Part shown: one piece after another, positions 1-64,000 of the stretch
How the letters are laid out: every line of letters begins with the position of its first letter
How positions within the stretch are numbered: the stretch's first letter is position 1
Assembly: GCA_037893245.1 (NCBI GenBank)
Contig: JBAIAA010000019.1
Span: forward strand, 744,001 to 808,000
Direction: 5' to 3'
DNA: 64,000 nt
Source of the DNA: Crossaster papposus
Taxonomy: Eukaryota; Echinodermata; Asteroidea; Velatida; Solasteridae
Position numbers and translations under genes: made by a program
Notes under the pieces: model-generated
Database searches by the model: none
Told to the model about the DNA's origin: nothing
Seen by the model: only the letters and a program-made list of their open reading frames with translations

Positions 1-33
1 ATTGTGTGTGTTTTCTGTTTTTTTGTCTTGTAG

Positions 34-3000
34 GGGTGAAGGGGGCAGTAAGAAGGATTTCATCATGTGTGCACGGATGATTGCCAAGCAGTCGGGAGAG
101 GTTACGAGACTCGCTAACATCATAGCAGATCAGTGTACTGACAAGCGAATCCGATTGGTAAGTCTACAATATGTGACCTGCTCCAACGAAACCCGGACAA
201 ATTTGACAATTTTTGTGTGTTTTTTTGTGTGTTTTTTTAATCCCATAGGCTCTCAGCTTTAACATGGTGTTTCATTGACATAATGTGACCTGTCACCACG
301 AAATGAGAGTAAAGTCGGAAATATTGAAAATTGAGATATTGGTATTTTCAAATTCTTGAGAAAGAGAGCTTTCCAATGGTACATAACACTTGGGGGTTTT
401 GCGTTAAATACTTTTTACAGCACTCCAGAAAGTCATGATTTACACAAAACGTGTTTGTGAGAAAACTTACTTTAAACATCTTAAACAAAACACGCAAACA
501 ATTAGAAAACAGGACAAGTAAGGTTCGGTTGAGCATAGCAACGGCTATGTTCTAATCATTATTTCTTCTTGAAATTTTCCACACATACAAACTATTGTAT
601 AAACAACAACATATCAAAAATTTGAAAACGTGGGATAATTACGAGGACCTGATTTGAATATTTAATTACCGTGTTAATTAGACCAGTAATGGACTTTAAT
701 CCAAACACTAACTACGCAAACACTACGCCAACTTGCGTAATTTAAAAGGTTTTTCGATTATCTGATCTCACCAAAAAAATATAAATATGTAGAGGAGGAC
801 TTGGGCTTTCCAAATTACTCAAAATCTCAAAATTGACTACCCCTTCATATTTTGACTTTGGATGGCCATATCTCCGAATCACATTGTGCGACTTTACTCT
901 CATTTTGTGGTGACAGGTCACATACCGGTATGTACCCCCACCCTATCTCCTCTGGGGGAAGGATTTAGTGATAAAACCCAGACAACCTAATTATATGATA
1001 AACAGCTTTGAAGTTCAGAAAAGCGTATTCTATACACAATTGTTTCCCAAAATTGACAACAAAGACACACTTCTGGGTAACTGATTATGTTTAAATTTGG
1101 GGAGATTGTAGATTAAAAGTTCGGGATTCAGGAAAACCCAAAAACCTCAAAATGGTAAAATTCATTCCGAAATGACTTCAGGAGTACATTGTAATGAAAC
1201 ACATTGTGCGACTTTGTCCGGGTTTCGTTAGAAAAGGTCACATATTATTACTGCCCGACGCCGGCTAAAAACGAACCCAGTTTTTCTTGCTTTCTTTGGC
1301 ATCCATGATTGTAAAACTTTGAACAGGTCAGTTAAACGATATTTACCATAAAATACAACAACCCCCTAATCCACCCAGTCCTGGTATATGTTCATTTTCA
1401 AATACTTTAGTATTCGATATTCGAAACTGCGTTATGACCGAATATTTGAATATTCAAAACTTTGGCAAAATGTTTTTTTTTTTTTTTTTAATTTGGGAAA
1501 GTAATTTTTTTCTTTTTCAGAATACAAAGTTACTTAATCACAATGATATTAAACTTTATTTGTGGGTGAATATTGTTGCTTGTATATATATATTATTGAA
1601 GTTTGTGGGAATTGATAGAATCTTCCAGAATCTTCATTTTATCTCGCGTTCGTGAAATCACGTGACCCTTATTTCCGGTCTAAACTGGAAGTGTATTTTA
1701 ATTTGAAATTGGAAAAAGATGGGAATTTACTTACAACGATGTTAGTCTCTGGCTATGTTGTACTTTATAAAAAAGTTACCGGTGACGTCATATAATATTA
1801 GCAGTTATTTCTATGCTTACAATACGAGTATGTCATAATGATCTCATAGTCAAAATTTAAACAAAATCGGCATCAAATTGGCAACGAAATCACCGATTGA
1901 ATTGGGTAACTTGAAAATTATTGTAACATTCACCGAGCCGAGACGCGGGATTATTTTTAATGAAACCCGATCCGAGGCGTGTTCAGGCCGATGGTATCGG
2001 GAAGCACACCCATGCATTTCTGGCCTTGCTCGCTGCTGACAGACATTTCCGGCCTTGCTCGTGGCGTGTTTATGCGTCATCCGTTTTGAATCTCGGGAAA
2101 ACTTTGCGTTTATATACCGGTACGTCCTCCGGCGCGAACTGGTTAAAAAGCCATGTGAACATGGACAATCATAACTGTCGTAAATCTCATTCACCATTGG
2201 TGAATGAAACCAACAATGAATATCACGTGATGTGAGTTCCACCAATCAAATGTGACCGGCTCTACAAAAAGGTGTATTAAGTCGCGCTGTGCACTATCAT
2301 GTAATGGCCCGCTCAACGTTGAGAAGGTAAACATTTCATCAAAAGGTGATTTGTATTTGTTGTCAAGAATGAAATCTTTAATACATACAGTTTAAGGTTT
2401 CATTAAAAGAAATGTTGATTTTGATGAATAAAGTGGAAAAAAATACCATTTTGTGTGCATCGTTCTGTTGTAGTACAACAGAACCGGCTATTTCAAAGCC
2501 TGTTTTCTCAGTTGTGTATTTTGAACTCTGAAAAACTAATCAATATGTAAACATGTCGTGTCTCTAAAATGGAAAGGGCTATCGATCTCTATTATATACT
2601 AAATAAAAGCTTACGCTGTGGGCTTTCTTACCATGTATATAACTCAATTTCATTTTTTCGCGACATAATACACCTTTTTGTAGAGCCGGTCACAAATGAC
2701 AAGGATCTGTGTGTCATCTTTGAAGAGCCACGCATCACAAAAACAGGTGCCTGATGAACTCAATTGGCCATTTGCTTGTGCAATTTGAATAATATTTGGT
2801 ACACTGACTTGTTCACACAGCTTGGCACAGTTTACATTTAAATTCTCCAGACCAAAGACACTGTTGCTATATCACGTGATTCGGGGCAAGCCTTACGCTA
2901 GCAACCTCTGGAATGGTCTGGTGTCTTTGTACCATTCTCAACCATTGTGAACAATGTATTGGTGCTGAGCGTCTCTAACGTAACTATGCAAGAGCTTGCC

Positions 3001-3487
3001 CCGAATCACGTGATATAGCAACAGTGTATTTGGTCTGGATAATTTAAAGTCAAACTGTGCCAAGCTGTGTGTTCTTGTATCGTATTACGATCAAGGATCG
3101 AAACACAAAAGGGAACAAAGGATCCTCGAAGGACGGTTTGCTTGTCCGAATTCGGTCCTTGATCGTTGGGGCAAGCGCTAAGTAATGGGGTTAGGGTATA
3201 GTAAAGGAACAAAGGAAAACACAATATCGATCCTCGGTCGTTATGTGGTTCACGACTGTGTGAACAAGTCAGTGTACCAGATATTATTTAAATTCCACAC
3301 GCAAATGGTAAATTGAAAGCATTGATTCGTCTGATTCCAACTTTTCTACAGAACATGAAACAGGTGATTGAGCGAATCCCGACATTTAGCACCCAGCTCA
3401 AGATTCTGACTACAGTCAAAGCCACTATGCTCGGAGCACAGGGTAAGTTTTTGTTCTCTTTATTTTTTTATATTTTTTTTTTAATAT

Positions 3488-3519
<32 letters not shown>

Positions 3520-4440
3520 AGTGCATGCATTAATAAGGGAATAAATGTGTGTTCGAGAGGTTTTAATCACTCTGTTTAATACCGCTTGGAGTCTGGGTGC
3601 TGATAATTACCCGAGCTGAAGGCGAGGGTAATTATCAGCACCCAGACTCCAAGCGGTATTAAACAGAGTGATTAATGCCGACCGAACACACATTTATTCC
3701 CATTCATAAATACTTTTTTGTAAAATTCAGCCCAAAAAGCCCCGAAAATCCCGGAAAATTGTCGCAAGTAAATGTTGGTGTTTCGCCATTCTGTCTGTGT
3801 CAAATGACATGTTTCCGCCTCTGTCGCTCTCTACGCAATACATGCAATAAAGCGTATTTACTGTGAACCAGACTATTACTGTCATTGGCAACCTCGTTCC
3901 CAAGGTGTCGAGCTGTACGCGCCCAACACTACCCGCTCTTACTATTGGAGACGAGGTACGGTTCAGGGTTGGAAATAAAGTGAGCCCTGGGGACGGAATG
4001 TTGTTTCCAGCTGGGTTTAAACACTTCCAGCCATGTCTTTATCGTCCGTTTAATACCGGCCACGTGACGGGCTCTTGACCAATAGGAATGCCTAAACTGT
4101 CCCAGGTATTTATGAATGCGTCATAAATATTGATTCAGTGCTGTCCCATTCTTTTCTGCGAAAAAGCCTTTGTTTTTGTCCTGATTTTGTTTCTTTTCTA
4201 CTTCTTCCTTTTTTTCTTCAAAGTATCCATATTTTTGCACGATTCGTAATTTTCTCGGTTTTTTTTTTATCAGATCCGGAGAAAGATGACGAAGCAACAG
4301 AAATGCTGATTGGCAATGCGCAGAACTTGATGCAAGCAGTTAAGGAATCGGTGCGCGCTTCCGAGGCTGCTTCCATCAAGATACGCACTGACGCGGGACT
4401 GAAACTGCGCTGGGTGCGCCGTAACCCATACGCTTACTAA
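34..4440 (+). CDS. VCL: Vinculin, C-terminal tail (last three exons; 5' part outside window)
   Basis: Vinculin links integrin and cadherin adhesions to F-actin; its C-terminal tail bundle binds actin and acidic lipids. Three exons are visible: 34-157, 3352-3442 and 4274-4440 (stop TAA at 4438-4440). Each is bounded by AG acceptors and GTAAG donors, and the phases agree (1 nt carried in, then phase 0, then phase 1). Together they give about 126 residues. Recognisable vinculin-tail blocks are QCTDKRIR before the first donor, [20 protein letters not shown] in the second exon, and [29 protein letters not shown] in the last. The protein ends NPYAY where vertebrate vinculin ends TPWYQ, so the C-terminal arm is kept. 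The RTDAG...LRWVR ending argues against alpha-catenin. Introns 1 and 2 carry foldback elements, a poly-G run and a long palindrome. No clear AATAAA is seen in the first 200 bases after the stop. Confidence 0.95.
172..1242. mobile_element. TGTGACC-ended foldback element (CTGCTCCAACG family), interrupted
   Basis: Inverted ends are TGTGACCTGCTCCAACGAAA at the left and the complement of TTTCGTTAGAAAAGGTCACA at the right. It starts 14 bases after the vinculin splice donor. Related copies lie at 8012-8434 and 51020-51438 (about 420 bp each). This copy is longer because a second foldback element (284-922) is inserted near its middle. Confidence 0.75.
284..922. mobile_element. TGTGACC-ended foldback element (CTGTCACCACG family), nested
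   Basis: Ends are TGTGACCTGTCACCACGAAA and its complement at 903-922, followed inward by GAGAGTAAAGTCG on both sides. It is a 639 bp element with long imperfect inverted arms and no coding potential. Further copies are at 27226-27795, 29691-30322 and, diverged, 62995-63407. It sits inside the element at 172-1242. Confidence 0.75.
1245..1382 (-). repeat. Fragment of the TTAA/AAAGGTAGTATACACC foldback family
   Basis: The stretch contains the internal blocks CCCGACGCCGG, GGCATCCATGATTGTAAAAC and CAGTTAAACGATATTTACC found inside the full copies at 6539-6925 and 24877-25218. Both ends are missing. Confidence 0.6.
1580..1855 (+). repeat. Dispersed repeat (GGGAATTTACTTNCAACGATG family)
   Basis: The block GATGTTAGTCTCTGGCTATG followed by TTGTACTTTATAAAAAAGTTA recurs at 4625-4770, and a more diverged copy lies at 23865-24085. 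No ends or coding sequence were recognised. Confidence 0.6.
1930..2145 (+). mobile_element. Partial CAGTTCGCGCCGG foldback element
   Basis: The right end (CCGGCGCGAACTGGTTAA) and internal blocks such as GTTTATGCGTCATCCGTTTT match the full copies at 41563-41804 and 56290-56533. The left terminus is missing or degraded. Confidence 0.6.
2251..2694. mobile_element. TGTGACC-ended foldback element (GGCTCTACAAAAAGG family)
   Basis: Left end TGTGACCGGCTCTACAAAAA and right end TTTTTGTAGAGCCGGTCACA are perfect complements, spanning 444 bp. The interior includes CGTTCTGTTGTAGTACAACA, which is itself palindromic. Partial copies occur near 22736-22900 and at 37850-38547. No coding region. Confidence 0.75.
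2766..3312. mobile_element. Foldback element (ACTGACTTGTTCACACAGC ends), interrupted
   Basis: The left part TGGTACACTGACTTGTTCAC is mirrored at about 3260-3282. Inside it, the TATATCACGTGATTCGGGGC arms face each other. The right arm is split after GCCAAGCTGTGTG by about 185 bp containing CGATCAAGGATCGAAACAC, a sequence also seen at 34683-34850 and around 35460-36290. A cleaner copy is at 7431-7820. Confidence 0.65.
3499..3518 (+). repeat. Poly-G run
   Basis: Twenty uninterrupted G directly follow a T-rich tract in the last vinculin intron but one. Such a run can form G-quadruplex DNA and its length is likely variable. Confidence 0.8.
3538..3701. repeat. Near-perfect palindrome in vinculin intron
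   Basis: Arms of about 75 bp face each other around GAGCTGAAGGCGAGG. TACCGCTTGGAGTCTGGGTG in the left arm is matched exactly by CACCCAGACTCCAAGCGGTA in the right, and the outermost GGGAATAAATGTGTGTTCG also pairs. It could extrude a long hairpin. Confidence 0.85.
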
Positions 4441-5030
4441 ATTTCCAGGGATGTAGTCGAGTCCATCACAAGTCCCTGCAAGTCCATCACAAGTCCTTCG
4501 GCTCCAATTCAAATCACAAGCTATTCATCAAATCAGCTTTGACAAAAAGCATTCCTTTGTTACTTGTGACTGCCTTCATGAAGGGACTTGTGACTGGCTT
4601 CACGAAAGGACTTGTGAACGGACTTGAAAGTGGAAAAAGGATGGGAATTTACTTTCAACGATGTTAGTCTCTGGCTATGTTGTACTTTATAAAAAAGTTA
4701 ACGGTGCCGTCATATAATATAGCAGGAATTTCTATGCTTACAATATGTCATAATGATCTCATAGTCAAATTTGATAATGTCCAACTCTTTTAAGTCTAGT
4801 TGAGAGGCAGTCAAAGTGTTAAGTAAAGCCCGATCAACTCGCACAGTTTATAGCTAGTGAGTGAGTCTCGTAACATCACTGCTAGAGTTCAGCAGCCGGT
4901 TTCACAAAACGTTTACAATTTCAATTTCCTTTCCATTTCCCGCCGCTTCGTGGAATTGAACATTCCATCTGTCACCTCATTATAAACTATTCTTACCATT
5001 GCACTCAGAAACGTTATTATTATTAATTAT
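4441..5030. other. Region after vinculin stop: probable 3' UTR, then repeat
   Basis: The first 200 bases hold several copies of GGACTTGTGA and its complement TCACAAGTCC, giving local hairpins. From 4625 a dispersed repeat (also at 1580-1855) begins. No polyadenylation hexamer stands out and nothing coding was found. Confidence 0.4.
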
Positions 5031-5035
5031 TATTA

Positions 5036-5318
5036 TTAATTCTTTCTGGTAAATGGAACCAAGGATCCCTCAAAAGCGCTCCATCCCTCTAGGCACTGTA
5101 GCTCGTAAGCCTTAAGAAACTTGTAGAGAGAAGACAAGGAGAAGAAGGTACAGTTGTAGAGGTGGGAGGAAAACCCTAGAAGAATATCCTGGGGGAACCC
5201 AACGGAATCAGGCAGGGACTGAAAACCCAATCCACATATTGGCCAAGGCGGGGTTCGAACCCGGGTCATACTAGGCAGTGGAAGGCGAGGGAAGAACCGC
5301 TAGGCCAACCTGCTCCCC
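5036..5318 (-). mobile_element. tRNA-derived SINE
   Basis: Read on the - strand it starts GGGGAGCAGGTTGGCCTAGC (A-box-like), then CCCGGGTTCGAACCCCGCC (B-box), a roughly 200 bp body, and an AATTAATAATAATAAT tail at 5022-5044. This is the standard layout of a Pol III-driven SINE. Confidence 0.7.
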
Positions 5319-5778
5319 AATTATTTTTATACTGTCAACTAGGATCTAGTAGCTATAAGCCTTGGTAATTATCAATTCGCGAGTCAACTGTCCCTAAACT
5401 GACCTTGGAAATGTCCCTTTTCTGTCCCTTAACCCTTGCTCTATGAGAGTTCGTTACTGCAAGTCAGTAGTGTTGCCACTTCACTCCAGCTGCAATGCGT
5501 TGGAGGATTCTTTGCATGTACAGTAAATGATACATCATTTTGAAGCTGAGAGCTTAGAGGAATTGAAAAAAAGCGAAATCTAAAAAACAAATTGTCAACT
5601 TTGTCCGGTTTTCGATGAAGCAGGTCACATATCGGTATTCGTGATGCTGCAAAACTTCTCTACTGATAAAATAGTCTCTGTCTTGCCATAAACCACTGCC
5701 CTGCCCTGCCCTGCCACTGTAGTGTCAACAGTCACTAAACGATACGAGTTATTGAACAACGGAAATGCAGTTTCGCCC

Positions 5779-6175
5779 TTAAAGGGATTGTATACGTTTG
5801 GTAATTGGAACCCACTGTTTGTTTCAATCCTACATAGTTATAGATATATATACCATAAAACTAACCTGTAAAAATTTCAGTTCAAAAGGTGGTAGCGATT
5901 TTGAGATATTGCCGAAAATCTGGAGCGGTTATGTCCTCGCAGGAAGAATAATCTGCATTGGAATACACAATCTGAGAAACGTCACTGCAGTAACGCTTCT
6001 CAGATTCAAATTTTTGGGGATAAAAAGTGATATCTTTTTCCATAACCGCAGTACTTCGAAGTGAAAAGTTTCTAAAAATGCTTTATACTATCCAAAGCTG
6101 CTGTACTTCTTACCAAGTAAGTTTTTATTGCCATTAATTATTTGGAGTAATTACCAAACGTATACGATCCTTTAA
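5779..6175. mobile_element. TTAA-flanked foldback element (AGGGATCGTATACGTTTGG family)
   Basis: TTAAAGGGATTGTATACGTTTGG at the left is mirrored by CCAAACGTATACGATCCTTTAA at the right. TTAA at both borders fits a piggyBac-type target duplication (an inference). A second copy of nearly the same length is at 13986-14376. No protein is encoded. Confidence 0.8.
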
Positions 6176-6538
6176 AATACCGTGAAATTTCACGGACATC
6201 CAATTAGGAAACTGCATTTCTAGTATTATTCAAGAATCCATAGTGTAAAACAATCACAACAATTATAATCAATAAAGGTAGGCTTTTATTAACAATTATT
6301 TTTATAATATAATTTATTTATAGCAGCTTAGTTTTGCCTTATTGTTATTCCGTAGTTGATGCATAGAATGCGTGAATGTAAATTAAATGGTTACTAATCA
6401 ATTGTTATTTAAAAAAATATTTGATATAATTCAGCAATATAATTTTTGTAATACTTTATAGTTACTAATATCTGAATACGTTCAGTTACGTGATTAGTGA
6501 ATAGGTTCTATTTTGAGTGAGTCTTCAGCCTTGAAATG

Positions 6539-6925
6539 TTAAAGGTAGTATACACCATTGGTCATTGCTTGAATTGTCATGAATGGGTAGCTTTGGGGGG
6601 TTGTATTTTATAGTAAATATCGTTTAACTGAGCTGTCCGAAGTTTTAGAATCATGGATGCTGAGAAAAGCACGAAAAACAGCGGGTTTTTTTAAACGGCG
6701 TCAAGCAGTTATTCTTATGTTATCTTTGTTTTTTCGCGATCGCCGTCCGGCCATCGCGAATTTTTCATTGTAAAATTATATTTTTCGGAATAATTACAGG
6801 ATATCTAGCGCAATCATTTTGCTGGATGCCCAGAATCAACATTTACTTTCAGATGAGTAGGATATTTCTTAATAATTCGGTAGTAAATATTTTCGATATC
6901 TGCAAATGGTGTATACTACCTTTAA
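6539..6925. mobile_element. TTAA-flanked foldback element (AAAGGTAGTATACACCATT family), full copy
   Basis: The ends TTAAAGGTAGTATACACCAT and ATGGTGTATACTACCTTTAA are exact complements, each with TTAA at the border. The interior holds TTCGCGATCGCCGTCCGG and a TATCTAGCGCAATCATTTTG block. This is the most abundant family in the window: other copies are at 20772-21140, 24877-25218 and 41490-42119, with fragments at 1245, 9190 and 13280. Confidence 0.85.
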
Positions 6926-7430
6926 GACAAAACTTAGACTTGCTATGTTAATGTTTCTAAAGACTAATTTATTGTTAGTATTTCGTTTATCGCACTTTGT
7001 ACATGTAATAGAAACGAAATTGTCACATTTAGTGGTGGGAGAAATCGGTCATTTTGAAATCCGGTTATCCTCATTTTATTTCGAACCGAATATCGATTAT
7101 TTGATTTTACCGCAAATCGTCACTATGAATTTACACGCATTTCTAAACGGCCAATCACAGATCGCAGACTGTTGGTTTGCGTCATACTTCATTTCAAAAT
7201 GTCCAATCATCTTCTTGGAATTGGCAAGCCCTGGCAAATGTTATGCAACGTGACCGTTCACTCAAAGACAATCAGATCCCAGAGATTCCATGGATCAAAA
7301 GCATGCAGCGCATTCTCATTCTCATTCTCATAACCACAGTACCCGAAAGTAACCAGAATAATCAAGGCTGTGGTCCCAACGGACCACCGCGAGGGCTGAA
7401 TTCTCACGGCGGTACGCAGCGCAGTGCGTA

Positions 7431-7820
7431 CAATAAGCCATTTGCGCGTGACCCCGAGTTAAATTCAAATAATATCTGGTACACTGACTTGTTCACACAG
7501 CTTGGCACAGTTTAACTTTAAATTCTCCAGACCAAAGACACTGTTGCTATATCACGTGATTCGGGGCAAGCTTTTGCATAGTTACGTAAGAGACGCTCAG
7601 CACCAATACATTGTTTACAATGGGTGAGAATGGCAAAAAGACACCAGACCATTCCAGAGCTGGGGGTTGCTAGCATATGACGCGTAAGGCTTGCCCCGAA
7701 TCACGTGATATAGCAACAGCGTCTTTGGTCTGGAGAATTTAAAGTTAAACTGTGCCAAGCTGTGTGAGCAAGTCAGTGTTATTAAAATTTAACTCGGGGT
7801 CACGCGCAAATGGCTTATTG
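7431..7820. mobile_element. Foldback element with CAATAAGCCATTTGCGCGTG ends
   Basis: The left end CAATAAGCCATTTGCGCGTG is mirrored at the right by CACGCGCAAATGGCTTATTG. Moving inward, both arms carry ACCCCGAGTTAAATT, CTGACTTGTTCACACAGCTTG and ATATCACGTGATTCGGGGC. It is a 390 bp, almost fully palindromic element and the uninterrupted relative of 2766-3312. Confidence 0.85.
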
Positions 7821-8011
7821 AGGAAAGTAAGTTGTGGTTGCAAAAGTGAATGTTGCCTTCGAACACAAACAATTGACATACATTATACAGTTTACAAATC
7901 TTTCAACCGTGGTGCCTGGAAATGTTGTCGCTGTAAATGTATTCAATAACATGGAACAAACCATTAGTTGCCATACACGTCTTCCTCTAGTAGTTTTTGT
8001 AATTTAACATT

Positions 8012-8434
8012 TGTGACCTGCCCCAACCAAATCCGGACAAAGTCGCACAATTTATTACAATGTACTCATGAAGTCATTTTGGGGTGGATTTTACAATTTT
8101 TAGGCTTTTGGTTTTTCTGAATCCCAAACTATTAATCTACAATCTCCCCAAATTTGAACATAATCCGTCACCCGGAAGTGTGTTTTATTGTCGATTTTGT
8201 GAAACAATTGTATATAGAAATTATACGCTGTTCTGAACTTCAAAGCTGTTTATATCTCATAATTAGGTTGTCTGGGTTTTATCAATAAATCCTTCTCCCA
8301 GGGGAGATAGGGTTGGGATACATATGTAAATGATATATCACTTTAAAGCTGAGAACCTGGAGAATTTGAAAAAAGCTAAATCTAAACAAACAAAAGTTGT
8401 CAATTTCGTCTGGGTTTCGTTGGAGCAGGTCACA
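8012..8434. mobile_element. TGTGACC-ended foldback element (CTGCTCCAACG family)
   Basis: The ends are TGTGACCTGCCCCAACCAAA and the complement of CGTTGGAGCAGGTCACA. The interior contains CTTCAAAGCTGTTTAT and an AGGGGAGATAGGGTTGGG block. It is the same family as 51020-51438 and the outer element at 172-1242. Confidence 0.8.
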
Positions 8435-8639
8435 TTTTAGGTTTGAACAACAGTCGTAGCTGTTTTCATGTAACATTGATATTGTGTTAATTATTCCCAC
8501 GTACCTTTATATTTCTGCACTGATGCTGTAGTGCATTATCATCTTGTGCTCTTTGTACTTTTTATACAGTGTCAAAAACAAAAATGCAAACAAAATATAT
8601 TAACAGAAAACCGCGCGTAGAATTTGTAACCAACATAGA

Positions 8640-9180
8640 TAGGTATGGTTGGAAAGATACACCTTTTCACTTTAAAATGTACATGTACATGTACATGACA
8701 TTTTAATGTACAATGTACATTTTAAAACATACATTATGTTGGTTGCACATTCTATGTGTAGCTTTCCATTACATTTTGTGTGCATTTTTTTTTTAAGACG
8801 CACTATAGTTTGTTTTGATTAAACTGCCTGGTAATATAGATTATTTGGTCCTGTTGAAGTTCATCCTCAGAGTCATAAGGACTCCAACCCGATCTCTGAC
8901 ATTGGCTCGTCACATTGGTTCGGCATGATGCGATTTTGCACGGCCAGTAGCAATATGTGATTTCTACAAAAGATTTCCAAAATCACATCCAAATGCTCCA
9001 AATTCGCAGCCTCGATCCAAATTGACGTCGTTAAAATACAAATAAAAACACAATTTTGTTCTTGCCTGTGTTCTGTATGTATACAGTTAAAACAAAGAAC
9101 ATTAAGTTGCAATTTATATAAAAAAACAAAAATTGGCGAACAATCTTCGTTCTTGTAAACGTTGAACCTAAAATAGCTTT
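8640..9180. repeat. Mixed repeat fragments, no gene
   Basis: This holds an ACATGTAC-rich palindromic run near 8680-8740, a GGTTGGAAAGATACACCTTT block shared with 40940 and 49610, and from about 8925 part of the GCGATTTTGCACGGCCAGTAGC family seen complete at 62338-62965. No coding exon was recognised. Confidence 0.45.
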
Positions 9181-9189
9181 CAGGAAGTA

Positions 9190-9588
9190 CGTTATATTGA
9201 GTTTAAAGTTTTCCGGACGGCGATCGCGAAAAAACTAAAATAACATAATAATAACTGCTTGACGCCGGTTGAAAACAAACGCTGTTTTTTTGTGCTTTTC
9301 TCGGCATTATCGCCTGTAAAACTTCGGACAGCGATCAGTTAAACGAGATTTACTATAAAATAGTACGGACGGCGATCGCGAAAAAACAAAGATAACATAA
9401 GAATAACTGCTTGACGCCGGTTGAAAACAAACGCTGTTTTTCGTGCTTTTCTCGGCATTATCGACTGTACAATTTCGGACAGCTCGGTTAAACGATATTT
9501 ACTATAAAATACAACCCCCCCCCCCCGAAAAAAAATCTACTTATTCATGATAATTCAAGCAATTAACAATGGTGTATCCTACCTTTAA
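9190..9588 (-). mobile_element. Rearranged copy of the AAAGGTAGTATACACC family
   Basis: It ends in GGTGTATCCTACCTTTAA. The segment with CTTGACGCCGGTTGAAAACA appears twice (about 9258 and 9411), so roughly 150 bp is duplicated. The other terminus is absent. A poly-C run lies at about 9515. Confidence 0.65.
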
Positions 9589-9599
9589 AACGGTCCAAA

Positions 9600-10200
9600 T
9601 AGCATTTGACACTAAAAAATCGGTTGACATATACGTGAGGTAATGTTCTGGCAAAATGATACGAAACTGGGCACGAGGACTGCAAAATAGTGTAAAATGG
9701 AGAATATTTTTTTAATTTCAGATTTATTGATATTTGTAATCTTTGGTATGCCTACTAAAGTACATTTTGTTAGAAATAGTATAAAAGTAGTAGAATAAAA
9801 GTGTTTTTAAGGAAAAATTATTGTCATTTTTCCACGTCACATGTACAAAACTCGAAGATTGACAGGCCATTTTGTCAATATTTTACTTTAGCGACAAGCT
9901 GATAAATGCAAACTTTAAACAGCCAGAACATGTACATTGAATGACTAATTGAACCGCAACAAACAGCATTGTAAGGAGAATTGTATCCTTCTTTCTAATA
10001 CCTGAAAACCCTCATTTCAACCTCTGCCCGTTTCCATCTCATTTTCCCAGAACCCCTCGCATATTATCAACACGTTTGGACCCAACAATCGGGAGCTGAA
10101 ATTCACGCTACAACAGTTTTTGTTTTGCATTTCTCAAAGAATAGGCTACCAATCTGAGTTCGAAGAATGCCTTTTTCAGACTTCCTCATATTTTGTTCGA
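9600..10200 (+). repeat. Dispersed repeat (GGCAAAATGATACGAAACTGG family)
   Basis: Blocks GCAAAATGATACGAAACTGG, GATATTTGTAATCTTTGGTA and CAACAAACAGCATTGTAAGG recur in the same order at 40440-40900; the first two appear inverted at 52460-52660. No open frame. Confidence 0.6.
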
Positions 10201-10505
10201 TCCCGGATTTCAAAGTGTTTAGTCATAAAATAACTTGCCAAATCACTCCAAGGTTAAACAAAAAACAGACCCTGGGATTACCAAAAAAAAAACACATTAA
10301 AGAAGTATTTTTAGGTTGTCCCTAGCTGAACCCATATTGCACTGGGTAATTAATCACCCGTGCAAACCAAGTTTTTTCCTGTTTTTGAGCGATACGTCCA
10401 ATTGTGCCTTAGCAGGATTTGTGTTTCTACAGCCAAATAGGTATAAACTTGTAGAATGCTCCCACAAGACGTTATTTTTGGCGCAATTTTCAACTGATTT
10501 CCTGT
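10010..10505 (+). repeat. Dispersed repeat shared with 13580-13890
   Basis: The stretches CATATTGCACTGGGTAATT, CACCCGTGCAAACCA and AGGTATAAACTTGTAGAATG occur in both places with the same spacing. Neither copy has a sustained open frame. Confidence 0.6.
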
Positions 10506-10565
10506 GAGTTTGTACCCGCATTTAAATATTAGACGTAGAACAATAGAGGATAATACTAGATGTGG

Positions 10566-10840
10566 AGTGTCGTGGCCGGGCGGTTAAGAACTCGGTTTTC
10601 TGTTCCGCAGAGCGTGGGTTCGAGTCCCGGTGTCGACACGTGTGTCCTTAAGCAAGGCAATTAAACCACTATTGCTTCGTCCTTCGGATGGGACGTAAAG
10701 CTGTAGGTCCCGTGCGTTGTGTAATGCACGTAAAAGAACCCAGTAACACTCTTCGCTAAGAGAAGGGGTTCGCCCCGGTGTTCCTGGCAGCGCCTCGGAA
10801 TAGGCAACTAGATAGATGGCGCTTTACAAATGCATGATCA
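10566..10840 (+). mobile_element. tRNA-derived SINE
   Basis: A tRNA-like head of about 73 bases (10566-10638) has an A-box GTGGCCGGGCGGTTAAGAAC and a B-box GGGTTCGAGTCCC, with GTGTCG/CGACAC closing the stem. The body TTCGGATGGGACGTAAAGCTG, GTAAAAGAACCCAGTAACAC and a GGCGCTTTACAAATGCATGA end follow. This is the longest and best-preserved SINE here. Confidence 0.8.
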
Positions 10841-11339
10841 TCATTACTAGGGCCACTAGGGGGTCCACGATGGAAGGTGTTTACACACACACACACGCGT
10901 TGATGTACGGGCCTCCGCCGAGTTATGGGGACAGGCTCTTTTGTTTGGAAAAGACAGACCGAGTAGTGGGGACATTTTCGAGCACGTTGGGTCTTCAGTA
11001 AAGGTATAGAACAAGGGAAAATTGGGTTAGGGTATGAAAGAAAATGTAGAAGAGGACAAATTAGGGTGATGTTGACAAATTTTGAATGTTAGAGTGTTCT
11101 GAGTTTGAGTTTAGAGAGATTTCCCTTAGCACACAAACCTTATAAATTGTCCCCATAACGCAATGTACGAACAGAATTGGTGGGTTTGTTTGTGGTGTTA
11201 TGGAGGACACATCCATATCGGGATGTGTAATTGAGGACGTCCTCGATTGAGATTCGTGTACAAAACCAATGAGAGCCGTCGGAACAAGTTTAAGTGCAAA
11301 CAAAGGAAATCTTCGAGAGGAACAAAAGAAATAAAGAAT

Positions 11340-12580
11340 TGCTTGTTTACAGCATTAACTACTTAAAGGAAACATTGCTTAATACTAACCCTAACTCCCT
11401 AGGGTGCATATATATTTTTTTCAGAATTTGCAAATATGAACAAAAATGTATAGCCAAATTATGAAATACTTACTCGACTGCAAGGAAATATCAGTGGCAA
11501 GCATCCTGTGAAATCACAGCACAATGATGACAATCGTTAGAAATACCCGACTATTTTCAAACACAGACCGGAATTTATAAAGTTTAGTTATAGTCCCCAT
11601 TTTGGTTTAGCATGATACCCGTCCAAATGGGAATACGCATATCGTTTGGGAATACGCGGTTCTAGATTTCGAATCCAAGTTGGCAAATATCGGGCCGAAT
11701 ACGCGGCAAATTAAAAATTGTAAACAGTATTCAGCCTGATTTGCCATATGAAGCAAGATAATGTGGCAGAGAAAACCCCCCCTCTTTTGTGTTGACCATT
11801 GTGTTCCCGGAATCTCAGGAATTCCTTTAAGGTTTCAAGGGGGGGTGGGTTAGGTTACAATAGTGTTGAGTGTGTATAAGGTATAGGGATAAGAGGGGGG
11901 TACCCCTCTGCCACATATCGTGCTGGGTATACAGTGAATGGGTGCCAGCCAACTATAGTATGGTTTCCTAAACTAATAATTGCCTGACGTATATAAAAAT
12001 TAGTCTGTTTCATTTGTAGGAAGTCAAGGAGCCACACTACAATAAAAAAAGAACAGCATTTAATGTTATTGACTTTTTTTCTTGGCATCTATGAACACCA
12101 AACTTTAAAATCAGGTCCGCGTCACAATATTTATAAACCCATATGCCCGATTTTCGAAAATATCAGACCTTTTTAAAAGGAAGTTATATACATCATTTGC
12201 TTTTGTTGTAAATTTCGAAAATGGATAAGTTGGGGATTAATTTTGTATAGTAATTATTGTGTAAATATGTTGAAAGTTTTGTGTTTATAGAAGCGTGTGT
12301 TTCATGCAGTCTGGTTCCTTGACTTCCTTCAGACCAATTCAATAATATGGGGGCAGTGTTTGAAAATAGTCAGGTTTTTACAATAATTGACGTCAATTAA
12401 GCAATTGTTTAAAATTGATACAAAATTCTACTTTTCTTGAAAATCACAGCACACCAGTTGCTGTGATTTCACAGGATGCTTGAGACTGTTATTCACTTGC
12501 AGTCAAGTAGGGTATTTCATATTAATGCAGTAGTTTTGGTTTTTGTTGTTTTCAAATGGTGTATATTCTACCTTTAGAAT
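11340..12580. repeat. Composite of foldback-element fragments
   Basis: Two regions, about 11400-11530 and 12290-12580, carry the family marked by TGGTTCCTTGACTTCCTTC, CACAGGATGCTTGAGACTG and TCACTTGCAGTCAAGTA; other copies are near 19025-19690, 26890-27000, 30334-30760 and 43430-43740. Between them, 11580-12030 shows no recognised feature. Confidence 0.5.
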
Positions 12581-12589
12581 GCAGGGCCC

Positions 12590-13275
12590 AATTCCATAAA
12601 AGCATTCTTTAGACTTAGTATATTACTAGGTTTTAGCAAGATTCCAAATGCCTAGTTGGTTGCTTGCTAGCAATCAACTAAATCGCATTCCATAACACCA
12701 TTCTATGAAACATTCTTACAACCGGTAGTTGCTTGCTTGCAGCTTGCTAGAATGGTGTGGGGTTTGCATAATCACCAAAGTACATGGTCAGTTGGAGTTA
12801 ACAATAGGGAAAGAGTTCAAATCAGGTCATGCTGTGGGTTGTATTGTCAATGCATTCCTCTGTACCCTATTTAGGGTATGTACATTTGTATCGGCCTAAG
12901 CACATGTTTCAGAAATGGCTAATTCAGACTTCAGAGGGTGTTTCAACTCCAAAAAGGGGAAAGAAGCCTAATTACTCGACTCAGGAAAATCTGTTCCTTG
13001 CAGAACGCTATGAGGAGTTTAAGGTTATCTTTGACTCTGCGCATAAGGATGTCAATACAAATTCCCAAAAGATAAAAGATTGAAAGTGACTTAGAATGGT
13101 GCTAAGGATTTAGACATACCCCAAACCTATTATAATTTTAGCAAGCAACTATAGGAACCTTGCTAAGCGTATAATGGTTTTATGGAATAGATTTAGCAAG
13201 GAACTAGAGATAGAAAGGAAGTTAGCAACCAACTAGGCTTAGAATGCTTTTATGGAATTGGCTCCTGGTTTTCCG
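12590..13275 (+). mobile_element. Foldback-ended DNA transposon with a Myb-like coding relic
   Basis: The ends GGGCCCAATTCCATAAAAGC and GCTTTTATGGAATTGGCTCC are near complements, and ACTAGGCTTAGAATG/CATTCTTTAGACTTAG blocks pair inside. It encloses a short open frame (see 12829-13083). End structure and content suggest a degraded PIF/Harbinger-type element; this is inference, because no transposase domain remains. Confidence 0.6.
12829..13083 (+). pseudogene. Truncated Myb/SANT-like (NAIF1-type) domain from a transposon
   Basis: The usable part reads KRGKKPNYSTQENLFLAERY followed by EEFKVIFDSAHKDVNTNSQK, then IKD and a TGA stop. Basic residues before an N-[YF]-[ST]-x-x-E-x-x-x-L pattern are typical of the first helix of Myb-like proteins carried by Harbinger elements and of NAIF1. 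The domain is cut after about two helices and the Trp that normally follows is missing, so it is probably non-functional. It lies inside the inverted repeats of 12590-13275. Confidence 0.45.
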
Positions 13276-13279
13276 GCGG

Positions 13280-13475
13280 GCATGACGGCATGACCATCGA
13301 TCGAAGCGAATTTTTCTTTATAAAATTCAATTTTTTTGAATAATTACAGGATATCTAGCGCAATCCTTTTGCTGAATGCCTAGAATCATTATTTACTTTC
13401 AATTGAGTAAGGTATTTCTTAATAATTCAGTAGTAAATATTTTCGATATCTGCAAATGGTGTATACTACCTTTAA
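13280..13475 (+). mobile_element. Half copy of the AAAGGTAGTATACACC family
   Basis: It carries the right half only: ACAGGATATCTAGCGCAATC through TGCAAATGGTGTATACTACC and a TTAA border at 13472-13475. It abuts the Harbinger-like element on its left. Confidence 0.7.
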
Positions 13476-13579
13476 CAAAACAAAAATCCTATATTCACTT
13501 TTTTTTTTTTTTTTTTTGCCATTCCTTAAAGAATATTTACCCAAGTGGAAAGGAAAAGAAAATTAGTTTTATTTAATAT

Positions 13580-13890
13580 GCCTTTTTCAGCCTTGCGCAT
13601 CTTTTGTGTTCTCCCGGATTTCACCGTTTTGAGTCATAAAATGACTTACTGCATGAAAACACTCCGGGTTTAAAAAGAACACCCTGGAATTAACAGAAAA
13701 ATACATAAAAGAAGTATTTTTAGGTTGCCCAGGAATCCATATTGCACTGGGTAATTTATCACCCGTGCAAACCATTTTTTTCCCTGTTTTTGAGCGATAA
13801 GTCCAATTATGCCTCAGCAGGATTTGTGTTTCCACAGCCAAAGGTATAAACTTGTGGAATGCTCCCACAAGACTTATTTTCGGCCCAAGG
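13580..13890 (+). repeat. Dispersed repeat, second copy of 10010-10505
   Basis: It shares CATATTGCACTGGGTAATTT, CACCCGTGCAAACCA and TAAACTTGTGGAATGCTCCC with the earlier copy. Noncoding. Confidence 0.6.
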
Positions 13891-13985
13891 AAAAAAAGAA
13901 ATCCTTAATTTACATCATAAACAAACGACTATGTGTGTGTGTTGAGTGTTCTGATAAGCCATATAAGAATTGCTTGTTTACAGCA

Positions 13986-14376
13986 TTAAAGGGATCGTAC
14001 ATGTTGGGTATTAACCCATTGTTTGTTTCAATCCCATATAGTTATAGATATATACCATAAAACTAACCTGTACAAAATTTCATTTCAAAAGGTGGTAGCG
14101 ATTTTGAGATATTGCTGAAAATCTGGAGCGGTTATGTCCAGGCAGGAACAATAATCTGCATTAATACACAGTCTGAGAAACGTCACTGCAGTAACGCTTC
14201 TCAGATTCAATTTTTTGGGGCTAAAAAGTGATATCTTTTTGCATAACCGCAGTACTTCGAAGTGAAATGTTTCTAAAAATGTATTATACTATCCAAAGCT
14301 GCTGTACTTCTTACCAAGTAAGTTTTTATTGCCATTAATTTTTGGAGTAATTACCAAACGTATACGATCCCTTTAA
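13986..14376. mobile_element. TTAA-flanked foldback element, second copy of 5779-6175
   Basis: TTAAAGGGATCGTACATGTT at the left is mirrored by AACGTATACGATCCCTTTAA at the right. The interior ACGTCACTGCAGTAACGCTTCTC matches the other copy at nearly every base. Confidence 0.8.
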
Positions 14377-14399
14377 CTACTTACAGGAAACATTGCTTT

Positions 14400-15265
14400 A
14401 CTAACTCCCTAGGGTGCATATATTTTTAAATTTGAGAGGGTTAGATTTAATACACCATTTGCAAATATGAAAAAAATGTATAACCAAATTATTATGAAAT
14501 ACTCGACTACACTTTAAATATAGTATTTATACTGTGGCGGATTTACTATTTGCCAGGTTGGTTGTCCCTCGGCAGGTACTCGCTGGCGGGCGAGTAATCC
14601 CACAGCGCCGAAGTGCAGGTCCGTTTGTTGGAAATATACCACCGCGTATGCCTGAACCCACTCCCGGACCACTCACCCACTCTACGACACAGACTGTACG
14701 GGGACGGACTAGAATAATTATGACACAGTGACAACAGAAGAACTTTCCAAGTATTTATTAAATGTCAAATAAGACGGTAAACCCCTGATTATTATCCCTT
14801 TTATTAACTTGTGGTTTCGCCTCAAGTAACGCCTCGAGCAACGCCTCAAGCAGTGTGTTGTGCCTCAAGTAACGCCTCGAGCAACGCCTCAAGTAACGCC
14901 TCAAGCAACGCCTCAAGCAGTGTGGTGCGCTTCTCCTTATTTATTTGACCCTCGCGCTTGTGTGTGAGGCCTCGCCCAATTAGAAAGAGTGCTTCTCGAC
15001 AGCGCTAGTTCCGTGGATGTCCGCTTGTAGTCGTTCCTTCCTATGGCCCTTGCGATCCGCAAGAGGCCCCGATGGTCACTACCACTTGACTCCGCGCCTC
15101 ACGTCAGTCCTACTACATTTACAATGACTCCACGCCTCCCGTTAGTCCAGCACTCCAGCAGGCTATCTGTCCGGCCCACTGGAGGCGTCGGTCCCGGGTG
15201 TCGCCCTAGTCCCCGTATATGGCCCACGTACGCTCCAGTACATGGACAGCACATATACTTACTGT
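14400..15265. other. Unassigned stretch with a 12 bp tandem repeat
   Basis: At 14815-14930 the unit GCCTCAAGYAAC is repeated about eight times with variants. The rest is GC-rich compared with its surroundings and has short open frames on both strands, but none resembles a protein I know. It may belong to a larger element together with 17999-18240. Confidence 0.4.
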
Positions 15266-17998
15266 TAGTCCTGCAGATTAATAATTTTTTTCACCACAAT
15301 ATTGCATTTGATGATACAAGCACCAAAATTGGCATAACTACTCTTTTGGGGTCACTGTACACAAAAACCCCGTTAGCCAAATTAAAATCCAATATGGCGG
15401 CCATTTTTTTCAAGATGGCCGCCACTAAATGGTAACACTTAATGTTACATTGGATTAATTGGTCATACAAGCACCAACAGTTGCAACTATCTACCAAATG
15501 TACCCCTTATCAATTCAAAAATAGAAACAACTTAAACATTCAAGATGGCGGCCATTTTTTCAAGATGGCGGCCATGTTTTTCAAGATTGCTTTCATTGAA
15601 TGACATACATTGGTTATTTTACAAAAGAAACCAAATGGTCATACAATAAAGCTGCAATTTACCTCTCGTTGGTCATTTATAATTAACAAATCATAAATCA
15701 CTGGAAATCAAAGATGGCCGCCATTTTTCAAAATGGCGGCCAACACGTACGTACAATACCTATTTATAACAATAGCGGGTGTCAGTAGAGAAGAAAATGA
15801 TTACAAGAATTGCGACCTGACTTGAGATTCTTACCATTACTGTTGTAATTGCTTTCCAAGATTAACTCTTTATTTTGTATTTGCGTTACTGAACATTTGA
15901 AGGCATACTTAGCGTGCCTTTGATGCTTACAGTCTGTGTTTTAACATGCCATGCATAGAGCAAATCAATCTCATCAGTCCTGGTTGAGCTTGTAACAAAG
16001 GTATTAACCAATCTATTGGTTATTCATAATGTAGGAAATGTACCTACATGTACAGCAACTGACCAATCAGTGAGAAAATTTGTTTTGACAATAGTCGATG
16101 TTAAATTGTGGTATTTAGTCCAAAATGCATAATTTTTTTGACCATAATATGTAATTATTCAAACGATTCCATGATCGAATTTAGATGTTTGTGCAAACAT
16201 AGTGACAAATTGACAATAAATTTCATCCGTATTCATTTTTTCATAACGAAATAGCTGTGACTTCGTCGTGGACAAAAAAGCGAACTATAAAACTAACAAC
16301 GGCAGTAGCTAAGTGTGTAGTAAGTGGTCAGTAGCTAATATCTAATAGGAATATGTTATTATTGTATGTATGCATAATTGCAATGTTAATTTCATTGGTA
16401 TTATTTCATTACGTAATTTGTCCACGTTATGTAATTGGTTGCGTGGGAACCTTTGAATTAAATATTGTATTGGTTGGTGTTATGCAAATTGTTTGGTTGG
16501 TGTTATGCAAATTGGTTGCGTGTTAACCAATATGAATATGCAGCCCTACTATTATGTATTGGTTAGTGCTATAACCAATACAAATTACCAATACAAATTG
16601 GTTGGAGTCCATTGTGGGTTGGTTAAATTAACCAACATTGCATTGGTTGGTGTTATAACCAATATGGATTGACTAGGTAACCAATATCAGATTGGTTATT
16701 TTAACCAATATTTCGGTTACCATATATCTACCAACTGGATTGGTTAAAATCGACCAATATATTGGTTATTTTCAACCAATCTGTTTTTAGAGTGTGTTGT
16801 ACCGGTATGTCTTTGTACCAGATATTTTTAGATTTGTGTGTCACTTTTTGTAACATATAGGGGTGCACCATCCTAATTGAAAGGACAATTTCTACGCGAG
16901 CTCATCTGCATGAAATGTGCCCCCACAATTTCTTTTGAAAAAGGATGCCGCTTGGTGAAATAAATGGTGGGATTGTGTAAATATAGGATAGGATCAACTC
17001 CCTGGTTTTTGAGCTTCAATCTGAGGGCAGACTTGACAAAATTACGGTTGAAAAATGGGTCCTAATTGCCCTAGAACGTGGAGGGATGCCATTTGTAAAA
17101 TGGCTGCTTTCAGGCTCGGGAAGTATCACTTTTCGGGAGGTGAGTTTCTTTTGGTGTGAATATTAAAAAATGTAATTGGCTAACCTACTAAAAATTGAAA
17201 AGAAATGGAAAGATAAAGACCAAGACAATAATCTGATTGTTGTTTGAGAAACCCCAGTGATGTCGGTGTGCATGAAACTTGGTCGTGAACATTGTTGATT
17301 TTACACTGTTTTCAATGGGACTTGAATTAGACTGGTGCACCCATAGGCTGAGTCATCTTGTGGCGGCCATCTTTAAAAATGGTAGCCATCTTGAATTACC
17401 AAGTGGTTGACAATTTTAGCATAATATTGGATTCAAATGGAGATTAAATGCCCATTTTGGTCCTTGTATTACTGTTTGATCCTTGCTAACACTACTACTA
17501 GCCATTCAGTTGCGACCATTTTGGAAAATGGCGGCCATCTTGAATTTTCAAGTGCCTAATATATTGTTTTGGATATGCCAACAACAGGGAGACCAAACGG
17601 ATGTTAAATGCCAAGTTTTGTGCTTGTATTGCCATTCTATCCATCCGTACATCAATATTTCGGTGATATTTGGCCTTCATTGGCGGCCATCTTCAAAAAT
17701 GGCGGCCATCTTGAATTTTCAAGTGCCTAATATACTGTTTTGGATATGCCAACAACAGGGAGACCAAACGGATGTTAAATGCCAAGTTTTGTGCTTGTAT
17801 TGCCATTCTATCCATCCGTACATCAATATTTCGGTGATATTTGGCCTTTATTGGCGGCCATCTTCAAAAATGGCGGCCATCTTGGATTTTAACTTGGCTA
17901 ACGGGGTTTTTGTGTAAGGTGACCCAAAATGAGCATGTGTGCCAATTTTGGTGCTTGTATCACTAAATGCAATATTATTGTAGTAATCTGCAGGACTA
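15266..17998. mobile_element. 2.7 kb DNA element with about 140 bp terminal inverted repeats
   Basis: TAGTCCTGCAGATTA at 15266 is mirrored by TAATCTGCAGGACTA ending at 17998. The mirror continues inward for about 140 bp, including CAAGCACCAAAATTGGC and AAAAACCCCGTTAGCCAA. ATGGCGGCCAT motifs recur throughout both flanks. At 17510-17870 a unit of about 180 bp is tandemly doubled. No transposase frame is seen, so it looks non-autonomous. Confidence 0.75.
16430..16800. repeat. Cluster of ATTGGTT / AACCAAT words
   Basis: About twenty copies of ATTGGTT or its complement are packed into 370 bases in both orientations, often as pairs such as ATTGGTTATTTTAACCAAT. The spacing is irregular. It lies within the 2.7 kb element. 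Confidence 0.7.
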
Positions 17999-18250
17999 TG
18001 TAGTCCACTGACTCCGATACGCTAGCCACGAGTTTCCTTGCGCCTCCTCTGTTTTCGTCCTATTCGCCTCCTTTGTTTCCGTCCTTTTGACGAGCGCTTA
18101 CCGTGTACGTCTTCCACGGTCAAGATCTAACCAGCAACTCCCTGCACACACCACGTATTGTGCATGATGCTCCGCCGCTAAAACGCCCTCAAGCGTTAGC
18201 GCTGCACTATGGCGCGCCTAATCGTGCAGACATATAAATATTGAACTAGC

Positions 18251-18538
18251 AATTTCCAATATTGTGGAGTTCAGTATGTCGGAGAGACCAAAAATGCCCT
18301 AAAAAAGCGTTTCTACGGTCATCCATCGACTGTCAACACCAAGAAACTGGATACCCCTGTAGGACATCACTTTAACCAGCCTAACCATTGCATTTCTGAT
18401 ATGATTCTTCAGGGCATAGAATCACTTGGTCTTGGCCATCGGAAAGACTCAGTCCGCCTCAGCCGGGAGAAAGTCTGGATGAATCGTCTTCGGACTATTC
18501 AACCACATGGGCTTAACATCCAACTAGGAAATGATTAA
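18251..18538 (+). pseudogene. Penelope-like element, GIY-YIG endonuclease C-terminal fragment
   Basis: The open frame ends at TAA 18536-18538 and reads about 95 residues. It contains YCGVQYVGETKNALKKRF, then TPVGHHFNQPNH, a MILQGIESL strand, and EKVWMNRLRTIQPHGLN near the end. That order is the GIY-YIG nuclease found C-terminal to the reverse transcriptase in Penelope-like retroelements. The reverse transcriptase is absent, so this is a 5'-truncated insertion. The GIY block is represented here by QYVG. The Tyr, Arg and Glu expected for catalysis appear present (Y of QYVG, R of KKRF, E of REKVW). Confidence 0.8.
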
Positions 18539-18990
18539 CTTCTATTTTTTCTCCATTTGTCATCTGTTTCAGATTCATTCCTTGCCAGAATTTTGTTTTT
18601 GTTTTTGTTTGTTCTCACTTCTCTGGTTTTCCTCAACCCCCCCCCCCCCCCCCCCCTCCTCATTACTCCTATTCATACTTATTTGTTAGTTCTTCCCTTT
18701 GATCTTCACCCTGGACCCCTTTCCTTGTGGCTTTACCCTTTCTGTTTTTGTTCCTACCCCGCCTTTGATCCTACCCACACTGACCTCACCCTTTAATCCC
18801 TCAGCCTAATCCTCCTTTTGTTGTTTGTTCCATTGAACTCTGTGCTTTGTTTCTTTTGTGTTTTTTCAGCGCCCATGATGTGCATCATGCTGTACATTGC
18901 CCAATGTTTGTTTCTTGTACACAGTCATTTAGTCTCTGAAGAAGATCTTGTTAAGATCGAAATATTAGGCCCTCTTAACTTATTTAATTT
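18539..18990 (+). mobile_element. 3' tail of the Penelope-like element
   Basis: The untranslated stretch after the GIY-YIG stop is pyrimidine-rich, with a 20 C run at 18637-18656. It ends in CTCTGAAGAAGATCTTGTTAAGATCGAAA, a short hairpin-prone sequence of the kind commonly found at the 3' end of GIY-YIG elements. Confidence 0.5.
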
Positions 18991-19320
18991 CCAATAATGT
19001 TACAATACTATAAATATATAAACCCCTATGCCCGATTTTCTAAAATAGAAATTTTTACTCCATTTGCTTTTGCTTAAATTTATAAAAATGGATGGGTTAG
19101 GGCAGATATTGTGACACTGTCTCTTGAAAGTTTTGTGTTGATTATAGAAGCCGAGGTAAAAAACAAGACACAAAATTGCTGTTCTTGTAGTCTGGTTCCT
19201 TGACTTCCTTTTAGATGAATTCCATAAATTGGTGGCAGAAAATAGTCAGTTTTTTTGCAGGCCGGCAATCGTTAAAGATTTATACACAAATGTTGCTTTT
19301 CTTGAAAACCACATCACATC

Positions 19321-19570
19321 TGGGCCCAATTTCATAGAGCTGCTAAGCAAAACAATTTGCTTAGCACAAAAAGTCTTGCTCATTAAAAACAGCTAGGTTA
19401 CCAACCAAAATTATACATGTTTTTTCATGCTAAGCAAAAAAGCAGCTGATTATCAATCCAGAACAATAAAGATCAGGGAAAATTTTGGTCTGTAACCTTG
19501 TTTTTGCCAAGGACAAATTGTCATGCTAAGCAAATTTTTGTGCTAAGCAGCTCTATGAAATTGGCCCCAG
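19321..19570. mobile_element. Foldback element (GGCCAATTTCATAGAGCTGC family)
   Basis: CCCAATTTCATAGAGCTGCT at the left is mirrored by AGCAGCTCTATGAAATTGGC at the right, with TGCTAAGCA words between. Other copies are at 22141-22383 and 55429-55782. It is inserted in a copy of the CACAGGATGCTTGAGACTG repeat family (19025-19690). Confidence 0.8.
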
Positions 19571-20490
19571 GTGCTGTGATTTCACAGGATGCTTGAGACT
19601 GTTATTCACTTACAGTCAAGTACCGGTAGGTATTTTTCATAATATAATATAGTTGTTTTTTTTTTTTTTCAAATGGTGTATTCTACCTTTAAAATGCAGG
19701 TTTCCCTAAATAATTACTCACGGTCACAAATTAAACCCCCTTTGCTTGAAGCCGGATTTTCCTGTTTAGAAACTTCCTGTGGTAAAGCAGCCGTATCGAC
19801 TTTGCCTTGGATTATGCCATGTGTTTATTAAATTGTACTATTTCGTGTATAAACTTGTATTTTGAGTTGGCTGTTCTTAATTCAAGTCATGCAGTAAACA
19901 TGTAACACCCTATCTTCCAATTTAAAATTAAAACATGGTTCACCCACAATTAAACATTAAAATTCATGTGGGTCGATCAAGTATGCACCTTAAGGTGCAT
20001 ACTTGATATTACACGACTACACGTCACACCCTAGCCTTCCTATTAGAAAAAATATATTTCCAGAGCATGTACTGTACACAGTGATGCTAAAGTCTAAAAT
20101 ACGATCTTAAAATTGTATTATCTTTAATTTAAAAAAATATATATTTTTATTTATTTTTGGTTTTTTTTCCAAAATGGTCAAATTTATCATTTTTTCAAAA
20201 AGAAAAAAGAAGAAAAAAGGAGGCGGCCCCCAAAAAGGAAGCGGCCCGGCCCCCCTAAAGGAAGCGGGCGGTGACGCTAAACATGTTTTTATTTTTTATT
20301 TGGCCTTAAAGCAAACTATATTGTTCACTCTTTTATGATTGGACAAATGAGCCGTCCGGTGGTGCATGGCTTTTCATTCACAGATCTGCATTCTGTCGCG
20401 TCTAATGAACCATCCAGGTCTATCCTTTCATCCTCGATCGGTGGTTTTTGGCAAAAAAAGGCAATCTATTATTCTCTATGTAAATAATTC
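19571..20490. other. Intergenic sequence upstream of the PDZ/beta-trefoil gene
   Basis: After the end of a dispersed repeat at 19690 there is AT-rich sequence, a small palindrome AAGTATGCACCTTAAGGTGCATACTT at about 19979-20004, and a GGAGGCGGCCCC/GGAAGCGGCCC doublet at 20220-20270. No exon and no clear NF-kappaB-type decamer were seen. Confidence 0.4.
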
Positions 20491-20492
20491 CT

Positions 20493-20499
20493 TATAAAG
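20493..20499 (+). promoter_or_regulatory. Candidate TATA box
   Basis: TATAAAG lies 56 bases before the ATG at 20555. Transcription starting about 30 bases downstream would give a 5' UTR of roughly 30 nt, and the ATG context CAACATGG is favourable. This is position-based inference only. Confidence 0.45.
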
Positions 20500-20554
20500 T
20501 AGACTGCATTTGCTTGCATCGAAGGAGAACAACTGTGACGACCAACGTTGCAAC

Positions 20555-23500
20555 ATGGCAAGCCATTCTGGAAAACAGCAAGGTAAGCGTTATCATTTTC
20601 TTTCAATTAAAAACAAACTTATTTCGGATATTGAAACACCCAACATTATGAAATTTATGTTTAAGAGAAAAATAATATTTTTGACAGATTTTTTTTTAAA
20701 TTCTGGCCCATTTTTTCCCTTAAAAACGACAAATCTGTACAGAATTCGATTTGGAATGTACTCTGGGGCCCTCAAAGGTAGTATACACAATTTGCAGATA
20801 TCAAAAATATTTACTACCATTATTAAGAAATATCTTACTCATTTGAAAGTAAATAATGATTCTAGGCATCCAGCAAAATGATTGCGCTAGATATTCTGTA
20901 ATTATTCTGAAAAATAGAATTTCATGAAGAAAAATTCGTGATCGCCGGATGGCGATCGCGAAAAAACAAAGATAACAGGAATAACTGCCCAACGCCGGTT
21001 TTTCGTGCTTTTCTCGGCATCCACGATTGTAAAACTTCGGACAGGTCAGTTAAACGATATTTACTATGAAATACAACCCCCCCAAATCCACCCATTAATG
21101 ATAATTCAAGCAATTACCAATGGTGTATCCTACCTTTTAAGGCATCTTATTAAAAAGTTTCAGCGAATTCAAGTTTTCCAAAATTTGAAGAAAAAAATGC
21201 AAAGGGTTTAACCTTGCATTTTTAATTGAATTTGGCCGAAAAAAAACTTTTTCCCAAACAATGCCGACATTTTTCTGAATGCCAGAAGAGCATCAATCAG
21301 TATTCAAACATCATAAATTGTGAAGATTTGCGGGAAAAATTTGTAGATATTTTAAGAAACAAATAATATTTGTGTCTGATTTTCAGGTGTGAGGAATTAA
21401 AGCAATTAATTGATATTAAAGTGCCTTGTTTTTATTTCAGGTGGTCAAGAAGGGGCTTCGAAAAGCCGAAGCGCAGCAGACGTACCGGTACGTATAAAAT
21501 ATACCCCCCACCCCCCCCCCCCCCCCCCCTGCGCCGGACAAATTTGAATACATTTATTAAGTTTTGTTTATGTGACCCGCTCCATCGTAATCAGGAATAA
21601 GTCGCTGGGGCTGTTTTACGCAATTGGTCGTTGAAGTTAACGCATGGGTGAAAATCGTGACCAAGTCGATTTTCTGAACATTGTATTTTTAGGAAGTGTA
21701 GTATGTAAAAACGATCAATATGAAAATAAAGAGGATTTGTTATTCGCTGTCCGTATGATTTTTGTGAATTTTTTTTATTTCAAAGCTGTTTTCTCGGAAT
21801 GTTGATTCGGCAAATAAATACACACCTGTCATCTTCATCAGCCCATAACTCGTTAACCTAAGAAGATACACACTTGTGATGGGTATCATTAGGAAGCTTA
21901 TGAAATTCCCTTTCTCACCATGTGCATATCTCAAAAAGTCATTTCGAGACTTATTCCTGATTTCGATGGAGCGGGTCACATATTTTGTTTTATTTGGAGT
22001 AAATAAATCAAGAACCTCTGCACAATATTGTTATCGTTCGTACCATACCTATAGAGAGACCATATCTCATTGGACCTGATGATGTCGATCATTTCAACAA
22101 GTTGGGACACGCTATATATCCCTGTTACAACTAGAACCAGGGGCCAATTTCATAGAGCTGCTAAGCACAAAAATTTGCTTAGCACAACAAAATCTTGCTC
22201 ATTAAAAACAGCTTACCAGCCAAAATTCTACGTGTTTTTCATGCTAAGCCAAAAACCAGCTGATTATCAATCGAAAAACAATTAAGATCACGTGAAAAGT
22301 TCGTCTGTAACCTTGTTTTTGCCAAGGACAAATTTTCATGCTAAGCAAATTTGTGTGCCTAGCAGCTCTATGAAATTGGTCCCTGTTGTGAGGACATTTA
22401 AATACTTATACAAATCACCACGAAATAACTATACAGTTTTGCTATGCATTAGGTATAAACACAAAGAATGGACCCATACCGGTATACAAGCTTTAACCAT
22501 GCAGTTTGATCCGGAGGATGTTTATACCGGTACACGCAAACATTTCCCCATATTCAAAACGGATGACGCATAAACACGTCACGAGCAAGGCTGGAAATGT
22601 CTGTCAGCAGCGAGCAAGGCCGGAAATGCGTGGGTGTGCTTCCCGGTACCATCGGCCTGAACCCGCCTCGGATCGAGTTTCGTTAAATTATAATCCCGCG
22701 CCTTGGCTTAGTGATGTTAAAAATAATCCCACCTTATTTATCAAAATCAACATTTCTTTGAATGAAACCTGAAACTGTAGGTATTGAAGATGTCATTCAT
22801 GACAACAAATAAAAATCACATTTGCATGAAATGTTTACCCTCTCAACGTTGAGCGAGCCATTACATGATAGTGCACAGCGCGACTTAATTAACCCATGGT
22901 AAAAAACACACAGGTAAAAAACACACATGGTTGTTCCAACGGACTGTTCGCACATCACGTTTGTATTCTGTACTTTTAAGTTAACATCATTGGTGTATAC
23001 ATGGATGCATGTGTGTTCAGAATACAAGTCTGGAGGTTTTAACAGGTTGAGTGGAGGTCAACTGGGCACACATGACAAACATAAGCACAATGGTAATTTG
23101 CATAATTAGTTTACCACTAATTAGCTAATAATACATGTTTATTTTACCTCTAAATAGGCACTACCACCCCTCCCCCATTGGTTGGCAACAGCTGTTGTTT
23201 CCACAAGGCACAGGTCAAAGTAGAAGTGATTGATTGCCAGCTGTAGATTCTGGGGTTTTCCCAGTGTGAGTAAAAAAATCTGAGAACAGAGATTTGACTA
23301 TATTATATGCCTCATTGACTTGTGTACAAATTTCATCCTTGTTTGGCGCCATACACAAAGGATGACATTTGTACACAAGTCAATGAGGTGGCATGTCGGA
23401 TATCGATCTCTGTTCTCTGATTTTTCACTTACACTGGGGACCGGGGAAACCCGGTTAAAGGTGATTAAAGGTGACTACACAAAGTCAAACTGGGCATATT

Positions 23501-26500
23501 GATTGAGCAATACATACTAGTGTGTCGCCCATATTGGCCGAATTCTTTTGGAGTTATTGGATTTTTTGCTTTTAGCGAGAAAGCCTTTGTTTTTGTTCTG
23601 TTTTTGTTCTCTTCTTCCTCTTCTTCTTCTTCTTCGTCCATACATCGCATAGACTTTGTACACGTTTCATTCTGGAGGTCACTTTTGTCATTAAACAGAC
23701 TTCAATTTCATTGAAACTTTGCACATACTCAGAACTATCATACTGAGCTAGTGCGTAAAACTTGGATGTCATGATGACGTCATCAGGTGACATGTGACGT
23801 CATCTAAAGGTGCAATATATTTAATCTTTGAAAATCAATACAAAATCAACCGCGAAATAACGGGACTTGAAGTTTGTGGGAATTGATAGAATAATGAAGG
23901 ATCTTCAATTTATCTCGTTTGCGTAAAATCACGTGACCCTTCTTTCCGGTCGAAACTGCAAGTGCCTTATAATTTGAAAGTGGAAAATGATGGAAACTTA
24001 CTTTCACAGATGGTAGTCTTTGGCTAGGTTGTATAGTTAATACACAAAAGTTACCGGTGCATGACCTCATAAAATGTTATAGCGCCCTCTAGCGGCAGGT
24101 TGAAAATGTGTAAAATGAATAATCAGTTGACGTGTGTGGCAAAGTTTGCTCAAATCACTTCTGATGTATATTCAGCTTTATGCTAAGAACATGTTGAAGG
24201 AGAAGAACAGAATGCCATGATATATGCTCTGTTTATTGAACAGACATACTTCTAGTTTAAAACCAATTTTGTTGTACGTACTGCTGTTGCTCCGATCAGG
24301 TTTCCATTGTTGTAGAGCCGGTCACAAATGTCACACTTTGTGTCTGAACTTCATGTAACAATTAACCCAAATCAGTGTGAAATGATTATTTTTTTAAATG
24401 GTTAATTTCAGGAAATCACCGGCGCAGAAGTGTTTCTTCAGCACCCAGACAATCTAAAGGAACGGGTGGACTTTGGGATGAGACTTGATGACGTCGATGG
24501 ACAACTCATCCTGTCAGAGACGGTGGAAAATAGCCTGGGCCGCGCCGCAGGAATCTAGTACGTATTCAAAAAGAATTATAAAAAGATACTAAAGCAAAAC
24601 AATTAAGTCTTGTAGGCCATGACACTAGGAAAGGGCATGCATAAAGCGATTTCGTATTCAAAGCAGATTTTGTATTCAAAGCAGGATTTGATCTCAACTA
24701 AAGATTTCCAAAATCACATGTAAATGCTCTAATAAATTCACAGCCCCGGTCAAAATTCACACCCTCAGTCAAAATTCACACCCTCATTCAGTCAAAATTC
24801 ACATTCTCCGTTCAAATTCACATCCTGGATAAGGTCGTAAAAATGCAAATTCACACCATATTTGGACTTTAACGACTTAAAGGTAGGATACACCATTGGT
24901 AATTGCTCGAATTATCATTAATGGGTAGATTTGGGGGGTTGTATTTTATAGTAAATATCATTTAACTGACCTGTCCGAAGTTTTACAATCATGGATGCCG
25001 AAAAAAGCATGAAAAACAGCAGTTGTTTTCAACCGACATTGGGCAGTTATTCTTTTTTTTTTTCAGAATTTTATTTTTCGGAATAATTACAGGATATCTA
25101 GTGCAATCATTTTGCTGGATGCCTAGAATCGTTATTTACTTTCAAATGAGTAAGATATTTCTTAATAATTCGGTAGTAAATTTGTTCGATATCTGCAAAT
25201 GGTGTATACTACCTTTAAACCCAGGATGTAAATTTAGACCAGGGACGTGATTTTGGAAGTCCTCGCACTGTTATAACCTTTAATAAATACCTTTTTAACA
25301 AGAAAAATTGTGAAAATGCTCCAAATTTCATGACTTATTTTTCCGTGGTATTTCCAGCATTTTGTGTTCATGTTTAGGGGCCATGTTTTAGCTTATGCAT
25401 GGTACCCTGTCTCTTCAATATGTGTAGATATAACCCATACTTTGAGACCAGACTAGCGGACCACTGATGCCCACCGTGCATAGCAACGAGCTAGCGTTAG
25501 CAGACGACACGCGCAGTTTGAAAAATGCCGCGCCTATAGATACAAACCTTCTATGCGTACATTTATAGCGCGCAGTATAAAGATTTGACGCGTCCTTGTT
25601 ACAAGTTACCGTAGAACTGTTGCATTCGGCCAATCATGGGCTTACATGATGCTCGATTAATGCTGGTTCAGGGAACATTTATTCGCTTCTTCTTGAAAGC
25701 CGGGTTATTACTACATAATAATCCCCTCCATGTGATCGAGTCTCGACCAATCAGAAGCCATCAACTTTCGTAGGTATTTATTAATGTGTGATAACATTGC
25801 ATGCAGCGTGTCTATTTATCCGGCGCAACCCCAGAACGCCATTCTGTGATCGGAATGTTTGTTCACATCAGCTCAATCCCAAACGCCATCAGTATCCCCG
25901 TTGTTTGTTTTCGTTTTTACACTAGCAATGGTGATGTTCTCGTAAACATCAACGGCGCAGACATCAAAGAATGGAAAGTCCAAGATCTTTTGAAACTTCT
26001 CCGTGAGATGAAGCCGAAACTCCTTATGGTGAGTTAGAAAAACTTAGCAGCCAACTAGGCCTTAGCAACTAACTAGGCCTTAGCAGCCTGCTATAGAGCC
26101 GTAGTTTGCTGCTCTGTGGTTACCAACTAATTTTATATTCATAAAATAGCAACCTTGCTAAGAATGTTACCAGCTAGTTGACAGCTAGATATTTTAAGCA
26201 CGCAGCTGGGACAGCAGGCAAGTTGCCAGCTAGTGACTTAGAGACACCCCATCAGATCAACTCTAATGTTAGCAGTTAACTTAAGCAAACAACTAAGCTT
26301 AGCAAAGTGTTATGAATATCACTTATCTTCCAACTAGGCTTAAGCTGTCAACTAGAGGCCATTTTAGCAGCCAATTAGGTTTAGCAGGCTTTTAAGAATA
26401 TCGGCCCTGGTGTTTATGACTTCTGACTTGCGCCCTCGAACAAATAAGATACTGACAGTTTGGGAACCCGTTAACGTAGGGCAAGATAGCTCAGTTGGTA

Positions 26501-29500
26501 GAGTACCGGTCCCGTATTCCAGAGGCCGCAGGTTCAAGTCCCGCCTTGCCAATTTCTTCGTTCCTTTTAATAGTTATGCAAATTTACCTAGTCAGTTTCT
26601 CTTGTGGTTTTTTGGTGTATAAAAAAATGTCCATGAAATTTGTAACCTCCAAGTTTTAGGAATATCCTAAAATAGAAAGAAAAAAGATGATTTTTTCCAG
26701 CTTTTTTAGACAAGTTGTTGTTACAATGAAGTTGGCCCCTGGTCATCAAACGGTTTAAATCAAAATAGTTTTTGCATAGCATGATAAAAAGGAGCTATTA
26801 CTCTCATTAGCTATCCCTATCTCTACAACTCTGACCTAAACAGTGGCTCATTAACACTGCCATCAATTTGTTAAATTCGTCTGAAGGAAGTCAAGGAACC
26901 AGACTGCAAGAACAGCACCTTTTTTTTTCCTAGGTTTTTCCAGCTTCGATGAACACAAAACTTTAAACAGGTCAGCGTCCTAAAATGGTCTTTTAATTGT
27001 CCAATTTTTTTTTTGTCAAACAGGGCGTTAAGCGTCAATTGGATGAAGAATTACATGTGTTCGTGTGGTCGTACTTCAAACTTGTCAGAGATGAAGGTAA
27101 AACTGCCAAACTCAGGATTTCAAAACTCGGCTTTATTTATACTCTTGGATCTTAGACAATAGGCCTAACCCTCTTAACTCAAGTTTTTTCGTATTTCCCT
27201 TGTTATCTGGTACAATACCGGTAAATGTGACCTGTCACCACAAAATGAAAGTAAAGTCGGAAATATTGAAAATTGAGATATTGGTATTTTCAAATTCCTA
27301 AGGAAGAGAGCTTTCCAATGGTATGTAACACTTTTTGCGATAAATACCTTTTTACATCGCTCTAGAAAGTCATGGGTTTCACAAAACATGTTTACAAAAC
27401 AGGACAAGTAAGGTTCGGTTGAGCATAGCAAAGGCTATGTTCTAATTATTATTTCTGCTTGAAATATTCCACACATACAAACTATTGTATAAACAACAAA
27501 ATATCAAAATTATGATAACGTGGGATACTTACGAGGACCTGATTTGCATATTTAATTACCAAGTTAATTAGACCACTAATGAACTTTTACGCAAACAATA
27601 CGCAAAATCGTGTAATTTAAGAGGTTTTCAATCATCTGATCTCACCCAAAAAATAGGAATATGTAGAGGAGGACTTGGGCTTTCCAAATTACGCAAAATC
27701 TTAAAATTGATCACCTCTTCATATTTTGACTTGGGATAGCTAATCTATGAGTCACATCGTGCGACTTTACTCTCATTTTGTGGTGACAGGTCACAAATTA
27801 GATCTCATCAATATATTTGATCCTATTCCTCCATAGTACCCTACTCTCTAAATGTAAAAGATGATAAAAAGCCTACCACACTCAACAAGATTGAGTCTCT
27901 TATAAAACCACATTAAAAAAAGGAAAAATCAGGTTTTTAAGAGCGAAAACTACTCAAAAAGAGTGAAACCACTCCATAAAGAGTGAAATTGTCAATCTAA
28001 TTGAGCAGCCAGCCAACTCTAAAAAAGAGCTAAAGTGGTTTCAGGCCTCAAAGTTCCCGGCGGCCACGACGGCCATGGCCGCCGGTGCCCTTCATACTGG
28101 CCGTGGTGCCTCGAGAAAATCTGACATTTTTACGGCCAAAAATGCCTTGCCCTTTTTCTCAGATGGCCGCCGTGCCCTTTTTGAGATCAAAATTAATGTT
28201 TTTATGTCGGCGATAAATGGCACACGGCGGTCGCCGGGACGGAGTATTTTGTGTGCAAATAAAATTCCCCGCAAAAAATAACTGGATTATTTAAAACCGA
28301 ACACGTACTTTGTACACCCACACATGTACTTTATGTACATGTATGCTCTGTATCACACACGCACACACAGAGCGTCGGTTGCTGCTTCATAGCTATTTAA
28401 AAACTCACGGACGGACGGGCGGGGAAGACGGCCGGGACACACGACGTACACACTGTACTAGGGCCGGGGGGGAAAGCCACGCCGCCAGCAGCAGCAGCAT
28501 GTGAACGATGCAGAACGACAGCCTTGCGTAAGAGAGTAGTCTTTGGGCAAGACGTTGCTTAATTCGCAGCCACGAGAGGGCGCTATCGCGACAAACATCA
28601 TCACTCGCCATGGCGAGTGATGATGGTTTGTCGCGATAGCGCCCTCTCGTGGCTGCGAATTAAGCAACGTCTTGCCCAAAGACTAGTAAGAGAGACGCAC
28701 ATTGTTTATTCCAAATTTGTACACGGGCCGGAAGTACTTGCTTGGTCCCCAACGACCGTTTGAGAACAATTGCACTGGTACTCATCTTGCAACACGCGTA
28801 TCTACGCATGGTTGTCGAGGTTGGCGCCCGGCTAAATTGCACTGTACTGGGACTGTGCTTGTTCACTGGTGTTCGTAGATGTTTGTGCACGTAAATCACG
28901 CATCATCTACACATGTATATTTGCACATGACATGTGCCCCTTCGGGATCAAAATGAAACCCGTTCAACTGTCACTCGCTTTATACTAGGGGTTCGGAAAA
29001 CGCGTTGAGTTAAAACTCCGCGATGTTTTCGGGAAAAATCTGGGGCCGAACGCGTGGACGGGTGGATCGGTTTTTCTCGGGAAAAGTTTGGCGGAGCAAA
29101 AGGGCTTCATTCACAAAAAGTATGAGCTGTCGTACATCTACCCTACTGCTATTTTATGTGCATTATTCGATAGCTGAAAGTCAGGGGTTTCAAATGAAGG
29201 TTTTACTTGCAGTTTCTGACATAGTTAGAAAAGTCGTACAATTTGGGGGATAAACATTGGTTAGATTGGTTAGATTTTCGGCGCACGGACAGTCTGTGTG
29301 TGGATGTCTTCAGTCGCGGTGAGTTGGGCTGAATACTCTTAGGAAATTATTTTAATTTTACATTTTTTAATAGAATAATTAAAACAAATTATAAAATTAA
29401 TTAATCCTCCCCCAAAATTTTTAGATGGTGAAAAACAAAAAGGAAATCAGAGGGGGGCCTTGGTGCCCTTTCCTTAACTTGCAAGTTGGCCTTGGTGCCC

Positions 29501-32500
29501 TACCTCATGGCCTCGGTGCCCTTTAAAAATTTGACCAATTCAAGGCCAAAGTGGCCTTGCCCTAAAAATTGCGAAGTTTGAGGCCTGTGGTTTTATAAAT
29601 GAGAGACTCACTCTTTCTGGGAGTGGGATTTTCACTCTCTAAATTCCAGAGAGTATACCTGAAACAAGGCAGTGTCTAGTCTATTTACATATGACCTGTC
29701 ACCACAAAATGAGAGTAAAGTCGCACAATGTGATTCAGAGATATGGCCATACAAAGTCAAAATATGAAGGGGTGGTCAATTTTAAGATTTTGCGTAATTT
29801 GGAAAGCCAAAGTGCTCCTGTACATGTTCCCATTTTTTTGGGTGATCGAGATCCGATGATCGAACCCCTCTTAAATTACGCGATTTTGCGTAGTTAGTGT
29901 TTGGATTAAAGTCCATTAGTGGTATAATTAACACGGTAATTAAATATGCAAATCAAGTCCTCGTCAGTATCCCACGTTTTCAAAATTTTGATATTTTGTT
30001 GTTTATACAATAGTTTGTATGTGTGGAAAATTTCAAAAAGAAATAATGATTAATACATAGCCATTGCTATGCTCAACCGAACCTTACTTGTTCTGTTTTG
30101 TAATTTTTTGCGTGTTTTTGTTAATATGTTTAAAGTAAGTTTTCTCACCAACACGTTTTGTGAAACCCATGACTTTCTAGAGCGCTGTAAAAAGTATTTA
30201 TCGCAAAACCCCCAAGTGTTATGTATCATTGGAAAGCTCTCTTTCTGAGGAATTTGGAAATACCAATATCTAAATTTTCAATATTTCCGACTTTACTCTC
30301 ATTTTGTGATGACAGGTCGCATATTATTAGTAGCAGTTTACACCATTTGCAAACATCAAGGAGCAAAACTACTAAAATCTTATGAAATACCTTACTTGAC
30401 TCTATAAGTGAATAACAGTCTCGTAATCATAAAAGCATCCTGTAAAATCACGGAACCTGAAGTGCAATTTTGTATCAATTTTAAACGATTGCCGGCCGGC
30501 AATTGGTGTAAAAACCTGACTATTTTCAAACACTGCCCCCAATTTATTCAATTCGTCTGAAAATAGTCAAAGAACTAAACTGCAAGAACAGCATTTTTTC
30601 TTGGCTTTTTCAGCTTCTAGGAACACAAAGCTTTAAACACGTCAGCATCACAAATATTTACTATAGAGTATGAACCCTCTACCCCATCCTTTTTCGAAAA
30701 TTACAGCAATAGCCAAAAGCGAATGGCGTATATACTTTTAAAACATTAGTTTATGAGGCAAACAATCAAACATTTCAAGCCGGGTTTTTCTAACAGACAT
30801 TCAGTAATTTCATTGTTCCGTGTATCTTAGATGACAAGCCAAGGGTGGATATTCTGTTCTTGACTCGGACGAATACAGATGAGGTGCCAAAGATTGAGGT
30901 CACTTCAAGCACGTCGTATGAATGGTTAGGACCACCTGCTGCCCCCTTCGACATAATTTCTTCACAGGGAAATCAAACATCTTATCTGAGCATTTCCAAT
31001 CATTGGTTGAAGTTTGAGACCACTTACAATGGAGATACAAGTAGGTATTTGTGATAGTTTGAATTTGTATACCACATGCAGCAGCAGCAGCAGCAACAAC
31101 AATAGCAACAGCAACAGCAACATGCCACAGCAACATGCCACAGCATGTAGCATCAACAGCAGCAGCATCAACAAACAAAAAGAGCGGCGGCAGCAGCAGC
31201 AGCAGCAGCGGCGGCAGCAAAACCAGTGGCGCAGCAGCAGCAGCAGCAGCAGCAGCAAAACCAGCGGCGCAGCAGCAGCAGCAGCAGCAAAACCAGCGGC
31301 GCAGCAGCAGCAGCAGCAAAACCAGCGGCGCAGCAGCAGCAAAACCAGCGCCGCAGCAGCAGCAGCAAAACCAGCGCCGCAGCAGCAGCAGCAAAACCAG
31401 CGGCGCAGCAGCAGCAGCAGCAAAAACAGCGCCAGCAAAAACAGTGCAGCAAAAACAGCAACAGCAACAGCAACAGCAACTGTAGTTTCAACAAAAACAT
31501 AAAAAATACAACAACAATAAAACAGCAGCAGCAGCAGCAATAGCAGCAGCAACAATACAACAGCAGCATCATGCAGCAGCATCAGCGACATCAACAGCAA
31601 AACAGCAGCAGCAACAATAAAACAACAGCAGCAACAGCAGCACCAAAAGCAGCGCAGCAGTAGCAACTGCTACTGTAGGACCAGCATGCTGGAGAATGCT
31701 ATAACAATCTGCTGAAATGGCAACACTGCTAAGTACAAGCAAAGTCGACAGCAAGACCAGCGAGACCAGAACCAAGTCATACCAGAAAAGTAGCAGCAAC
31801 AACAGCAGCGACAGCAACTGCAGCGACAGCAACAGCAGCAACAATAGCAGCGGCAACAATAAAACAACAACAACAACAGCAGCGCAGCAGCAGCAACTGC
31901 AGGACCAGCATGCTGGAGAATGCTATAACAATAAGCTGAAATGGCAACACTGATAAGTACAAGCAAAGTCGACAGCGAGACCAACAGCAGCAACAGCAAC
32001 AGCAGCAAGACATTGATAAACAGCAACAGCAACTGTAGTTTTAAACAAAAACATAAAAAATACAACAGCCACATTTTACGCTGTATTCACAACTATTTTG
32101 TCTGTAGGTCAGTTTTACCGATATGTCTACGTCGGTCCAGGAGAGCCAGGAAACGGCAATCCGGTCATATTCTCCCTGGAGAACTACAACGAACCATTGA
32201 CCAGATCAACCACACCAGAAACTGTTGAATCTCCAAATGCCGATCGCACATTAGGCGTCACGGTAAGCATATAAACTAGTCTGAAACATTCCATGTTAAA
32301 GGTAGGATACACCATTGGTAATTGCTTGAATTATCGGGAATGGGTGGATGTAAAGGTAGGATACACCATTGATAATTGCTTGAATTATCAGGAATGGGTG
32401 GATGTAAAGGTAGGATACGCCATTGGTAATTGCTTGAATTATCAGGAATGGGTGGATGTAAAGGTAGGATACACCATTGGTAATTGCTTGAATTATCAGG

Positions 32501-33727
32501 AATGGGTGGATGTAAAGGTAGGATACACCATTGGTAATTGCTTGAATTATCAGGATTGGGTGGATGTAAAGGTAGGATACACCATTGGTAATTGCTTGAA
32601 TTATCAGGAATGGGTGGATGTAAAGGTATGATACACCATTGGTAATTGCTTGAATTATCAGGAATGGGTGGATGTAAAGGTAGGATACGCCATTGGTAAT
32701 TGCTTGAATTATTAGGAATGGATGGATGTAAAGGTCATATACACCATTGGTAATTGCTTGAATTATCAGGAATGGGTGGATTTGAGGGGTTGTATTTTAT
32801 AGTAAATATCGTTTAACTAACTAACTAATTTTTGTCAATCATCTATGCCGGGAAAAAAGCAAACAAAACGGCAATTGTTCTAGATCTTGTTGTTATTGTT
32901 GGCGATCGTGATTTTGTTTTATAACGGCATTCCGGTCATATACTCCCTGCAGGCAAACCAGAAACCAGCCAAATATACAACACCAGAAACGGTTCAATAT
33001 CCCAAAGCCAATCCCTCATCAGCTGTCACGGTAAGATAATACTGTACTAGTCCAAAACATTCCATGTTAACCAGTTCGCGCCGGAGGACGTACCGGGTAT
33101 ATATACACGCAACATTTCCTCGAGATTTAAAACGGATGACGCATAAACACGCCACGAGCAAGGCCGGAATGTCTGTTGGCAGCGAGCAAGGCCGATAATG
33201 CGTGGGTGTGCTTCCCGGTACCATCGGCCTGAACCCGCCAAGGATCCAGTTTCGTTTGAAATAATCCCGGGCCTCGGCATCGGCAATGCTAAAATAATCC
33301 TGGCACGAACTGGTTAAAGGTCGGAAACGTTGGCGCTGCTATTGGTCTGTTCGATGAAAATGCAATTTGTGATCGCAATTCGAATTGTGACTCGGCAAAT
33401 TTTGAAATGAAATCAAAATCTTAGAGTATTGTTTTGCTCAGAATATGTGCAGCATTCACAGAGCTAAAAACTTCATCAGGTTGTTTGTCAAGCAACTTTG
33501 TCAAACAAATTGAGTATTTTTACTGCTTCAAACGATAAAAATGCACAACGGACAAATTGTATATATTTCCCCTTTAATGTCTGATGTGTGATTTATAATT
33601 TGTAATTGAAACGAAATAGGCAAGAGAGAGCAAAACCACGTTTGACCTTGCTTGATCAGTTTGATCAGTTTCAAAATGTTCTCACATGTTGGCAGCGCCA
33701 GACCTTTGGACGTCAGGCCCGTACGCA

Positions 33728-33762
<35 letters not shown>

Positions 33763-36700
33763 TAACGGGTGCGTACGCACTCCCCAAATTACCAAAAGGT
33801 CCACATTTTCCGGGATAAATAATGGTATTTTGATGTAGAAATAACAGTACTGGCACACGAAAATGGACTAGCCTAATTAGGCCATAATGTCAACAACAAA
33901 ATTTGCAACCCCCATAAAACATTCTGCGTACGGGCCTGGACGTACGTGCCATCCTAGTTTTTTTCTGTAAACCTTTGTTTGTCATCGTCTTCATCTCTGA
34001 CTTCTGAATCACTGAAACAAAAATATTCTATAAGGAAAGTGATACTTTTGGCGTAATCATACATGCAGCTTACGTTTTTTTTTTAATTATTAGAACGATT
34101 CTCGGGGACATGGGAAGGACATTAAATTGAAGGACGTGTCACGCTGGGTTATGTGGATTTTTTTCTGCCACTGACTATCAGGTTTTAGATGAAGTACTTT
34201 TGCAAGAGAATAGCAATGAGAAAAGTGTTTTTTTTTACTTATTAGAACGATTCCCGGTCACATGGGAAGGACATTACATTGAAGGACGTGTAACGTCAAT
34301 ATTTGATATTTTTTTAAATACCCTACCCAATAAATTATATATCATTTTTAAGCTAAGAATTCAAGGAATTTGAAAATACCAATATCTCAAAATATCAAAA
34401 TAACAACTTTACTCTGATTTTGTGGGAGCAGCGGCCGATTTCACGAAACGCTAGGATTAATCCTATCTCGAGTTAGGATGAGTAACTCATCCTAACTTGC
34501 ATTGGATCTATTGCAAGTTAGGAGGAGTTACTCTTCCTAAGATTGATCCTAACATTGGTGAAATCGGCCGCAGGTCACATGCCATAATTACATATATTTA
34601 TATACTTCCAAATAGGCACTTGGGAAGACAAATCTACTACATGTATATGTACACAAACTTAAAACAGTCCTATAGTTCGTGAATTGCCATTACGACCGAG
34701 GATCCCCTATTGTGTTTTCCTTTACTGTAACCTAACCCCATTACCTAGTGCTTACCGGAGCGATCGAGGACAAAGAAACCGTCCTTCGAGGATCTTTTGT
34801 TCCCTTTGTTTTCTTTTGTGTTTCGATCCTGGATCGCAAAAGGAAACAAGAGCTAACTTGTTTACCCTAACCCTTTTCTCTAAGATCTTCAAGATTTATG
34901 CTATTTAGGCCAAAATCTGTCGTCCTAGGACAAAAATAACTCCCAAATATTGTTTTTTAGGGTAGCTAGACACTTAGGGAAACACTGAAATGTCTCCCTA
35001 AGTGCCACCGTCTCCTTATTACCTAAAAACTTACGCTAATTTGTCTCCCCAAGTGACTATTTGGAAGAATTATTTAACCCTTTGTCCTTTTGTAGAATTT
35101 TCCAAAACCTACCCAGGGAGTACCTGTACCGTTGAACTCTCGTTTCTGGTACCAAAAGCTGGATCCTAACACTGGTGAAAATTCTCTTGAGAGCATCCAG
35201 TATACAGGTAGGTTTATGTACTCGCCATTTAAAAAGCCCACCATTTTGAGTCTGGGTTTAGACTCTATTTAATGACGGTCCTGTAGTATTAATCGTCCCC
35301 CACTAAAGAAGAGACGAATGCAGTAAATAATCAAATACAAGATGGAATCGATTTCAATCAACATCTGCATTCGTGGGCGTGAAAAGTTTCGCGAAAAAAA
35401 TACGAAAGAAAAAACAAAAAAAAACAAGAAACAAACAAATAAGCACATGTAGAAGAAAAAACACACAGTCGTGTTTTGCCACAACGACCGAGGATCCCTT
35501 ATTATTTTTCCTTTTGTTCCTGTACTGTAACCTAACCCCATAGGCTTAGCGTACACCTTAACGCCAAAGGACAAAATTCAACCAAAGACGAACACCCCAG
35601 GATTGAAAGGATCTATTGTTCGCCTATTGTGTTTCCGTCCTCAGGAATTATGTAGTACCTGAACACCCAAACAAACATCAACGACTCAGGATACCCTACT
35701 GTGTTTCCCTTTGTTCCTGTACTAACCTCATAGACTTAGCGTACACCTTAACGTCCAAGGATCTACTGTTCGCCTATTGTGTTTCCGTCCTCGGGGGGGT
35801 TATGTAGTACCTGAACACCCAAACAAACATCAACGACTGAGGATACCCTACTGTGTTTCCCTTTGTTCCTGTACTAACCTCATAGACTTAGCGTACACTT
35901 TAACGCCCAAGGATCTACTGTTAGCCTATTGTGTTTCCATCCTCGGGGGTTATGTAGTACCTGAACACCCAAACAAACATCAACGACTCAGGATACCCTA
36001 CTGTGTTTCCCTTTGTTCCTGTACTAACCTCATAGACTTAGCGTACACCTTAACGTCCAAGGATCTACTGTTCGCCTATTGTGTTTCCGTCCTCGGGGGG
36101 GTTATGTAGTACCTGAACACCCAAACAAACATCAACGACTGAGGATACCCTACTGTGTTTCCCTTTGTTCCTGTACTAACCTCATAGACTTAGCTAAGTA
36201 CACCTTAACGCCCAAGGACAAAATTCAACCAAAGACGAACACCCAACTGAAAGGATCTATTGTTCGCCTATTGTTCTTCCGTTCTTAGGGGTTATGTAGT
36301 CGCGAAGGTCTACCCAAGACTATTTAGGCCTTCCCAAGTGACGATTAAATCAGTCAGCATTCCCCTGTTGTGTATACTGTTGTGTACTGGAACTGACTAT
36401 TTGTTCATGATTTGAACACAGTGCATTGTACGTCTTGCCCCCCACCCCCCACCCTCTTCCCGTATGGCACTTGTAAACATAGGAACCCTTAGATTTGATA
36501 CGCATAAACGGGATACATAACATTGTACGTACAAGTCGTTGAAAAAGTGGCCTGTGAAACCACCATTTTGCGTTATAATTTCATAGTCTTACACTATATA
36601 TTTTAACATTTTGATATAAGTTGTCGATAGTGCATACAGTCACATACATGTGCGCATCTTGTACGCGTATCAAATCTAATGTTTATATACTCCCGCCATG

Positions 36701-36837
36701 CGAATCTCACATTCCGTTTTAGGACTTTCTTACCTTATTTTCCTTTTTTTATTTAAGGTTGGTACTTGAACAACAGTAAAGGCACTGGTACTGTATGCAA
36801 AACCGCGGAGTTTTTTAATATTGCGGAAAGTAAATGA
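20555..36837 (+). CDS. PDZ domain plus interleukin-1-like beta-trefoil protein (nine exons)
   Basis: Exons: 20555-20582, 21441-21487, 24412-24557, 25926-26028, 27024-27096, 30831-31040, 32108-32262, 35096-35207, 36758-36837 (TGA). All junctions are GT-AG and all phases agree, giving 317 residues. Residues 26-112 form a PDZ domain: carboxylate loop FGMRL at 46-50, then SLGRAAGIYNGDVLVNING and a helix EWKVQDLLKLLRE. Residues from about 118 are strand-rich. The end RFWYQKLDPNTGENSLESIQ followed by YTGWYLNNSKGTGTV lines up with the last strands of IL-1 family cytokines, whose signature is F-x-S-x3-P-x-[WY]-[FYLI]-[LI]. There is no signal peptide or membrane segment and only one Cys (305), as in leaderless cytokines. 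The PDZ call is firm. The IL-1 assignment rests on short motifs; another beta-trefoil (FGF-like) is the main alternative. Confidence 0.7.
20772..21140. mobile_element. AAAGGTAGTATACACC foldback element in intron 1
   Basis: The left end TCAAAGGTAGTATACACAA and the right end TGGTGTATCCTACCTTTTAA enclose the family's usual interior (TATCTAGCGCAATCATTTTG on the - strand, and GGCGATCGCG). It is a full-length copy with one border mutated to TCAA. Confidence 0.8.
21571..21980. mobile_element. TGTGACC-ended foldback element (CGCTCCATCG family) in intron 2
   Basis: TGTGACCCGCTCCATCGTAA and its mirror TTTCGATGGAGCGGGTCACA bound 410 bp. GGAATAAGTCGC follows inside the left end. A second copy is at 54636-55063 in the same orientation. 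Confidence 0.8.
22141..22383. mobile_element. Foldback element (GGCCAATTTCATAGAGCTGC family) in intron 2
   Basis: The ends GGGCCAATTTCATAGAGCTG and CAGCTCTATGAAATTGGTCC pair, and TGCTAAGC words line the interior. It is close in size to 19321-19570. Confidence 0.8.
22480..22920. repeat. Two partial foldback elements back to back
   Basis: 22500-22735 matches the CAGTTCGCGCCGG family (GGATGACGCATAAACACG, CCGGAAATGCGTGGGTGTGC). 22736-22900 matches the GGCTCTACAAAAAGG family (AATGAAACCTGAAACTGTAG, TGATAGTGCACAGCGCGACT). Both lack one end. Confidence 0.6.
23252..23453. repeat. Inverted repeat in intron 2
   Basis: Left-arm words GACTTGTGTACAAATTTCAT and ATCTGAGAACAGAGAT are mirrored as ATGACATTTGTACACAAGTC and ATCTCTGTTCTCTGAT. 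The loop holds TTGTTTGGCGCCATACAC. It is probably another foldback element whose ends are unclear. Confidence 0.65.
24620..25256. mobile_element. GCATTCAAAGCGG / AATTCACATCC foldback element, interrupted
   Basis: Both arms carry words such as AAGATTTCCAAAATCACAT and AATTCACACCCTC or their complements, as in 56107-56713 and 62338-62965. A complete AAAGGTAGTATACACC element (24877-25218) is inserted at a TTAA near its middle. It lies in intron 3 of the PDZ/beta-trefoil gene. Confidence 0.65.
24877..25218. mobile_element. AAAGGTAGTATACACC foldback element, full copy, nested
   Basis: TTAAAGGTAGGATACACCAT at the left and ATGGTGTATACTACCTTTAA at the right, each with the TTAA border. The flanks CTTTAACGACTTAA and TTTAAACCCAGGATG belong to the host element at 24620-25256. 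Confidence 0.85.
26041..26405. repeat. CTAGGCTTAGCA-rich repeat in intron 4
   Basis: Words AACTAGGCCTTAGCA, AGCAACCTTGCTAAGAATG and CAGCTAGTTG repeat with variations, as in the TIR element at 12590-13275. It starts 13 bases after the exon 4 donor and ends AAGAATATCGGCCCTGG. Confidence 0.55.
26480..26551 (+). repeat. tRNA-like sequence, probably a pseudogene or SINE head
   Basis: GGCAAGATAGCTCAGTTGGT at the start, the B-box GGTTCAAGTCC and a 3' CCTTGCCA give a near cloverleaf of 72 bases. The acceptor stem pairs at six of seven positions, but the anticodon stem has two mismatches and the T-arm is one base short. I therefore do not call it a working tRNA gene. Confidence 0.5.
27226..27795. mobile_element. 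TGTGACC-ended foldback element (CTGTCACCACG family) in intron 5
   Basis: TGTGACCTGTCACCACAAAA and TTTTGTGGTGACAGGTCACA are exact mirrors, 570 bp apart in total. The interior closely matches 284-922, including GGACAAGTAAGGTTCGGTTG. Confidence 0.85.
27880..29660. repeat. Large composite inverted-repeat region in intron 5
   Basis: The outer part has GAGTGAAACCACTCC words, mirrored loosely near 29590-29660 (AGAGACTCACTCTTTC). Inside, AGGCCTCAAAGTTCCC at 28043 faces GAAGTTTGAGGCCTG at 29570, and both flanks carry GCC(A/T)TGGCC and GGTGCCCTT words. A long palindrome (28537-28685) lies within. No coding exon was recognised. Confidence 0.5.
28537..28685. repeat. 149 bp near-perfect palindrome
   Basis: The arms are 74 bp, differing by one inserted G. 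TTGGGCAAGACGTTGCTTAA and GAGAGGGCGCTATCGCGACA in the left arm are exactly complementary to the right arm, and the centre is TCGCCATGGCGA with no spacer. Confidence 0.9.
29691..30322. mobile_element. TGTGACC-ended foldback element (CTGTCACCACG family) in intron 5
   Basis: The left ATGACCTGTCACCACAAAAT and the right ATTTTGTGATGACAGGTCGC are mirrors with one substitution. The interior is in the opposite orientation to 27226-27795, so two copies lie inverted in the same intron. Confidence 0.8.
30334..30760 (+). repeat. Dispersed repeat (CTTGACT...GCCGGCCGGCAATTG family)
   Basis: TTTACACCATTTGCAAACAT at the left and GAATGGCGTATATACTTTTA at the right are loosely inverted. GATTGCCGGCCGGCAATTG lies at the centre. 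It is the most complete copy of the family also seen at 12108-12580 and 19025-19690, and ends 70 bases before exon 6. Confidence 0.55.
31075..32042 (+). repeat. Nearly 1 kb CAG/GCA-type trinucleotide repeat region in intron 6
   Basis: From 35 bases after the exon 6 donor the sequence is dominated by GCA/CAG triplets with CAACAG, GCGGCA and AAACCAGC interruptions. A segment with GACCAGCATGCTGGAGAATG occurs twice (31680 and 31902), showing a larger duplication. Both strands lack stops over long stretches purely because of composition. Confidence 0.85.
32288..32790 (+). repeat. 54 bp tandem repeat made from a transposon end
   Basis: About nine copies of GGTAGGATACACCATTGGTA, ATTGCTTGAATTATCAGGAA, TGGGTGGATGTAAA in a row. 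The unit is the first 54 bp of the AAAGGTAGTATACACC element. After the last unit the element continues (GTTGTATTTTATAGTAAATA). It begins about 30 bases after the exon 7 donor. Because 54 is divisible by three, one frame stays open, but this is not a gene. Confidence 0.85.
32953..33030 (+). other. Possible alternative exon: duplicate of the 3' part of exon 7
   Basis: The segment ends TTCAATATCCCAAAGCCAAT...GCTGTCACG followed by GTAAGA. It reads in phase 0 as ANQKPAKYTTPETVQYPKAN, then PSSAVT. Exon 7 ends RSTTPETVESPNADRTLGVT with the same donor. A CTCCCTGCAG acceptor just before it makes a 78 bp cassette, in phase with both neighbours, that would add 26 residues. Similarity to exon 7 extends 23 bases further upstream (ATTCCGGTCATATACTCC). 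It may be a spliced exon or a decaying duplicate. Confidence 0.55.
33067..33317. mobile_element. CAGTTCGCGCCGG foldback element in intron 7
   Basis: TTAACCAGTTCGCGCCGGAG at the left and GCACGAACTGGTTAA at the right, with TTAA borders at 33067 and 33314. It lies 36 bases after the duplicate exon's donor. Confidence 0.8.
33716..33937. mobile_element. Foldback element with GGCCCGTACGCAG ends and a 33 G run
   Basis: GGCCCGTACGCAG at the left is mirrored by CTGCGTACGGGCC at the right. A run of 33 G follows the left end (33728-33760), then GGTGCGTACGCACTCCCC. The G run is probably unstable in length and may be misassembled. Confidence 0.7.
34431..34571. mobile_element. Small hairpin element (GCGGCCGATTTCAC ends)
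   Basis: GCGGCCGATTTCACGAAACG and the complement of CATTGGTGAAATCGGCCGC enclose two arms with GAGTTAGGATGAGTAACTC and its near copies. It is 141 bp. It splits a TGTGGGAGCA/CAGGTCACA end, so it inserted into another foldback element. Confidence 0.8.
34605..35070. mobile_element. Foldback element (CCAAATAGGCACTTGGG family), interrupted, in intron 7
   Basis: CTTCCAAATAGGCACTTGGG is mirrored by CCCAAGTGACTATTTGGAAG at the right. About 150 bp of the CGACCGAGGATCC repeat sits inside it from 34683. Cleaner copies are at 42911-43187 and 47803-48067. It ends 26 bases before exon 8. Confidence 0.7.
35460..36295 (+). repeat. 150 bp tandem repeat in intron 8
   Basis: The phrase TTATGTAGTACCTGAACACC recurs at about 35650, 35800, 35950 and 36100. 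Between repeats, CTGTGTTTCCCTTTGTTCCT and CATAGACTTAGCGTACACC are conserved. The unit is related to the CGATCCTCGGTCG sequence inserted at 3075-3260 and 34683-34850. Confidence 0.8.
36296..36757 (+). other. Rest of intron 8, no feature recognised
   Basis: This is ordinary mixed sequence, with a C-rich stretch at 36438-36455 and a pyrimidine tract ending in TTTAAG at the exon 9 acceptor. Nothing repeated or coding was found. Confidence 0.4.
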
Positions 36838-37135
36838 CCGTTGCTTCATGCCCATCCCACCGCCCATTCATCTGAAGGGACTGGTATTGGCTAATTACTT
36901 CAAGGCTCCAGCTCTCATTGGTCGATCAACGTGGTCAGGCGACCAAGGATCAAACATTTCATTCATCGTTAGTCAGTTCTTTGTAGAATTGTGCGTTTTT
37001 ATTTTTCCCACAATATTTTTCTACTTTATGTACATGTAGAAATAGCGCTCTATTTTGTTTTTTACAAACATCGTTTTATACTCGTATTGGTATTTGACTA
37101 AAGCGTCTTGAACGGAGACAATAATCCTGTCAAAG

Positions 37136-37270
37136 AGATGTCATTCGACACTTGGGCAGTTTTCCAAACCCCAGCTTTGTCTCTGCTTTGGCTCCGTTAA
37201 TGCAGTTTGGCAATGGTGATGGAGCCGGAGACGGAGCCTTATAAACTGGGGTTTGAAAAACAGCCTAGAT
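37136..37270. mobile_element. Small foldback element
   Basis: TTTCCAAACCCCAGCTTTGT at the left is loosely mirrored by ATAAACTGGGGTTTGAAAAA at the right, with GGCTCCGT/ACGGAGCC inside. Confidence 0.6.
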
Positions 37271-37849
37271 AGTGCTGAATAAGTTTATAGTAGCCCCATC
37301 CATGAGACTAATATGTGACCTGTCATCACAAAATGAGCGTAAAGTCGGCAAAATTGAGATATGTGTATTTCTAGATTCTGTGGAAACGGAGCTTTCCAAT
37401 GGTATATAACACTTGGAGGTTTGATACTTAATATTGTTTTTATTCCTTATTTTTTAGTCTGGAGTCTTAATACAGAGATTATGAGCGTAAAGTCGGCAAA
37501 ATCAAAAATTGAGATATGGGTATTTCTAAATTCTGCGGAAACAGAGCTTTCCAATGGTATATAACACTTGGAGGTTTGATACTCAATATTTGTTTTATTT
37601 TTCTTTTTTAGTCTGGAGTCTTAATACAGAGATTATGAGCGTAAAGTCGGCAAAATCAAAAATTGAGATATGGGTATTTCTAAATTCTGCGGAAACAGAG
37701 CTTTCCAATGGTATATAACACTTGGAGGTTTGATACTCGATATTTGTTTTATTTTTATTTTTTAGCCTGGAGTCTTAATACAGAGATTATGAAAAATTTT
37801 GTCACTCATTGCTTCTCTCCACCCAGGAGTAAATGGGTACCTGTGAGTT

Positions 37850-38547
37850 CAAATTACACAACTGAGAAATTGGGCTTTGAAATAGCCGGCTCTGTTGTAC
37901 TACAACAGAACGATGCACACAAAATGGTATTTTTGTCTACTTTATTCATCAAAATCAACATTTCATTGAATGAAACCTGAAACTGTAGGTATTAAAGATG
38001 TCATGCATGACAACAAATAAAAATTGCATAAAAATTGAGCGAGTCTTTACACGATAGTGCACAGCGCGACTTAACCCTTTGACATGCGTACTTTTTTTTT
38101 ATACACGAACGCGCGTCCGTACTATTTTTGATAGTCGCTTGTATACCCCAAGCTGTTTTTTGTGTGCTTTATATGTTCACACAGCCCTTTATCATAGGTC
38201 AGAGACCCAGAAACCAGCTGGTGTTGTTGAATAAGGCAAGACAACAACAGCACGATTGATTGTTTGGAAGGGAAATTCAGACCACAAAAAGCTGCGACGA
38301 CATGTCGCCATATGGTTTATACACCAAATACTACTTACTATTTTCGATAGTCGCTCGTATTTTGTGTATACCGCTTTATATGTTCACACATTATTCGGCA
38401 TGATTTGAACTATGAATACATGTAACATGAGATTTGTTTTAAATTTTAAATTTTACCTTTGACCTTTTTACGGCAAAGCGACTATCAGAAATAGTACGGT
38501 GGCAAGTCAAAGGGTTAATACACCTTTTTGTAGAGCCAGTCACACTA
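37850..38547. mobile_element. GGCTCTACAAAAAGG foldback element with a nested insertion
   Basis: The interior words CTGTTGTACTACAACAGAAC and AATGAAACCTGAAACTGTAG match 2251-2694 in reverse, and the end TACACCTTTTTGTAGAGCCA is at 38519-38538. Element 38071-38518 is inserted at its TTAA. Confidence 0.65.
38071..38518. mobile_element. TTAA-flanked foldback element (CCCTTTGACATGCGTAC ends)
   Basis: TTAACCCTTTGACATGCGTA is mirrored by the end GGCAAGTCAAAGGGTTAA. Inside, GTACTATTTTTGATAGTCGC is mirrored by GCGACTATCAGAAATAGTAC. Borders are TTAA on both sides. This is the only copy seen in the window. Confidence 0.8.
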
Positions 38548-39310
38548 GTAGCCTTAATGACAAAAGTCACAACATTAATTGTGTAATCGTTACAGTTGAG
38601 GTGTATAATCTTTGTTATTAGTAGCTAGTATGTAATTACAATTACAATGATTTCTTTTCTTCAGATTAGTCAAAATTTGTTATATTAGACATATATACTG
38701 CACATGTTTTAATTAAATAAAAGTGCGTTTTAACCCTAACTCCCTAGGGTGTGTGCAAATTCATATTGAAATTGAATGATTCCGAACTGTTACGGTTTTA
38801 ACCAGTTCGCGCCGGTATTATTTTAACATCACCGTGCCGAGGCGCGATGTCCTCTACTGGAGCAGGGATGTGATTCTGAGGACTTGGCTAGTTACAACGG
38901 TATAGTGCCCAAAAATGTGTTCGGCTTTGGCTGAAACACAACATCTAGTGTGTGTATGTGGACACGAGAAGTTGGAGTCAGGTTGTCGAGATAATTACAT
39001 GGACTGCATGGTTAATAGGACTAACTAAGCTGCCGATTGTAGTGAAGGGGGACTCATGGGAGGTTGGGCTGTACAACAATGTTGACTGTAACCCTGCTAG
39101 ACACAGCGCTTCTGGTCAAACAGTCTGGTGCACTTTGATGCATTCAGCTGTCGCTATGAACTAGGAATATTTTTTGGAGATGGTCCATATGTTTACAAAC
39201 AGTTTATTTTTTGGACTTGGTTGGTTTGTTTACAAACAGATAGTCTATTTTATGGAGGGTAATGGTCAGCCTTAGGTTTATATATAACATTCGAGAGCAT
39301 TTTTTTCCAA

Positions 39311-39400
39311 GAGCCAGATAGCTCAATGAGATAAACTCAGGACTGGAGTGTGGAGGATCCTGGGTTCAAACCCAGGCGGTGCCATCCTTATAACTTGAAA
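39311..39400 (+). mobile_element. Short tRNA-derived SINE or fragment
   Basis: GATAGCTCAATGAGAT (A-box-like) and CTGGGTTCAAACCCAGG (a perfect T-arm) are spaced as in a tRNA, but the acceptor stem does not pair. The body is short and ends in AAAAAGGATAAATGAAAATG. Confidence 0.5.
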
Positions 39401-40439
39401 AAGGATAAATGAAAATGGGTCGTTGTAGTGCGGAGGGTGGGGCCTGAACAGGGTGTCCAAGGCAAGATGAGGGGGTCCAGGGCGGAAGAGGTCCGAAATA
39501 TAGGCTATCCCCTAATTTTTTTTTAAAATTTGGGCATATGTTTCCCTCCCATGGGTGGGATTCCCAACAGGATTAGAGTTATACTCTGAAAAAAACTACA
39601 TACCACGGTTGAAGAATTTATTTACGCAATTTGTAAAAAAAAAACAGCATTAAGACGGTGTACAAACAGTTCATTACAAGTTTCCCGTTAGCACTTATTA
39701 AAGGTTTTACAATCATGGAACAAATTAAACGGACTCTGAAAGACAATCAAAATGCACTTTTGTTTTGAGAAGTGTGATATTAACAATTTTTATCAAAAGT
39801 TTTTGACAACAATAAAACTGGTCAGGGATTAACCTTGCATTTTTATCAAATTTGATAAAGTGTAATTTTTCTGAAAAAAAACATGTCATCAAAATTTGGA
39901 AGGGGATAACTTGCATTTTAATCAAAATTTGAATTTGATTTTTTCTGGAAAAACATTTTTGATCAAAGAATAAAAGTATTCAAGAGTATTCATTTTAATA
40001 AAAATTGAGGCAAAATTAGGCAAAATTTAATTTTTCAAAAAAAAATGTTAAACTTGGTCAAAATTGGAAAAATTGTTATTTTTCTCAAAAAAAGAAGTTT
40101 ACAATTTTGACTATGCCTTTCTATGCCTTTCACACAATTTCTCGCAAGAAATGCCCGTTTTCTTATAATCTCTGTATTAAGACTACAGGTTAAAAAATAA
40201 AAATAAAAAAAATATTGAGTATCAAACCTCCAAGTGTTATATACCATTGGAAAGCTCTGTTTCCACAGAATTTAGAAATACCCATATCTCAATTTTTGAT
40301 TTTGCCGACTTTACGCTCATTTTGTGATGGCAGGTCACATATTTTTGGCGGATCTGATATCACACATCTGATATCGTGCGTACTGTTAAGATAACAATAG
40401 CTACAACACTAATTTCAACATTCAGTGCGAGTCAAACAA

Positions 40440-40900
40440 AATATGCGAAACTTTTTGGCAAAATGATACGGAACTTGGCATAGTGGAGAAAACTGCAAAA
40501 TAATAAATAATGGGCGATTTCTTATATTTCTTTTCCCAGATTTTGATATTTGTAATCTTTGTTATGCCTACTAACTATATTTTGTAAAAGAATAGTATAG
40601 AAGTACATTTAGTCAAATAAAAGTGTTTTTGAACCACAAATAATTTGTTCATTTGTTCATATTACGTGAACAAAACTTGAAACTTCAAAGCCTTTTTTCT
40701 CAATATTTTACTTCTGCGACATGTTGGTGTATGCGAACTTTAAACAGCCCAAACTTGTTAATGGAATGTCCGATTTAAGCGCAACAAACAGCATTGTAAG
40801 GATAATTTTATTCTCTTTTCTGATGCCTAAGAACCCTCATTTCAAGCTTTGCCCAGTTCCGCCTCATTTTGCCAAAACCCCTCACATTTAACGAATAGCC
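40440..40900 (+). repeat. Dispersed repeat, second copy of 9600-10200
   Basis: GGCAAAATGATACGGAACTTGG, GATATTTGTAATCTTTG and CAACAAACAGCATTGTAAGG occur in the same order and spacing as in the first copy. Noncoding. Confidence 0.6.
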
Positions 40901-41489
40901 ACACATAGAATATTTATCTAACATAGCTAATATAAATATGGTTTGAAAGTTACACCTTTCCACTTTTAATGAAATCAAATTTACCGTGGGTGCGTTTTCA
41001 ATTCTAGGCGATGGGACAAAGGTAGCCTATTACCTAATCGCCTGACCTACCTACACTGCAAAAGCTGTCCTTAGCGAGTAAACACAATTTTAAAAACTGT
41101 TTTGCTAGCAGTTTAAGTAAACATGTTTACATGCTAAATGATTTAGCATTGGGAATTGGACACGTGCGTTTAGCTACTTCTTTCGTGCGCTATAAACAGG
41201 AGGATGTTATGATCGACAGTTCATCCACATTGCAACAACATCGATTATCACTACATTTAAAAACTTGGCCCCCTGGTCACTTTGACCCCTCTTGGGAAAT
41301 CACTCAAAACTGTCAACAATTATCAAATTTAAACGTTTAATGTCTCATTTTAAAGTGGAAAGGTGTATCTTTCAAACCATACAAAGTGGCACTATAAACC
41401 CTGACCACCCTGAATCCATCAAAATCCTTCTTTGTGGTGGTCATTGTGATTGCGGAATGTTGTGGTTTCTAAGGAATTCTTTTTAGTTC

Positions 41490-42119
41490 TTAAAGGTAGG
41501 ATACACCATTTGCAGATATCAAAATTGTTTACTGCCTAATTATTAGAAAATATCTTACTTATTTAACCAGTTCGCGCCGGGATTATTTTAACATCCCCAA
41601 GCCGACGGGCGGGATTATTTTTAACGAAACTCGATCCTAAGCGGGTTCAGGCCGATAGTGCCGGGAAGCACACCCACGCATTTCCGGCCTTGCGCGCTGC
41701 TGACATACATTTCCGAACTTGAACTTGGCGTGTTTATGCGTCATCCGTTTTTAATTTTGGAAATATTTTGCGTTTATATACGTCATCCGGCGCGAACTGG
41801 TTAAAAGTAAATAATGATTTTAGGAATCCAGCCAAATGATTGGCTAGACATCGTGTAATTGATCCGAAAAATTAAATTGTATAAAAAAAAAACAATTACG
41901 ATCGCCGGACAGCAATCGCTAAAAAGCCAAGAACAACATAAGAACTACTGCCCGACGCCGGTTGAAAACAACTGTCATTTTTTTCTTGCTTTTCTCAGCA
42001 TCTATGATTGTAAAATTTCGAACAGGTCAGTTAAACGATATTTACTATGAAAAAACAACCCCACAAATCCACCCATTCATCATAATTCAAGCAAATATCA
42101 ATGGTGTATCCTACCTTTA
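41490..42119. mobile_element. AAAGGTAGTATACACC foldback element, interrupted by another
   Basis: The left end TTAAAGGTAGGATACACCAT and the right end ATGGTGTATCCTACCTTTAG bound the element. The CAGTTCGCGCCGG element (41563-41804) is inserted at a TTAA, 73 bases in. Confidence 0.85.
41563..41804. mobile_element. CAGTTCGCGCCGG foldback element, full copy, nested
   Basis: TTAACCAGTTCGCGCCGG and CCGGCGCGAACTGGTTAA are exact mirrors with TTAA borders, 242 bp. The interior has GTTTATGCGTCATCCGTTTT as in the other copies. Confidence 0.9.
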
Positions 42120-42299
42120 GGTAGCAATTGTTTAAAGAGTGTATAGGTACGGGGTACTAAGGGGGAGTCCCTCGGTTTCATATCGTGCTGGGTATAGGGA
42201 TTCTGGGGTAGAGAATTCAGGGAGGTTCGGGTTTAATATGGCATTCTAAAACGGTTTAGCAGCACGTGTTACGCGAATGTCAACGCACCGCGGAGTGCC

Positions 42300-42636
42300 G
42301 TGGTGTGGAGCATTGAAGTTGTAATTCGTAGGTAAAGCTACAGGTTGTGGGTTCGAGTCCGGCCTGGGACTATGGATGCATGTGCCCTTGGGCAAGGCAC
42401 TTTGTCACTCATTGCTTCTCTCCACCCAGGAGTGAAATGGGTACCTGTGAGGGCAGAGACGGTTGATTTAGCTGCTTTGCGCCAAAATGGCAGCATCGAG
42501 CTGTCTACTCCCCAGGGAGCTGAGATGGTATTTGGAATGTTTCATTGGCCCAATGAGCAGGGATAATAATAACGTCAGGTGTTTTGATCTTGTTAAAGGC
42601 GATATATACAAATCTGTTAATATTATTATTAGGCGC
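42300..42636 (+). mobile_element. tRNA-derived SINE
   Basis: The B-box GGTTGTGGGTTCGAGTCCGG is followed by the body phrase GGGCAAGGCACTTTGTCACTC, ATTGCTTCTCTCCACCCAGG and GGGTACCTGTGAGGGCAGAG. The tail is GGCGATATATACAAATC then TTAATATTATTATTA. The same body phrase marks the SINE at 51545 and fragments at 37798 and 47724. Confidence 0.75.
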
Positions 42637-42910
42637 GCAAGACATTTTGGCGCGGCCGGCATAACAGAAATGATGCGTTGATGTTCACAAAAAACGTGCT
42701 GCTACATGGAAACCTCTCTAATATCTCAATACCTCAGATAAGGTGCGTAACAACTTTCTCCAGAATCCCTCTTCAGTGAAACTTGTTCCAGGTATCAAAC
42801 GACTCTTAAACTTCTCTTGGTTGATTGGTGACTTCGAAGAGCATTTCCGGTCAGACGGAGTGACCTTTCTCCATCTACAAGAATAATAATAATAATGGAA
42901 ATTAGGATAC

Positions 42911-43187
42911 CTCCAAATAGGCACTTGGGGAGACAATCCCAGAGAGATGTACACAAACTTAAAACAGTCCTAACTTGTTTACCCTAACCCTTTTCTCTAT
43001 GATCTTCGAGATTTATGCCATTTAGACCAAAATCTGTCGTTCTTTGATAAAAATAACCCCCAAATATCGTGTTTTAGGGTAGCTAGACACTTAGGGAGAC
43101 ACTGAAATATCTCCCTAATTAAGTGCCACTGTCTCCTTATTACCTAAAAACTTATGCTAAATTGTCTCCCAAGTGCCTATTTGGAAG
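42911..43187. mobile_element. Foldback element (CCAAATAGGCACTTGGG family)
   Basis: CCAAATAGGCACTTGGGGAG is mirrored by TCTCCCAAGTGCCTATTTGG. The interior TTAGGGTAGCTAGACACTTAGG is shared with 34605-35070 and 47803-48067. Confidence 0.8.
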
Positions 43188-43429
43188 AATTTATACCGCG
43201 CCATTATCCGCCCAAAATGACGCTCATGGCGCAAACAAAAATTATATCAGAAGTAACAAAACAATTAAATTTAACTAAACGAGAATATTCTGAGTGGTCT
43301 GAAACAAATGGGTCTTCAGGGCAACTTTAAATTCAGAAAGCGATGCAAAACAATCTATTTTTCATTAACCGAAAGTTCAGTTCACCAAAAAATGAACAAG
43401 TGTGTTTGGGCAACCGAAGTGGACTCTAC

Positions 43430-44306
43430 AGGTAGTATGAATACACCATTTGCTTATGCTGTTATTTTCAAATATGGAGGGGTTATAGGATTCATATTTT
43501 ATAGTAAATATTCACTTTATATTGTGACGCCAACCTGTGTAAAGTTTTGTGTTCATAGAAGCTAGAAGAAAAAAGAAAGTGCTATTTTTTGCAGTCTGGT
43601 TCCTTGACTTCCTTCAGACGAATGCGTGTTTGAAACAACTGCCGGCCGGAAATTGTTCAAATTTGATACAAAATTCAACTTTTTTGAAAACCACATCACA
43701 TCAGGTGCCGTGAATTTCCAGAATGCTGGAGACTGTTATTCACTTAAGGTACATTCATTTGTGACCCACCATGGCAAAACCAGTCACATGTCTAAAATTT
43801 GACAATTGAAGTTTTTAGTATGAGGCAAATCTGCACAAAATTCCTTTCAATATGATGCATATTTCATTGAATTCGGATAAAAATTGACCGAGTTAGAGCA
43901 AATTGTAGATGCTCAATCGCAAATACGCAGTTTTGAGAAAATCGCGATTAAAGTTTGTTGTTCATTTTCAGAGGTTTTCCACCTAAAACTGCATAGCAAC
44001 CATGGTCTAATTAGTCTAGAAGGAAGGTAGGGTTCCCATGTACCGTGTGGATAATTTCTAACCTCCTTTTTTGTGATCCTCAATGTGTCTAGTCAATGAA
44101 TTTTTATGTTCCCAATATTAAATAATGTTCCATAGGGTTCCTTTGGCGGCCATTTTGCAGCCATATTGATAAAATATGAAAATACTCAAATCTTGATAAA
44201 ACACATATCAAATTGTTATTATTAGTTTTTTTATGATAACTTAAGGTTTTTCATAACAATTCAGTATTTGTTTTAAATGTTTGCAAATGGTGTATACTAC
44301 TTTAAC
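43430..44306. mobile_element. Element with GGTAGTATGAATACACC ends, carrying a TGTGACC insertion
   Basis: GGTAGTATGAATACACCATTTGC at the left faces GCAAATGGTGTATACTACTTTAA at 44284-44306. It contains the GCCGGCCGGAAATTG repeat family and, from 43762, a TGTGACCCACCATGGCAAAA end whose mirror was not found. Confidence 0.6.
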
Positions 44307-44757
44307 CATTGGTCACTCTAGTTAACACTAGCGTGGTTTGACTAGCTAGTCCAACTGGGATCAACCTATAGTTCCGGAGAAGACAATATTCGACTGGTGT
44401 GCTCGGAATTCAATGTACGAGAGTGGTTCCGTTTGTTTCCGCACCACACTGGATCACACGGTCTCGTGTATGAAACAAACAGGCCCCTAGTTTAACTAGA
44501 CCACTTTCAGAAGTCAATAGTTGTATTTTATAACACGCCGCTTGCTAGTTCTGTATTCTGGTTGGCTGAAACACGGTCTAGTAGGGTTAACTAATTTAGG
44601 CTAGTGCATGAGATTTGCGCCACTGTGAATTTGCGGGAAATAGTTCCCGAAGCGGGGAAAAGACTTAAAATTGTTGACTGGTTACAGCGCCCTCAAGAGG
44701 TTTGCCAGGCTCATCTTAATATGAAAATTGGCGTTTTCTTTTCTTATTTCATATTTT

Positions 44758-44931
44758 GGACTGGCATGATTCGGTCACTAGAGCACGTCTATCCCCCTCC
44801 CTCGGGCCTGTGAGTGACCAGAAGGGGGACCTATTTCCCTCGGTCTTCGCCCTCTGGAAATAGGTTCCCCTTCTGGTCACTCACAGTCCCTCGGGGAGAT
44901 AGACGTGCTCTAGTGCCCTCATTGCCAGTCC
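44758..44931. repeat. 174 bp inverted repeat
   Basis: GGACTGGCAT at the left pairs with the right terminal CCAGTCC. ACTAGAGCACGTCTATC, GTGAGTGACCAGAAGGGG and ACCTATTTCC are all mirrored at the right. The loop is CTCGGTCTTCGCCCT. Confidence 0.85.
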
Positions 44932-44989
44932 ATAATGTATATTATTACCCCAGAGCAGTCAATATTTCTATATTAGACCTACCTTTAGT

Positions 44990-45160
44990 ACTGCGGGCAG
45001 CCGTTGTAGTGCTTTCTCATACGACTCGACGAGGTGGTCCATATCTTGTGGATTGACGCTTCATGGGCCCAATGACCGGGGTAATAATGTGAGAGCGCCT
45101 TGAGTACCAGTCTTGGTAGATACGTGCGCTATATAAGAACTGCAAATTATTATTAATATC
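44990..45160 (+). mobile_element. SINE 3' part
   Basis: The body phrase CATGGGCCCAATGACCGGGG, TAATAATGTGAGAGCGCC and TACGTGCGCTATATAAGAAC is followed by an ATTATTATTAATAT tail. The tRNA head is missing. It directly abuts the DDX51-like exon array. Confidence 0.6.
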
Positions 45161-45167
45161 ATAGTTG

Positions 45168-47720
45168 CAGTTGTATCTTGCTGGTCTTAAACTGCCCAAG
45201 GATCTGATGGCACTGTCCTGACGTCAGATAGGATGTGAACTCTGCAAACCTCAATATCGCCGACCAGCTTCATTAGGTGGTACAAGCGATGGGTTGCCTC
45301 CACAGGGTTAGCAAAACAGAGAATCTGGACGAGGTTGAGGGTTTGGATGAGGTGTAGGATGTAGTGAATCGATCATACTCACAGCTGTATCTTGCTGGTC
45401 TTAAACTGCCCAAGGATCTGATGGCGCTGTCCTGACGTCAGATAGGATGTGAACTCTGCCACCTCAATACCGCCGACCAGCTTCATCAGGTGGTACAAGC
45501 GATGGGTTGCCTCCACAGGGTTAGCAAAACAGAGAATCTGGACGAGGTTGAGGGTTTGGATGAGGTGTAGGATGTAGTGAATCGATCATACTCACAGTTG
45601 TATCTTGCTGGTCTTAATTTGCCCAAGGATCAGACGGCGCTGTCCTGATGTCAGATAGGATGTGAACTCTGCCACCTCAATACCGCCGATCAGCTTCATC
45701 AGGTGGTACAAGCGATGGGTTGCCTCTACAGTGTTAGAAAAACAGAGAATCTGGACGAGGTTGAGGGTTTGGATGAGGTGTAGGACGTAGTGAATCGATC
45801 ATACTCACAGCTGTATCTTGCTGGTCTTAAACTGCCCAAGGATCTGACGGCGCTGTCCTGACGTCAGATAGGATGTGAACTCTGCCACCTCAATACCGCC
45901 GACCAGCTTCATCAGGTACGTGGTACAAGCGATGAGTTGCCTCCACAGGGTTATCAAAACAGAGAATCTGGACGAGGTTGAGGGTTTGGATGAGGTGTAG
46001 GACGTAGTGAATCGATCATACTCACAGCTGTATCTTGCTGGTCTTAAACTGCCCAAGGATCTGACGGCGCTGTCCTGACGTCAGATAGGATGTGAACTCT
46101 GCCACCTCAAAACCGCCGACCAGCTTCATCAGGTGGTACAAGCGATGGGTTGCCTCCACAGGGTTAGCAAAACAGAGAATCTGGACGAGGTTGAGGGTTT
46201 GGATGAGGTGTAGGATGTAGTGAATCGATCATACTCACAGTTGTATCTTGCTGGTCTTAAACTGCCCAAGGATCAGACGGCGCTGTCCTGATGTCAGATA
46301 GGATGTGAACTCTGCCACCTCAATACCGCCGATCAGCTTCATCAGGTGGTACAAGCGATGGGTTGCCTCTACAGTGTTAGAAAAACAGAGAATCTGGACG
46401 AGGTTGAGGGTTTGGATGAGGTGTAGGACGTAGTGAATCGATCATACTCACAGCTGTATCTTGCTGGTCTTAAACTGCCCAAGGATCTGACGGCGCTGTC
46501 CTGACGTCAGATAGGATGTGAACTCTGCCACCTCAATACCGCCGACCAGCTTCATCAGGTATGTGGTACAAGCGATGAGTTGCCTCCACAGGGTTATCAA
46601 AACAGAGAATCTGGACGAGGTTGAGGGTTTGGATGAGGTGTAGGACGTAGTGAATCGATCATACTCACAGCTGTATCTTGCTGGTCTTAAACTGCCCAAG
46701 GATCTGACGGCGCTGTCCTGACGTCAGATAGGATGTGAACTCTGCCACCTCAAAACCGCCGACCAGCTTCATCAGGTGGTACAAGCGATGGGTTGCCTCC
46801 ACAGGGTTAGCAAAACAGAGAATCTGGACGAGGTTCAGGGTTTGGGTGAGGTGTAGGACGTAGTGAATCGATCATACTCACAGCTGTATCTTGCTGGTCT
46901 TAAACTGCCCAAGGATCTGATGGCGCTGTCCTGACGTCAGATAGGATGTGAACTCTAGCCACCTCAATACCGCCGACCAGCTTCATCAGGTACGTGGTAC
47001 AAGCGATGAGTTGCCTCCACAGGGTTAGCAAAACAGAGAATCTGGACGAGGTTGAGGGTTTGGATGAGGTGTAGGACGTAGTGAATCGATCATACTCACA
47101 GCTGTATCTTGCTGGTCTTAAACTGCCCAAGGATCTGACGGCGCTGTCCTGACGTCAGATAGGATGTGAACTCTGCCACCTCAAAACCGCCGACCAGCTT
47201 CATCAGGTGGTACAAGCGATGGGTTGCCTCCACAGGGTTAGCAAAACAGAGAATCTGGACGAGGTTCAGGGTTTGGATGAGGTGTAGGACGTAGTGAATC
47301 GATCATACTCACAGCTGTATCTTGCTGGTCTTAAACTGCCCAAGGATCTGATGGCGCTGTCCTGACGTCAGATAGGATGTGAACTCTAGCCACCTCAATA
47401 CCGCCGACCAGCTTCATCAGGTACGTGGTACAAGCGATGAGTTGCCTCCACAGGGTTAGCAAAACAGAGAATCTGGACGAGGTTGAGGGTTTGGATGAGG
47501 TGTAGGACGTAGTGAATCGATCATACTCACAGCTGTATCTTGCTGGTCTTAAACTGCCCAAGGATCTGACGGCGCTGTCCTGACGTCAGATAGGATGTGA
47601 ACTCTGCCACCTCAAAACCGCCGACCAGCTTCATCAGGTGGTACAAGCGATGGGTTGCCTCCACAGGGTTAGCAAAACAGAGAATCTGGACGAGGTTGAG
47701 GGTTTGGATGAGGTGTAGGA
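45168..47720 (-). pseudogene. Twelve tandem copies of one exon of a DDX51-type DEAD-box helicase
   Basis: Each unit (about 210-220 bp) reads on the - strand LIQTLNLVQILCFANPVEAT, HRLYHLMKLVGGIEVAEFTS, YLTSGQRRQILGQFKTSKIQL, followed by a GTGAGTATG donor and 15-20 bases of intron. This matches the start of helicase domain 2 (motif IV region, LCFxNS) of DDX51/Dbp6, an RNA helicase of large-subunit ribosome assembly. No unit contains a splice acceptor and no other DDX51 exon lies nearby. Four units (near 45911, 46556, 46989, 47420) have a 4 bp insertion and two also an extra base before the GAGTTC stretch, all shifting frame. The copies form higher-order repeats of 643 and 431 bp. It is an amplified exon fragment, not a gene. 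Confidence 0.85.
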
Positions 47721-47800
47721 CCATTTAGTCCTGGGTGGAGATGAGCAAAGAGTGACAAAGTAGTAGAGCGCCATATAAATGCCTTGTATTATTTTATTTA
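47721..47800 (-). mobile_element. SINE fragment
   Basis: On the - strand it reads GCGCTCTACTACTTTGTCACTC, TTTGCTCATCTCCACCCAGG, the body phrase of the SINE at 42300-42636. It marks the upstream edge of the exon array. Confidence 0.55.
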
Positions 47801-47802
47801 AT

Positions 47803-48067
47803 GGGCACTTTGGGAGACAAATTAGTGATAGTTTTGATTCACTTGGGAGACAGTGGCACTTAGGAAGACATTTCAATGTCTCCCTAAGTGTCTAGCTACC
47901 CCACAAAACTATATTTGGGAGTTATTTTTGCCCGGAGAAGACAGATTTGGGTCTAAATAGCATAAATCTCGAAGATCATAGAAAAAAAGGGTTAGGGTAT
48001 AAAAGTTAGGGCAGTATCCATTTTCTGCACGACTCCATGGGATTGTCTCCCAAAGTACCCATTTGGG
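47803..48067. mobile_element. Foldback element (GGCACTTNGGGAGACAA family)
   Basis: ATGGGCACTTTGGGAGACAA is mirrored by TTGTCTCCCAAAGTACCCAT. GTGTCTAGCTACCCCACAAA in the interior is shared with 42911-43187. Confidence 0.75.
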
Positions 48068-48276
48068 CATTATTATTATTACAGTTGGTCAGAAAAAGCA
48101 GGAAATAAGCTTTTATTTGATATATGGCACAACTCTGTAGTGTAATGCATCAATGGTCTTTTACAATTTTGGGAAATTTGCTTTTTCTCAGTTATATTCA
48201 AAATGTCTTTGAAAAGAAATGAAGATTTACAATTGTAGTGCATCATCAGATGCTATGGTAAGAGAATGACAAAACA

Positions 48277-49025
48277 CCGAACTTTTCAGCGATGTAAAAC
48301 ATACAACGTAACTCCTCCGCTACACGCTTGGGTCGGTAGAACTTACTGCTGCGGAGGGTAAAATTGACAATTTGACAAGTTTACCGGCTGTCCGCACTGG
48401 ATTTAATTATTTTGGTTTTACTGAACACTGAACTTTTCAGCGATGTGAAACATACAACGTAACTCCCCCGCCACACGCTTGGGTCGGTAGAACTTACTGC
48501 TGCAGAGGGTAAAATTGACAATTTGACAATTTTACCGGCTGTCCGCACTAGATTTAATTATTTTGGTTATACAAACACCGAACTTTTCAGCGATGTAAAA
48601 CATACAACGTAACTCCTCCGCTACACGCTTGGGTCGGTAGAACTTACTGCTGCGGAGGGTAAAATTGACAATTTGACAAGTTTACCGGCTGTCCGCACTG
48701 GATTTAATTATTTTGGTTTTACTGAACACTGAACTTTTCAGCGATGTGAAACATACAACGTAACTCCCCCGCCACACGCTTGGGTCGGTAGAACTTACTG
48801 CTGCAGAGGGTAAAATTGACAATTTGACAAGTTTACCGGCTGTACACACTAGATTTAATTATTTGGGTTATACTGAACACTGAACTTTTCAGCGATGTAA
48901 AACATACAACGTAACTCCTCCGCTACACGCTTGGGTCGGTAGAACTTACTGCTGCGGAGGGTAAAATTGACAATTTGACAAGTTTACCGGCTGTCCGCAC
49001 TGGATTTAATTATTTGGGTTAAAGT
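48277..49025 (+). repeat. Five-copy 150 bp satellite with alternating variants
   Basis: CCGAACTTTTCAGCGATGTA starts units at about 48277, 48425, 48576, 48724 and 48876. Units 1, 3 and 5 carry CTCCTCCGCTACACGC; units 2 and 4 carry CTCCCCCGCCACACGC. The array is thus A-B-A-B-A with a 300 bp higher-order period. Confidence 0.9.
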
Positions 49026-49059
49026 TGACGATGGTCTCTAAATAGGTTTTACAAAAAAA

Positions 49060-50265
49060 TGTCCAATGCGGACAGGGCTTTATATAAGTCTGCCAATTAA
49101 AATTAATCTCATTTTAGCTTTAATCTGCATTCCCTTTTATTATATAATCAGATTAAATTATTATGCAAATAAAGCAAACCATAAGACAAGTCACAATATT
49201 TTCAAGGATATTCAAAATAATCTTATTTACAAAATACTTTTCGATGGAAATACAAAATCTACCTCGAGATCCACCAATGAAATTTATCTCCACTATATTA
49301 ATTGATGGTCAAGAAATATGCTTTAAAAAAAAGAAAAACAAAGTTAGACTATTGGACCTACCGGTACAGACATATGAAATAATTATAAACATCACGCTAA
49401 CAAATAAGTTTAAAAAAGTACAAATTTGTCAATCATGTTATTTATTAAGTAAATACGTTAATGCTGTAATATGTGCAACCATGTATACATACAATATAAG
49501 AACACCAGGGTGTGATTATAAAGCCACAGGGTGTCGAAAACAATTATGGAAACAAAATTAAACAGAATGCCACACGTAAAGTGTAAAACCAACATAAATA
49601 ATATAGGTATGGTCTGAAAGATACACTTTTCCTCTTTAAAATGAGACGTCAAACGTCTAAATCTGATAATGTTTGACAGAGTTATGAGTAATTTCCCAAG
49701 AGAGGTCAAATTTACCATGGGACCAAGTTTTTCGATTTTGTTTTGTATACTGTGCAAGTGAAGACTTGAAATCAAGTCGTTAGACTTTCGTCTATAGCCA
49801 TGTTCGCACTGGATAAATATTTTGGGTAATTTGACCATGACGTCGGGTAACATTCCGATAGGTTGATCTTCCCACCATCCGCACTTGGATTTAATTGACG
49901 CGGGTAGAATTGCCGAGACGATGGGTAAACTAACCGAGCTGGCTCCAAAACTGCGTGACCTATGACCGCGACTTGACGACCGGATCGTATGTTCCCGACG
50001 CTAGCTCTCAACATTATTTTTTTACATAATGGGCGATGGAAGATTTAACCTAGACGTCGCGTCCGCACTGGATTTTCTGGCTCGGTTAAATCTTCCTGGT
50101 CAATCTTCCTAGGCACCTTTTGCTCGGTTAAACTACCCACGCGGCGTGGGTTAGTTTACCTGTGAGGAAAGTTACCCAGGCTGTCTGCACTGGACTTGAA
50201 ATGGGCAAGTTACCCATTGGCTCGGTTAGTTTGCCCAAATTAAGTCCAGTGCGGACAGGGCTTTA
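49060..50265. mobile_element. Region bounded by CAGTGCGGACAGGGCTTTA words
   Basis: AATGCGGACAGGGCTTTATA at 49066 and AGTGCGGACAGGGCTTTAGT at 50249 lie in the same orientation. Complementary GTTCGCACTGGATAAAT and GTCCGCACTGGATTTTC words occur between. The 48277-49025 satellite ends with the same CTGTCCGCACTGGATTTAAT, so it was probably built from this element. No coding sequence was recognised. Confidence 0.5.
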
Positions 50266-50625
50266 GTCTGTGTAGGCGCCACCGAAATGAACCAGCGGTG
50301 AGCCACCGTGTTCATTTTGGTGGTGCCTGCACGGAAAACGATAACAGTATCTAAACGACTTGATTTCAAGTCTACACTTGCACAGTATCCAAACAAAATC
50401 GAAAAATGTGGTTCCATGTTCAATGTGATCCCCTCTCTTGGAAAATTACTCATAACTCTGTCAAACATCAGATTTGGACGTTTGATATCTCATTTTAAAG
50501 AGGAAATGCGTTTCTTTCTAACCATATTTATATTATCCATGCTGGTAAAACATTCTACTTGGGGCTTTCCGTTATATTTTGTTTCCATTTTTTTTTTTTA
50601 GACACCCTGTCTATGGCAATCACCA
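49500..50625. mobile_element. Foldback element (CACCCTG ends), interrupted
   Basis: CACAGGGTGTCGAAAACAAT at the left faces TTTTTAGACACCCTGTC at the right. GAAGACTTGAAATCAAGTCGTT at 49760 is mirrored by AACGACTTGATTTCAAGTCT at 50355. The CAGTGCGGA sequence (49790-50265) is inserted between. Confidence 0.6.
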
Positions 50626-51019
50626 TGTGTCTGTTGGTTTTAATATTTACATGTCGGTCTTTATGTACATGTGATGTCAGCTGATGTTGGTTTGAAATAT
50701 ATACAACACAGTCAGCTGGATGATCAGGTGGTTAAATAATAAGCATCATGCATGTCAACCAGTCTGCAGCTAGTTTGTAGCCACAGCACAATAAATGTAT
50801 TATTATGCACAAGGCCCCAAATATAAACAACTTTTACAGCTAACAAAACAACTCCAATATATATTTTGCTTCAAGACCAAGCCACAGCGAAACGCTGCTA
50901 AACCGAACACCGTTATAACGAATATTCGGCTGTACCAAACATCAAAGCTCCCGATTTGTGTCAAAACATACCAAACAATTTTGTTCAAAAATAAATCAAC
51001 AGATCTTTTGAAATAAATT

Positions 51020-51438
51020 TGTGACCTGTTCCAACGAAACCCGGACAAAGTCGCACAATGTGTTTTGTCACAATGTACTCCTGAAGTCATTTCGGGATGG
51101 ATTTTACTATTTTGAGGTTTTAGGTTTTCCTACTCACTATTAATCTACAATCTCCTCAAATTTGAACAAAATTCGTCTACCAGAAGTGTGTTTTTTTGTC
51201 AATTTTGTGAAACATTTGTGTATAGAAATAATACGCTTTTCTGAACTTCAAAGCTGTTTATCTCATAATTAGGTTGTCAGGGTTTTATCACTAAATCCAG
51301 ACCCCAGGGAAGATAGGGTGGGGGTACATATGTAAATGATACATCATTTTAAAGCTGAGAACCTAGAGAATTTGAAAAAAGCAAAATCTGAAAAACTAAA
51401 AAGTCGACTTTGTCCGGGTTTCGTTGGAACAGGTCACA
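51020..51438. mobile_element. TGTGACC-ended foldback element (CTGCTCCAACG family)
   Basis: TGTGACCTGTTCCAACGAAA and TTTCGTTGGAACAGGTCACA are exact mirrors, 419 bp. The interior follows 8012-8434 closely. Confidence 0.85.
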
Positions 51439-51544
51439 TTTAGGCCGTATTTTTTCCCGAATGTCAAACGTCCGGTACTTTATGCTAATTCTCCAATGAA
51501 TAGAAGGGAAAAAAACAACTGTTGGCTTAGAATTCGGTGATGAA

Positions 51545-51765
51545 TAAGAATTTGGTCATGAACCATGGGTTCAAACCCTGGCAGGGAACATGGTGCCATG
51601 TGTTCTTAGGCAAGACACTTTGCTACAATTGCCTCTCTCCACCCAGGAGTAATGGGTACCTGTGAAGGTAGAGACCACATGCGCTGATCTTGAGCTGCTG
51701 CAGAAATGGTCTCGTTCCTGGTGAACAGGGATAAGTCTAAAGCGCTGTTTAAAAACTAACACTAT
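51545..51765 (+). mobile_element. tRNA-derived SINE
   Basis: The B-box ATGGGTTCAAACCCTGGC is followed by TTAGGCAAGACACTTTGCTAC, CCTCTCTCCACCCAGGAGTA, ATGGGTACCTGTGAAGG and a TAAAGCGCTGTTTAAAAACT end. It is the same lineage as 42300-42636. Confidence 0.7.
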
Positions 51766-53160
51766 AACAAGAGGGTGCTATTTAAAAGGACGGACACCAT
51801 ATGGACCGGCAGCTAAAACTCGCTATACCGAACTATCAATATACCCAACAAAAATCTGTGGATCCTGTGATGTTTGTTATATATAGTGTCATTTCACTAT
51901 ACATGTACTAAAATCCCAATAACCTTTGCAGTTTTGCATTTATTACGCGCAGTACAAAATTACTACAAAATTGCAGCACAGATGCCAGTTTGCAGCAGGT
52001 TTTGTTTTCTGCAAGTGGCACAATGACCTTTAGAATGATTTAATTTTGTTTCACCGACACAAAATGCTGATCGATATGAGAAACCATGCGATAAAACTTG
52101 TCTCAACTTTGTATCTTTTGACTTGCACTTCGTAATAACTGTGGCAGCGTCCCTTATTAAACGACAATTCATAAATACCTGATACAGTTTACCCCTTCCC
52201 ATTGGTCAAGAGCCCGTCACGTGGCCAGTAGTAAACAGATGATAAAACACAGGGGCCGATATTAAACACTTTTCTAGTGTCGCCTAAAATGTGGACGCTT
52301 GTGAAATCTGGTCGATTTATTGGTTGAAATTTTACAAGGCATGTGCAATACTAGTGCTTGTTTCATAGCCCGGTTTACACACATCTTGACTTCCGCATAA
52401 CATCGCGAAGTCCCCAAGCGCCAATGTCCATATTAGAAGTGTGAGACTGATCGCGCCAGCTAAAATCTTTTATTCAACTACTTTCATACTATTTTTTAGC
52501 AAAATGTAGTAAGTAGGCATACCAAAGATTACAAATATCAATAAATATGAAGAAAAAAATAAAAAATAAAAAAAATTAAAAAAAATCGCCCGGTATTTTA
52601 TTTTTTTTCAGTTTTCTCTACTATGCCCTGTGCCTAGTTCCGTTTCATTTTGCCAAAACGCCTTACCTATTTCGGACACGGCCTTAGAATATTTGAAGGT
52701 TCCAGTGAGAGATTAAGAGAGATCTATAAAGGCCAATGAAACAAATCAAATTTGTTCGAATACAGTACATGTATGCATGTATGTATAAATTAAAATTTTG
52801 AATCAAAAAAGTATACCGACACACCGACTTCAACTTCTGTTTTGACTCGTGATTGGTTGAACTAAGCTGAAGTGATCGTCAATAATCGTCAGTAACTTTG
52901 TCCAATGTTTTGCCGCACATTTCGGACCTTGAATAGTTTGAATTTAAATGTTCAAGCAGCACGGGTGATGCAAAAACCAGAAAGGGATTTTAAATTTATT
53001 TATCTTGTCAAAAAGAGTTCACTTTCTAGTTTATACAAGTTATCCGATGCCCAATGCCATTGATAAAAATAGTAACCACGTAATAACTCGGACAAAATTT
53101 GGTTGTCATCGGGTAATTACATTTGGGTCATTTGAGGTAGATATAAAATTATGTTTGAAG
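51766..53160. other. Intergenic stretch, repeat fragments only
   Basis: 52190-52270 contains CCATTGGTCAAGAGCCCGTC, the complement of a sequence at 4060-4090. 52460-52660 is an inverted fragment of the repeat at 9600-10200. 52550-52600 is A-rich. No exon was recognised. Confidence 0.45.
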
Positions 53161-53169
53161 CAGCTTTTT

Positions 53170-53749
53170 GTTCAGTATTCTTTGTCAAAGATCACTGTAT
53201 TCGACAGTGCGCCCGATTTATACCCCATGAGCTTCGTCGATCGCACACTGGTCTTTGCGAACTGCTTAAACTGGGCGTGACCTTTACATGCAAATTCGAC
53301 CATTCGAACAGGAAAAGTGCCTTCACGCAGTCAACTACCCATTCAGCAGTCACGCTGGCCTGCGCTGTATGTCTAATTGTGACCCAGCACGAGTAAATGA
53401 GACACTTTGCGGCAAAAATGAAAATTGAGATTTAAAATGATGAAATCAAAATCTCAATTTTTATTTTTGCCGCAAAGTGTCTCATTTACTCGTGCTGGGT
53501 CACAATTAGCGCTACTTCACAAAGGAATTTCACGCGCGCAGGTTGAACGAGTACGAGTTGATAATCGCAGTTCTGCGATCGCTGATTGGCTCTCAATTAA
53601 AGCCTGCGGAGAAATAAAGAAAAAAATAAACCGCTGGATGCAATTTGCAAAGACCTCTGTGCGATCGAGGGAGCTGGACTATACGATAGATCGTGTCGTT
53701 AGCAAGCGCACTGTCGAATACAGTGGCCTTTTCAAAGACTAATTCTTCA
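53170..53749. mobile_element. Foldback element with a palindrome at its centre
   Basis: CACTGTATTCGACAGTGCGC at 53194 is mirrored by GCGCACTGTCGAATACAGTG at 53707, with flanking TTTGTCAAAGAT/TTTTCAAAGAC words. The 133 bp palindrome 53375-53507 lies inside. Confidence 0.7.
53375..53507. repeat. 133 bp near-perfect palindrome
   Basis: AATTGTGACCCAGCACGAGT, AAATGAGACACTTTGCGGCA and AAAATTGAGATTT are mirrored with few changes by the right arm. The loop is AAAATGATGAAATC. Its ends TGTGACCCAGC place it near the TGTGACC group. Confidence 0.85.
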
Positions 53750-54635
53750 GTATAGCCGAATCCGTGTCATTTGGCAGTGTGTTTAAAGCTCTATAACAAA
53801 CATACATGTTCTTACAAAAAAGGAGCAAATCATGAAAATGTGACCAAGGTAATTTCAAGTTGTACTTATCGGTGCACATATGAAGATTAAGTCTACTAAA
53901 GCCTTGTTCCCATTCGACATATTCTTCCGCGACCTCGCGGGAACTTACCGCGACATTCCTTCGTGTAATTCTACCGTTCGTTCCCACTTGGACTTTTATA
54001 CCGCGACGTAACGTTTCATTCTCCAAGCAAGACTAGCAGAATGTCACGCATTGTTGGCGCTGTGCGCAGTCACATTTGACCTTAAGACAAAAGCGTTTAC
54101 GCGTGGTCGCGGTACTTCTACAGGCCAAGGCTGTTCCCATTGGACTTTTCAGCGTCTTTGAAAACTTACTGCCGCTGAACGGAAACTTTACGCGACCACT
54201 TTCTTCCTGGTAGTTTTACATCACCGTCGCGGTACGTAGACAGGGATGTTAGTCTACCGAGCGTTCCCATTAGATTTAATTCTGTGATTTTACCAAAAAA
54301 GTGATGAAAACAAACATTCATTCACAAAAGACGTAAAGCATCACCTATTGTTTCTTGCAGTTAACACTGGTTTCATAGCGCTACGACAGAGCCTCTGTCC
54401 AATTATAATAATAATTTGGGAGGCTAATCATCCTTACTCGCAGCTAGGATGCTGAATTGCGAAGCAAGTGGCTAAAACGTGGTCAAGCCGCTGGCACGTA
54501 AAGGCGCCTCTGGCAGCCGGCCTTACGACCCATGAATGACCACGAAGCACAGCCAAAGATCGTTAATTTTTTGCAGAAAAAAAAAAACAGAGAAAAACCC
54601 TTGTGGCACAGGAGAGCATCAACTCTACTCACATA

Positions 54636-55063
54636 TGTGACCCGCTCCATCCTAATCAGGAATAAGTCGCTGGGGCGGTTTTACGCAATCGGTCGTTGAA
54701 GTGAACGCATGGGTGAAAATTGTGACCAAGTCGTTTTTCTGAACATTGTAATTTTTAGGAAGTGTAGTTATCACATATTATTGTCATTAATGTCTTGTAT
54801 GTAAAAACGATCAATAAAGATGAAAATGAAGAGGATTTGTGTGCGCTGTCCGTATAATTTTGGTCAATTTTGTTTTATTTTAAAGCTGTTTTTCTCGGAA
54901 TGTGGATTTGGCAAATAAATACACACCTGTCATCTTCATCAGACGAAGATACACACTTTTGATGGGTATCATTAGAAAGCTTATGAAATTCCTTTTCTCA
55001 CCATGTGCATATCTCAAAAAGTCATTTCGAGACTTATTCCTGATTTTGATGGAGTGGGTCACA
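54636..55063. mobile_element. TGTGACC-ended foldback element (CGCTCCATC family)
   Basis: TGTGACCCGCTCCATCCTAA is mirrored by the end TTTTGATGGAGTGGGTCACA. It matches 21571-21980 over most of its length. Confidence 0.8.
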
Positions 55064-55065
55064 TA

Positions 55066-55135
55066 TGGTCCGAGCTGGGAAACGAACCCGGGCCACATTG
55101 GTAAGAGACAAGTGCTTTAACACACTTGCCACCCC
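55066..55135 (-). mobile_element. tRNA-like SINE head
   Basis: Read on the - strand: GGGGTGGCAAGTGTGTTAAA, then CCAATGTGGCCCGGGTTCGTTTCCC (B-box). No body was recognised beyond it because the TGTGACC element adjoins. Confidence 0.5.
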
Positions 55136-55428
55136 AATTATATTAAAAGACCGGATCCCAGATCATGACTTAACTCCAGAGAAAAAAGAATTTGCATACA
55201 CTAAACTGATCCAAAGATACACAGCTTCATAATGGCAGATCATCCATTACAAAATGATTGAAAAACTACTACATACATGTATCTAAAGACAAAGTGCCTC
55301 TTCATGTCTTGAAAATCACTTCCTACTTACTGGCACAAATGTATGTTACGATTCCAAAAGAATTTCAATACAACAGCACAAAAAGCAGTTGATCAGTGTG
55401 TTTCTCCTGCTTACCTTGCAGCAGAGCT

Positions 55429-55782
55429 GGGGCCAATTTCATGGAGCTGCTAAGCACAAACTTTTGCTTAGCATGAACATTCTACATTGGCAAAAACAGG
55501 GTTACGAACCAAATTGTCAGGTGATGTATATTGTTGGTGACTGAATTCAGCTGTTTGTTTGCTTAGCATGAAAAAGCACATGGAGTTTTGGCTGGTAACC
55601 TGCTTTTACTGAGCAAGCAAGTTTTTGTGCTAAGCAACTTTTTGTGCTAAGCAACTTTTAGTGCTAACCAACTTTTTGTTGCTAAGCAAATTTTTGTGCT
55701 AAGCAAATTTTTGTGCTAAGCAACTTTTTGTGCTAAGCAACTTGTTGTGCTTAGCAGCTCGATGAAATTGGCGCCTGAAGTT
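55429..55782. mobile_element. GGCCAATTTCATAGAGCTGC foldback element with internal expansion
   Basis: GGGGCCAATTTCATGGAGCT faces AGCAGCTCGATGAAATTGGC. The right half has about seven tandem copies of TTTTTGTGCTAAGCAA (17 bp) at 55620-55745, making it about 100 bp longer than its relatives. Confidence 0.8.
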
Positions 55783-56106
55783 TTACTCCCAATAATTTGG
55801 CATTTTACAGAAAAGACGGATAACTTTATACCCCAAATGCAATGTTCACTGGTGGTCCTGTGGCGTGCTAAGGCTGTGTCCGAATTACTTGGCTGTTGCT
55901 TGAGATTTCAGGCGAGTCTATGGTAGTGGCTGCTGCCACCGCTCATAGACTTGTGGGTAATATCAAGCCTCAGCCAAGTAATTTGCACGCGAAGTACATG
56001 TATGTATTTTGCAATCATGTACCTTTGACACACTAATCACGTTTTGTATTATTGGCACCAGTTTTCAGAGTAGAAAATAACAGGTTTTTTCTTCTTCAAA
56101 GGTACA

Positions 56107-56713
56107 CTAGGAATGAGCCAAGATGTGATTTTGCATTCAAAGCGGACACGGCCAGTTGCAGGATGTGATTTTAACTAAAGATTTTCCAAAATCACATCCA
56201 AATATGCTCCAAATTCACATTTTCCAAATTCACATCATGGGTTAAGTCGTTAAAGTCCAAATTTACACAAGTGGATGTGAATTTGCATTTTAACCAGTTC
56301 GCGCCGGGATTATTTTAACATCATCGAGACGAGGGGCGGGATTATTTTTAACGAAACTCGATCCGAAGCGGGTTCAGGCTGATAGTGCCGAGAAGCACAC
56401 ACTCGCGCATTTCCGGCCTTGCTCGCTGCCGACAGACATTTTCGAACTTGAACTTGGCGTGTTTATGCGTCATCCGTTTTGAATTTGGGGAAAACGTTGC
56501 GTTTATATACGTCATCCGGCGCGAACTGGTCAACAACTTAACCCAGGATGTGAATTTGTACAGAGGATGTGAATTTGTACCGAGGATGTGAATTTGTACT
56601 GAGGATGTGAATTTGTACTGAGGATGTGAATTTGTACTGAGGATGTGAATTTGGACCTAGGATGTAAATTTAGAGCATTTGAGGGCAAAATCACATCATG
56701 CCCATTTCTAGTG
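56107..56713. mobile_element. GCATTCAAAGCGGACACGG foldback element, interrupted
   Basis: ACTAGGAATGAGCCAAGATG faces CATCATGCCCATTTCTAGTG. The CAGTTCGCGCCGG element (56290-56533) is inserted at a TTAA near the middle. After it, GGATGTGAATTTGTACTGA is repeated six times with a 20 bp period (56543-56655). Confidence 0.8.
56290..56533. mobile_element. CAGTTCGCGCCGG foldback element, nested
   Basis: TTAACCAGTTCGCGCCGG and CCGGCGCGAACTGGTCAA are mirrors, with the right border changed from TTAA to TCAA. The interior is as in 41563-41804. Confidence 0.85.
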
Positions 56714-57044
56714 TTATAAACATGGCTTTTGACCTGTTACTGCAACGAAACTGTATTAGTCTTACTGAGCTTAATGGATGTGCCAATTATCGAATGCATT
56801 CTCAGGCACAGATCCTTGTACATTAAGGTGAACATGTATGGTGTGTAGTCTCCATTACAGACACGTGAAGACAAAAGTGCATGCAATGTGTGTGCTTCAC
56901 ACACTGGCTCTGACTAGGCCAAATGATGTCATATACTCCACGAAGTCCATTCCACATTGCATCAATAACAGCATTGAGGGGCTCCAATCATAGACACAAG
57001 TGTTTGTTAGTTCACTCCATGGCCTGCTTTGTCCAATGGGTGTC

Positions 57045-60000
57045 TTACTTTGGCAAATTGTAACCCGGCATCATCGAGTCACCCATGCCCATATTGTTAC
57101 CAGGTAGTTGGGGCGGTCCGAAACCAGGCCCGTAATTCCCAGGCATTTGTTGACCCATAGTGTTTGGCATTCCCATAGGAGGTCCTCCTCCATACTGCAT
57201 CGGTGGTCCAGCTCCAGCCATATACCCAGGCATTTGATGTCTGGGTCTGTTTGAGGTAGGGTATCCCTGTGGATACATTGAATCCGGGCCACACATTCTG
57301 CTAGATGGTCCGGGCATCCGCTGTGAAGGTCCAAACGACGGCGTCATGGATGGCGGATTCCCCGTTACCATTTCTAAAGGAAAAGGCATTTGGATTTGCT
57401 TGGGTGAAGGTCCAGGTCCGGGTCCTTGCGTTCCTGGGGTATTTGAAGGATTTAGATGGGGATTGCCAGACTGAGCCTGGGGTACCGGGGTAGGGTTTCC
57501 CTGCGGGAAGTATTGCAGCGTTTGCTTCGGTCCTTTCCCATCAGGGAGTAAGGGTGGGGAAAAGCGACTTTGCAGTAAAGAGAGAGGACTTGGGGACGAT
57601 GCGTGCACTGTCCTACCCGCCGGTGATTGGTTGATGGATTTAGATTCCATTTGCATCATTGATTCCCGCAGGTTTCCATCCATGTGCATCATTTGGGGCC
57701 CACCTCCTGGCATGCTAGTTCTCCCCATAGGTCCTGGATTAGGTCCCATGGTCGAAGACATCACTGGCAAGTTCCTGTGCATTTGCTTTGGTCCTGGGTA
57801 CCTACTAGGCATGTTGTGCATTCCACGCATGTCCGGCATACCTGCATTGTTAGGCATATTGCCAAGCATTGGGTAAAAACCCATGGGTCCATCCATGGAA
57901 TGAGGGTCTATGCCCATTGAGTGTGGCTCCATGACAGGACTGTGTGAAGAAATTCTTGTCTGCGGCGGCATGCCCTGCATCATAGTGGCCTGAGGGGACA
58001 TCATCCTCTGCTGTGGGATCATCCCAGTTTGCGATGTCACCATGCTACCATGCGACATCATCATTCCTCCTTGGGAGGCCATGCTTCCATGCGGTAGCAT
58101 CATGTTTTCCGGAGGCATACCGGGATTGCCGTGGGGTCCCATTAAACCCCCCGGTGGTCCCATCCTAGCTTGTGGCATCATCCCTTGCCTGGATGTCATT
58201 GCACTGGCCTGTTGTGCCATCAATTGTTGCGAGGTAGGCATTCGAGGCTGCATCATGCCAGCCTGAGGTGGCATGGAGTCATGTGGTAGCATCATATCAG
58301 TCTGAGGAGACATTATTCCTCCGTGTTGCGAGGTCATCATATCTTGTTGAGCCGTCATATTTCCTGGGTGAGACATCATGTCAGAGTGTCCTCTCATCAT
58401 TCCGGACTCTTGCAGGATCCCTTGCTGTGGCATGCCCTTGTCTCCAACATTTGTTCCTGAATGGGGCGGCAGCATCCTTGGTTGAGTTGTTATTTCCTGT
58501 TGTGATATTATTAGTTCTTGCGGATTGGTCATCCTTGGGTGTGATGTCATAATTTCCTGCGGATTTGTCATCCTTGGGTGTGATGTCATCATTTCTTGCG
58601 GATTTGTCATCCTTGAGTGTGAGGTTACCCCTTCTTGGGGATTTGCCATCCTTGGGTGTGACGTCATCATTTCTTGCGGATTTGCCATCCTTGGGTGTGA
58701 GGTCATCATTTCTTGCGGATTTGTCATCCTTGAGTGCGAGGTCATCATTTCTTGCGGATTTGCCATCCTTGGGTGTGAGGTCATCATTTCTTGCGGATTT
58801 GTCATCCTTGAGTGCGATGTCATCATTTCTTGCGGATTTGTCATCCTTGGGTGTGAAGTTATCATTTCTTGCGGATTCGTCATCCTTGAGTGCGATGTCA
58901 TCATTTCTTGCGGATTTGTCATCCTTGAGTGCGATGTCATCATTTCTTGCGGATTTGTCATCCTAGGGTGTGATGTCATCATTTCTTGTGGAGTTGTCAT
59001 CCTCGAGTGTGATGTCATCATTTCTTGCGGATTTGCCATCCTCGGGTGTGATGTCATTTCTTGCGGATTTGTCATCCTTGGTTGAGATTTTATCATGTCC
59101 TGTGGATTTGTCATCCTCGCTTGTGATGTCATCATCTCTTGCGGATTTTTCATCTTGGGTTGTGATGTCATCATTCCTGGCTGTGATGTCATCATTCGTG
59201 GTTGTGATGACATCATCCTTTGCTGTGATGTCATCATCCCCGTTTGCGACGTCATCAAGTCCGGCTGTGAATTAATCAAAGTCTGTGGGGTCATCATTCT
59301 TTGTTGAGGTCCCATCATTCCAGGTTGTGATGTGGCCATATCTTGTTGAGACCTCATCAACCCAGACTGCGCGGTCACATTGTCTCCACTTTGGCCCATC
59401 ATTTCCGATCCCATGGGGCTACCTGGTCCATAATACCTCGGCTTCGTGGATTCCTTCAAAGCCTTTTGATAAAACGTTGATGCATACTGCTGAGGATCTT
59501 CCCCACGCGGTGGAAAATTTGGTGCCTTGTCCCTGTTCAACTGACTCGGGGGAAAGTTCACCAACCTTTGCTGTGGAGCAGGTGTGTTCGTGGCTCCACC
59601 TGCAACACTTTCTACAGGCTTTGGATTAGATGAACTCTGAGCAAGTTGCCCATCCGTGGATTTGTTAGTGGATGATTCGGGGCCAGGTTTGGCTATTGGA
59701 GGTGTAATGCTGCTTGGGGTAGCCACCCCTTGCCTGTTTCCATTAACTGGGGCTGAATTAGGGGTTCCAGGCTGGGAACCGCCATTCTGATTAATCCTCA
59801 CAGTCTGGGAACTTGTATCCCCGACAGGTGTTGCTGGTTGAGGAGGTCTGGGCGACTGCTCTATACTGCTGCCCGTAGTGCGCGATTTACCTCCTATAGA
59901 AGAATCACCTGGGGTGTTTGGAGTCGAGACAGTTGTTGGGGTTGGTGGTTGATGACTTTGTCGATATGGACTGTCCTGCTGTGGCGACGCAGGTTGGCGA

Positions 60001-63000
60001 GAGACTGGTCCTGCTTGGGTGCTTGGCAGCTGGGATCCTACAGTAACAGGTACAGTACAAACTGGGGTTACTGAGCTTGTTCCTGTTGGACCAGACACCG
60101 AAGAAATGCCTCCACTTGTAACATTAACAGAGGAGCCTTGCCCCGATTGGATACTACTCGATGAAATACTGGTGGATTTAATGTCATTCCCGGCTGCCAT
60201 CTGTCCAGTGGGATTACTTGAAGCAGTAGTCGAACTTGAAGCCTGTGACAAAGGCCCTGGCGCAGGGAGTGAGTTCGTTCGATTAGATCTTGGGGACGGT
60301 TGTCCGGATTGAATTTGATGTGGGGACATTGGCAATGACGGTGCAGCTTGGTTTAATGACTGCTGAACAGGACCAGATAGGCTAGACCGCCTGGGCATGT
60401 TTGGTTGGGCTGCATTGTGAGTTCCATGATAAGGAGGTGGCGGTGGCATACCTTGGCCGGTTTGAGAAGGCATACCTTGGCCTGTTTGCGAAGGCATATC
60501 TGGCATAGGCATTCCTTGCCCAGGCATGCCTGGCATTCCAGAGCCAGTCATTCCAGGACCAGGGGCTCCCTGATTAGTCATATCTATATCTGGTGGCAAA
60601 CACCTGCCCATGGCACTCCCTGGGGGGATACCTGGGTCTCCTGGCATTCCATGCGGCATTCCAGGTCCCATTCCAGGTCCCATCCCAGGTCCTGAACCCA
60701 TCCCTGGTCCACCTGGCATCCCTGGTCCACCTGGCATGCCAGGGTGAAACGGTCCCATATCTATAGGGTCCCTATATCCAGACCCATGCAGCTCGGACAT
60801 TGGGCCAGGACCATGTCCCATTTTTATTTGATCGGTGACCATCTTGCGTCTTTTGTGGGAGTAAAACTCATGTTGAAGCTTATACCATTCCTTTTGTGGT
60901 TGGGTCATGTTATCCCAATCGGGTGGTGGATGCACGATCATCTGCTCCTGGGCAATACGTTGATCGGGTCCCATTCCAGAATCCGGGTTGTCCATGTTAG
61001 GATGTGGTCCCATATTAGTTAGATGCATCATGGGTCTTGGCTGGGGACCCATCATGCCGGGTCCCGAGGGTCTCATCATACCTGGTTGCGGAGCCATCAT
61101 ACCACCTTGAGGAGATCCCATACCTCCACTAGGTGAGATCAACCTCCCAGGAGTTGGAGACCTGTTTTGATGCTCCTCTGGGAACAACAATCGCTGCATT
61201 TCTTTTAAAGTTCTTAACCGTTCTTCCCTGTGCCTCAACTGTTCTGGAGTGGGATTGTCTATTTGTTGAGGTGGCTTGTAATTTGAAGGCTCAAATTGTG
61301 GGCCTACACTTGATGCTGGTGAAAAGGGTCCCATGTCAGGATCGTGCGACTGACCACCTTCTGGGAAAGAGCGACTTGGCATCATTGGCTCGTGGCACGG
61401 TGACATCATCGGTGACTGCTGGTGTTGCATCATGGGTAAGTGAGGTCCCGGAACCTGTTGCTGCATCATACGCATCTGCTGTTCCTGTTGCCACGCTAAA
61501 TTTGCATTTTTCTGCATCTTCTTGTTGCTAGGCGGATTCTCCCACAGTGCACTCGGATCCAGATTTTCGGTTTCTGTTGCCTCAACTTGAAACGGCGGTC
61601 CTGGCTGTGGAGGTCCACTTTGTATCGGAGGGCGCATCCCCAGATTTGGTATTCCGGGCATTTGTTGCTGATGCGGAGGAAATTGGTTTGGACTGAACGG
61701 TTGTTGGGGAAACGGTCCAAAATTTGGCCCCGGTGGCATTCCAGATAAAGGAGGTCCTTGAGAAATGTTGGGTTGCAATGGCTGAGATGAGGAAGGCGGC
61801 CTCTTCCTTTTGGAGGATTTCGACTTGGACTTGGTAGCGCTAGATGTACTTGTGCCACTGCTTGAGTCACTCTGCTTGCCCACAGTTCCCTCTCCCGATA
61901 CATTTTTGTTGGAAGTTGTCTGATTCTTGGCGGCGTTGCCGCTGTCAGCGGTGTTTGAGTTTGGCCTGTCAGGGCGCTTACGCCCACCGCCAGCCTTGGT
62001 TTGTTCGTTTGTCACAGCATCTAATATCTGTTGCTGGGGCTGCATGTGAGGGCCTGAGGCTGCCTGGTGGGGAGGTGGATTCAGTGACATTCCTTTCAAT
62101 TGGTTGGTGGTGTTGTGGTCTATCATCATCGGATGAGGCTGACCCATGTTATGTTGATTAAAGTTGAGTTGGGGGTGTTGGTTTGGCATCGGCATCGGCA
62201 TCGGCATGCTGTCATGTGGACGCATAGGATCCATGTCCTGCAAATAATAAAATATATTCACTTATTAATAACTTCATAAAATGTAACGATCAAGCCGCTA
62301 AAGAGTTCCAGATGTCATTGAGACGTGAAAATTCCACGAGGAACGGGCATGATGCGATTTTGCATTCAAAGCGGACACGGCCAGTAGCAGGATGTGATTT
62401 CAACAAACGATTTCCAAAATCACATCCAAATGTTCCAAATTCACATCCTCAGTCCAAATCCACATCCTGGGCCAAGTTCGATCAAGGACTATAGTTAACT
62501 ATAGTTTGACTAACTCTGATCGAACTCAGGCTAGTCGACGATGGTTGGACTAGTCTAGTCGACTATTCACGACCAGCCTACCGCGGTTGGTCGCATCACT
62601 GGTAACCAATAGCCGCTTTAATAGCACAGTACAGAGAGGACCAGTTTGGCAGTTAATGGTCAATAGTTCGACTAGAGTCGTTCGCACTTCAACTTCAGTG
62701 CACATGCCCTAACGACGTCACGAACTAACCACTAGTTAAGTATAGTTCCTTGATCGAAATTGGCCTTGGATAAGGTCGTTAAAATGCAAATTCACATCGG
62801 TGGATGTGAATTTGGACTTTAACTACTTAACACAGGTTGTGAATTAAGACTAAAGATGTGAATTTGGAGCATTTGGATATGATTTTTAAAATCTTTTGTT
62901 GAAATCATATCCTGCTACTGGCCGTGTCCGCTTTGAATGTAAAATTATATCATGCCCATTCCTAGTATTTGTATTGATATTAAATGTGACCTGGCACCAC

Positions 63001-64000
63001 GAAATTATCAGAAAGTCGCACATGGCCAAAACGAGTTATTGGCCGAAACGTTATTTTTTTCATGTGGGAGGTCGGTTTCGAGTTGTTAATGTTTTTACAT
63101 ACAAAAAGCTCATCTTTATTATTTTCCAAAATTGTATAGCTCAATTAAACCTCTAAAGTGTGTTTTTGTGTGGCTGAATTGCACTGAGTGATAGTATAGT
63201 TTGCACGATTACCAGACTTTAAACTCCGTTTTCTCAAAACAAGGTGGCATGACTTCAGCAATTTCAAAGGAGTATAGCGCCGGCTAGGAATAAGCTACAG
63301 CAACACACAAAACATCATTTGAAAGCTTAGGACTTCTTCTTTCTAGAAATGTAATAATGCCAACTTTATTTTGCAACTTTTCACCCATTTCGTGGTACCA
63401 GGTCACAAATGAATACAAGAATTAGGTGAAATAAAAAAGGAATGCCTTGATTGGATGAAAAGAAGTACGAAAATATGTCAACCACTGGAAAGCTCAAATT
63501 AACCCATCGACGACGATATTGTCAGCGTCCCATTTCTCACTGCACCAGATTACACGGATAACCGCACAGAAGTCTTTGTTCAGTAGCTGCACTGCACAAT
63601 GAACTGAGCGTGCAGCTGCCTCGCAGGCCGTGTTCTACGACATAGCACGGGCTGGCCACAGCATTATGAGCCAAGTGATACAAACCGGGATGACGTCACC
63701 TGGCAGCGTATCATTTTTTACTTCACGAACGCGCGACGGAAATCGGCCAATGATGGGCGACGGAATCGGCCAATGGCGCGCTCCAATTTGCTCATGAATA
63801 TTTATGTAATAACAGTAAATACTCACCTGCTCAGGTAGAAGAAAGTCCCTGTTTGCCGACTGCGCCCGATGAAAGGAGAGAATGGAATCCACTTGGCCCG
63901 TAAAAATAGCGTGAGCAGCCTGATTAGCTAGTCTTGTAGAGAAGACGCAGACCTCCTGTGTGCTTGTCATAGGAAAGTGTGATGGCTGCTGATATGGCAT
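57045..64000 (-). CDS. BCL9: BCL9 / legless Wnt co-activator (last two exons; 5' part beyond window)
   Basis: BCL9 bridges beta-catenin to Pygopus in the nucleus. Exon 63827-64000 (donor GTGAGT) carries the HD1 Pygopus-binding motif, VFSTRLANQAAHAIFTGQVD followed by SILSFHRAQ. Exon 57045-62237 (acceptor TTTGCAG; stop TAA 57045-57047) follows in phase 0 after a 1.6 kb intron and encodes 1730 residues. It contains a basic KSKSSKRKRP cluster (likely nuclear signal) and the HD2 beta-catenin-binding helix at about 61167-61257, PEQLRHREERLRTLKEMQRL then LFPEEHQ. After it come EWYKLQHEFYSHKRRK and a long Met/Pro/Gly/Gln-rich tail ending GYNLPK. This part alone is longer than whole human BCL9 (about 1,430 residues), partly because of a 13-residue repeat. 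A single large exon after HD1 is notable. The reading frame is open to the window edge, so the start codon is not known. Confidence 0.95.
58497..59320 (-). repeat. Coding minisatellite, 13-residue repeat in BCL9
   Basis: About twenty copies of a 39 bp unit encode variants of MTSHPRMTNPQEM. Substitutions keep the Met, Pro and Gln positions while His/Gln and Thr/Ala vary. All units stay in frame. One shorter unit (HPRMANPQEMTS) and diverged edge units suggest growth by unequal crossing-over. Confidence 0.9.
62338..62965. mobile_element. GCATTCAAAGCGGACACGG foldback element in BCL9 intron, interrupted
   Basis: GGAACGGGCATGATGCGATT faces ATATCATGCCCATTCCTAG, and AAAGCGGACACGGCCAGTAG is mirrored by TACTGGCCGTGTCCGCTTTG. 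Another element (62474-62762) is inserted near its centre. Confidence 0.85.
62474..62762. mobile_element. Foldback element (CGATCAAGGACTATAGTTA ends), nested
   Basis: TTCGATCAAGGACTATAGTT at the left and the mirror of AGTATAGTTCCTTGATCGAA at the right. CTAGTCGA words in both orientations fill the interior. This is the only copy recognised here. Confidence 0.75.
62995..63407. mobile_element. TGTGACC-ended foldback element (CTGGCACCACG variant) in BCL9 intron
   Basis: TGTGACCTGGCACCACGAAA is mirrored by TTTCGTGGTACCAGGTCACA, and AAAGTCGCACATGGCC follows the left end. The interior differs from the CTGTCACCACG family, so it is a related but separate type. Confidence 0.8.
63408..63826 (-). other. 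BCL9 intron, part next to the HD1 exon
   Basis: Unique-looking sequence with no repeat or open frame of note. It contains two ATCGGCCAATG(A/G) words at 63742 and 63766. The splice donor is at 63826-63821. Confidence 0.4.

Follow-up and report, generated by a model that had tools for sequence, protein, structure and literature searches.

The window analysed here is a stretch of 64,000 nt from the genome of the sea star Crossaster papposus (GCA_037893245.1, JBAIAA010000019.1, positions 744,001-808,000, forward strand), and all coordinates below count from its first base. On its + strand, a nine-exon gene extends from 20555 to 36837 and, with the exons rebuilt by script, reads as a single frame of 317 codons closed by a stop codon. 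The eight introns all leave AG before and GT after the exons, and their phases, which run 1,0,2,0,1,1,0,1 along the gene, are compatible throughout. The gene lies between C-terminal exons of a vinculin family gene, located upstream on the + strand (2-262 and 4270-4425; PF01044), and a BCL9-like open reading frame of 1738 codons, located downstream on the - strand (57045-62261; PF11502, E 3e-9) and containing an MMTS/TNPQE-like repeat run. Another open reading frame, at 18245-18535, gives a weak GIY-YIG match below the cut-off (E 0.017) and is perhaps a retroelement remnant. The exons of the gene are as follows:

20555..20582, + strand: exon 1, with the start codon and MASHSGKQQ, which matches the MGSCFGKRQ / MGCCFRKR start of the relatives (alignment)
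21441..21487, + strand: exon 2, linker ahead of the PDZ domain (alignment)
24412..24557, + strand: exon 3, first half of the PDZ domain (Pfam, tblastn)
25926..26028, + strand: exon 4, second half of the PDZ domain (Pfam, tblastn)
27024..27096, + strand: exon 5, end residues of the PDZ domain and linker (tblastn)
30831..31040, + strand: exon 6, linker and predicted trefoil strands beta1-beta3; phase 1 at both ends
32108..32262, + strand: exon 7, predicted strands beta4-beta5 and the long stretch after them; phase 1 at the start, phase 0 at the end
35096..35207, + strand: exon 8, predicted strands beta8-beta9, with RFWY and SLES; phase 0 at the start, phase 1 at the end
36758..36837, + strand: exon 9, GWYL, predicted strands beta10-beta12 and the stop codon

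The initial annotation of this stretch had proposed nine exons with fitting phases and a product of 317 residues, and the gene stands as it was drawn. It is real and not a product of chance, since five sea star relatives match exons 3-8 in order when searched against the window with tblastn and one of them, P0001, aligns with the product over its full length (47% identity, 100% of the query length, E 3.8e-81). For exons 1, 2 and 9, which fall below the length that tblastn can use, support comes from the full-length protein alignment with the relatives. About 800 bases downstream of exon 7, at 32923-33030 on the + strand, lies a partial, diverged copy of this exon, derived from its 3' part and followed by a GTAAG donor like that of the original. 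This copy is probably a decayed exon duplication; its use as an alternative exon was ruled out, because there is no AG in a fitting phase within 32800-32922.

The N-terminal half of the protein contains the clear PDZ domain that had been noticed at the outset, with PF00595 above its cut-off at residues 46-110 (E 6.4e-6; Pfam). Among the relatives, PF17820 is above the cut-off in all five and PF00595 in four. Protein searches identified these five as full-length proteins with both halves, and thus with the same architecture as the window protein: four come from Patiria miniata (P0001-P0004; the uncharacterised PDZ proteins LOC119720121, LOC119720123, LOC119720977 and LOC119737842) and one from Acanthaster planci (P0005; the uncharacterised PDZ protein LOC110983422), both sea stars of the order Valvatida. 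Their identity to the window protein is about 50%, and among themselves it ranges from 45 to 89% in the alignments made. The search of other proteomes for the same pair of domains, which had been suggested together with the gene model, has yielded five proteins in two sea stars; outside the sea stars, the sole further match is a bacterial PDZ protein (P0006, E 1.9e-4), and when only the trefoil was used as the query, these five proteins came back and no relative without the PDZ domain. Because the protein searches depend on shared five-residue words, and one of them scored the 7994 candidates with the most such words in common, more distant relatives may have escaped notice. The N-termini vary within the family, with MG[CS]CF in P0001, P0003 and P0005, MECCF in P0002, and MAS in P0004 and the window protein, and no start of the MG[CS]CF type is present on the + strand of the 64-kb window. 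An MG[CS]C start suggests anchoring by myristoyl and palmitoyl groups.

The C-terminal half is predicted to form a beta-trefoil that is nearest to IL-1 and IL-18. Two AlphaFold2 models of relatives, both built on the same five aligned sequences, give a beta-trefoil at low confidence (mean pLDDT 46.6 and 38.3), with 10 strands in the trefoil part and strands 6-7 undefined, whereas the IL-1 family fold is twelve-stranded; the stretch between strands 5 and 8 is also longer in the sea star trefoil than in IL-18 or IL-1beta. In Foldseek, both models find their best matches in the IL-1 family, namely in IL-18 and other cytokines including IL-1beta, and by VIA IL-18 is tied with trefoil lectins for both models. 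The fold comparison recommended in the initial annotation would speak for a trefoil and, by Foldseek, for IL-18/IL-1, tempered by the low pLDDT and by the tie in VIA.

An IL-1-like motif had been read in the sequence at residues 270-304, and this motif is real: RFWY...L-[EQ]-S...G-W-Y-[LV] is found from residue 270 of the window protein and in four of the five sea star relatives, P0004 being the one without it. The signature of the IL-1 family is described as F-F ... FES-PG-WF with a C-terminal F, and in comparison with it the sea star motif has Y in place of the second F and L in place of the F of FES (PMC12108812). In the HMM search that had also been advised, the IL-1 family PF00340 is listed for two of the five trefoil fragments (E 0.092 and 0.16), but below its cut-off of 25 bits, and the window's own fragment is not one of the two; no FGF family is listed by Pfam, where most matches above E 0.1 are filtered out. 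Neither the five full-length relatives nor the full window protein match PF00340 in Pfam, where the full-length proteins show PDZ families alone. The trefoil fragment of the window protein has only an unrelated DUF (E 0.19), and one of the five fragments has a weak match to the sorting nexin FERM lobe (E 0.27). Sequence searches of the PDB, run with the trefoil both as a single sequence and as a profile, produced chance-like matches only, none of them to IL-1.

In a profile comparison by hhalign, five aligned sea star trefoils, not including P0002, score 27.4 against five IL-1 family sequences over 108 columns in the IL-1 strand order, with a probability of 16.9% and an E of 0.0015 for one comparison; none of 200 column shuffles reached this score (maximum 21.5), and the reversed alignment scored 14.2. 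A two-sequence FGF profile scores 19.3, which falls inside the range of the shuffles run against the IL-1 profile. When ten sequences were compared singly, with 100 shuffles each, the z-scores within the IL-1 family were 5.3 for IL-1beta, 3.3 for IL-18, 2.9 for IL-36Ra, 2.3 for IL-1Ra, 1.4 for IL-1alpha and -0.3 for IL-33, the value for IL-18 being no evidence because the alignment covers only a short stretch and is shifted in register. The other trefoils gave 4.6 for FGF2, 1.7 for FGF1, 4.8 for hisactophilin and 1.3 for soybean trypsin inhibitor. Since FGF2 and hisactophilin come near to IL-1beta, the sequence would favour a trefoil, and IL-1 in particular only mildly. The highest 19-residue Kyte-Doolittle mean is 0.47 in the window protein and 0.52-1.18 in the five relatives. 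By this measure none of the six proteins shows a hydrophobic leader or membrane stretch, in keeping with what IL-1 precursors are like, and the window protein has one cysteine, in agreement with the low cysteine content and lack of a signal peptide first described. No conserved caspase site was seen in the linker on inspection by eye.

The introns offer a further comparison with the vertebrate genes. By the exon lengths of human IL1B, mature residue 40 is interrupted by an intron of phase 1, and an intron of phase 0 follows residue 83 and lies 14 residues ahead of RFVF. The phases computed from these lengths, 2,0,1,1,0, are those printed for IL-1beta genes, in which the last three exons hold the twelve strands, with the intron pattern 1,1,0 (PMC4880838). 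In the window gene, a phase 1 intron at codon 203 lies just ahead of QFYRYVYVG, the counterpart of which in P0003 is placed by hhalign on VVFSMSFVQ of IL-1beta, and codon 254 is followed by an intron of phase 0, 15 residues ahead of RFWY; both introns are within 2 codons of the IL-1beta positions and have the same phases. The sea star trefoil introns accordingly run 1,1,0 at matching places, followed by an extra phase 1 intron ahead of GWYL, where IL1B has none. Under uniform placement, the estimate for both introns lying within 2 codons and in phase is 8e-4, the places being hand-set and the choice of alignment lying outside the estimate. Because FGF2 presumably has introns at the same two places and in the same phases, this agreement is a pointer to the IL-1/FGF group as a whole and not specifically to IL-1. 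For the union of a PDZ domain with an IL-1-like trefoil, as it was originally proposed, the PDZ domain itself, the Foldseek ranking and the two introns are favourable, and no sequence search is significant, so that we regard kinship with IL-1 as likely rather than proven.

One earlier claim does not hold, namely that a protein with this architecture had not been described. In lumpfish, the fish protein nIL-1F (also nIL-1Fm, for novel IL-1 family member) combines an IL-1 family domain with a PDZ domain in 352 aa and seven coding exons (PMC7144542), and the sea star gene is therefore known in kind. The nIL-1F clade is reported to reach cartilaginous fish, the PDZ domain being stated for the lumpfish (PMC7144542). 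A review describes nIL-1Fm as lacking a signal peptide, with the C-terminal 169 residues of the trout form inhibiting IL-1beta-induced expression in trout cells and with receptor competition in grass carp (PMC4929537). The sea star proteins resemble nIL-1F, as reported, in combining a PDZ domain with a domain that, in the sea stars, is predicted to be IL-1-like, in size (352 aa vs 317-348) and in having no signal peptide, and they differ from it in gene structure (nine coding exons vs seven in lumpfish) and in the MG[CS]C start of some sea star members; for nIL-1F, caspase-1 and thrombin sites are predicted (PMC7144542, PMC4929537). From this likeness in architecture, we infer a homology of the sea star gene to nIL-1F. 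IL-18 and IL-1beta are without a PDZ domain and have no significant sequence similarity to the sea star trefoil. Given the same pairing and the similar size in fish and sea stars, common descent would explain these proteins more easily than two fusions. The main text of a 2025 survey of trefoil architectures makes no mention of PDZ (PMC12225799).

On balance, we consider it probable that the product of the gene is an intracellular precursor, lacking a leader, from which an IL-1 family-like cytokine of the PDZ-IL-1 (nIL-1F) type derives; the precursor would be anchored in the cell, and its trefoil would be released to an IL-1R-like receptor. Through its PDZ domain the protein may be retained on a scaffold or at the inner membrane face, and the MG[CS]C start of some paralogues, as a putative myristoyl/palmitoyl anchor, would provide an added hold. 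Damage or cleavage would then set free the C-terminal trefoil of about 160 residues, and the freed trefoil would bind an IL-1R-like receptor, either as an agonist or as an antagonist like that reported for fish nIL-1F.

It has to be considered whether the trefoil is instead not of IL-1 descent, the protein being an intracellular PDZ adaptor of a hisactophilin-/fascin-like or lectin-like kind with no cytokine role, which we think rather unlikely but deserving of attention. A 2018 study holds that a trefoil alone is no proof of descent, with independent trefoil origins possible and with IL-18 and IL-33 as unlike IL-1 as the FGFs are (PMC5861070), and such an adaptor would accord with the tie between IL-18 and trefoil lectins in VIA, with the hhalign z of hisactophilin and with the MG[CS]C starts, which would suit a permanent inner-membrane protein. 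The lumpfish protein, in which a PDZ domain likewise goes with an IL-1 domain, argues in the other direction (PMC7144542). So do the first rank of the IL-1 family in Foldseek for both models and the intron places and phases common to IL-1beta and the sea star gene. That the trefoil falls with the FGFs within the IL-1/FGF cytokine superfamily is very improbable: the z of FGF2 comes from the same beta8-beta10 stretch and its introns presumably share the two places and phases, but the FGF profile stays within the shuffle range of the IL-1 profile, Pfam lists no FGF match (its filters dropping most above E 0.1), and we know of no PDZ-FGF protein. There is a very slight chance that the C-terminal domain is no trefoil and that the modelled fold is an artefact arising from too shallow alignments; the low pLDDT, the reliance of both models on the same five sequences and the weak match of one fragment to the sorting nexin FERM lobe would be compatible with this. 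That the PDZ exons and the C-terminal exons are two neighbouring genes wrongly joined, a case envisaged in the initial annotation and one for which the spread of the exons over 16 kb, with long introns, would speak, is hardly credible, since five annotated proteins of two other sea stars are single chains with both parts and the phases fit at 8/8 junctions.

The probable cytokine precursor acquires its interest from the place where it is found. According to a 2022 review, IL-1-like activities occur in echinoderms and other invertebrates with no molecule characterised, and there is no IL-1 gene orthologue outside vertebrates, from which it would follow that receptors preceded ligands (PMC9020223); a 2022 study likewise gives the IL-1 gene as missing from invertebrates and jawless vertebrates (PMC9382457). 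Among open-licence papers, none was found by title or abstract start to concern an invertebrate IL-1 gene. If the reading is right, the gene is known in kind, from fish nIL-1F, and unexpected in place, as an IL-1-type ligand outside vertebrates; IL-1 would predate the vertebrates, the ligand would be moved back before them, and the PDZ-IL-1 form of fish would be suggested as the old one. An IL-1-like activity was reportedly obtained from Asterias forbesi in 1986, and a named gene would now be at hand for testing the IL-1 activity of starfish. As a more tentative proposal, which we put forward as possible without leaning towards it, the PDZ-IL-1 form could be ancestral to the whole IL-1 family: it would predate the echinoderm/chordate split and be kept in sea stars and in fish nIL-1F, the PDZ domain would be lost in IL-1beta and IL-18 and the entire form in tetrapods, and the lipid-anchored and unanchored sea star paralogues would represent tethered and free forms of one alarm cytokine, a protein of this kind being perhaps the molecule responsible for the activity from Asterias forbesi.

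The long introns of the gene contain several other elements. A tRNA-Thr (CGT) gene occupies 26479-26552, within the intron after exon 4, and a long, near-perfect inverted repeat was recognized by eye at about 28545-28690, between exons 5 and 6. Between exons 6 and 7 there is a long CAG/AGC-rich low-complexity tract (31080-32050), and the intron after exon 7 has a 54-base tandem repeat (32297-32800), a related single copy of which lies near 24859-24970.
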